Positions 1 to 38,244 of a stretch of DNA of 38,244 nt are shown piece by piece (the stretch's first letter is position 1; each line of letters begins with the position of its first letter). The DNA lies in NCBI GenBank assembly GCA_902727925.1, contig CACVAW010000018.1, forward strand, positions 1 through 38,244, given 5' to 3'. The notes beneath the pieces are model-generated. The model was not told the origin of the DNA, made no database searches, and saw only the letters and a program-made list of their open reading frames with translations. This stretch comes from an uncultured Campylobacterales bacterium (GTDB lineage Bacteria > Campylobacterota > Campylobacteria > Campylobacterales > CACVAW01). The translations under genes were made by a program, and so were the position numbers.

Positions 1-109
1 TCTCTCCTATGAAATTATTGCTAAAAATTCATAGAGGTATTAGTATTGATTTAAAGAAAATATTGATCCTCGATTATCTAGAAAATATGTGACTCTAGCA
101 ACCCGTTTT

Positions 110-508
110 TTACTTTAACTCTATTTTTTCATCAAAAGGTCCAACTAATACCTTTGTAAATACTTCATTATTTACTCTTACTTTCTTTAAAACATACGGA
201 TAAGAATGTTTTAAAGAGTTAACATATTTATTTGATGGGTTTTTCATATTAGAAGAAATTTGAACATAATTCCCAGCTAATCTTTCATTTTCTTTAGCTA
301 AGTTAAGCTCATCAGTCAAATAAATTCCCACTCTTCTATTGTAATGTCTATTAAAATAACTATTATTAAGTCTATTAGGATTCATTTCTCCTAAAGATAA
401 AATTTCATTTATATTAACTCCATTATTTTCCAAGTATACACCAACAGTGTTTACTCTCTTATCTGCAAGGTTATAGTTATTATGAAAATTTCCTACATCA
501 TCAGTAAA
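110..508 (-). pseudogene. OmpA-like/SPOR protein, 5'-truncated remnant
   Basis: An open frame runs from about 508 to the stop at 110. It starts with the OmpA C-terminal pattern TDDVGNF, then LADKRVNTVGVYLENNGV and NRRVGIYL, which corresponds to the family's TD-N-VG, (S)-KRA--V--YL--NGV and NRRVEI landmarks. A SPOR-like segment follows (NYVQISS to KVLVGPF). Both domains bind peptidoglycan, so the intact product was probably an outer-membrane or periplasmic wall anchor. No signal peptide or first half of the OmpA fold is present: the frame hits a stop at 509-511, exactly where the composition shifts to GC-richer DNA. The only listed start is a TTG at 433 inside the OmpA motif, so the gene is probably dead. 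The SPOR domain also ends early. Skipping one base near 113 would open a further 23 codons to a stop at 40, a length that would complete SPOR, which suggests a second lesion. Domain calls are fairly secure; the frameshift is inference. Confidence 0.75.
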
Positions 509-1449
509 TCAACTCCAGCTCCGCCACTGGCTGGGCCGGTTGCACCATTAACAGAAGCAGCCAGTGCAGTAGTAAAGGCGCTATCATCAAAGGTAAAGGT
601 AATATCAGCTACATCATCAGAGCTTTGATGTGCAGTAGCGTTATCTGTTAAGGTGAGTGTACCTACAGTATCTCCAGCACTGAGCGTAATAGACCCTGTA
701 AGACCAGCTGGAATATTGTTTACCGTTACTTCTGTTCCAATATCCAGAATGTTGTCTCCGTCAACGTCGGCAAAGGTGTCCCCATCAAGAATGAAATCGA
801 TTTTCCCTTGAACCGAACCGTCGTTGGCAGGAACTTCCGTAAATCCGTTAGGTGTGCCTGCTACATATTCAACTGTATATTCAACTACGGCGTCACCAGT
901 GGTTCCAGTAACAAACATCTTGGTTCCGTTAGCGTTGAATGCCATACTTGCAGGTACACTCTCCTCACTGCTCACAGGAAACTCTTGTCCGGCTCCTGTA
1001 TATACCGCAGTAGAGACGTCAAAGGCGGTTCCGAGAGTATATTCAACTACGGCGCCACCATTGTTTCCAATAACAAACATCTTGGTTCCGTCAGGGTTGA
1101 ATGCCAACCCTTGAGGTGCGCTCTCCTGACTGCTCACAGAGAACTCTTCTCCGGCTCCTGCATATACCGCAGTAGAGACGTCAAAGGCGGTTCCGAGAGT
1201 ATATTCAACTACGGCGTCACCAGTGAATCCAATAACAAACATCTTGGTTCCATCAGAATTGAATGCCAGCCCTGCAGGTGCGTTCTCCTCACTCCTCACA
1301 GAGAACTCTTCTCCGGCTCCTGGATATACCGCAGTAGAGACGTCATATGCATTCGCTGGGATATATGAAATGACTGGAGCTGCACTCAAACTCGAAGTCA
1401 CAAATAACGAGGCTGTTATACCTTTAAGTAAATTAGATATCTTAATCAT
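493..1449 (-). CDS. Secreted protein with 54-residue tandem repeats, probably C-truncated
   Basis: The 318-residue product begins with a signal peptide (MIKISNLLKGITASLFVTSS, likely cut near SLSA). Three copies of a 54-residue unit follow, each with landmarks DVSTAVY-GAG-EF, AP-GLAFN-DGTKMFV and AVVEYTL. Such units form beta-propeller-like surface proteins in marine bacteria. The last 110 residues look like one bacterial Ig/cadherin-like domain (GDTFADVDGDNILDIG, NIPAGLTGSITLSAGDT, DNATAHQSSDDVADITFTF). The start is an ATG with AAAGGA about 7 bases upstream. The gene is clearly GC-richer than its neighbours and its codon use differs, suggesting transfer. Its last residues (DLLMM) are read from the neighbouring OmpA remnant in another frame, so the real C-terminus is lost. 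The exact function is unknown; adhesion or a surface role is inferred. Confidence 0.7.
   Translation of the reverse strand: MIKISNLLKGITASLFVTSSLSAAPVISYIPANAYDVSTAVYPGAGEEFSVRSEENAPAGLAFNSDGTKMFVIGFTGDAVVEYTLGTAFDVSTAVYAGAGEEFSVSSQESAPQGLAFNPDGTKMFVIGNNGGAVVEYTLGTAFDVSTAVYTGAGQEFPVSSEESVPASMAFNANGTKMFVTGTTGDAVVEYTVEYVAGTPNGFTEVPANDGSVQGKIDFILDGDTFADVDGDNILDIGTEVTVNNIPAGLTGSITLSAGDTVGTLTLTDNATAHQSSDDVADITFTFDDSAFTTALAASVNGATGPASGGAGVDLLMM
876..1361 (-). repeat. Three 162-bp tandem repeats (54 codons each)
   Basis: The word TATATTCAACTACGGCG recurs at 876, 1038 and 1200, an exact 162-bp spacing. Nearly identical blocks follow each copy, such as CAAACATCTTGGTTCC and CCGGCTCCTG-ATATACCGCAGTAGAGACGTCA. 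The three units run about 876-1037, 1038-1199 and 1200-1361. High DNA identity, not just protein identity, points to recent duplication or gene conversion. Copy number could vary between strains. Confidence 0.85.
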
Positions 1450-1489
1450 AATGATTCCTTTGAAGCTTTTAATATTTTTAACTGGGTGC

Positions 1490-1613
1490 TTTTAATAACA
1501 TTTAAGGATGTTTGTGAAGATTTGTTTTGTGTGGGTTTGTCTACTACAAAGGTAGATAAAATAGGGGGTATTGATGAAAAAAGCTTCATAAGCATCCTTA
1601 AATATTATTAAAA
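1490..1613. repeat. Long inverted repeat, 21-nt arms, 82-nt loop
   Basis: 1490-1510 (TTTTAATAACATTTAAGGATG) is the reverse complement of 1593-1613 with one mismatch. The loop contains a smaller hairpin, TCTAC-tacaaag-GTAGA, near 1540-1556. It lies directly upstream of the GC-rich secreted gene and its transcription would start near here. It could be a decayed miniature transposable element or a structured leader; nothing in it looks coding. Confidence 0.6.
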
Positions 1614-1937
1614 GAATGCTAGGAATAATAAAAAAATTAGAAAATAAGTCTTTGTTTTAAGAAATATCAGCTAAAATTTCCTTGTCTGTATTTGGTGTAA
1701 ATCAAATACAGGTGCTTTTACGATATTTTTGTCTACTTTGGCGAGTGTTGAAAATATCATAAATTCCTAGCAAAGATTACACCAATTAGTTTTGGTGTAA
1801 TCTTTGCGTAAAAATTATCCTACCAAAACTTAATCTAGTATTAAATATCAATGAAATTTAAACAAAATATTAACAATACCTTATAAATAAGACAATTTAA
1901 ACAATAAAGCTTTTAATTAACCTCTATTAAGCAATCC
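1614..1937. other. Gene-free stretch with nested hairpins
   Basis: No credible ORF is present. The stretch holds several perfect inverted repeats: GCTAGGAAT (1617-1625) against ATTCCTAGC (1763-1771), CTGTATTTG (1686-1694) against CAAATACAG (1703-1711), GATATTTT (1722-1729) against AAAATATC (1751-1758), and the 16-bp hairpin at 1770-1807. From 1810 to thiS the DNA is plain AT-rich sequence with nothing I can name. The hairpins could be a structured RNA or the relics of a mobile element. Confidence 0.5.
1770..1807. repeat. Perfect 16-bp inverted repeat, 6-nt loop
   Basis: GCAAAGATTACACCAA (1770-1785) and TTGGTGTAATCTTTGC (1792-1807) are perfect complements around TTAGTT. Neither side has a clean U-tract, so a standard intrinsic terminator is unlikely. 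The word TTTGGTGTAA also occurs at 1690-1699, tying this hairpin to the neighbouring one. Confidence 0.7.
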
Positions 1938-2138
1938 TCATCCTCCACCAACAAAGTTAAGAAACTCAATCTTGTCGTTTTGGCTAATAGTTCTTGATGA
2001 CCAATCTTTTTTCTTGACTATTTTCATATCAATTGCCGCAGCCATAGTTTTGTCATATATTTTTAGTTCTTGGAGTAGTTTTTCTACTGTTATATTATCT
2101 TCTATGTTTTGTTCTTGTCCGTTAATTGTGACTAACAC
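1938..2138 (-). CDS. thiS: Sulfur carrier protein ThiS
   Basis: A 66-residue ubiquitin-like protein ending in Gly-Gly-Gly. The C-terminal Gly-Gly tail is the site that is adenylated and thiocarboxylated to carry sulfur for the thiazole ring of thiamine. Family landmarks are an N-terminal MLVTINGQEQ strand, TVEKLLQEL in the helix, and KIEFLNFVGGG at the end. The start is GTG, overlapping the end of tsaE by 17 bases, so translation is probably coupled in the lolA-tsaE-thiS operon. No thiG, thiF or thiH lies nearby, so its partners must be encoded elsewhere. A MoaD-like role is possible but the length and sequence favour ThiS. Confidence 0.85.
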   Translation of the reverse strand: MLVTINGQEQNIEDNITVEKLLQELKIYDKTMAAAIDMKIVKKKDWSSRTISQNDKIEFLNFVGGG

Positions 2139-2532
2139 TATATTTCCTTTTGTTTTCTATCGAAGGTGAAATTTCAATTTTGATATATTTAAATCCAAAT
2201 TGATTTAATAAATTTTCTAAAGACTCATCAGCCCACTCTATGATATGATATTTCCCATTATCTAGATTTTCTATGAGTCCTAGTTCTAAGAATTTCTCAT
2301 AACCATCTTGATATATGTCATAATGATATACTTGATCACTATATATATTAAGTATAGAAAACGTTGGTGATGATACAATATCTTTTAGCTTAAGATAAGA
2401 AACAAAAGACTTAGTTAACGTTGTTTTACCACTTGCTAAGTCACCTTTAAGAAGTATAATCTTGTATTCAAGTGATGTTATATGTTCGCAAAGTAAACCT
2501 AACTGTTTTATTCCGTATTCAAATGTCTTCAT
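2122..2532 (-). CDS. tsaE: tRNA threonylcarbamoyladenosine biosynthesis ATPase TsaE
   Basis: A 136-residue P-loop protein (YjeE/TsaE family) that works with TsaB and TsaD to make t6A37 in ANN-decoding tRNAs in the cytoplasm. The Walker A motif GDLASGKTT lies near residue 30, followed by the family signature SSPTFSILNIY with YHYDIY, and IIEWADE near residue 100. The length is normal for the family. Its ATG overlaps the lolA stop as ATGA, and its own end overlaps thiS. Confidence 0.93.
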   Translation of the reverse strand: MKTFEYGIKQLGLLCEHITSLEYKIILLKGDLASGKTTLTKSFVSYLKLKDIVSSPTFSILNIYSDQVYHYDIYQDGYEKFLELGLIENLDNGKYHIIEWADESLENLLNQFGFKYIKIEISPSIENKRKYSVSHN

Positions 2533-3038
2533 ATTATGTCATAGTGAGGAGGTATTTGATAATGAAATATCTGTGGGTCTATGGCTTCATTTATAGTTTG
2601 ATTTGTGAAGTTAATTGTTATTTTGTTACTTAATTTATCTGAGTAGCTTACTGAAGATATACTTTTATTTTTAACTGTGATAAAATACTCTACTTCCATA
2701 AAAAGTGTTTGGTAAGTATTTTTAGACACTTTTTTAGCATTTTTGAAGAGTTTTAAGAAGTTTGGTTGTTTGGAGAATTTTCTAAACAAGACTTGTTCTA
2801 ATTCTGGTTCTATTATGATTATCTTATCATCTCTTATGTGGATACTTTTTTTTATAGGAGATTTGTAGTCCCATAGAACTGTTTTATCATCTCTTATATA
2901 TAAGGTTCCTGTATATTCTATTTTATTACCATTTGGTTCAATGATACTTTGAGTAAAGTCAGACTTTAATGAAGATATTTCAAACAAAGAAGCTGACAAG
3001 AAACAAGTTAAAAAACTTATTAGTATAATAATTCTCAA
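2529..3038 (-). CDS. lolA: Outer-membrane lipoprotein carrier LolA
   Basis: A 169-residue periplasmic protein with a signal peptide (MRIIILISFLTCFLSA). LolA collects lipoproteins released by LolCDE and ferries them to the outer membrane. Visible landmarks are the early FTQSI segment, GTLYIRDDKTVLWDYKSP, and DKIIIIEPELEQVLFRKF, all typical of the half-barrel fold. The protein is on the short side but complete. It is the first gene of the minus-strand lolA-tsaE-thiS operon and is divergent from frdC, so the two promoters share the 3039-3212 interval. Confidence 0.9.
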   Translation of the reverse strand: MRIIILISFLTCFLSASLFEISSLKSDFTQSIIEPNGNKIEYTGTLYIRDDKTVLWDYKSPIKKSIHIRDDKIIIIEPELEQVLFRKFSKQPNFLKLFKNAKKVSKNTYQTLFMEVEYFITVKNKSISSVSYSDKLSNKITINFTNQTINEAIDPQIFHYQIPPHYDII

Positions 3039-3103
3039 ATTTAACCCTTTTTTAATCGAAATTATGAGATTATTCGAAGTTTATAATTTTTGAAACTTGA
3101 AAT

Positions 3104-3109
3104 TATAAT
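3104..3109 (+). promoter_or_regulatory. Probable -10 box of the frd operon
   Basis: TATAAT about 105 bases upstream of the frdC ATG, in a very AT-rich divergent interval. No convincing -35 box at normal spacing is seen, which is usual for sigma-70 promoters in Campylobacterota. It would give a long leader containing the 3132-3185 hairpin. Confidence 0.4.
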
Positions 3110-3131
3110 GAAAAATAATTAATCATTTTTA

Positions 3132-3185
3132 AATAAGATTTTTTGTTAATACTAAAATAATTAAGAATTAACAAAAAATCTTATT
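3132..3185 (+). repeat. Perfect 19-bp inverted repeat in the frd leader
   Basis: 3132-3150 (AATAAGATTTTTTGTTAAT) pairs perfectly with 3167-3185 around a 16-nt AT loop. The right arm ends 28 bases before the frdC ATG, just upstream of the AAAAGGGAG ribosome binding site at 3195-3203. It could be an mRNA-stabilising hairpin, an operator for a dimeric regulator, or a bidirectional terminator-like element between divergent genes. Confidence 0.7.
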
Positions 3186-3212
3186 ATTAAATATAAAAGG
3201 GAGTCATTAACT

Positions 3213-4034
3213 ATGGCAAACGATGTAAAGAATAGTGATTTAATAGAATTAATCACTAAAACAACTCCGCAGAGAAAGAAAAGTAGATGGCCTGCTAAAC
3301 TTGATGACCTTCAAAGTTTGACTGGTTTGATCTTAGTAATATTTTTGATGTTTCACTTGATATTTGATTCATTAATAATATTTGGTAATGACGCGATGTA
3401 TAAGATTACAAAGCTGATGGAACTTGACTTTATCATAGAGGGTGGAAGTGGAGTACCTGTGACTATCATGGGAGTTACTGTACTAGTTATAATCGCTATT
3501 CACGCTGCTCTTGGTATAAGAAAGATGCCAACATCATATAGAAAGTATAAAGCTATAAATACTCTGTCAAAGACTATGAATCATCTTGACTCTCGTCTTT
3601 GGATACTCCAAGTAATTACTGGATTTGTACTGTTTTTCACTGTTACAGTTCATACATATATGATGCTTTCAAATCCTACTGATATAGGACCATATGCTTC
3701 AGCTGATAGATTCTTCAGTGAAAATATGTGGATATTTTATATAGTTCTTCTTGTTGCTGTTGTTTTACATGCTTTTATTGGTCTTTATAGAGTATCAATC
3801 AAGAGAGGATGGTTTGGGCTAAGCAATACTACAAATAGCAAAACTAGAACTTTTGATAAAAAGGTAAGTGTGGCTAAAAGAAATAATCTTAAGAAAATTA
3901 GAAATTATTTGATTGCTTTTTATCTTATTATAGGATTAGTATCAATTGCTGTTTATACCTATAAGGGTTATGAGCATAGAGATAATGTAGGTGAGAGATA
4001 TAACCCAAGCTCTGCTCATCTTAAAAACATATAA
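3213..4034 (+). CDS. frdC: Fumarate reductase diheme cytochrome b subunit FrdC
   Basis: The 273-residue membrane anchor of the quinol:fumarate reductase. It binds two b hemes and carries the menaquinol site. Five hydrophobic segments are visible (about 34-58, 83-101, 128-151, 172-193, 228-247). The four axial heme ligands are His48, His97, His147 and His186, each exactly four residues on from the Wolinella ligands 44, 93, 143 and 182. Glu70 matches Wolinella Glu66 of the menaquinol site. By the same offset the E-pathway glutamate (Wolinella Glu180) falls on Val184. The N-terminus is longer and charged. First gene of frdCAB, 17 bases before frdA. Confidence 0.95.
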
Positions 4035-4051
4035 ATATTAAGAGGTTTTTA

Positions 4052-6049
4052 ATGAAAATAAATTATTGTGATACATTGGTTGTTGGTGGCGGTCTTGCGG
4101 GACTACGAGCTGCAATAGTTGCTAGACAAAGAGGTTTAAATGTAAAAGTAATATCTCTAGTACCTGTAAAAAGATCTCACTCAGCAGCTGCTCAAGGTGG
4201 TATGCAAGCAAGTCTTGGTAACTCAAACAAAGCTGAAGGTGATAACGAAGACGTACACTTCATCGATACTGTAAAGGGAAGTGACTGGGGCTGTGATCAA
4301 AGAGTTGCTAGAATGTTCGCTCAAACAGCACCTAAAGCAATACGTCAACTAGCTCACTGGGGTGTGCCTTGGAGTAGAGTAAAAGAAGGAGACAAAACAG
4401 CAGTAATTGATACAAAAAAAGTGACTATAACTGAAACCAAAGAAGCTCACGGACTTATTAACTCAAGAGACTTTGGAGGGACAAAAAAGTGGAGAACTTG
4501 CTATACGGCTGATGGTACTGGACATAGTATGCTTTATGGAGTGGCAAATAAAGCTCTTGGTGAAGATGTGGACATAGAAGACAGAAAAGAACTCATATCC
4601 CTAATAGTAGAAAATGGAATTTGTTATGGTGGGGTTGTAAGAGACCTGATAAGTGGTGAGCTTAGTGCTTATGTAGCAAAAGGAACACTAATAGCAACTG
4701 GTGGATATGGTAGACTTTACCGTGTAACAACAAACGCAGTAATCTGTGATGGTTCTGCACATGCTACTGTAATGGAAGCTGGTGGAACGCTAGGTAATAT
4801 GGAAGCAGTACAGTTTCACCCAACTCCTATTGTACCGTCTGGAATTCTTCTTACTGAAGGATGTAGAGGTGACGGTGGAGTTCTTCGTGACGCAGATGGA
4901 TATAGATTCATGCCAGACTATGAACCTGAGAAAAAAGATCTTGCTTCACGAGATGTTGTGAGTAGAAGAATGCTTGAACATATAGCAAAAGGTAAAGGTG
5001 TAGACTCTCCTTATGGAAAGCACTTGTGGCTTGATATATCAATACTAGGGCGTGAACACGTTGAAAAGAACTTAAGAGATATCCAAGATATCGCAATGAG
5101 TTTTAATGGTATCGATCCAGCTGATGAGAATGGAAAAGGTTGGATGCCAGTAAGACCTGCTCAACACTACTCAATGGGTGGAATTAGAACTAAAGAAACA
5201 GGTGAACTTACAACACTTAAAGGTGCATATTCATGTGGTGAAAGTGCTTGTTGGGATTTACACGGGTTTAATAGACTTGGTGGAAACTCAGTAGGTGAAG
5301 CAATAGTCTCAGGGATGATAGTAGGTGAATACTTGGCTGATTATTGTGAAAACTCTGATATCAATATAAGTACAGCTTCTATTGAAAGTCACATTAAAAA
5401 ACAAAAAGATTATTTACAAAGTATATTAGATAGACCAAAAGGCGAAAGTGCACACGAACTTAAAAAAGAGATGCAAGATGTTATGGATGCAAAAGTTGGT
5501 GTATTTAGAAATGGTCCTCACTTGGAAGAAGCTGTACGTGAACTTGAAGATATATTAAAAAGATCAAATAATATAAGTGTAGAAGGATCAAAAAGCTTAA
5601 CTTCAGCTAATCCAGGACTTGATAGTGCATATAGAGTACACAAAATGATAAAAGTAGCTCTTACTGTTGCAAAAGGTGCGCTTGATAGGACTGAGAGCCG
5701 TGGAGCACATACAAGAGAAGATTTCCCAAAAAGAGATGATGAGAAATGGCTAAAAAGAACTATAACTTCATGGGCAAACGAAAATGATACTCTTCCAACT
5801 GTAAGCTATGAAGATTTAGATGTAAATACAATGGAAATACCTCCATCTTATAGAGGATACGGTAAAAAAGGTCTTATTATAGATCACCCTGATACTTGGG
5901 AAAGAAAAGAAGTAGTTTCAAGAATTAAAGAACAACTTATAGCTGATGGTTCAGACAGATATGCAATTCAAGATGCATTGATGCCGTACGAATTACCGAG
6001 CAACTATAAAGAAAGAAATAGAAGATTAGGAGATAGTGGAGATGAGTAG
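4052..6049 (+). CDS. frdA: Fumarate reductase flavoprotein subunit FrdA
   Basis: A 665-residue catalytic subunit on the cytoplasmic face that reduces fumarate to succinate (or the reverse). The dinucleotide-binding motif [10 protein letters not shown] is at 12-21. His43 in [10 protein letters not shown] is the covalent FAD attachment residue, at the same number as in Wolinella. Further landmarks are [25 protein letters not shown] and [13 protein letters not shown]. The length is close to the epsilonproteobacterial form. AGAGG lies upstream of the ATG. The end overlaps frdB, indicating coupled translation. Confidence 0.97.
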
Positions 6050-6770
6050 AGAAATAACTATAAGCGTATTTAAATTTGATCCAAGAGATAAAGCTTCAAA
6101 ACCTGAGTTTGTAGACTATAAAATGCAAGAAGATCCAGGGATGAGTTTATTCATCGCTCTTAATAAAATAAGAGAAACTTTAGATGATGACTTGTCTTTC
6201 GACTTTGTATGTCGTGCAGGAATTTGTGGAAGTTGTGCAATGATAGTAAATGGTAAACCAACACTTGCTTGTAAAACATTAACTTCACAATTTAAAGATG
6301 GGCATATCAAATTAATGCCTATGCCTTCATTTGAACTTATCAAAGACTTATCAGTAAATACTGGTAAATGGATGGATGGTATGAGTAAGAGAGTTGAGAG
6401 TTGGATACATTCATCTAAAGAGATGGATTATACAAAACTCGAAGACAAAGTTGAACCTGATGTGGCTCAAGAAGTATTTGAACTTGACCGTTGTATCGAG
6501 TGTGGAATATGTGTTGCTGGATGTGGTACAAAAGCAGTGAACGAAAACTTCGTTGGAGCAGTTGGGCTTAATAGAGTAGCAAGATTCCAAATAGACCCCA
6601 ACGATGAGCGAACTGACGCAGATTTTTATGAGCTTGTTGGCGATGATGATGGGATATTTGGTTGTATGAGTCTTATGGGGTGTGAAGATAACTGTCCAAA
6701 AGACTTGCCTCTACAAAATAGAATTGCTTATATGAGAAATAAACTTATTCAAGTTGGTAAACAGAAGTAA
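6042..6770 (+). CDS. frdB: Fumarate reductase iron-sulfur subunit FrdB
   Basis: The 242-residue electron-transfer subunit linking the FrdC hemes to FrdA. The [2Fe-2S] ligands are Cys57, Cys62, Cys65 and Cys77. The next group is [11 protein letters not shown] (Cys151, 154, 157, 161) and the last is [15 protein letters not shown], giving one [2Fe-2S], one [4Fe-4S] and one [3Fe-4S] centre. I chose the ATG at 6042, because with it the cysteine numbers equal those of Wolinella FrdB. A GTG at 6036 would add only two residues. The start lies inside the end of frdA, after AGGAG. Confidence 0.96.
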
Positions 6771-6804
6771 AGGAAATTCAAGCCTAGATAGCTTGGAGTA
6801 AACT

Positions 6805-7503
6805 TTACGAGTCTAAGTTTAAATTAATAGAATCTATTTTAATAGATTCTATTATTAACTCTTTCTGATTTATAATCACTTCTTTTTCAAAATCATCTTC
6901 ATCAAAATAAAAAATACCTATTTTTTTAATTCTAGTTTTTATTATTATTTTATCATCTTTGCAACTATTTATAGGAAATCTACTTTCAATATTTTTATCA
7001 ATTGTCCAAGATTGACCAAACTCTTTTGAATCATATTCCTCTCTACAGGTACCTCTATATATAATAGTTTCATCTTTCAAAGAATCTTTACTATCATTTA
7101 TTTTAATAAACTTTTTGATAATTATTTTAGGATACCACTCTTCCACTTCCCTGTGCTTATATGCTTGATAAACTCCACCTTGAGAATAATGAATAAATAC
7201 ATGGCATAAAACATCAAAAATATGATATTCTTTAGAGCCTTCTTTAACTGTTTTATAAGGTTTAACAAACTTTATTAATTCTTTATCTATAAAGTCCTTA
7301 TTATTAAGATTATTAGAAGAACTTAATTCTTTTTCATATTCAAATGGTACCTTTAAAGTTCGTATACACTCTACTAATTCATTAAAAAAAATCAATTGAC
7401 TTGGTGCATCTAAAATTATCTTATCACTTAAAGACTTTAAACAAATACACATATCATTTTTTAAAAATGACTTTGATTTCTTACTAAAAAACTCTTTATT
7501 CAT
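6805..7503 (-). CDS. Putative ADP-ribosyltransferase-fold protein
   Basis: A 232-residue protein with no signal peptide or membrane segment. The C-terminal half shows an R-S-E type ART layout: TIIYRGT (Arg150), GQSWTID (Ser165-Trp166-Thr167) and FEKEVII, where E206-K207-E208 fits the E-x-E catalytic motif. Similar YRG / SWT / EVVV arrangements are known from uncharacterised phage and accessory proteins. The N-terminal half is helical and carries a His/Trp/Tyr-rich stretch (YHIFDVLCHVFIHYSQGGVY). The gene sits alone between convergent frdB and glmS, 14 bases from the glmS stop. No antitoxin-like partner is adjacent. The target is unknown and could be protein, tRNA or small molecule. The fold assignment rests on short motifs only. 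Confidence 0.5.
   Translation of the reverse strand: MNKEFFSKKSKSFLKNDMCICLKSLSDKIILDAPSQLIFFNELVECIRTLKVPFEYEKELSSSNNLNNKDFIDKELIKFVKPYKTVKEGSKEYHIFDVLCHVFIHYSQGGVYQAYKHREVEEWYPKIIIKKFIKINDSKDSLKDETIIYRGTCREEYDSKEFGQSWTIDKNIESRFPINSCKDDKIIIKTRIKKIGIFYFDEDDFEKEVIINQKELIIESIKIDSINLNLDS
6826..6853. repeat. 13-bp inverted repeat at the end of the ART-like gene
   Basis: AATAGAATCTATT (6826-6838) and AATAGATTCTATT (6841-6853) are perfect complements with a 2-nt loop. It lies within the last codons of the minus-strand gene (encoding the IIESIKIDSIN region) and 56 bases beyond frdB. It could help end frd transcription, though it is AT-only in character and lacks a clear U-tract. Confidence 0.45.
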
Positions 7504-7517
7504 CTTAATGCTAATTC

Positions 7518-9323
7518 TTACTCTACAGTCACACTCTTAGCCAGATTTCTTGGCATATCGACATCATTTCCTAATCTAACTGCTATTTCCATACTAAAAA
7601 GCTGTACTATTACAAGCATCTCAAAAAACTCTAACATTTCGTGATCGTGTTCTTCAATTTGAATAAAGTCATCACTAAGATCAAACTTATATGGTGATAT
7701 TGCCAAGGTTGTGGCATCTCTTGCTATTAGCTCTTCTAAGTTACTTTTGATTTTATCATAAAGAATATTTTTTGACATGAGTGCTACTGTAAAAAGCTCA
7801 CTATCAGCTAATGCTATAGGACCATGTTTCATCTCACCTGAAGGATATCCTTCTGCGTGAATGTAGCTTAGTTCTTTGAGCTTCAAAGCACCTTCTAAAG
7901 CTAATGGATAGAATATATCTCTACCTATGAAGAAAAATCCATGACCATGTAAATATCTTTTTGATAATCTTGTTAATTTTTCATGAGTAGTGGATTTAAC
8001 CTTGAGTACTCTAGGGGTATGTAGTAGTGCTTTTATATGTTTTTTTAATTCATCCGTTGAAATATTGTTTTTATGTTTGGCAAGGTAAAGGCTAAGCATC
8101 CAAAGAACTATAACCTGAGTAGTAAAGGCTTTTGTACTTGCTACTCCCTTTTCGATGCCTGCTCGTGTTAGAATAGAAGTGTCACTCAAACGAATAAGAG
8201 TTGAGTTATCAACATTACAGATACAAAGACTTTTAAGACCTGCAAGTTTGGCGATTTTAAGAGCTTCTATAGTATCAGCAGTCTCACCACTTTGTGATAT
8301 CGTAACAAAAAGCATATCTTTACTAAGAAGTGGTTCTTTGTATCTAAATTCACTTGCTATTTCTACGCTACATCTAATCTTTGCAACCCTTTGAAGTAAG
8401 TAACTTGCCACTAATCCAGCATGATAACTTGTACCACAAGCACAGATTTTAATCTCTTTTATACCTTCTAAAAGAGCGATATCAATCTCGTCAAAAGCTA
8501 TATAGTCGTCTTTAACCCTACCTATCATAGTGTCACTAGATACTAAAGACTGTTCATAAAGCTCTTTTTCCATAAAAAATCTAAATCCATCTTTTTGAGC
8601 GAATTGTTTATTTGATGGAAGCTTTGTTTTACTTAGAGTTTTTGATTCTTTTTGATTATATATTTTTACAGTTTTGGGACTGATATATCCATAATCACCA
8701 TCTTCAAGATATGATACTTCTTTTGCTTTTCCAATAAGTGGAGATTCTGAAGATGCGAAAAACAAGTCTTTGTTATCTGAGTATCCTAGTATCAAAGGTG
8801 AGCCTTTTTTGGCAAAATATATAGTATCATTTTGGCTTTTTGTTATAAGTAATATTGCATAAGCTCCTTCAAGAGCCTCAATAGTAGCTTCAAATGCTTT
8901 TAGTGAATTTTCATAAATACTTAAATTATGTTCAAACAGATGAACTATTGTTTCTGTATCTGTTTGAGATACAAATTTCTCTTCACCAAGTTCTTTTTTG
9001 ATATCAGCATAGTTTTCGATGATACCATTGTGAACTATATAGCTAATCTCTCCACTATGGGGATGAGCGTTTATTTCTGTAGGTTTACCATGTGTTGCCC
9101 ATCTTGTATGTGCTATACCTACTGAGAATCCAGATGTTTTGAAGTCCCCTACTTTGTTTTCGAGGTTTACTATCTTACCTATGGCTTTATATATATGTGA
9201 GTTGTTTGCTTCAAGTATTACTAGCCCTGCTGAGTCATAGCCTCTATATTCAAGCTCTTTTAATCCATCTATCAAAAACTCTAATGTAGACTCTTTTGTT
9301 ATACATCCAACTATTCCACACAT
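7518..9323 (-). CDS. glmS: Glucosamine-6-phosphate synthase GlmS
   Basis: Converts fructose-6-phosphate and glutamine to glucosamine-6-phosphate, the first step to UDP-GlcNAc for peptidoglycan and LPS. The product is 601 residues. I chose the ATG at 9323 so that the N-terminus is MCGIVGC, exposing Cys2, the glutaminase nucleophile; an upstream TTG at 9329 would bury it. The glutaminase domain shows RWATHGKPTEINAHPH and HNGIIENY. Two SIS domains follow (CGTSYHAGLVASY, TISQSGETADT, SYIHAEGYPSGEMKHGPIAL), and the C-terminus is DMPRNLAKSVTVE, as in the family. No glmS ribozyme-like sequence was recognised upstream. Confidence 0.97.
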   Translation of the reverse strand: MCGIVGCITKESTLEFLIDGLKELEYRGYDSAGLVILEANNSHIYKAIGKIVNLENKVGDFKTSGFSVGIAHTRWATHGKPTEINAHPHSGEISYIVHNGIIENYADIKKELGEEKFVSQTDTETIVHLFEHNLSIYENSLKAFEATIEALEGAYAILLITKSQNDTIYFAKKGSPLILGYSDNKDLFFASSESPLIGKAKEVSYLEDGDYGYISPKTVKIYNQKESKTLSKTKLPSNKQFAQKDGFRFFMEKELYEQSLVSSDTMIGRVKDDYIAFDEIDIALLEGIKEIKICACGTSYHAGLVASYLLQRVAKIRCSVEIASEFRYKEPLLSKDMLFVTISQSGETADTIEALKIAKLAGLKSLCICNVDNSTLIRLSDTSILTRAGIEKGVASTKAFTTQVIVLWMLSLYLAKHKNNISTDELKKHIKALLHTPRVLKVKSTTHEKLTRLSKRYLHGHGFFFIGRDIFYPLALEGALKLKELSYIHAEGYPSGEMKHGPIALADSELFTVALMSKNILYDKIKSNLEELIARDATTLAISPYKFDLSDDFIQIEEHDHEMLEFFEMLVIVQLFSMEIAVRLGNDVDMPRNLAKSVTVE

Positions 9324-9443
9324 AAACAACCCTAATATTTTATTAAGACTTCTAAATAGATATATTTTATATTTATTCAGAAATCTCTGTTATTAATTCG
9401 TGATTATATCGTACTTGTATAAGTTCTTATTTGCTTTGATAAA

Positions 9444-9481
9444 TGAGACCTCTGAACAATTATAATTATTCAGAGGTCTCA
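9444..9481. mobile_element. 38-bp relic of the TGAGACCTCTGAA inverted-repeat family
   Basis: TGAGACCTCTGAA and its complement TTCAGAGGTCTCA face each other across a 12-nt AT spacer. These are the terminal inverted repeats of the elements at 16225-16387 and 17294-17562 with almost no interior, so an internal deletion derivative is likely. The left flank ATAAA equals the target duplication of the 17294 element, but the right flank does not match. A further TIR-like 14-mer, TATATTTATTCAGA, occurs at 9368-9381. The palindrome lies between divergent glmS and ferredoxin promoters and could affect either. Confidence 0.65.
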
Positions 9482-9506
9482 GACATATAATGTAAAATTT
9501 TTGTGC

Positions 9507-9512
9507 TATAAT
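9507..9512 (+). promoter_or_regulatory. Probable -10 box for the ferredoxin-ndk-yceD operon
   Basis: TATAAT preceded by TTTTTGTGC, about 29 bases upstream of the ferredoxin ATG. The ribosome site AAAGGA follows at 9527-9532. The MITE palindrome ends 26 bases upstream, covering the -35 region and beyond. Confidence 0.5.
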
Positions 9513-9540
9513 CCAAAACATTTTTTAAAGGATTAACTAA

Positions 9541-9813
9541 ATGGCTGTAGAAATAACTGACATATGTATATCTTGTGGAGCTTGTATTGATGAGTGTCCT
9601 GTAGAAGCTATAGTAGATGATGAGGATAACCCAACAGGCGAAGATATCTATTTCGTCTATGATGACAAATGTGTAGAGTGTGTAGGACATAATGAAACAC
9701 CAGCATGTGCAGACGCATGTCCAACTTCTGGATGTATCGTATGGGATGCACCAAAAGAAGGAAGACCACTACACGAAGAGCGTGGCAATGCAGGCGAACC
9801 TGTAGTAGACTAA
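9541..9813 (+). CDS. 2[4Fe-4S] ferredoxin (YfhL/Alvin type)
   Basis: A 90-residue electron carrier. The first cluster motif is [12 protein letters not shown] (C-x2-C-x2-C-x3-CP). The second is the longer [18 protein letters not shown], with an 8-residue insert between the second and third cysteines, which is typical of the Alvin/YfhL ferredoxin group with very low potential. The tail is rich in acidic and Gly residues. It heads a short operon with ndk and yceD. The specific redox partner cannot be deduced; in this phylum such ferredoxins serve 2-oxoacid oxidoreductases and hydrogenases. Confidence 0.92.
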
Positions 9814-9838
9814 ACAAAAAATTAAGGAAAAGAATTAT

Positions 9839-10243
9839 ATGCAACAGACTCTCTCAATTATAAAGCCAGATGCAGTAAAAAAAAATGTAATTGGTAAAAT
9901 AATAGATATATTTGAATCAAATGATCTTGAAATAAATCAAATGAAAAAAATCAAATTAAGCTCTGAAAATGTAGCTCAGTTTTATGCTGAACATAAAAAT
10001 AGACCATTTTTCACAAACCTTAAAGACTATATGACATCTGGTGATGTAGTAATAATAGTACTTGAAGGCGAGAATGCAATTATCAAAAATAGAACTCTCA
10101 TGGGTGCTACAAACCCTAAAGAAGCTGAAACTGGCACTATAAGACAAAGATTTGCAACTGATATAAGCCAAAATGCAGTTCACGGAAGTGACTCAGAAAC
10201 AAGTGCAAAAAGAGAAATTGATTTCTTTTTTCCTAAGATATAA
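9839..10243 (+). CDS. ndk: Nucleoside diphosphate kinase
   Basis: A 134-residue cytoplasmic enzyme that moves the terminal phosphate from ATP to other NDPs. It begins [15 protein letters not shown] and contains NAVHGSDS, where the histidine is the phosphorylated catalytic residue, plus GATNPKEA and GTIRQRFA for nucleotide binding. The length is typical. Its stop overlaps the yceD start as TAATG. Confidence 0.97.
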
Positions 10244-10614
10244 TGAAAATAGCTTTTCACAAACTAAACAATCCTGTAGATATCAATATAAAAGTAGAAA
10301 ATATTGTTTTTGTAGGTGAACTTTCGAAAAAAAGTAGATTTGCCGAGCTTAAAGGTAACTTAAAAGGTGAACTTGATTTTATATGTGATGTATGCTCAAA
10401 AGAATCACAAAAACATTTAAACGAACCTCTTGAACTAAAACTCACAAACAGACCTCTAAGCCTTGAAGAAGAAAGTAACCTTGATATAGTTGAGTGCTTA
10501 GATATTATAGATATTGAAGAGATTATTAACTCGGAATTAAACTCACACAAAAGTGATTATAATAAATGTAATAAATGTCAGATAAACGACAATGATGAAT
10601 TAATAGTTGTATAA
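10243..10614 (+). CDS. YceD (DUF177) family protein
   Basis: A 123-residue protein with the DUF177 pattern: an N-terminal FHKL / VFVGELSKKS part and two Cys-x2-Cys pairs (CDVCSKES near 45 and CNKCQIND near 110) that probably hold a metal. The mid-region LDIVECLDIIDIEEIINSEL is also typical. In many bacteria yceD is paired with rpmF and is involved in 23S rRNA maturation or ribosome biogenesis. Here it follows ndk with a 1-base overlap, but rpmF does not follow; infA does. Confidence 0.8.
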   Translation: MKIAFHKLNNPVDINIKVENIVFVGELSKKSRFAELKGNLKGELDFICDVCSKESQKHLNEPLELKLTNRPLSLEEESNLDIVECLDIIDIEEIINSELNSHKSDYNKCNKCQINDNDELIVV

Positions 10615-10765
10615 TTTTATATTCCTTGTAAACAAGGTTGGAGATATTCTGTAAAAAATGTTAAAACTAAAACTCTGAGACGTTAGTCGAAGCTTTAGTG
10701 ATATGAATTGAAAGGAATTCACTTCCTTTCAAGAAGAAAATTGTAAATAAAGGAGGAAATAATTA
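10615..10765 (+). other. yceD-infA spacer / infA leader with hairpin
   Basis: 151 bases with no ORF. It contains TTGAAAGGAA (10708-10717) and its perfect complement TTCCTTTCAA (10723-10732), then a strong ribosome site AAAGGAGG at 10750-10757. No U-tract follows the hairpin, so it is not a normal terminator and may structure the infA leader. No rpmF, plsX, secY or map fragment was recognised. Confidence 0.5.
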
Positions 10766-10984
10766 ATGGCAAAAAATGATGTTATTGAAATAGATGGTAA
10801 AGTAACTGAAGCTCTTCCAAATGCTACATTCAAAGTAGAATTGGATAATGGACATGAAATACTATGTCATATAGCTGGTAAAATGAGAATGCACTATATA
10901 AGAATAATGCCAGGCGATAAAGTGAAAGTTGAACTTACACCTTATAGTCTAGATAAAGGCAGAATCACTTATAGATACAAATAG
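10766..10984 (+). CDS. infA: Translation initiation factor IF-1
   Basis: A 72-residue S1/OB-fold protein that binds the A site of the 30S subunit during initiation. The sequence is highly typical: [19 protein letters not shown], then [35 protein letters not shown] and TYRYK at the end. It has a strong AAAGGAGG site. Usually it sits directly after map/secY in this phylum; here it follows yceD and heads the rpmJ-rpsM-rpsK-rpsD-rpoA-rplQ run. Confidence 0.98.
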
Positions 10985-11201
10985 TTTATTATATAGAGAA
11001 ATTAAGCCAAAGTTTGGTATATTCTCGCCTCAAAAGCTGTGTGAAGAATAATTGAAAAAGTACCACTGTTTTTTCAATTGTTGGTTTTTAAATATTTATG
11101 ATTTTTTGTAAATATCATCAAAAAACCTGTTAAACAACAGTTTTGAAAGTGGAAATTGTAGTGCCGTTGGTATTATAAATACAAGATTTCAAAGGATATA
11201 C
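10985..11201 (+). other. infA-rpmJ spacer with AT-rich hairpin
   Basis: A 217-base gap that is unusually long inside a ribosomal operon. AATTGAAAAA (11050-11059) pairs with TTTTTCAATT (11070-11079), followed by GTTGGTTTTTAAA, so a weak terminator or attenuator is possible. A second imperfect palindrome lies near 11086-11128. A -10-like TATTAT at 11171-11176 could start a new transcript for rpmJ. No coding frame was seen. Confidence 0.4.
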
Positions 11202-11315
11202 ATGAAGGTTAGACCTAGTGTAAAAAAGATTTGCGATAAATGTAAGGTTATCAAAAGAAGAGGTGCCATTAGGGTTATTTGTAGTAATAAAAGACATAAA
11301 CAAAGACAAGGATAA
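11202..11315 (+). CDS. rpmJ: 50S ribosomal protein L36 (bL36)
   Basis: A 37-residue protein, [20 protein letters not shown] then [17 protein letters not shown]. The three cysteines and the late histidine (C-x2-C, C, H) are the zinc ligands of the C+ form of L36. An AAAGGA site lies at 11191-11196, and the stop is 4 bases before rpsM. It is easily missed because of its length. Confidence 0.97.
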
Positions 11316-11319
11316 TTAA

Positions 11320-11682
11320 ATGGCTAGAATTTCTGGTGTAGATTTACCAAAAAATAAAAGAATTGAGTATGCTCTTACTTATATCTTCGGAATTGGTCTT
11401 CATAGTTCTAGAAAAATATTAGATGCAATTAGTATCTCTTATGACAAAAGAACAAGAGACCTAAGTGAAGCTGATGTAGCATCTATTCGTAACGAAATCC
11501 AAAATACTTTTATGGTTGAAGGGGATCTGAGAAAAAAAGTATCAGTTGATATAAAAACTCTTAGAGATTTAGGAAGTTACAGAGGGATAAGACACAGACG
11601 TGGTCTTCCTGTAAGAGGTCAAAAAACAAAAACAAATGCCAGAACAAGAAAAGGTAAAAGAAAAACTGTTGGTTCAGCATAA
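11320..11682 (+). CDS. rpsM: 30S ribosomal protein S13 (uS13)
   Basis: A 120-residue protein of the 30S head. It starts [20 protein letters not shown] with the helix-two-turn-helix [13 protein letters not shown], and ends with [20 protein letters not shown] plus the basic [15 protein letters not shown] tail that contacts tRNA. Second gene of the rpmJ-rplQ run; length normal. Confidence 0.98.
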
Positions 11683-11704
11683 TTATAGGATGGAGAAATA
11701 GATA

Positions 11705-12100
11705 ATGGCAAAAAGAAAAGTAGCAAGTAAAAAGAAAAAAGTTTTTAAAAGCATTGCTAATGGTGTTGTATATGTAACATCAACATTCAATAATACTGTT
11801 GTAACTCTAACTGATACAATGGGTAATGTTATTGCTTGGAGTAGTGCTGGATCACTAGGCTTTAAGGGCAGTAAAAAATCAACTCCATTCGCAGCTCAAC
11901 AAACAGCTGAAACTTTAATGGAAAAAGCAAAAGAAAATGGTATAAAAACTGTTGGAATTAAAGTTCAAGGCCCAGGTGGCGGACGTGAAACAGCTGTAAA
12001 AAGTATAGGTGCAACAGAAGGCGTAAAAGTAGTATTCTTAAAAGATATAACACCTTTACCACATAATGGTTGTAGACCACCTAAAAGAAGAAGAGTATAG
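11705..12100 (+). CDS. rpsK: 30S ribosomal protein S11 (uS11)
   Basis: A 131-residue platform protein. Typical landmarks are [65 protein letters not shown] and the [13 protein letters not shown] end. It lies 22 bases after rpsM with a GGATGGAG-type ribosome site. Confidence 0.98.
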
Positions 12101-12147
12101 TTTATATAGTATCTTTATGATACATTGAATAATTTGGGAGAATAATA

Positions 12148-12774
12148 ATGGCAAGATATAGAGGACCTGTCGAGAAGATAGAGAGAAGATTCGGAGTTAG
12201 TCTAGCCCTAAAAGGTGAAAGAAGATTAAGTGGTAAAAGTGCACTTGACAAAAGACCTTATAGACCAGGACAACACGGGCAAAGCAGAACAAAGATTAGT
12301 GAGTATGGACAACAATTAAGAGAAAAACAAAAAGCTAAATTCATGTATGGCGTAAGCGAAAAACAATTTAGTAACCTATTTAAAGAAGCTAATAGACTTA
12401 GTGGTAATACTGGTGAAAACTTAATTTATTTACTTGAAACAAGATTAGATAACGTAGTTTATAGAATGGGATTTTCAACAACAAGAAGATTTTCAAGACA
12501 ACTAGTAAGTCATGGTCACGTACTTGTTGATGGTAAGAAAGTTGATATTCCTTCATTTAAAGTAAAACCTGGACAAAAAATAGAAATCAGAGAAAAAAGT
12601 AAGAAAAACCCTCAAATAATAAGAGCGTTAGAACTTACTTCACAAACTGGTATAGTAAGCTGGGTAGATGTAGAAAAAGAAAAACAATTCGGTATGTTTA
12701 CAAGACTTCCGACAAGAGAAGAAGTTGTAATACCTGTTGAAGAAAGACTAATAGTAGAACTATACTCTAAATAA
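12148..12774 (+). CDS. rpsD: 30S ribosomal protein S4 (uS4)
   Basis: A 208-residue 16S rRNA-binding assembly protein. It starts [20 protein letters not shown] with no N-terminal zinc cysteines, the C-minus form. The S4 RNA-binding domain is visible as [20 protein letters not shown] and [19 protein letters not shown]. In many bacteria S4 represses the alpha operon by binding its leader; the candidate leaders here are the spacers before rpmJ and rpsD. Confidence 0.98.
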
Positions 12775-12786
12775 TAAAGGTTAATA

Positions 12787-13794
12787 ATGAGAGAAATAAA
12801 AACATCACCATATATACCTACAAATTTAGAGTTAAAAATATTAGATAATAATAAAGCAGAAGTTGTTGCATACCCATTTGAAAGTGGTTTTGCAATAACT
12901 CTTGCTCATCCATTAAAAAGACTATTGTTATCAAGTACGGTAGGATATGCTCCAACTGCTATTAAAATATCTGGTATTGAACACGAATTTGATACTATAA
13001 AAGGTGTTTTAGAAGATGCTGCAATACTAATATCAAATGTTAAAAACCTTAGATTCAAAATCAAAGATGAAGAGAGCACAAGAGCAGAAGTAAAATATAG
13101 CTTTTCAAAAAAGCAAGAACTATTAGGTTCAAGCTTTGTAAATGATGAAGTTGATGTAACATTACCTGAAAATTATGTAGCGACACTAAATGATGATGCA
13201 AACTTAGAAATAACAATAGTAATAGAAAAAGGTATAGGTTACGTTCCAAGTGAAGACTTAAGAGATAAAGTTTCTAAAAACTTCATCCCTATGGATGCGT
13301 TTTTTACACCTGTGCTAAAAGCTACTTATGATATTGAAAATGTTTTGGTTGAAGATAATCCAAACTTTGAAAAAATCATATTTCAAATACAAACTGATGG
13401 ACAAATAACTCCTGAAAATGCATTTAAAAATGCTTTAGCTATTATGAATGAACAACTTGTAGTATTTAATCAAGAGATGAAAATACCAAAAGTGAAAATT
13501 GCTAAAGTGAAAAATGCATCAAATGAACTAGACGTACTATTTACAAAAATAGAAAACCTAGACATTGGAACTAGAGGTAAAAATGCTCTAAGTAAAAGTG
13601 ATTTTGTATATGCTGCTCAAGTAGCTATGCTAAGCAAAGATGGTTTAAAATCAATCAAAAACTTAGGTAAAAAATCATTAGAAGAAATAGAACAAGTAAT
13701 GGAAAGTTTGAACTATCCTGTAGGATATAATTTTTCTGATGAACAAATAGAGATAATTAATTTAAAATTAACTGAGCTTCAAGGGATAGAGTAA
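12787..13794 (+). CDS. rpoA: DNA-directed RNA polymerase subunit alpha
   Basis: A 335-residue subunit that dimerises to nucleate RNA polymerase. The N-terminal domain shows [19 protein letters not shown] and the assembly region; the C-terminal domain shows [16 protein letters not shown] and the helix-hairpin-helix [14 protein letters not shown] that binds UP elements and activators. Length is normal. The stop overlaps the rplQ start as TAATG. Confidence 0.98.
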
Positions 13795-14144
13795 TGAGAC
13801 ATAGACATGGATATAGAAAGCTAGGAAGAGATAGTGCTCATAGAAAAGCACTACTTAAAAATTTAAGTATCTCTTTAATAACTAGCAAAAAAATAGAAAC
13901 AACTTTACCAAAAGCAAAAGAACTTAGAAGTTATATAGAAAAACTTATAACTAAAGCTAAAGTTGCTGATGCTAATTCACATAAAGCTGTTTTTGCTTAT
14001 TTACAAAATAAGATTGCTACGAACAAATTAGTTGAGGAAATCGCACCTGATTATAAGACAAGAAATGGTGGATATACTCGTATAGTAAAAACTAGAATAA
14101 GAAGAGGTGATGCTTCACCTATGGCTTATATCGAACTAGTATAA
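13794..14144 (+). CDS. rplQ: 50S ribosomal protein L17 (bL17)
   Basis: A 116-residue protein. It begins [20 protein letters not shown], followed by [20 protein letters not shown] and the end [20 protein letters not shown]. Last gene of the ribosomal run. Start overlaps the rpoA stop by one base. Confidence 0.98.
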
Positions 14145-14165
14145 TTAAATATTTTAGGAGCTAAG

Positions 14166-14435
14166 ATGTTTCCTTTTTCTAATGAAGATTTAAAACCCGT
14201 AGTTTTAAATACCCTAGATAAGTTAAGACCTGTCTTAATCAAAGACGGTGGTAATATAGAATTAGTTGATATCAAAGCTCCCAAAATAATGGTTCGTCTT
14301 CAAGGGGCATGTGTTGGATGTAGTTCTAGCAGTGTCACTCTAAAAAAGCTAATCGAAAAACAACTCAAAATTGATATTCATCCAGAATGTGAGATAGTTG
14401 ATGTTACGAAAACAGCCGGTTGTGGATGTAAATAA
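14166..14435 (+). CDS. NifU-like Fe-S scaffold (Nfu domain)
   Basis: An 89-residue stand-alone Nfu domain that carries a cluster to target apoproteins. It shows LDKLRPVLIKDGGNIELVDI and the cluster site GACVGCSSSSVTLKK with Cys-x2-Cys near residue 50. An extra Cys-Gly-Cys pair (TAGCGCK) is at the very end. The gene order nfu - hypothetical - murE is one I recall from Campylobacter, which supports the phylum call. AGGAG precedes the ATG. Confidence 0.9.
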   Translation: MFPFSNEDLKPVVLNTLDKLRPVLIKDGGNIELVDIKAPKIMVRLQGACVGCSSSSVTLKKLIEKQLKIDIHPECEIVDVTKTAGCGCK

Positions 14436-14973
14436 AGAGCTTCTAACAGAAGCCAAAAATCTATTCTTAAAACAAGATTTTACTAACTCTTCAGATATAT
14501 ATAGCTATATATTGACACAAGACTTTAATAATAATGAAGCTTTGTTAATGTCACATCTAATAGAACTTACCTCTTTTAATAAAGCTTATGCCTTAAGCCT
14601 TGCTGATGATTTTTTCCGTAAAAAGTCTCTTCGTCAAGATGATGTCTATGAAAATATAAATGATAAAATAGATTATTACTTTGATAATAAAATACAAACA
14701 AAAATCCATCAAAGTGACGCTATATCATATAATGAATTTAAAAACAGTATTGATAACTATAGTGACGATTACGAACTTTCGTTTTACTTAACTCATGTAT
14801 ATATGAAAATAAGTTTTAAAGATGAATATGAAATTGTTGAGTTTTTAACTACCCTCCTAGATAAGAACTTAGAAAATTTAGCAATTCAATATTTTGAAAA
14901 ATTCTCACATCTAATAACAAATGAAACAAATATACAAAACATATCAAAAAAACTACAAAAGTCCCTAAAGTGA
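14422..14973 (+). CDS. Conserved hypothetical helical protein between nfu and murE
   Basis: A predicted 183-residue cytoplasmic protein with no motif I can name. It is helical and acidic, with repeated AKNLFLKQDF, EALLMSHLIELTSF and LAIQYFEKFSHL segments that could be TPR-like pairs. The frame is open from a TTG at 14398, but I prefer GTG at 14422, which overlaps the nfu end by 14 bases. The stop overlaps the murE GTG as GTGA. Its fixed place between nfu and murE in this phylum suggests a conserved, perhaps wall-related job; that is inference. Confidence 0.7.
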   Translation: MDVNKELLTEAKNLFLKQDFTNSSDIYSYILTQDFNNNEALLMSHLIELTSFNKAYALSLADDFFRKKSLRQDDVYENINDKIDYYFDNKIQTKIHQSDAISYNEFKNSIDNYSDDYELSFYLTHVYMKISFKDEYEIVEFLTTLLDKNLENLAIQYFEKFSHLITNETNIQNISKKLQKSLK

Positions 14974-16223
14974 TTAAAGACCTTACTGATGATACAAAAG
15001 AAAGCAATAAAAACAGAGCCTTTTTAAAAACTCACCAAAATGCCAAATATATAGATAGTACTATAAAAAACATATATACACCCAAAGAAGTTCTTGAATC
15101 AATAGATGTCTCAAGTATTAAAATAATAGGCATTACAGGTACTAATGGCAAAACATCAACAGCTGCAATTATATACTCTTTACTACTTGACCTTGGGTAC
15201 AAGGTAGCTATGCAAGGAACTCGTGGATTCTTTGTCAATGAAGAACAAATAGAAGACAAAAGTCTAACAACCCCAAGTATTCTGAACACTATAAAACACT
15301 TACACATTGCAAAAGAAAATGATTGCCAATATTTTGTAATGGAAGTAAGCTCACACGCAATTCATCAAAAAAGAATAGAGGGTATTGAATATGAGCTTAA
15401 AATCCTCACAAATATCACAAGTGATCATCTAGATTACCATAAAACTTATGAAGAATACAAAAGCGTAAAAGAAAGCTTTTTTTTGGGTAACGCTAAAAAA
15501 CTAATCAACAAAGATACTATAGAAATAAAGTTTGATAAATCCAACGCATACACATATTCACTTGATAAACCTGCGACATTCAAAGTAGATGCCTATAGTC
15601 TAAAAAATGGTATAACAGCTCTTATTAAACATATATCCGAAAATGCTAGCTTTGAATCTAACTTATGTGGTGTATTTAATGTATATAACTTATTAGCTGC
15701 TGTCTCAGCTGTCAAAATAGTTACGAAAACAAGCCTTGAAAAGATTTGTGAGCAAGTACCTAACTTCTTAGGAGTAAGTGGAAGAGCTGAAGTAGTACAC
15801 TCAAAACCCAGCGTAATAGTAGATTTCGCACATACAGAAGATGGTATCAAAAATATCCTAGAATCACTAAAAACTCCGAATCTAATAGTAGTATTTGGTG
15901 CGGGTGGAGATAGAGACAAAAGTAAACGTGCCAAAATGGGTAAAACCGTACAACACTACGCAAAAGAAATAATAATAACCAATGACAACCCAAGAAGCGA
16001 AGACCCTATAGAAATCATACAAGATATAATAGAAGGCCTTGATGAAGACACTAATGCTCTTGCCGTGCCGGATAGAAAACAAGCAATATACAAGGCACTG
16101 AGCCTTGCTAATGAAGATGATATAGTTTGTATATTAGGTAAAGGGGATGAAACTTATATAGAAATAGATAATCAAAAAATTCCTCATAACGATAAAGCTT
16201 GTGTTTTGGAGTACTATAACTGA
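14970..16223 (+). CDS. murE: UDP-MurNAc-tripeptide synthetase MurE
   Basis: A 417-residue Mur ligase that adds meso-diaminopimelate to UDP-MurNAc-L-Ala-D-Glu in the cytoplasm. Landmarks are the P-loop GITGTNGKTSTAAI, VMEVSSHAI, NITSDHLDYHKT, the Lys site in YKSVKESFF, VVFGAGGDRDKSKRAKMG, and DNPRSEDP, whose DNPR marks the meso-DAP type. It is shorter than E. coli MurE because the N-terminal domain is reduced, which is typical here. The start is GTG in an overlap with the previous gene. The gene ends one base before the MITE at 16225. Confidence 0.95.
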   Translation: MIKDLTDDTKESNKNRAFLKTHQNAKYIDSTIKNIYTPKEVLESIDVSSIKIIGITGTNGKTSTAAIIYSLLLDLGYKVAMQGTRGFFVNEEQIEDKSLTTPSILNTIKHLHIAKENDCQYFVMEVSSHAIHQKRIEGIEYELKILTNITSDHLDYHKTYEEYKSVKESFFLGNAKKLINKDTIEIKFDKSNAYTYSLDKPATFKVDAYSLKNGITALIKHISENASFESNLCGVFNVYNLLAAVSAVKIVTKTSLEKICEQVPNFLGVSGRAEVVHSKPSVIVDFAHTEDGIKNILESLKTPNLIVVFGAGGDRDKSKRAKMGKTVQHYAKEIIITNDNPRSEDPIEIIQDIIEGLDEDTNALAVPDRKQAIYKALSLANEDDIVCILGKGDETYIEIDNQKIPHNDKACVLEYYN

Positions 16224-16224
16224 T

Positions 16225-16387
16225 CGAGACCTCTAAATATTTACAGCATTCATAAGAAAGGATTCTTTTGGCGATTTTTACAAAAATAAATTCTTATATT
16301 AGCTATGGCTAGTACTTCATCTTTATTTTTGTAAAACTCATCCAAAATCTTTCCTTCTATAAATTATATATTTATTCAGAGGTCTCA
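16225..16387. mobile_element. MITE copy A (163 bp, single hairpin)
   Basis: Begins CGAGACCTCT and ends AGAGGTCTCA, the terminal repeats of the family. The interior has a long stem (15 perfect base pairs 16276-16290 / 16322-16336, extended by GGATT-TTTTGG against CCAAAATCTTTCC) around a loop carrying GGCTAGTACTTC (16307-16318). The right half aligns with copy B at 17431-17562; the left hairpin of copy B is missing. No 5-bp target duplication is visible (CTGAT against ATCTT), so one end may have been lost or rearranged. It follows the murE stop by one base and supplies the TGA stop of the Fic gene. No ORF inside. Confidence 0.8.
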
Positions 16388-17603
16388 ATCTTTTAGTACT
16401 TCCCAATTTCCACCTTTTAGACTACCGAGCCTTTGAAGTCTATTTTCTTCTTTTAATTTTTTAATTACTTTTTTAATACCCGATGTACTCATATCAAGGA
16501 TAATAGAGAGCTCTTTGATAGTTATTTTGTTGTTTTTATTTATTAACTCTAATATTTTTTGGTCACTTTTTTGGTTATTTTTTTGGTCACTTTTAATACT
16601 ATTATTTAAAGTTTTTAATATTATGCCTAACATAAACTCAATAAAATAAGTTGATTCACCACTTTCCTGACATTTTTGAAATGCTTTATAGTACTTTATT
16701 TGGTGATCCTTAATCATACTTTCTACGGGTAAGAACAAAAATAGTTTCTTAAACTCTTTTAATATAATAGTCTGCCATAGTCTACCTACCCTACCATTTC
16801 CATCAGCAAAAGGATGAATAAATTCAAACTCATAATGAAATACACAAGACTTAATAAGAGGATGTTCATCACTCTTTTTTACCCAATCAAAAAGCTCATC
16901 CATTAGTTTAGGTACTTGCATGATAGGAGGTGCGATATGTGAACCTACACCGACATTAGAAGTTCTAAACTTCCCATTACTAGTTATAATATCTTGCATC
17001 ATATACTTGTGAGCCATTAATAGATCATTTAATTTATCGAACTTATATTTTTCTATATTTTCATAAGCTTTTATTGCACCTTCAACTTCTAATATTTCTT
17101 GGTAAGTACCGAGTACTCTTTTACCATCAACAAGTGCTGTTACTTTCTCTTCACTAAATGTATTACCCTCTATTTGCAAAGAACCTGTTATTGACTTTAT
17201 ACGATTTTTTTTGCGAAGTTTTGGAGTGTTAAATTCTTTATCAAAATATTTAATATACGATATTTTTTCGGATATTTCACTTATTTGATTTATTGAGACC
17301 TCTGAATAAATATAAGGTTCATAGCTTTAGGATACTTTCTCATATTCTTTTTTCTTAGATTGAAGTACTAGCCATAGTTAATACGAAAGCTAAGAAAAAA
17401 GAATATGAGAAAGTAGTCAAAGCCCATGGGGAAGGATTATTTTGGCGATTTCTACAAAAATAAAATCTTGCAGTAGCTACGGCTAGTACTTCAATTTTAT
17501 TTTTGTATAACTCATCCAAAATATTTCCTTCTATGAATCCTTATATTTATTCAGAGGTCTCATTTATCTTACTAGTGATTTGATAAGGTGGTTTATATTC
17601 CAT
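16385..17603 (-). pseudogene. Fic family adenylyltransferase, split by a MITE
   Basis: The Fic core motif HPFADGNGRVGR is intact, and the C-terminus ends in a winged-helix-like part (TIKELSIILDMSTSGIKKVI). Fic enzymes usually transfer AMP to protein hydroxyls. The 5' end is interrupted: an ATG at 17603 opens MEYKPPYQITSKI, then the 269-bp element intervenes, and the frame resumes NQISEISEKIS up to SITGSLQIEGNTF. Removing the element and one ATAAA duplication rejoins the frame exactly. SLQIEG fits the class II autoinhibitory pattern (S/T)xxxE(G/N). The only start after the element is a TTG at 17179, within that motif. The stop codon comes from MITE copy A. It lies on the same strand as, and downstream of, rsmD. 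Probably inactive, or a truncated enzyme. Confidence 0.85.
17289..17567. mobile_element. MITE copy B (269 bp) with 5-bp target duplication TTTAT
   Basis: The element is 17294-17562, flanked by TTTAT at 17289-17293 and 17563-17567. The ends are TGAGACCTCTGAATAAATAT and its complement, with at least 23 matching bases. The interior has two hairpins: 25 perfect base pairs (17334-17358 / 17390-17414), and 14 pairs (17453-17466 / 17494-17507) extended outward. The stems are unrelated to each other, but both loops carry GAAGTACTAGCC, in opposite orientations (17362-17373; complement at 17481-17492). No ORF and no transposase, so it must be mobilised in trans. The GAGACCT termini recall IS5-group elements such as IS1106, from memory only. 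Confidence 0.88.
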
Positions 17604-17625
17604 AATAAGATTAAATTCCCTTAAT

Positions 17626-18186
17626 CTAATCTATTTTATAATAAGTGAGTGTAGTTTTACCAAACTTCTTACTCTTAAGAAGTTCTAAACCTGTAATATC
17701 TTCAAATTTCACACTTGAATTATGTTCTACAATAATCATTTTAGTATACTCTTTTGGACATTTTTGTATTAAGGCTACTGTTTTTTCATATATATCATTC
17801 ATATTGTCTCTAAACTCAAACGGTGGATCAAAATAAAAATATGTATCACTGTTTATATGGGACAAGAGTTTTTCAAAGGTATGAAAACTATCTCCTAAAA
17901 AACATTTTCTATTCTGAGCATCTATAAGTTTGGTATTTTTGATGAGTATACCGTATGCTTTTTTGTCACGTTCTATAAAAAAGCTTTTTTTTGCTCCACG
18001 ACTAAGTGCTTCAAGACCTACGCTCCCACTTCCACCAAATACTTCTACAAAGTTTGCTCCAGGTAAGTCAAACTGAAGAGTATTGAACAAAGATGCTTTT
18101 ACTATTGATTTTGTAGCTCTTGTTGTGTTTTTCTCAGGAGAGATGAGCTGTTTGCCTTTGTATATTCCAGAAGTGATTTTAAGCAT
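17626..18186 (-). CDS. rsmD: 16S rRNA (guanine-966-N2)-methyltransferase RsmD
   Basis: A 186-residue SAM-dependent methyltransferase acting on the 30S subunit. It opens MLKITSGIYKGKQLISP, followed by TRATKSIVKASLFNTL. The SAM-binding motif FVEVFGGSGSVGLEALSRGA lies near residues 47-66, and the catalytic FYFDPPFEF is near 120. Length normal. It lies 24 bases after gspF on the same strand and may be co-transcribed with the type II secretion operon. Confidence 0.95.
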   Translation of the reverse strand: MLKITSGIYKGKQLISPEKNTTRATKSIVKASLFNTLQFDLPGANFVEVFGGSGSVGLEALSRGAKKSFFIERDKKAYGILIKNTKLIDAQNRKCFLGDSFHTFEKLLSHINSDTYFYFDPPFEFRDNMNDIYEKTVALIQKCPKEYTKMIIVEHNSSVKFEDITGLELLKSKKFGKTTLTYYKID

Positions 18187-18210
18187 TATTTATATCTTTG
18201 TATTGATGTA

Positions 18211-19419
18211 TTATATATTCATAGATGCTATTGGAAGTATCATAGCCACAACAATCCCACCAACAATACCTGCAACTACAAGCATAAGTATAGGTTCAAG
18301 CAAAGACATTAGTTTTTTTGTTTTTTCTTCATTTTCATCGAAATATAGTTCTGATATATTTGACAAGATTGAAGGAAGTTGACTTGTCTCTTCACCTAGT
18401 GATATAGCTTGTATGAATGATCTATCAATTTTATATTTGTCTTTTATCAGAGTTACTGATAGTTTTTCACCTTCAATTACTCTATCCATTGATCTCTCAA
18501 ATAATTGTTTGATAGGACTAAGAGTAAGTATATCTGTAGAGAGCTTGATAGTATGAACAAAAGATACTCCACTTTCCATCATAACCGAACTAATATACGA
18601 AAAACGTGCAAGTTCGTTATAAAGTACCATTTTACCAAATATTGGAATACTCAAAAGAAATTTATCAAAAGAGTATTTAAAAGTGCCATTAAATCTATAC
18701 AAGAATGATGTACCAATAATCATTCCAAAAAATAGTAAAAATAACACTAGCCAATAAGCCCCAAAAAACTCACCCATACCTATAACAAATTTGGTAAGTC
18801 CAGGAAGTTCTTGATCAATACTATCAAACATAGAAGAAATCTTAGGAACAACAAAACTAAGCATAAAAGCAATCATCATAACAGAAACAAAAATAATAAA
18901 CGCTGGATATATAAAAGCTGAACCAACTTGTTTGTTAATTCTATGTTGATTTTTCAAATAGTCAGATAATTCATCAAGTACTTTCGATAAAAATCCATTT
19001 TCTTCTGCAATTTTTATTGATTGCAAAAAGAAATCTGCAATTTTATAGGTATTTTGTGATTTTATAGAGTTATAAAAGCTATTACCCTCACGAAGAGATA
19101 CTTCAATTTGCTCTAAAAAATTTTGTGTTTTTCTATTGTCTTCATATAAAGATTTTGATAGTTGTATAGCATTAAGTAGTGATACACCTGATCTAAGATA
19201 GATTGCTAGATTTTTTGATATACGTGATAGCTCTATTATAGGAAGTTGCTTTTTTGTTAGGAAGTCAAGCTTAAAGCCAAAAGAACCTTTTTCTTTTAAA
19301 GAGTTGTAAATGATATTTTGAGCTTTTAGCTTGATTCCTGCATCTTCATAAGAACCAGCTTCTATATCACCTTTACACTTAGTAAAGTTTGCATCATAGC
19401 CTTTATATGAAAATAACAT
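18211..19419 (-). CDS. gspF: Type II secretion inner-membrane protein GspF
   Basis: A 402-residue polytopic platform protein of the T2SS/type IV pilus family. Two GspF domains are seen, each with a cytoplasmic helical bundle and a membrane segment. The family patterns are IAIYLRSGVSLLNAIQLSKS and FSYISSVMMESGVSFVHTIK, and AEENGFLSKVLDELSDYL and SLGEETSQLPSILSNISELY. Membrane segments lie near 165-190, 215-240 and 375-400. Its start overlaps the gspE stop by one base. It receives mechanical input from GspE. Confidence 0.92.
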   Translation of the reverse strand: MLFSYKGYDANFTKCKGDIEAGSYEDAGIKLKAQNIIYNSLKEKGSFGFKLDFLTKKQLPIIELSRISKNLAIYLRSGVSLLNAIQLSKSLYEDNRKTQNFLEQIEVSLREGNSFYNSIKSQNTYKIADFFLQSIKIAEENGFLSKVLDELSDYLKNQHRINKQVGSAFIYPAFIIFVSVMMIAFMLSFVVPKISSMFDSIDQELPGLTKFVIGMGEFFGAYWLVLFLLFFGMIIGTSFLYRFNGTFKYSFDKFLLSIPIFGKMVLYNELARFSYISSVMMESGVSFVHTIKLSTDILTLSPIKQLFERSMDRVIEGEKLSVTLIKDKYKIDRSFIQAISLGEETSQLPSILSNISELYFDENEEKTKKLMSLLEPILMLVVAGIVGGIVVAMILPIASMNI

Positions 19420-20930
19420 TAGTTTTCTTTTACCCCAACTCTAAGAATCTCATCAAAACTAGTAAGTCCCTCAGTATAGACTCTAAGAAGCTCATCACTA
19501 AGTGTTTTCATACCGTGATTTTTCATAAACTCTCTTATCTCAAAGTCATTTGAAATATCTTTTAAGTTTGATTTTACTGTATCATCTAATATGAATAGCT
19601 CTCCTACTGCTTGTCTGCCTGTATAACCTGTGAAGTTACACTCATGACATCCTACAGCCTTATATACTTCATGGTTTGATGAAATCCCAAATTCATTTAT
19701 TAGCATTGGGCTTACAGTTGTTTTTTCTTTACAATTAAGACATAGTTTTCTAACTAGTCTTTGAGCTAATATTCCAAGAACTGAAGAGGAAACAAGAAAT
19801 TCATCCACACCCATATCTACAAGCCTATTAAGCGCAGAAGTTGAGTTGTTTGTATGAAGTGTTGAAAATACTAAGTGTCCTGTAAGAGCTGCTTTAATTG
19901 CGATTGCAGCTGTTTCACTATCTCTTATTTCACCTATCATTATGATATCTGGATCTTGTCTTAGGATACTTCTTAGACCTGCTGAAAAGGTAAGTCCTAC
20001 ATCATTGTTTACTTGTATTTGATTTACATTTTGTGCATTATATTCTACTGGGTCTTCTACTGTGATTATGTTTTTTTCTTTTGATGCGACTTGTTGTAAG
20101 AATGAATGAAGAGTAGTTGATTTACCACTTCCTGTTGGTCCAGTTACAAGTATCATCCCATGTGAATGCTTAAGTAAATCATCATAGTGTTTATTAAGAT
20201 ATTCAGGAAAACCAAGGTCGTTAAGTGTAGGTATTTGATTTGACTGCATCAAAATCCTCATTACTACTCTCTCACCATAATAAGTTGGTAGTACTGATAC
20301 CCTGATATCAAGACTTTTGTCTGCTATTTTGATATTTGTTCGTCCATCTTGAGGTACTCTTTTTTCTGATATATCAAGATTTGATATTACCTTGATACGG
20401 CTTACTATAAGAGAAATTACTTTCTTATCAAGATCTACGTGTTTACTAAGTACTCCATCAACTCTAAATCTTACTTCACCTTTTTGTTCATGGTGTTCTA
20501 TATGTATATCTGATGCGTTCTTTTTGATAGCTTGATAAAACAAAGAGTTAACAAACTTTATTATAGGAGCTGAGTCTTCACTATCAAGTAAGTTTGTAGA
20601 CGATTGAAGAAATTCAATCAAACTTTCTTCATCTTCGTCAACACTGCTAGAAGTATCAACATCAGTCAAACTTCTATCAGTTTTGATCTCTACAAATCTT
20701 TTGTAGAGTCTTTCATAAGAAGCATCATCAAGTAATACAATCTCATAATCATCGTCAAGCTTAGATAAGAACTGATAGGCATTAACAAGGTCTGAGTCAT
20801 TTGAAACAACAGCCTTTACCTCACCATTAAGCTCACAAAAAAGTATCTTGTAAGATATTGCTAGACTTATATCTACTCCAGCAGGAATATTTGGTTTGGC
20901 GTCTACATTCTCTATTAACTTTAGATTCAT
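19419..20930 (-). CDS. gspE: Type II secretion assembly ATPase GspE
   Basis: A 503-residue hexameric ATPase at the cytoplasmic face. Walker A is GPTGSGKSTTLHS. The Asp box and Walker B are in LRQDPDIIMIGEIRDSETA, followed by the His box GHLVFSTLHTNNS. A zinc site is formed by CLNCKEK and CHECNFTGYTGR. The N-terminal part (VDISLAISYKILFCEL and following) resembles the GspE N1/N2 domains. It is the motor for pseudopilus extension. The operon also holds gspC, D, F, L, M and N. Length is typical. Confidence 0.95.
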   Translation of the reverse strand: MNLKLIENVDAKPNIPAGVDISLAISYKILFCELNGEVKAVVSNDSDLVNAYQFLSKLDDDYEIVLLDDASYERLYKRFVEIKTDRSLTDVDTSSSVDEDEESLIEFLQSSTNLLDSEDSAPIIKFVNSLFYQAIKKNASDIHIEHHEQKGEVRFRVDGVLSKHVDLDKKVISLIVSRIKVISNLDISEKRVPQDGRTNIKIADKSLDIRVSVLPTYYGERVVMRILMQSNQIPTLNDLGFPEYLNKHYDDLLKHSHGMILVTGPTGSGKSTTLHSFLQQVASKEKNIITVEDPVEYNAQNVNQIQVNNDVGLTFSAGLRSILRQDPDIIMIGEIRDSETAAIAIKAALTGHLVFSTLHTNNSTSALNRLVDMGVDEFLVSSSVLGILAQRLVRKLCLNCKEKTTVSPMLINEFGISSNHEVYKAVGCHECNFTGYTGRQAVGELFILDDTVKSNLKDISNDFEIREFMKNHGMKTLSDELLRVYTEGLTSFDEILRVGVKEN

Positions 20931-20938
20931 ATTTTGCC

Positions 20939-23221
20939 TTATCTATTAATATTTACAAAATCTGTTATTTTTGAATCTAAATGATCTTCTATATCAATAT
21001 CTATTTTTTTTGTTTTTTGTACTTTTGCCTTAGCATCAATTTTTACTACAATATCTTGAAGTTCAGATATGATATCATCAAATTCATTTGTATTTGTAGG
21101 TTCTGATATCTCTTCGTCAGTTACAAAATATTCATCTTTTTCTACGGGTTTTTCTATAACGATTTTTGAGTTTTTAGGTTCTTTTATATTACCCTCACTT
21201 AATATATATACTTTCTTAGAATCTTGATTTAAATTTGATTTTTTAACTTTTATATCAGATTTTTGTACATTTGATTTGTCAATCATATTCATAAATTCAT
21301 CTTCATTCTTTCTATCAACTAATGATTCACCACTATCATTAACACTAGTACTATAAGTTGTTTCTACGTCATTCGACAATTGTTCTGCTATACTATCAAC
21401 AACATCTCTTTTTAGGTTTTTTTCTAGATCTTTACCAACTGCTTTGTTGTAAACAAGCTGTAATTCATTAAGAGTTGAAAGTTTTTCTTTTAGCTTTGAA
21501 AGACCCCCACTTCTATTTACTATATAAGGTGTTAATATTATGACCAAATTTGTCATATCTTTTGAGCTACTTTCATAAGTAAATAGTTTACCTACTATTG
21601 GAATATCACCTAAAAGTGGTATTTTTTTAGTAGAATCACTTTTCTTATCTCTTATTAAACCTCCAACTATTACACTAGCTCCATCTTTAACAATAGCTGT
21701 AGTTTTTACTTCTCTTTTACTTGTTGTTACTTGACCATCTGAATTCACAGCCAAAACATCTTCAAGTTTTGTATGAACTTCTAAAATTACCTTATTGTCT
21801 TGCGAAACTCTTGGAGTTACCTCAAGACTAAGACCTATATCTTCTCTGCTGTATGTTCTATTACCAGATGTACTTGTTGTTGTATCAGTAGAACTTGTAA
21901 GTATAGGTTCAACTTGACCTACATATATAGAAGAACTTTCATTATTTATACAAAGAATTGATGGCTCAGAAAGAATATTTGCTACTCCATTTTCTTTTAG
22001 GAAACTTAATGTTGCACCTAAAGTAAGTGTTTTTAAGATATCACTGATTTCATAATTAATACTAGAAGCAAGTCCTAATACAGTTGGAGAATAAACGATT
22101 CCTTCATTTCTCGAACCTATAATATTAAGAGAGTCATCCATCAAGCTAATACCCATTTGAGAAGCTCTATCTGTACTTATTTCAATAATTTTTGCTTTTA
22201 CATATACTTGTTGTCTTTCAACATCAAGCATAGAAACCACTCTTTTTATCTTCTGATATTCGATACCACTTGATACTACGACAAGAGCATTAAGATTTTT
22301 GTCTGCACTTACAAATGGCTCAGGATCATTTACTGGTCGTTTTTGTTTTTTTACTATTGCATTTACAGTAGTTGCAACACTTGATGCTTCTGCGTTATTA
22401 AGATGTAATACAAACACTGATTGTTCAGCAGTTGATTCTTCTATATCTTCGACTAGTTCTTTAGTCATTTCATCTTGCTTCGCGTCAAGTCTTTCAATAT
22501 AAGGATAAAGCTTATCTATATTTGTTCTTGTACCAATTATAATAATTGAATTTGTAGTATCATTTTTCATAAGTACTACATTATGCACAGCACTCTTAAG
22601 AGGGAAAAGTGACTTTGCAATGAGCCTTACATCTACAAGCATTTTAGAAGCTTTTGTATACTGAAGTGGAACAAATTCAACTATTTTTTTGCTTTTGTCT
22701 GTTATTTCATTTATTATTTTTCTTACTGTTTTTATATTTTTTGGAAAATCACTTATTACAATAGAATTTGTATCTTGCATAATAACTATTTTCGCGTACG
22801 AGCTAAGAAGATGTTTGAATTGTCCAGCTACAAACTTAGCATCAATGTCATTTATCTTAATAACATCTGTTTTCATTTGTGATATTGTAGAATCTCTTAC
22901 TATAGGTAAATTCTCAGCTAATGCCGTATTCTTTTTAACTACTTTTAAAAACCCTTCTCCTGTATCAACTAAGGTATACTTTTTGGTTTCTAGTACTGAA
23001 TGAAGAAGCTCTATAAGTTGATTTTTTTCAATTGATTTATTTGATACAAAATTCACCTTACCTTTGAGTATTCCATCAATTAGTATATTTTTATTAGTTA
23101 TCTTAGCTACTATTTTTATGAATTGCTCTACTTCAAGATCTTTAAAGTTTATATCAACTTTTTGTGATAATAGTAACGATGTAAGAAACATTATCATTAC
23201 CAATAACTTATTTAATTTCAT
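20939..23221 (-). CDS. gspD: Type II secretion secretin GspD
   Basis: A 760-residue outer-membrane channel subunit with a signal peptide (MKLNKLLVMIMFLTSLLLS). N-domains follow (VDINFKDLEVEQFIKIVAKI; NSIVISDFPKNIKTV; NSIIIIGTRTNIDKL; LNALVVVSSGIEYQKI). The secretin core shows VYVKAKIIEIS, ILSEPSILCINNESSSIYVG, VGGLIRDKKSDSTKKIPLLG, PIVGKLF and NLVIILTPYIV. After about residue 590 comes a roughly 170-residue Ser/Lys/Asp-rich tail that is longer than usual and predicted disordered. The start overlaps the gspC end by 14 bases. Confidence 0.94.
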   Translation of the reverse strand: MKLNKLLVMIMFLTSLLLSQKVDINFKDLEVEQFIKIVAKITNKNILIDGILKGKVNFVSNKSIEKNQLIELLHSVLETKKYTLVDTGEGFLKVVKKNTALAENLPIVRDSTISQMKTDVIKINDIDAKFVAGQFKHLLSSYAKIVIMQDTNSIVISDFPKNIKTVRKIINEITDKSKKIVEFVPLQYTKASKMLVDVRLIAKSLFPLKSAVHNVVLMKNDTTNSIIIIGTRTNIDKLYPYIERLDAKQDEMTKELVEDIEESTAEQSVFVLHLNNAEASSVATTVNAIVKKQKRPVNDPEPFVSADKNLNALVVVSSGIEYQKIKRVVSMLDVERQQVYVKAKIIEISTDRASQMGISLMDDSLNIIGSRNEGIVYSPTVLGLASSINYEISDILKTLTLGATLSFLKENGVANILSEPSILCINNESSSIYVGQVEPILTSSTDTTTSTSGNRTYSREDIGLSLEVTPRVSQDNKVILEVHTKLEDVLAVNSDGQVTTSKREVKTTAIVKDGASVIVGGLIRDKKSDSTKKIPLLGDIPIVGKLFTYESSSKDMTNLVIILTPYIVNRSGGLSKLKEKLSTLNELQLVYNKAVGKDLEKNLKRDVVDSIAEQLSNDVETTYSTSVNDSGESLVDRKNEDEFMNMIDKSNVQKSDIKVKKSNLNQDSKKVYILSEGNIKEPKNSKIVIEKPVEKDEYFVTDEEISEPTNTNEFDDIISELQDIVVKIDAKAKVQKTKKIDIDIEDHLDSKITDFVNINR

Positions 23222-24071
23222 AGTTTATCTCCATTTCTTGTTCATCTCTTATATATTTTATATCAAGTTTTGTTATGCTTTTTCTTTTACCATAAAAATA
23301 CATCAAGTTAGACATTTTACTTAATGTTCTGCCATTAAGTTCTATTACTATGTCACCTCTTTTAAGACCTAAGCTTGCTAGTGGTGATCTTGCTTTGACA
23401 TATTGTATTTTGTACCCTATTATTTTGCCACTCTCTTTTTGTGGAGAAAACCTAATATCTCTTAAGACATCTTTTGAGCCATTAAGATAAGGTTGCAAAT
23501 CTTTCTTAGCTATTACTTTATTACTGACTGGTGCATTTTTTTGGGATCTTTTAGATCTGACTTTACTCTTTGTATCATCTTCAGGGATAAGTAACATTAA
23601 GTACTCATTTTGATTATCATCTGTAAACACTGCATAATTACGAGTAAGACTTGAAAGAGTATAGCCTTTATAGATCTCATACAAATCTACTATTTGCATC
23701 TCCCTATCATCAATAAAAGTAATAAAGCTTTTTTTACCTTCTATATAAATAGTTATTAGTTTTATTCTATTGATATCATATAGTTTTGGTTGCTTTTTTT
23801 TCTCTATTATTCTAGGAGCCTCAATAGTAGGTAAAGCTGATCTATTAGGTTTTGCCACTCGATTTGTTCTAGCTACTGGCTTAGGAGATTCAAAAGCAAA
23901 AGCATTAATAAATTCAAATCTTTTATAATAATCAGTATCATCGATTATAACTGTTTTAGTAGTATCTGGAAGATATTTCATATCAATTACCATAATAGGA
24001 ATTTTTACAAGTAAAAAAAGAGTAATAAAAATAAAAAGATATGAAGAGATAGTTTGTATATTAAATTTCAT
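23208..24071 (-). CDS. gspC: GspC-like PDZ protein of the type II secretion system
   Basis: A 287-residue inner-membrane-anchored periplasmic protein. I chose the ATG at 24071, preceded by GAGGGG at 7 bases, which puts the membrane helix (SYLFIFITLFLLVKIPIMVI) near the N-terminus; an upstream start would add 19 residues. The middle holds a homology-region-like part (FINAFAFESP to YTLSSLTRNYAVFTD). The C-terminus is a PDZ domain (YVKARSPLASLGLKRGDIVI, ELNGRTLS). GspC connects the inner platform to the secretin. It overlaps gspN upstream by 11 bases and gspD downstream. Confidence 0.82.
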   Translation of the reverse strand: MKFNIQTISSYLFIFITLFLLVKIPIMVIDMKYLPDTTKTVIIDDTDYYKRFEFINAFAFESPKPVARTNRVAKPNRSALPTIEAPRIIEKKKQPKLYDINRIKLITIYIEGKKSFITFIDDREMQIVDLYEIYKGYTLSSLTRNYAVFTDDNQNEYLMLLIPEDDTKSKVRSKRSQKNAPVSNKVIAKKDLQPYLNGSKDVLRDIRFSPQKESGKIIGYKIQYVKARSPLASLGLKRGDIVIELNGRTLSKMSNLMYFYGKRKSITKLDIKYIRDEQEMEINYEIK

Positions 24072-24570
24072 AAAAATACCCCTCATCAGTTTCTTTAAAT
24101 ATTTTTTGAATATTATCTTCAACTTCATAACCAGTTTTAGGAATAAGTTCTAGTATTAGTTTTTTCAGTTTGATATCATAACTACCTACTACTCTTCCTA
24201 TATTTGTCATTATTAATATATCTATACTTGTAGGTTTTATTGAAAGATATTTCACTCTAATAGTATTTATATCAAAACCGTATAAATCTCTGAATATATC
24301 AAGAGTTTTTATACCCTCGATATTGATACTATTGTAAAATAAAAAAGTATTAAACTTTATTTTTTCAATAGTAGCAAGCTTAATATCACCCTGATAATAC
24401 ACAACAGAATTAAGAGTTTTAAGATTAATTATATCACTAATCTTCTCTTCCACAATAACAAGCTCTTTATCACCTATTTTTTCTTCAAACAAATAATAAA
24501 GCTTCTCACGTGGCAATAAAAATATTATAAATATATATATAATTATAGGAAAAATAAAAAACTTTTTCAT
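24061..24570 (-). CDS. GspN-like type II secretion accessory protein
   Basis: A 169-residue bitopic protein: a short N-terminal membrane helix (FFIFPIIIYIFIIFLLP) followed by a periplasmic beta-rich domain (SVVYYQGDIKLATIEKIKFN, IKPTSIDILIMTNIG). Position between the GspM-like and GspC-like genes, size and topology fit GspN. Sequence similarity alone is too weak for certainty. It overlaps the previous gene by 4 bases and gspC by 11. Confidence 0.6.
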   Translation of the reverse strand: MKKFFIFPIIIYIFIIFLLPREKLYYLFEEKIGDKELVIVEEKISDIINLKTLNSVVYYQGDIKLATIEKIKFNTFLFYNSINIEGIKTLDIFRDLYGFDINTIRVKYLSIKPTSIDILIMTNIGRVVGSYDIKLKKLILELIPKTGYEVEDNIQKIFKETDEGYFYEI

Positions 24571-24953
24571 TTTTGACCTATCAAAGTAAAGTCTACTTTT
24601 TCTTTTGATTTTCTAACAAACAGCAAATTTTGTATTATTAAATTTGAATTCAGGACTTTATTACTTATCCTATCAAACTCTTTGAATCTTATATTATACG
24701 CTTTAAAAGATACTTTTTTACCAAGTACTTTTTCTATAAGGCTATTTTCTTTCATTATGCTTTCAAGAGCTTTTTTATGACCTGTTGTATGTTTTTGTCT
24801 TAAACTAGAGATATAAAACATTCTCTTCTCAAACTCATAGTTAACCTTAACTTGACTTTGAATTTGTAGTTTTGTTATCAAGATAAGTAAAAACAACAAA
24901 CTTACAAGAAATATACCACCAAAGACAAGAGCTAATGTAATATTTTTATTCAT
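24567..24953 (-). CDS. GspM-like type II secretion protein
   Basis: A 128-residue bitopic protein with an N-terminal membrane helix (ITLALVFGGIFLVSLLFLLI), a coiled-coil stretch, and a small periplasmic end (KVLNSNLIIQNLLFVRKSKE). Order and topology match GspM, which partners GspL in the inner-membrane platform. The call rests mainly on context. Both ends overlap neighbours by 4 bases, so translation is coupled. Confidence 0.6.
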   Translation of the reverse strand: MNKNITLALVFGGIFLVSLLFLLILITKLQIQSQVKVNYEFEKRMFYISSLRQKHTTGHKKALESIMKENSLIEKVLGKKVSFKAYNIRFKEFDRISNKVLNSNLIIQNLLFVRKSKEKVDFTLIGQK

Positions 24954-25873
24954 TTTGCATCCTCTTTTATTGGATATTTGATTATCAGTGTATTGCCTTT
25001 GATATCTTTTTCCACAACTCTTAGTTTGTTGTCTTTTAATAATTTTATGTGTTTTTTTAGCCTAGCATCATCTGAAAAATTGAATTCAAAATCTATTGTT
25101 TCATCACTTTGTAAAATCCTAGTTATATAGTCTCCTTCTTTAAGACTCACGGCTAAGACTCTTTGAATGATATCTCTAATACGCATTTGTTTGTCTTCAA
25201 TTTTTTGATATTTTCTGATAATACTATCAAGTTCAAAATTTGTACTTGGAAGGTTATATTTTATTCTGATTTCATTTTGTTGTTCTTTTAAGTTACCAAG
25301 AAGTACCCTACTCGTTATTAAATGAGTTAATAATACAACACTAAGAATACCTAATGCAATTATAGACTTTTTAAATACCAAGTATTTTTTATCATCGATT
25401 TTCACATTGATAGTTTTTGATGATAATTTTTTTGTTTTAAGAATATTTGCAAGATGTCTTTGATTAGAACTCTCTTTTGTAACTGTTGTAATAAAACCTT
25501 CTATTGAAGTCAAAGTTTTATTTTCATTTACAAAAAGGTCTTGTTTTAACTTAGCAAATTCAATTTGAGCAAAATGAATTTTGTTTATTTGCTCTGAACT
25601 AATACCCAGACTTTCAAGTTTTTTGATAATTTGACTTTTGTCATATGCGATAAATACAAACTCTTCTTTACCTGATTTTATTACTTTGTATTCAAAATTA
25701 TGATTTTTACTCTCTTCTAAAAATAATGAAGAAGCTACTCTTTTAGCTTGAATTGATAGCTTGACAGGGATATTCTTTTTTTTATACCAATAATAATGAT
25801 CTGACAATACTACATTACAAATGCCTTCATATTTACCAATAACTTCATTTTTTGTTATAAAAATTGTTTGCAA
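24950..25873 (-). CDS. GspL-like type II secretion protein
   Basis: A 307-residue protein with an N-terminal cytoplasmic domain (about 1-170), one membrane helix (SIIALGILSVVLLTHLI, about 170-190) and a periplasmic domain with a coiled coil and an alpha/beta fold. This is the GspL layout, in which the cytoplasmic part docks GspE. First gene of the operon. The start appears to be TTG at 25873, since a stop lies just upstream in frame; AAGG lies about 10 bases before it. Sequence is divergent, and the call leans on context. Confidence 0.62.
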   Translation of the reverse strand: MQTIFITKNEVIGKYEGICNVVLSDHYYWYKKKNIPVKLSIQAKRVASSLFLEESKNHNFEYKVIKSGKEEFVFIAYDKSQIIKKLESLGISSEQINKIHFAQIEFAKLKQDLFVNENKTLTSIEGFITTVTKESSNQRHLANILKTKKLSSKTINVKIDDKKYLVFKKSIIALGILSVVLLTHLITSRVLLGNLKEQQNEIRIKYNLPSTNFELDSIIRKYQKIEDKQMRIRDIIQRVLAVSLKEGDYITRILQSDETIDFEFNFSDDARLKKHIKLLKDNKLRVVEKDIKGNTLIIKYPIKEDAK

Positions 25874-25954
25874 TACTCATATACCTTATATAGGGGACTT
25901 CTACAGTCTCGTTATTTTAAATAAATAAATTTGAATATTCTATCAAATCAATCT

Positions 25955-26995
25955 TCATAAAATCATCATAGCATCACCATAAGAGAAGAACTTATACTTC
26001 TTATCTGTAGCAATGTTGTATAACTCAAGTGCCTTATCAAGCCCTTCTTTACTTCCAACACTTGGAGTAAGAAAACTTGCTACTAACATAAGTAGAGTTG
26101 TACGAGGAAGATGAAAATTCGTGATAAGAAAATCAACTCTTTTTGGTAGGTTCATAGGATGCAAGAAGATATCAGCTTCACCCTTACTTATACCTGTTTT
26201 ATGATAATACTCTATAGTCCTAGCTACTGTAGTTCCAATAGCAAGTATTTTGGCATCACTATCAATGATTTTTTGTGATTTTTTGGGAACATCAAAAATC
26301 TCTTTATGTATTTGATAATCTTTTATATTATCTTTGTCCACACTCTTAAAAGTACCAGCTCCCACATGAAGAGTAAGATAATTTGTATCATATTTTTTTA
26401 CAAATTTTTCTAACAGCTCATCTGTGAAATGAAGCGACGCTGTAGGCGCAGCAACTGCTCCAATATTCTTAGCAAAAAGTGTTTGATAATCCTCTTCATC
26501 TTGAGTTTCATCTGCTCTTTTTATGTATGGAGGAAGTGGTATATGAGCAATTCGTTCAAGTATTTGGTTAAGTTCATAAAAATCAAGCTTCTTAGTCTCT
26601 TTTACGAACTCTACAATCCTTTGTCCATCTTCACGAAGTTCAAGAACCTCACACTCTAAATTCTCATCAAAAAATATCTTAGTCCCAACTTTAACTCGTC
26701 CTTTGATATATACACTGAACCTCAAAGTATTTGATAATGAATTAAGCAAAACTTCAACTTTACCACCACTTTGTTTTTTGCCATAAAGTCTTGCTTTAAT
26801 TACTTTTGTATCATTAAGAAATACTTTTGTACCCTCAGGTATGAAGTTGAGTATTTCACTAAAGGTAGTATGAGTAATAGTATCTTTATCCCTATCATAT
26901 ATCATAAGTTTTGCGCTATCTTTTGGACTTGCTGGATGAGTAGCTATGAGACTCTCATCCAGCTTATAATCATAGCTTTGAAGTAACTCAATCAT
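25955..26995 (-). CDS. queA: S-adenosylmethionine:tRNA ribosyltransferase-isomerase QueA
   Basis: A 346-residue enzyme that moves the ribosyl part of SAM to preQ1 in tRNA to make epoxyqueuosine. Landmarks are YDYKLDESLIATHPASPKDS, VFLNDTKVIKARLYGKK, HIPLPPYIKR, QTLFAKNIGAVAAPTASLHF, LTLHVGAGTFKSV and FLITNFHLPRTTLLMLVASF. Length is typical. The ATG overlaps the tatC stop as ATGA. Last gene of the polA-tatB-tatC-queA run. Confidence 0.97.
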   Translation of the reverse strand: MIELLQSYDYKLDESLIATHPASPKDSAKLMIYDRDKDTITHTTFSEILNFIPEGTKVFLNDTKVIKARLYGKKQSGGKVEVLLNSLSNTLRFSVYIKGRVKVGTKIFFDENLECEVLELREDGQRIVEFVKETKKLDFYELNQILERIAHIPLPPYIKRADETQDEEDYQTLFAKNIGAVAAPTASLHFTDELLEKFVKKYDTNYLTLHVGAGTFKSVDKDNIKDYQIHKEIFDVPKKSQKIIDSDAKILAIGTTVARTIEYYHKTGISKGEADIFLHPMNLPKRVDFLITNFHLPRTTLLMLVASFLTPSVGSKEGLDKALELYNIATDKKYKFFSYGDAMMIL

Positions 26996-27699
26996 TGATT
27001 TTTCTTAATAAATTTCAAAATCAGTACCGAAAACCCATAAAGCAAAATCATAGGTCCAGACATAAGAAACTGCGTGAATATATCAGGTGGAGTGAGTACT
27101 GCTGATAAAGCAAATATAATTACTATAGCGTATTTAAAGAATTTTATTAAACTCTTATCGTCAATAAGTCCCATAAATCCTAATACAGCACAAAATACAG
27201 GTAACTCAAAAGCAATTCCAAAACCAAAAAGTACTTTTGATATAAAGCTAATATATTTTGCAATAGATATCGTAGGCTCAGCTATAGATGCACCAAAGTT
27301 AAGTAAAAACTCCAATCCATAAGGAAGCACTATAAAATAACAAAAAACAATACCTAAGACAAACATCGCAGTAGAAAATAATGCAAAAGGAACAACCATC
27401 TTTTTTTCATTGTCATATAAGGCAGGTGATACAAAAAGCCAAATCTGAGCAAAAATAATAGGCAAAGACAAAATCAAAGCCGTAAAAATAGATACTTTTA
27501 ATGCTACAAAAAACTTCTCTTGAACCTCGATGGAGATAAGTTTAAGACCCAAATTCTCAACTGGAGCGATTAAAACATTAAGTAAACTCTCCCAAAAAAT
27601 AAAACAAAATAAGCTCAAAAGAATAATAGAAGCACAAGATACAATAAGCCTATAGCGAAGCTCTTTAATATGAGGTTTTAAATCTGCTAAAAAACTCAT
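26992..27699 (-). CDS. tatC: Sec-independent translocase TatC
   Basis: A 235-residue inner-membrane protein with six helices; it is the receptor for twin-arginine signal peptides. The N-terminus MSFLADLKPHIKELRYRL carries the conserved H-x-x-E-L-R-x-R segment, and LPIIFAQIWLFVSPALYDNEKK carries the first-periplasmic and cytoplasmic loop residues. LLFGFGIAFELPV-type signature present as VLFGFGIAFELPVF. It overlaps tatB and queA by 4 bases each. Confidence 0.97.
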   Translation of the reverse strand: MSFLADLKPHIKELRYRLIVSCASIILLSLFCFIFWESLLNVLIAPVENLGLKLISIEVQEKFFVALKVSIFTALILSLPIIFAQIWLFVSPALYDNEKKMVVPFALFSTAMFVLGIVFCYFIVLPYGLEFLLNFGASIAEPTISIAKYISFISKVLFGFGIAFELPVFCAVLGFMGLIDDKSLIKFFKYAIVIIFALSAVLTPPDIFTQFLMSGPMILLYGFSVLILKFIKKNQ

Positions 27700-27947
27700 T
27701 TTTTGTTTTTTCCCGTATTGCTAGGTAGTTCATTTTCTTCAATCAAGTCCTCTTCTATAAATTCATCTCTTAGGCTTTTGAGTTCTTCATCTTCTGTTAT
27801 ACTTCTTTTTAATTGATATAAACCTAATCTAATATCTTTAATAGTCTTAGCAAAACCTTTTATAGCACCTGGTAATTTCTCAGGTCCTAGAAATACTATT
27901 GCAATAACCATAATAATAAATATCTCACCAAAACTTAAACCAAACAC
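27696..27947 (-). CDS. tatB: Sec-independent translocase TatB
   Basis: An 83-residue protein with one N-terminal membrane helix (SFGEIFIIMVIAIVFLGPEK), the FLGPEKLP hinge and an amphipathic helix (GAIKGFAKTIKDI). The acidic residue early in the helix (Glu8) marks TatB rather than TatA. The C-terminal tail is charged. It lies 3 bases after polA and overlaps tatC. Confidence 0.92.
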   Translation of the reverse strand: MFGLSFGEIFIIMVIAIVFLGPEKLPGAIKGFAKTIKDIRLGLYQLKRSITEDEELKSLRDEFIEEDLIEENELPSNTGKNKK

Positions 27948-27950
27948 TAC

Positions 27951-30563
27951 CTATAAATCCTCTAGATCATACCAACTATTTCCTACTTTGGAAGAAACAG
28001 TAAGAGGTACTTTTAACTCAACAATATTTTGCATTATATTTTTAATTTTAACACTATACTCATCAATCATCTCTTCTTTTACTTCAAAGATAAGTTCATC
28101 ATGAATTTGAAGTAGCATTTTGATATCGTCACTATTTTTGTGTGTTGCATAAAACTCATTCATAGCCATCTTGATTATATCAGCTGCACTTCCTTGAAAT
28201 ATAGTATTAACACTATCTCTTAGATATGCTGCTTTTTGCATACCATTAGCATTATCAAAGTCAAATATTCTTTGTCTATTTATTAATGTATTTACATATC
28301 CATCTACTTGAACTTGTTGTTCTACTGAAGCTATATAATCCTTAACGGTAGCAAAACTCTCAAAGTATTTATCGATATAGCTTTTTGCATCTTTGATACT
28401 TACATTGATAGTACGAGCTAGTTTATTTGCACCCATACCGTATATCAAACCAAAGTTCACTGCTTTTGCTATACTTCTATTATTGCCCTCATCATTTCCA
28501 AATATGCTAATAGCTGTAGCAGAGTGAATATCTTTGTTATCATTAAAGGCTTTTAGAAGTGTAGGGTCTTTAGAAAAATGTGCGAGTAATCTAAGCTCTA
28601 TTTGAGAATAATCAAAAGCCAAAAGCTTATAACCCTCTTTTGCAATAAAAGCTTTTTTGATTTGTTTACCCATCTCTTTTCGTGTAGGTATGTTTTGTAA
28701 ATTCGGATTTTTGCTACTAAGTCTTCCTGTTACTGTACCAGTATGAAGATATGATGTATATATTCTTTTTCTTTCATCTTTATTTGCGTACTCAATTAGA
28801 GGTTTGATATATGTAGAATTTAGCTTTTGTAGTTCTCTATATTCAAGTATCAAACCAATAATCTCATGACTATCCTCAATATTAAGAAGTACACTTTCAT
28901 TTGTACTATATCCAGTTTTTGTTTTTTTGCCTGATTTTAATCCAAGAGTTTCAAAAAGTACAACGCCCAGTTGCTTAGTTGATTTGATATTAAACTCACC
29001 ACCTGCGAGTTCATATATACTAGAAGTGAGGCTTTTTAATGTCTCATCAATTTCGCTTCCAAGTGTTTGAAGTACATTTGTATCTATTTTTATTCCATTT
29101 TTTTGCATATCAAGAAGCACATATATAAAAGGTATTTCAATATCTTCTAATATCTTTTGCTTTGTATCACTAAGACCCAAAGTATTATAGAGCTTAAGTG
29201 TAAGCAAAGCATCTTCTGATGCATACATACAAGCATTTTTGATATCCACACTAGCAAAGCTCTCACCTGATTTTACTGTATTATTGAACTTAATGGTCTC
29301 ATGGTTAAAGTATTTTTTAGCCATACTATCAAGTGAATGACTACCCTCAGGATTAATAAGCCAAGAAGAGACCATAGTATCACTATGAATTTTAAAGTCA
29401 AGATTAAAGTTATGTCTAATTACTGCTAAATCATATTTGAGGTTTTGTCCTACAATTTTATGTTCAAAAAGTTTTTTTAAAAACTCTCTTGCATCATCTA
29501 AAGAGATTTGATTACCAACTCCTAGATAGCTATGCGCTATAGGTACATAGTAAGCATTTTTTTCATGAAAGCTAAATGAAAATCCAATGATATTAGCAAT
29601 CTTCACATCAAGTGAAGAGGTCTCAGTATCAAAAGCTACTATAGAATTTTCAGGAATTTTCAAGTCTTGTAACTTCTCTTTAGTATCTAGAAGTATAGAA
29701 TCAAACTTGATAGTAGGGACTACTTTTTTTATTCTCCTAGTAACTGCTTTGATATCATAGATATCTAATTCATCTTTGATACTTTCTACTGGGTCTTTCG
29801 GAAAAGCCATATCCTCATCTTCAATATCAATCTCAGTATCTTTTAATCCAACTAACTCATATGACATAAAAGCATTCTCTTTTGATTCTTGCAATAACAG
29901 TGCTGTTCTTTTATTTGGAATTAGACCTAGGTTCTCATAAATAGAGTGAAAACTACCAAAATCATCAAGAAGTTTTTTTGCGCCTTTTGCACCTATTCCT
30001 TTGACTCCTGGTATATTATCACTAGCATCTCCAAGGATTGAGAGATAGTCTCTTATTTGTGATGGCTTTACACCAAACTTTTCTATACATCCCTGTTCGT
30101 CTATAAGAGTACGAAGTCTTGGATTATATATTTGTATATTTTTATTTATAAGTTGATAGAGATCTTTATCATAAGTTACAACTTTGATTTTATACTCATC
30201 TTCATATCTCTGACACAAAGAATATATAATATCATCAGCTTCAAGATGGTCAACTTCAACAGTCATAAAACCCATCTTTTTAATAAAATCTATTGCTATA
30301 GGAAGTTGTACTTTTAGCTCATCAGGAGCTGGTTTTCTATTTGCTTTATAGTTAGGATCAATATCAAGCCTAAAGTTTCTTGTTTTTGAATCAAGTGCAA
30401 AAACTATACTATCAGTATCAAGTTCGCTTTGCAAGTTAGAAACAAAATTAATAAATCCAGTAAGAAGACCTGTAGGATGACCTGAGCTACTAACAAGTGG
30501 AGGAAGAGCATGATAAGAACTAAAGAAAAATCCAAATGTATCTATAATAGAAAGTGTCTTCAC
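27951..30563 (-). CDS. polA: DNA polymerase I
   Basis: An 870-residue repair and Okazaki-maturation polymerase with all three domains. The 5' nuclease domain shows FALDSKTRNFR, YKANRK, EVDHLEADDII and GIGAKGAKKLL. The 3'-5' exonuclease residues are present (FDTET, GQNLKYDL, YASED), so proofreading should be active. The polymerase motifs are FDYSQIELRLLAHFS (A), RSIAKAVNFGLIYGMG (B) and IHDELIFEV (C). Its ATG overlaps the upstream HExxH membrane protein gene by 4 bases. Confidence 0.97.
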   Translation of the reverse strand: MKTLSIIDTFGFFFSSYHALPPLVSSSGHPTGLLTGFINFVSNLQSELDTDSIVFALDSKTRNFRLDIDPNYKANRKPAPDELKVQLPIAIDFIKKMGFMTVEVDHLEADDIIYSLCQRYEDEYKIKVVTYDKDLYQLINKNIQIYNPRLRTLIDEQGCIEKFGVKPSQIRDYLSILGDASDNIPGVKGIGAKGAKKLLDDFGSFHSIYENLGLIPNKRTALLLQESKENAFMSYELVGLKDTEIDIEDEDMAFPKDPVESIKDELDIYDIKAVTRRIKKVVPTIKFDSILLDTKEKLQDLKIPENSIVAFDTETSSLDVKIANIIGFSFSFHEKNAYYVPIAHSYLGVGNQISLDDAREFLKKLFEHKIVGQNLKYDLAVIRHNFNLDFKIHSDTMVSSWLINPEGSHSLDSMAKKYFNHETIKFNNTVKSGESFASVDIKNACMYASEDALLTLKLYNTLGLSDTKQKILEDIEIPFIYVLLDMQKNGIKIDTNVLQTLGSEIDETLKSLTSSIYELAGGEFNIKSTKQLGVVLFETLGLKSGKKTKTGYSTNESVLLNIEDSHEIIGLILEYRELQKLNSTYIKPLIEYANKDERKRIYTSYLHTGTVTGRLSSKNPNLQNIPTRKEMGKQIKKAFIAKEGYKLLAFDYSQIELRLLAHFSKDPTLLKAFNDNKDIHSATAISIFGNDEGNNRSIAKAVNFGLIYGMGANKLARTINVSIKDAKSYIDKYFESFATVKDYIASVEQQVQVDGYVNTLINRQRIFDFDNANGMQKAAYLRDSVNTIFQGSAADIIKMAMNEFYATHKNSDDIKMLLQIHDELIFEVKEEMIDEYSVKIKNIMQNIVELKVPLTVSSKVGNSWYDLEDL

Positions 30564-31087
30564 AATAACCTTTCAATCAAAAAATATCCACCAATATAAC
30601 AAAGCACTACATAAAACACTATACCAGTAAAACTCGAACGCGCAACTTTAAAATCCTGCGATGATGGTATTGCACTTGTAATAGTAACTACAATTATAAA
30701 TAAATATAAAAAATAACTAAGAACGTTTTTTTCAAAGAAAACAAAAAAATACTTATCTATATAAAAAGCAAGAATCAAAAGTAAAAAAGGAGCAAATGCC
30801 GTAGGTATTGCGTTGTACCATTTCACATTACTAAACTGTACATGACCGAGCATATAACCATACTGAGTTTTTTGAGGTATTACAGAAAAAGCAAATGGTT
30901 TGGCATTGAGAATTGCACCCACAACAAAATGAGCTACTTCATGAAAAAAAACACCAAAGATATCAAAAATCCAAGCTGTAAAAATATTTTTATAAAACTT
31001 TCGTTGAAGAGAGTGTACAAGTAAAATCATAAAAGCAAATAATACAGGATTTCCTGTGATATAGTCTATGATTTCTACTGTACTCAT
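30560..31087 (-). CDS. Membrane HExxH protein, putative M50-like metalloprotease
   Basis: A 175-residue polytopic protein with about five hydrophobic stretches. FHEVAHF (His49, Glu50, His53) is a zinc metalloprotease motif placed inside or next to a membrane helix, and a later SSQDFKVA offers a possible third metal ligand. This is the general layout of site-2-type (M50) intramembrane proteases, but it lacks the usual NxxPxPPLDG motif and PDZ domain. It starts after the 31094-31127 terminator and overlaps polA by 4 bases, so it heads the polA-tat-queA operon. Substrate unknown. Confidence 0.6.
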   Translation of the reverse strand: MSTVEIIDYITGNPVLFAFMILLVHSLQRKFYKNIFTAWIFDIFGVFFHEVAHFVVGAILNAKPFAFSVIPQKTQYGYMLGHVQFSNVKWYNAIPTAFAPFLLLILAFYIDKYFFVFFEKNVLSYFLYLFIIVVTITSAIPSSQDFKVARSSFTGIVFYVVLCYIGGYFLIERLL

Positions 31088-31093
31088 ATTAAT

Positions 31094-31127
31094 CCAAAAA
31101 AGGGACTCTTCTAAAGATAGAAGAGTC
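31094..31127 (-). terminator. Intrinsic terminator of the tra-like operon
   Basis: GACTCTTCT (31104-31112) pairs with AGAAGAGTC (31119-31127) around a 6-nt loop. Read on the minus strand it is followed by CCTTTTTTGG, a U-tract. It sits just after the DsbC-like stop and separates the secreted operon from the polA group. Confidence 0.75.
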
Positions 31128-31135
31128 TTAAATTT

Positions 31136-31867
31136 TTAACGAAGAAGTGAAGGCCAAGAAACAAACTTACCATTACTATCAAACACTGTAGGTGTACCTT
31201 TTAGTCCAAGTGTATTAGCTATACCCTTATGTAAGTTAATCACTTTTGAATACTTAGCTTTTTGTTCTGCACTTAGAGGGTTTGTTCTCCACTGTCCATT
31301 TGAAAGAGCATCAAATTTTTCTTCATCTGTATCTTGAGCCATTGAATACATAGCTATATTTGCAGCATTCTTATGATTTGGTAATGGATAGAAGAAGAAA
31401 TATATAGTTGCACTCTCTCTAATCTCTACATTACTTTTAAGTTCAGATTCAAATCTCTTACAATATGGACACTCAGGATCAGTAAAAACATAATATTTTT
31501 TCTTACCAGTTCCATATTTAAAAGCTGCATATTTATCATATTTTTTCATATTTACAGGAATAATAAGCTCTTTACCAAACTTATCAAAACCTTTACCAAT
31601 TACACTAAGAGTATAATCTTTTGTTACAAAAGCATCAAAGTTTTGTTTTCTACCCTGAGCTGATCTTGCACTAAGAACTACTTGATGAAGTTCCCCTCTA
31701 TCTACTACTTTTTTGATTTCGATTCCAGGCTTTTGAAAAACCTTCATTGCTTTTATTCTTTCAACTGGACTTCTTGTATCACTATCTTGTTTTTTAGCAG
31801 GACTCTTAACACAACCTACAGATAATACAAGAACTGCACCTAGTACTAATAATTTTTTTATATTCAT
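31136..31867 (-). CDS. DsbC-like thiol-disulfide isomerase lipoprotein
   Basis: A 243-residue periplasmic protein. The signal peptide ends in LSVGC, a lipobox, so it is probably membrane-anchored. The thioredoxin fold carries the active site DPECPYCKRFE with Cys-Pro-Tyr-Cys, followed by FFFYPLPNHKNAANIA and the cis-proline loop LGLKGTPTVFDSNGK. An N-terminal DsbC-type dimerisation part (IEIKKVVDRGELHQVVLSAR) precedes it. Last gene of the operon behind TraF/TraH-like proteins; F-type systems commonly carry a DsbC for their cysteine-rich envelope proteins. Confidence 0.88.
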   Translation of the reverse strand: MNIKKLLVLGAVLVLSVGCVKSPAKKQDSDTRSPVERIKAMKVFQKPGIEIKKVVDRGELHQVVLSARSAQGRKQNFDAFVTKDYTLSVIGKGFDKFGKELIIPVNMKKYDKYAAFKYGTGKKKYYVFTDPECPYCKRFESELKSNVEIRESATIYFFFYPLPNHKNAANIAMYSMAQDTDEEKFDALSNGQWRTNPLSAEQKAKYSKVINLHKGIANTLGLKGTPTVFDSNGKFVSWPSLLR

Positions 31868-31899
31868 AATAAAATCCTTTTTTATTTCTTTAATAAAAC

Positions 31900-32469
31900 T
31901 TATCTTGTTCTTGGAGTGATAGTTGATACTCTTAGATATCTATTATCACCAATTTTTGCCCAACCATCAGTTATTTCACTAACATATACAGGCTCATCTT
32001 TTGGTAATACATCAATTACATTCTTTTTGTTGACTTTTGACTTACTTGATCTTACATTTACGTAATGTGCTGTAACTTTATAAGGCTTTAAGTTTATAAG
32101 CTTTTTATTATTTGCTGTTAATTCTATACTATTATTACTATCTTTTGATTTATCAACTTCACCAAAATATACAGGATCAAATATAGCGTCTACATTAGAT
32201 TTTTTTACTTTTACTATTTTTTTACTATCAAGTGCATCTTGATCTATAATAGCATCTTTGAACTGGGATTTTTCAGAACCCTCAGGAATATCACACACAG
32301 AGTTACTAGAAAGCGTATCTACTTGTGATTCAAGATTTTCTATCTTGTCTATTAATATAGAAACAGCTTTTTTAGTATGTACGTCATTTTTATATACATA
32401 CTTTTTAGTCCCACAACCTGATAATACAAGTACTGCTGATACTGCGATTAAACTTAATTTTATATACAA
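31900..32469 (-). CDS. SH3-domain lipoprotein
   Basis: A 189-residue lipoprotein with signal peptide and lipobox LVLSGCG. A short coiled coil (ILIDKIENLESQVDTL) and a linker rich in Lys, Asp and Asn follow. The C-terminal 60 residues form a bacterial SH3 domain (VTAHYVNVRSSKSK, VYVSEITDGWAKIGDNRYL), which often binds peptidoglycan. The start is TTG with AAGGAG 7 bases upstream. In size and lipoprotein nature it could take the place of TraV, but I see no direct similarity. Confidence 0.72.
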   Translation of the reverse strand: MYIKLSLIAVSAVLVLSGCGTKKYVYKNDVHTKKAVSILIDKIENLESQVDTLSSNSVCDIPEGSEKSQFKDAIIDQDALDSKKIVKVKKSNVDAIFDPVYFGEVDKSKDSNNSIELTANNKKLINLKPYKVTAHYVNVRSSKSKVNKKNVIDVLPKDEPVYVSEITDGWAKIGDNRYLRVSTITPRTR

Positions 32470-32486
32470 TTTGATTCTCCTTAAAG

Positions 32487-33014
32487 TTATTTTAATAACT
32501 TTTTATTTATATTTATATACTTTTCATATACTCTAGAAGCATACGCTCTGGATCTTTTTTTCGTAAAACTATGGTATTTTCCCACAGTATTCCAGTTCCA
32601 ACCATAACTACTTTTTAAGTTCATTAATATATCACAAGCCTTCTTATAAGATTGTGATAGATTGAAGTAATTTTCAATTTTTATTTTATGATAGTTATAA
32701 TTTATCTGAAAAGCTCCCAAATCAAGATTAGTGATACCAACCGATCTAAGGTATTTAAATATCTTAGTACACTTCTCTTTACTTTCACAATCAATACTTC
32801 TTTTATCTATAAACTTATTTTTATATTTTGAACGTACTTTTGAAGAATCTCTTGATTTGTTAAAAGATATCAAGAATGGATACCCAATACCTCTTTTTGG
32901 ATGTGCTTCAACACTAGCTATACTATAAAGAAGATTATATGATATATCACACTCACTACTTGCTTTTTTAGCAAATAGTAAGCTACTTAGTAGTATTAGT
33001 ATCGTTATTTTCAC
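32487..33014 (-). CDS. Lytic transglycosylase (VirB1/SLT-like)
   Basis: A 175-residue secreted protein (signal peptide MKITILILLSSLLFA, GTG start). The SLT-like fold shows LYSIASVEAHPKRGIGYPF, where Glu is the likely catalytic acid, then NLDLGAFQINYNYHK and YGWNWNTVGKYHSFTKKRSR. Such enzymes open peptidoglycan locally for type IV secretion assembly. Four to five cysteines may form disulfides. It overlaps the Sel1-repeat gene by 32 bases. Confidence 0.82.
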   Translation of the reverse strand: MKITILILLSSLLFAKKASSECDISYNLLYSIASVEAHPKRGIGYPFLISFNKSRDSSKVRSKYKNKFIDKRSIDCESKEKCTKIFKYLRSVGITNLDLGAFQINYNYHKIKIENYFNLSQSYKKACDILMNLKSSYGWNWNTVGKYHSFTKKRSRAYASRVYEKYININKKLLK

Positions 33015-33705
33015 TATTTGGAACTACCTCTACATAATCAGAATTAAAACACTCTCTTTTAATCTCAGGTGGAGTTTGAGAATTTAGACAAGCGATATTA
33101 AGATACATATTTGCTTTTCTTATATTCCCACGAGCTTTATAAAGATGAGCTAAATAAAACGCCCCTCTAAGAGACTTTTGGTTCACCGCAAGAGGTTCTA
33201 CATATCTTATAGCATTATTGACTGCTATATCTTCTTTAATAAAATGTTGAAGCACAACAGAACTAAACATCATTGCCATAATCAATCTTTGTTTTGGTGG
33301 TATTTTTTTTGCTTTTGTATCTTCAAATTTCACTATCTTTTCAAATGTTGCTAGTGCGTTAGCATGATTTTTCTCATTTAACTCAAGCATACCAAGATAT
33401 ATAGCAGAGTTTACAATACCATGTCTCACTCCAAGATCAAAAGCTTTTTTGGCCTTTTTAGAGTCTCTTTTTATATTAATATCACTTAGGTTATGGTCTC
33501 TCATATACAACCTACCCAAGAAATAAGTTGCATCATACTCCTCTATAGATATGAGTTTGAGAAGTTCAGTTTCTGTTCTTTTATAATCCGCAAGATTACT
33601 TATACCAGCGCTCAGATTCAAGTCATCTTCTTGATACTCTACAAATTCAGGACTTAATCCAAACAGTAAAGTACCAAAAACCAAAAAGCCAAATAATACT
33701 TTCAT
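32983..33705 (-). CDS. Secreted Sel1/TPR-repeat protein
   Basis: A 240-residue protein with signal peptide MKVLFGFLVFGTLLFG. The body is helical with Sel1/TPR-like repeats: YDATYFLGRLYMRDH, AKKAFDLGVRHGIVNSAIYL, NHANALATFEKIV, LRGAFYLAHLYKARGNIRKA. It likely acts as a periplasmic protein-interaction scaffold. The ATG is one base after the TraH-like stop and its end overlaps the transglycosylase start, placing it in the middle of the operon. Confidence 0.75.
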   Translation of the reverse strand: MKVLFGFLVFGTLLFGLSPEFVEYQEDDLNLSAGISNLADYKRTETELLKLISIEEYDATYFLGRLYMRDHNLSDINIKRDSKKAKKAFDLGVRHGIVNSAIYLGMLELNEKNHANALATFEKIVKFEDTKAKKIPPKQRLIMAMMFSSVVLQHFIKEDIAVNNAIRYVEPLAVNQKSLRGAFYLAHLYKARGNIRKANMYLNIACLNSQTPPEIKRECFNSDYVEVVPNSENNDTNTTK

Positions 33706-33706
33706 A

Positions 33707-35680
33707 TTAATTATTAGACTGATTTATTGTATTTTTCAGTCTAAGCTCTCTTACTTCTTTTTCTGCTGCATACATCTTAGCTATTAACGTACCACTATCT
33801 TTATTCATTTTCTCAATTCTTTGCTCAAACTCTTCGCCTAGTTCCTGAGATATTTGGTCCATTTCTCTAAGTTTTATATGAATAGCTTCAAATGCACTAG
33901 TACTAGTTTTTGCAAAAGGTAAAGAGTCTAGTACAGTGGCAACTGTACCTATAAACTCAGATAAAAACTCTTGTGTCATTTTATAAGCAAGCCTAATCTG
34001 AAGATCAGAAGCACTATTAAACACATCATTAAAACTTCTACCACCAACAGATAAAAGAATTGCAAGGTTTTTAATATATCTTTTATATCTTGGCATATCA
34101 GATATAAATGTCACAAAAGGCTCACTTTGAGCTCTTACAAACAAATCATCACATCCTGTAAAAACTTTACTTCCATCTGCTAACTCTGTAGAGCGGTATT
34201 TTGCCAAACTCTCATAGTTAATTACTTTTCCAGCAATTGCTGCATTACCTGATTTTGTAGTATTTAATTCCACACACATCATGTATTGGACAGATTTTTC
34301 AGCTTCAGCGATAAATCCATCCCATTCAATAAGTTCGGTAGATTTCTGCTTCTCTATAGCTAAAACTACTCCTCTGATTAATTCGCCTTTAATAGCAGGG
34401 TCTTCATTAGAACTAATATTATATATAATAACTGGGTTATTTGGTACAACACATTCAGTAGGGCTGGTAGGGTCATTAGAATAATTACACTTAGCCTTAT
34501 GAGCTCCATCCATTAATAACTTACCAAAATCGTTTTTCTGCATTACTCCACCAACAAATGAGTTAATATCCTTTTCAGATAAATCATCAGCGCTAGCTAG
34601 AAGCCTCTTAATGTAACCTTCAAGTTTTTGTAGAGATCCTGTTACATTCAAAAACTCTTGCAAAAATCCTTCTTCTATTACATTGTCTCCTACTAGAAGA
34701 TACAGTAACTGATATAGAAGTATTTTTTGTTTTAGTCTCATATGTTCTGGTCCATTCATACCTATACTTTCACATTCAGCATCCACAGATTTTCCAAACA
34801 GCTTTGGACTCAAAGGACCTTTATTCATATTTGTACTTGTATCACTAGGGTGTAAATACTTAATACTAGGATCAGGAGTTAAAGTACCAAGAGAATCAAG
34901 GGTTGAGAATACTGTACTTAAATTAGTTAAGAATATACCTTCTTTTTCTTCGCCACCTTTACACCACTGATACTTACTAAACATTGATGAGTATATAGAA
35001 CCAGCACTTTTTTCAAATATTCTATAAAATGCACCATGCGCTATCTTTCCTGCATCAGCTTTTTTATCAGGATCAGCAATCTCAGCTGTTTTTTCTGTTA
35101 CCCATTTTTGGAGTTCTGTATTAGCATAATTAATTTTTCCTGCAATATGTTCATCTAACCTTTTCATTGGCCCAAAAATACCGTTATCAAGAGTAGCCCC
35201 AACACCATCAAGCCCCCAACGTGAACCTATAGCTTTACCTAAAGAACAAGCATCAGAAAGCAACTTCCTAATATCCTGAGCCATTTTTCTTAGAGCTTCA
35301 AAAGCTTTACCTAGTTTTGGTACTGTAATATCCATAGCAAGTATCAATCCCCAAACCAAAGTTACTGAAAAATCTTCTAATAAAAGCTTGATATCATCTA
35401 TTCCGAACCATTGTAAAATAGCAGCTTTAAAATCCATACCATCACAACCCCATCTGACTTCGGCTGGTTGATAATTAAACATTGGTTCAGAGGTTCTACT
35501 AGGGTTTTTAAACCTTACACTGAAACTAAAAGCATTTTTATATTGGTCTCCAGTAAAAGGATCAGTCCAAGTTGCAGCATCTGTTTTTGATATGTCAATA
35601 TGATCATTTATATTAAGTGCATTAAGTGTACCTAAGAGGAACACTCCCAGTAATAAGATTTTTAATATACTATTTTTCAT
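33707..35680 (-). CDS. TraH-like conjugation/envelope protein
   Basis: A 657-residue secreted protein. I chose the ATG at 35680, with AGGAG at 7 bases, giving signal peptide MKNSILKILLLGVFLLGTLN; an upstream start would add 9 charged residues. The segment near residues 80-155 (RWGCDGMDFKAAILQWFGID, then LLLEDFSVTLVWGLILAMDI, then DACSLGKAIG) follows the TraH layout of F-type systems: a cysteine-led region, a hydrophobic stretch, then a second cysteine region. The C-terminal 60 residues are coiled coil. Eight cysteines suggest disulfides. TraH helps extend the F pilus and stabilise mating pairs. The family call is moderate, as the sequence is distant. Confidence 0.62.
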   Translation of the reverse strand: MKNSILKILLLGVFLLGTLNALNINDHIDISKTDAATWTDPFTGDQYKNAFSFSVRFKNPSRTSEPMFNYQPAEVRWGCDGMDFKAAILQWFGIDDIKLLLEDFSVTLVWGLILAMDITVPKLGKAFEALRKMAQDIRKLLSDACSLGKAIGSRWGLDGVGATLDNGIFGPMKRLDEHIAGKINYANTELQKWVTEKTAEIADPDKKADAGKIAHGAFYRIFEKSAGSIYSSMFSKYQWCKGGEEKEGIFLTNLSTVFSTLDSLGTLTPDPSIKYLHPSDTSTNMNKGPLSPKLFGKSVDAECESIGMNGPEHMRLKQKILLYQLLYLLVGDNVIEEGFLQEFLNVTGSLQKLEGYIKRLLASADDLSEKDINSFVGGVMQKNDFGKLLMDGAHKAKCNYSNDPTSPTECVVPNNPVIIYNISSNEDPAIKGELIRGVVLAIEKQKSTELIEWDGFIAEAEKSVQYMMCVELNTTKSGNAAIAGKVINYESLAKYRSTELADGSKVFTGCDDLFVRAQSEPFVTFISDMPRYKRYIKNLAILLSVGGRSFNDVFNSASDLQIRLAYKMTQEFLSEFIGTVATVLDSLPFAKTSTSAFEAIHIKLREMDQISQELGEEFEQRIEKMNKDSGTLIAKMYAAEKEVRELRLKNTINQSNN

Positions 35681-36752
35681 TTTTAACTCCTTGTTTGTAC
35701 TCTTCATTTATGTCATCTATTTTTATACTACTGTAATCATAATAATGTTGATAATGTTTTTTGATCTGATCACTTCCGTGGTCTTCCCATGAGTCATAAG
35801 TCATCACATCACCATAACCTATAAGATCTTCATATTCAAGGAATGTATATATTTTACTCATTATTTGATATGTACTGACCTTACCTATAAGAAGTCCATC
35901 ATATTTATCTTTAGGGTATTGGTATAGGCCCATTGTAGGTGTTGTATAGATACTATGTTTATCAAAAAGCTTTTCACTCACAATCATACTGTTGGCTCTT
36001 TTAAAAAGCAATTTGATAGAAGTAATCTTTTTGGCTTCTCTTTCGAGAGCTTTTTTACTGCTTTCGTTATAAAAGACTATTGTTAGCTCTACATTTTCCA
36101 TCAATCTAAACGCTTCATAATATTCAGTAAGAGAGAAAAGATCTAGATTAGCGTTTTTCCCGACAAAAAGATATATCATGATGTCATCTTTGAGAGTTTC
36201 TATTTTTGCAATTCTTGCTTTTTTATCTAAAGAATAATCTGATCCAAGATTATCTGATGTAGTTGAACCTCTTGAACTTAGAGGGCTAGCTTCTTTACCC
36301 CACTGCACGCCTGCGAGTTCAAACGCTTTTCCTGATTTTGTTATTTGTTGTACATATTTTGCTTGCCATTTGAGATATTCTTTGGCATTTTCTTTTGTTG
36401 GTTCGCTTACCCATTGTCCCATCACTGGAATTCTTTTTGCAGTTGGGGTTAATGGCATTTTGAAACATTTTGCTGATGAGTTTGCTAAACATGTTGTGCC
36501 GTCTGCAAGTGTTATTGTTTCCGGGGTTGGGTCATATTCGTTTTTTAGTACTTCTAGGATTTTGTTTTGGGTTATGAGTTGTTCTTTTTGGACTTTGAGC
36601 ATTTCTTTGAGTATTTCTATCATTGTTTTTTGATTTTTTTTGAGGTCATCGAAGTTGACTTGACCAAACCTAGCGCCACCTTCATTAGTAGATCCAGTAT
36701 TCGCAAAGCTGACATTAAAAAGGAGTAAAACTAAAAACAAATTCTTAAACAT
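35670..36752 (-). CDS. TraF-like thioredoxin-fold envelope protein
   Basis: A 360-residue secreted protein (signal peptide MFKNLFLVLLLFNVSFA). A coiled coil follows (LKEMLKVQKEQLITQNKILE). Then comes a TraF-type segment, WVSEPTKENAKEYLKWQAKY with SGKAFELAGVQWG, and a thioredoxin-like domain (IMIYLFVGKNANLDLFSLTE; VELTIVFYN; SIYTTPTMGLYQYP with a cis-proline-like TPT). The catalytic Cys-x2-Cys is absent, as in TraF of F-type systems. First gene of the six-gene operon. It overlaps the next gene by about 11 bases. Confidence 0.6.
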   Translation of the reverse strand: MFKNLFLVLLLFNVSFANTGSTNEGGARFGQVNFDDLKKNQKTMIEILKEMLKVQKEQLITQNKILEVLKNEYDPTPETITLADGTTCLANSSAKCFKMPLTPTAKRIPVMGQWVSEPTKENAKEYLKWQAKYVQQITKSGKAFELAGVQWGKEASPLSSRGSTTSDNLGSDYSLDKKARIAKIETLKDDIMIYLFVGKNANLDLFSLTEYYEAFRLMENVELTIVFYNESSKKALEREAKKITSIKLLFKRANSMIVSEKLFDKHSIYTTPTMGLYQYPKDKYDGLLIGKVSTYQIMSKIYTFLEYEDLIGYGDVMTYDSWEDHGSDQIKKHYQHYYDYSSIKIDDINEEYKQGVKNEK

Positions 36753-36830
36753 AATAAAGACCTTAATTATAAAAATTGTAAAATCAAAATACTTGAAATC
36801 TGTGGCAGTATTTTGTTACATATCTTCTGC

Positions 36831-36836
36831 TATAAT
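36831..36836 (+). promoter_or_regulatory. Probable -10 box of mqnE
   Basis: TATAAT preceded by TTCTGC, 27 bases before the mqnE ATG, with AAGGG as ribosome site at 36851-36855. The divergent tra-like operon must start within the same 110-base interval, but no clear -10 was identified for it. Confidence 0.5.
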
Positions 36837-36862
36837 ACCACAACTCACTTAAGGGTGCAAAA

Positions 36863-37918
36863 ATGAACGAACTAATAAAAAAGATTAAAAACAACATTAG
36901 AATCACGCAAGATGAAGCTTTGAAGCTCTATGATATGGACTTACTAGAGCTTGGAAATCTTGCTAATGATATACGAGTGCGTAAGTTTGGTAAAGAGACT
37001 TTTTACAATATCAACAGACATATCAATCCTACAAACTACTGCAAAGATACTTGTAAGTTTTGTGCTTTTAGTAAACATAGGGCAAAAACCTCATATACAA
37101 TGACTCACGAACAAGTACTTGAAGCTGTAAAAACAGCACACAATGAAAACATAACAGAAGTACATATAGTCTCAGGTCACAATAATAAAGTGGGACTTGA
37201 CTGGTATATGGATATGTTTAAAATAATCAAAGAAAAATACCCGAATATCCATATAAAAGCAATGACAGCAGCAGAAGTAAACTTCATAGCAAAAGAATAC
37301 GACATGAGCTACAAAGAAGTTCTAGAAATGATGATAAAAAATGGAGTAGACTCTATGCCTGGTGGTGGAGCTGAAATATTTGATGAAGAGGTCAGACGAG
37401 AGATTTGTAGAGGTAAGGTAAGCTCTGATGAGTATATAGAGATTCACAAAACTTGGCATGAAATGGGTAGACACAGTACTTGTACAATGCTATTTGGTCA
37501 TGTAGAAAATAGAGCACATAGAATAGACCATATGAACAGACTAAGAGATTTGCAAGATATCACAGGAGGATTCAAAGCCTTTATACCTCTTGTATACCAA
37601 ACAAAAAACAACTACCTGAATATAAAAGACCCTCTTAATGCTATAGAGATACTCAAAACTTACGCAATAGCTAGAATATTCTTAGATAATTTTTCACATA
37701 TCAAAGCATATTGGGTGACTACAACTATTAACTTGTCTCTTATAGCTCAAGAGTTTGGAGCAAACGACCTTGATGGTACTATACAAAAAGAGACTATCAA
37801 CTCAAGCGCAGGAGCTGCGAGTGCCAATGGTCTTGAACTTGAGAGATTCAAAGCTCTTATAACAAACAGTGGATTTATACCTGTACAAAGAGACAGTCTA
37901 AACAGAGTGGTTGCATAA
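36863..37918 (+). CDS. mqnE: Aminofutalosine synthase MqnE (radical SAM)
   Basis: A 351-residue enzyme of futalosine-dependent menaquinone synthesis; it joins 3-[(1-carboxyvinyl)oxy]benzoate to adenosine using a SAM radical. NINRHINPTNYCKDTCKFCA carries the Cys-x3-Cys-x2-Cys cluster motif in the MqnE-specific HINPTN context. Further landmarks are EVHIVSGHNNKVGLDWYMDM, DSMPGGGAEIFDEEVR and GSAGA-like NSSAGAASANGLEL. Menaquinone made here would feed the FrdCAB reductase. Its stop directly abuts that of the convergent FtsL-like gene. Confidence 0.92.
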   Translation: MNELIKKIKNNIRITQDEALKLYDMDLLELGNLANDIRVRKFGKETFYNINRHINPTNYCKDTCKFCAFSKHRAKTSYTMTHEQVLEAVKTAHNENITEVHIVSGHNNKVGLDWYMDMFKIIKEKYPNIHIKAMTAAEVNFIAKEYDMSYKEVLEMMIKNGVDSMPGGGAEIFDEEVRREICRGKVSSDEYIEIHKTWHEMGRHSTCTMLFGHVENRAHRIDHMNRLRDLQDITGGFKAFIPLVYQTKNNYLNIKDPLNAIEILKTYAIARIFLDNFSHIKAYWVTTTINLSLIAQEFGANDLDGTIQKETINSSAGAASANGLELERFKALITNSGFIPVQRDSLNRVVA

Positions 37919-38215
37919 CTACTCTATTAGACTGAACTTTAGTTTTTGGACTTTTTGTTTGATCTCACTATTTTGGTCACTTAGTAGTTCATACTCTATT
38001 GTGAGTTTGTGTATATCTTTGCTGATATAGTATATTTGGTTTTTGACATATATCATAGGAATAAACAAAATCAGACAAATAAACAAAATAGCATACACAA
38101 TCAGTAATGGTTTAAAAGCTAAAATTAAAGAGTTTAATTTATATTTTAAATAATTTTTATTCCAAAGTTTTGTATTTTTTATATATTTATTAATTATTTC
38201 TTTTATATTAATCAA
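37919..38215 (-). CDS. FtsL-like small bitopic protein
   Basis: A 98-residue protein with a basic N-terminal tail (about 1-32), one membrane helix (LLIVYAILFICLILFIPMIY) and a short periplasmic coiled coil (YISKDIHKLTIEYELLSDQN, then SEIKQKVQKLK). This is the layout of the divisome proteins FtsL/FtsB. The gene starts inside the end of rsmH, and rsmH-ftsL is a very common bacterial gene pair. The start appears to be TTG with GAGGA upstream; that reading is uncertain. FtsL diverges fast, so the call rests on context and topology. Confidence 0.65.
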   Translation of the reverse strand: MINIKEIINKYIKNTKLWNKNYLKYKLNSLILAFKPLLIVYAILFICLILFIPMIYVKNQIYYISKDIHKLTIEYELLSDQNSEIKQKVQKLKFSLIE

Positions 38216-38244
38216 ACTTAAAAATCCTCATCTTAGAGCTTCTT
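38208..38244 (-). CDS. rsmH: 3' end of rsmH (partial, runs off the window)
   Basis: The last 11 codons of a minus-strand frame read RSSKMRIFKFD then TAA at 38208-38210. The typical C-terminus of the 16S rRNA m4C1402 methyltransferase RsmH (MraW) is of the form RSSKLRI-K. It overlaps the FtsL-like start by 8 bases. Only the tip is visible, so the call depends on this motif and on the neighbour. Confidence 0.55.
   Translation of the reverse strand, partial: RSSKMRIFKFD

What the first reader, a model, noticed from the sequence alone, without database searches (positions are those of the whole stretch)
31136..36752. Orphan F-type conjugation envelope module (TraF/TraH/Sel1/transglycosylase/SH3/DsbC) in a core locus
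Six tightly packed minus-strand genes all carry signal peptides or lipoboxes. Two resemble TraF and TraH, which in F-type type IV secretion work at the outer membrane in pilus handling and mating-pair stabilisation. Yet no TraC-type ATPase, coupling protein, relaxase or pilin is present. The set is flanked by mqnE on one side and, past a terminator, the polA-tatBC-queA group on the other, so it looks settled in the chromosome rather than plasmid-borne. It may be a repurposed apparatus, for example for DNA release or uptake, a pilus, or attachment. Signal peptides and gene order are seen directly; TraF/TraH identity is motif-level; the role is inference.
Basis: partly seen in the sequence, partly recalled or inferred. 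Interest (0 to 1): 0.75.

Follow-up and report, generated by a model that had tools for sequence, protein, structure and literature searches.

The report
Chromosomally scattered, c-di-GMP-linked F-type T4SS
The six (really seven) genes are not an orphan: they are one of at least four separate chromosomal pieces of a nearly complete F-plasmid-like secretion/pilus machine whose motor carries a built-in signal-molecule (c-di-GMP) sensor-like domain, which suggests a conjugation apparatus that has been taken apart, kept under selection and probably given a new job.

Summary
The gene module is real and TraF/TraH are supported, but "orphan" is wrong. A seventh gene (30560-31087, HExxH membrane protein) belongs with it. 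The same 1.5-Mb Campylobacterales genome encodes the rest of an F-type T4SS in three other places: pilin-TraL-TraE-TraK beside topA, TraB-TraV-TraC between addAB and secA, and TraW-TraU-TrbC-TraN-like beside yifB. In relatives (Malaciobacter mytili plasmid pAMYT; an unnamed complete genome, G171) the same genes form one contiguous cluster in the same block order, so an ancestral cluster was cut into blocks. The window module is the outer-membrane/periplasmic assembly block. Not found: TraG and the cluster's own coupling protein. The only MobA-family relaxase found, plus VirD4-type coupling proteins, lies on small mobile-element contigs. A co-assembled second haplotype has the module at the same site with dN/dS 0.05-0.16, so it is maintained. 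The TraC ATPase is fused to an EAL domain in this genome and three relatives; the fused EALs have lost catalytic residues, while stand-alone EALs in related tra clusters keep them, suggesting c-di-GMP sensing. Best reading: a domesticated, non-self-transmissible F-type pilus/secretion machine gated by c-di-GMP. Substrate unknown. New variant of a known kind.

The parts
35670..36752 (-). TraF-like periplasmic protein (360 aa)
   Evidence: blastp to pAMYT (E 1e-32), G171 (E 5e-41) and Persephonella TraF (E 1e-6); PF13728 hit in one member of the aligned set; dN/dS 0.058
33707..35707 (-). TraH (666 aa), signal peptide
   Evidence: PF06122 30.5 bits over cut-off; homologues in pAMYT, G171, Persephonella; dN/dS 0.157
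32983..33705 (-). TPR-like secreted protein (240 aa)
   Evidence: same gene next to TraF in pAMYT and G171 tra clusters (E 1e-11 to 1e-12); dN/dS 0.048
32487..33014 (-). VirB1/IagB-like putative lytic transglycosylase (175 aa)
   Evidence: 37-42% identity to genes in the tra clusters of G171 and pAMYT; weak NCBIfam IagB hit
31900..32469 (-). SH3b-like lipoprotein (189 aa; lipobox LSGC)
   Evidence: weak SH3b; short match to the G171 gene between LT and TraH
31136..31867 (-). DsbC/DsbG-like thiol oxidoreductase, probable lipoprotein, CxxC at residue 133
   Evidence: PF13098 9e-12, DsbG 2e-9; tra-cluster homologues in G171 (E 4e-43), pAMYT, Persephonella
31104..31127 (-). intrinsic terminator-like hairpin after the DsbC-like gene (also terminator-like on the + strand, 31102-31129)
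30560..31087 (-). M50-like membrane protein with HExxH (175 aa); seventh member of the module, overlaps the polA start
   Evidence: 39% identical to the tra-cluster gene of G171, 31% to pAMYT, HExxH invariant; 32 of 41 plasmid matches are on conjugative plasmids
36863..37918 (+). flanking core gene mqnE (same neighbour in the second haplotype C31)
   Evidence: NCBIfam equivalog; C31 contig L003
27951..30563 (-). flanking core gene polA
   Evidence: ORF and translation

Best explanation
The window module is the outer-membrane/periplasmic assembly block (TraF, TraH, TPR protein, transglycosylase, SH3 lipoprotein, DsbC-type isomerase, HExxH membrane protein) of a near-complete F-type type IV secretion system whose genes have been split into at least four chromosomal operons. 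Shown: the other blocks exist in the same genome and are homologous, in block order, to contiguous clusters of relatives; the module is under purifying selection in two co-occurring haplotypes. Inferred: TraC (Walker A intact) powers assembly of a TraA/VirB2-type pilus or channel through the TraB/K/V core; the window proteins process the periplasm and peptidoglycan, fold disulfide-bonded Tra proteins and serve the outer-membrane side of the pilus; the degenerate EAL domain on TraC binds c-di-GMP and switches the motor on or off; because TraG and the cluster's own coupling protein were not found, the machine no longer transfers its own DNA and serves as a domesticated pilus or secretion device. 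The substrate (protein, DNA in trans, or attachment only) is unknown.
For: Own genome: TraC PF11130 2e-29, TraE 9.6e-16, TrbI/VirB10 6.8e-23 and TrbC_Ftype 1.2e-10, TraU 6.7e-5, TraL/TraK/TraV/TraW by blastp, a 105-aa pilin-like protein. Three loci have core genes on both sides: mqnE|tra|polA, addA|tra|secA, mrp|tra|yifB; the fourth abuts topA. G171 has the same blocks in one run: pilin-L-E-K-B-V-...-G-...-C-T4CP-...-F-TPR-LT-SH3-H-M50-DsbC-W-U-TrbC-N-like. A second haplotype has the module at the same site; dN/dS TraF 0.058, TPR 0.048, TraH 0.157 against mqnE 0.041. EAL on TraC in all four systems of this type; the second Asp of the DD motif and the first Glu of the AEGVE-type motif are lost in all four, while N, K, the last E and Q are kept; both are kept in stand-alone EALs of related tra clusters. 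GGDEF proteins exist in the genome. TraG absent with positive controls.
Against: No expression, pilus or secretion data. TraG carries the VirB6-like part in F systems (established knowledge); without it a working channel is doubtful unless a diverged substitute exists or the gene lies in an assembly gap (69 contigs). TraN-like, TraW and TraU assignments are weak. VirD4-type coupling proteins and one relaxase exist on small contigs, so DNA transfer in trans is possible. c-di-GMP binding is inferred from residues only. No sister species was available to show that the scattered layout is inherited.
Confidence: 0.6

Rival explanations
1. The scattered T4SS is still a DNA-transfer machine: mobilizable elements in the same genome supply the relaxase and a VirD4-type coupling protein in trans and use it to move.
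For: C27 carries VirD4, J-domain protein, MobA relaxase and MobC; C55 a 70%-identical VirD4 with a J-domain protein.
Against: These VirD4 proteins are not related at blastp level to the coupling protein of the related tra clusters; TraG, needed for mating-pair stabilisation in F, was not found.
Confidence: 0.2
2. It is a decaying integrated conjugative element broken up by rearrangements, without function.
For: TraG and the cognate coupling protein were not found; the blocks are dispersed.
Against: All ORFs of four blocks are intact and dN/dS is nearly as low as for a core gene; base composition matches the flanks; TraC Walker A is intact.
Confidence: 0.09
3. One reading: a stand-alone TraF/TraH envelope module repurposed without the rest of a T4SS.
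For: No ATPase, pilin or coupling protein of a T4SS inside the window.
Against: The missing components are elsewhere in the same genome and match the same clusters of relatives as the window genes.
Confidence: 0.04
4. Binning or assembly artefact: tra contigs come from another organism or are chimeric.
For: The genome is a draft with 1.8% contamination and a redundant haplotype contig.
Against: tra blocks sit inside contigs with core genes on both sides in three cases; composition matches; a second independent contig shows the same mqnE-tra junction.
Confidence: 0.03

Closest known systems
Contiguous F-type tra cluster of Malaciobacter mytili pAMYT (NZ_CP031220) and of G171, with a partial Sulfurimonas indica NW8N contig
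   Same: Homologous components in the same block order; TraC fused to an EAL domain; HExxH membrane protein, DsbC and transglycosylase beside TraF/TraH
   Different: Those are single clusters with TraG and a dedicated coupling protein; here the cluster is split over at least four chromosomal loci and those two were not found. Proteins are only about 20-40% identical.
Rickettsiales vir homolog (rvh) T4SS
   Same: A T4SS scattered over several chromosomal locales and conserved (PMC2653234)
   Different: rvh is P-type (VirB/VirD4), with VirB6 and VirD4 retained; this one is F-type with TraF/TraH/TraU/TrbC and an EAL-fused ATPase.
Gonococcal Genetic Island T4SS
   Same: Chromosomal F-type T4SS with TraA-L-E-K-B-DsbC-V-C-W-U-TrbC-N-F-H and a transglycosylase (PMC4207684)
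   Different: GGI is one island with TraD, TraI and TraG, which are needed for DNA secretion; here these were not found as cluster members.
F-type tra clusters of Campylobacter iguaniorum pCIG1485E and Nitrosophilus labii pHRV44
   Same: Campylobacterota F-type clusters with c-di-GMP proteins (EAL between TraU and TrbC, an annotated diguanylate cyclase next to the HExxH-type gene)
   Different: EAL is a separate protein with canonical motifs, not fused to TraC.
FimX-type degenerate EAL domains
   Same: EAL domain working with pilus machinery, catalytic residues lost, sequence match in the PDB search
   Different: FimX regulates type IV pili and is not fused to the ATPase; here the EAL is fused to a VirB4-family ATPase.

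Membership tests
F-type (MPF_F) T4SS | VirB4/TraC ATPase with TraC_F_IV domain | tested here: met
   PF11130 2e-29; Walker A GYSGSGKS
F-type (MPF_F) T4SS | F-specific TraH, TraF, TraU, TrbC | tested here: met
   TraH over cut-off, TrbC 1.2e-10, TraU 6.7e-5 below cut-off, TraF via homologues
F-type (MPF_F) T4SS | Core complex TraB, TraK, TraV and inner parts TraL, TraE, pilin | tested here: met
   pilin by size, signal and two further TM segments only
F-type (MPF_F) T4SS | TraG (VirB6-like / mating-pair stabilisation) | tested here: not met
   no hit with PF07916, pAMYT TraG or alignment A7, while three relatives ring; assembly gap possible
F-type (MPF_F) T4SS | TraN mating-pair adhesin | tested here: inconclusive
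   chain of weak blastp matches to Persephonella TraN through pAMYT/G171
Self-transmissible conjugative element (plasmid/ICE) | Contiguous transfer region | tested here: not met
   four loci, three flanked by core genes on both sides
Self-transmissible conjugative element (plasmid/ICE) | Relaxase and cognate coupling protein with the system | tested here: not met
   one MobA-family relaxase on a small contig with its own VirD4; other relaxase families were not searched
rvh-type dispersed T4SS | P-type VirB proteins incl. VirB8/B9/B11/D4 | tested here: not met
   the components found match F-type families; no direct search for P-type families was run
c-di-GMP receptor EAL (FimX-like) | EAL fold with lost catalytic residues but kept ligand residues | tested here: met
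   sequence level only
c-di-GMP receptor EAL (FimX-like) | Measured c-di-GMP binding | not testable with these tools
   needs protein

The most novel reading that the evidence does not exclude
A chromosomally domesticated F-type T4SS, fragmented into at least four operons like rickettsial rvh, that has dropped its own DNA-transfer parts and is gated directly by c-di-GMP through a receptor EAL domain fused to its VirB4/TraC motor; such motor-fused sensing may be a recurrent trait of Campylobacterota F-type systems.
Probability: 0.4. Interest if true: 0.8.

Novelty: new variant of a known kind. Interest (0 to 1): 0.62.

Why it matters
Dispersed, vertically kept T4SSs are, as far as I know, described for P-type rvh in Rickettsiales; an F-type counterpart in Campylobacterota would show a second route from conjugation to a host-owned machine. 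A c-di-GMP-sensing domain covalently attached to a T4SS motor would link the biofilm/motility signal to conjugative pili and makes a direct biochemical test possible. It also warns that 'orphan' tra genes in a window may be one block of a scattered machine. My literature searches found no report of a VirB4/TraC-EAL fusion, but only open-licence papers were searched.

Tried and rejected
Orphan module: rejected by whole-genome family searches. Second TraH copy on C31 as a paralogous system: rejected, it is a 93%-identical haplotype of the same locus with the same neighbours. TraF identity by direct Pfam/NCBIfam: negative, settled through homologues. TraG: three different searches, negative, the last with positive controls. 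Window TraH protein search in 59 other Campylobacterales genomes: no hit, so the better-conserved TraC was used instead, which found the relatives. Genome-contig scan with the TraC alignment gave only S. indica; viral contigs none. First local BLAST of C31 failed because the file was not yet present. Structure prediction was not run: the informative homologues are not among the sequences allowed in that tool and single-sequence models are usually poor. Caminibacter pacificus plasmid gave no recognisable tra annotation near the DsbC-like match. DNA-uptake role from the DNA-metabolism neighbours (polA, addAB, topA, yifB): considered, but these are ordinary core genes, so no weight given.
Full report
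WHAT IS THERE. The six minus-strand ORFs at 31136-36752 are real, intact and close-packed. TraH passes the curated Pfam cut-off (30.5 bits). The 360-aa protein has no Pfam hit of its own but aligns with the TraF-position proteins of pAMYT, G171 and Persephonella (E 1e-32, 5e-41, 1e-6); one member of that aligned set scores PF13728 at 2.6e-52. The DsbC/DsbG-like protein has a CxxC; the transglycosylase, TPR ('Sel1') and SH3 labels are weak by profile but the first two have counterparts beside TraF/TraH in tra clusters of relatives. A terminator hairpin follows the DsbC-like gene, yet the next gene, 30560-31087, is also a tra-cluster gene: an HExxH membrane protein, 39% and 31% identical to genes in the G171 and pAMYT clusters, whose plasmid matches are mostly on conjugative plasmids (32 of 41). 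It overlaps the polA start. The module therefore spans 30560-36752.

IT IS NOT ORPHAN. Family searches of the window's own genome (1.50 Mb, 69 contigs, 99% complete, 1.8% contamination) found TraC, TraU, TraE and a redundant haplotype of the window locus. Reading around them gave three further blocks: (a) C15: pilin-like, TraL, TraE, TraK and a 764-aa putative lipoprotein, then topA; (b) C68: addB-addA, then TraB, a 67-aa ORF, TraV, a 155-aa protein, TraC, then secA; (c) C67: TraW, TraU, TrbC, an 888-aa and a 1469-aa secreted protein and one more, between mrp and yifB. Pfam supports TraB, TrbC and TraC; TraL, TraK, TraV, TraW rest on blastp to pAMYT/G171. Blocks on C18, C67 and C68 have core genes on both sides; C15 only on one side.

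ANCESTRAL LAYOUT. In Malaciobacter mytili pAMYT and in the complete genome G171 the homologous genes form one run. In G171 the order is pilin-L-E-K-B-V-x-x-G-x-x-C-T4CP-MoxR ... F-TPR-LT-SH3-H-x-M50-DsbC-x-W-U-TrbC-N-like. The four blocks here correspond to four consecutive stretches of that order. Only 4 of 399 sampled genomes of the order have the closely related TraC with a frame above 1100 aa; one is Sulfurimonas indica NW8N. Divergence is deep (TraC about 30% identity).

MAINTAINED. The second haplotype (C31) has mqnE-TraF-TraH-TPR-LT in the same order. Between haplotypes dN/dS is 0.058 (TraF), 0.157 (TraH), 0.048 (TPR), against 0.041 for mqnE. GC and GC3 of the blocks match neighbouring core genes. 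This argues against decay and against contamination.

WHAT IS MISSING. TraG was not found with PF07916, pAMYT TraG or an alignment profile that rings in G171, G164 and S. indica. The coupling protein of the related clusters has no counterpart; the TraG-D_C matches in this genome are TraC itself, two VirD4-type proteins on small contigs (C27, C55) and a protein of an element with ParA on C43. The only MobA-family relaxase is on C27 with its own VirD4. So self-transfer functions are not part of the scattered system as assembled; assembly gaps remain possible.

THE MOTOR CARRIES AN EAL DOMAIN. TraC is 1156 aa; residues 926-1152 are an EAL domain (1.9e-38). The same fusion is found in the S. indica, G171 and pAMYT TraC, not in Persephonella TraC (926 aa). 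In all four fusions the second Asp of the DD motif and the first Glu of the AEGVE-type motif are replaced, while the EAL Glu, Asn, Lys, last Glu and Gln are kept. Stand-alone EAL proteins of the S. indica contig, pAMYT, pCIG1485E and pHRV44 keep both lost residues. Catalytic roles of these positions are established knowledge on EAL phosphodiesterases; that such degenerate domains often act as receptors (FimX, LapD) likewise. The genome has two GGDEF proteins. I infer a c-di-GMP sensor on the motor. Related clusters in C. iguaniorum and Nitrosophilus labii also hold EAL and annotated diguanylate cyclase genes, so the link between c-di-GMP and F-type systems recurs in this phylum.

MECHANISM. 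Shown: components, scattering, selection. Inferred: TraC drives assembly of a pilus/channel through TraB/K/V; the window block supplies outer-membrane and periplasmic assembly, disulfide folding and peptidoglycan opening; c-di-GMP gates it. Substrate unknown. In the gonococcal F-type island traF, traH, traN, traG, dsbC and the transglycosylase ltgX are needed for DNA secretion (PMC4207684), so the lack of TraG is the main difficulty for any secretion reading. I put the part 'this module is one block of a scattered F-type T4SS' at about 0.93, 'domesticated, not self-transmissible' at about 0.6 and 'c-di-GMP-gated' at about 0.5.

COMPARISON. Rickettsia rvh is the known case of a scattered T4SS (PMC2653234), but it is P-type. 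I found no paper on a VirB4/TraC-EAL fusion; the paper library is partial.

Noticed in passing
window 18211-24128 (minus): T2SS/Cts-like operon: GspF, GspE, secretin with N0 domain, PDZ (GspC-like) protein and small genes upstream next to queA; may be the transformation (cts) or a secretion system.
   Followed up: no
window 16385-17179 (minus): Fic/DOC-domain protein with a winged helix-turn-helix C-terminus.
   Followed up: no
L003 (G000:C31): Redundant haplotype of the window locus in the same assembly: the genome is a strain mixture.
   Followed up: yes
L047 203-2543 and L048 134-2639: Two VirD4-type coupling proteins (70% identical), each followed by a protein with a C-terminal J-domain; C27 adds MobA and MobC. 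Coupling protein plus J-domain pairs look unusual.
   Followed up: partly
L068 7909-8649 and L069 1165-1911: EAL protein gene inserted between TraU and TrbC, plus an annotated diguanylate cyclase beside the HExxH gene, in two Campylobacterota plasmids from different orders.
   Followed up: partly
L049 8705-9004 and 10200-10574: Two nearly identical coiled-coil genes differing in the number of internal repeats.
   Followed up: no
L051 4630-5964: MoxR-like ATPase near gyrA, 32-35% identical to ATPases that follow TraC and the coupling protein in related tra clusters; may be a further displaced member.
   Followed up: partly
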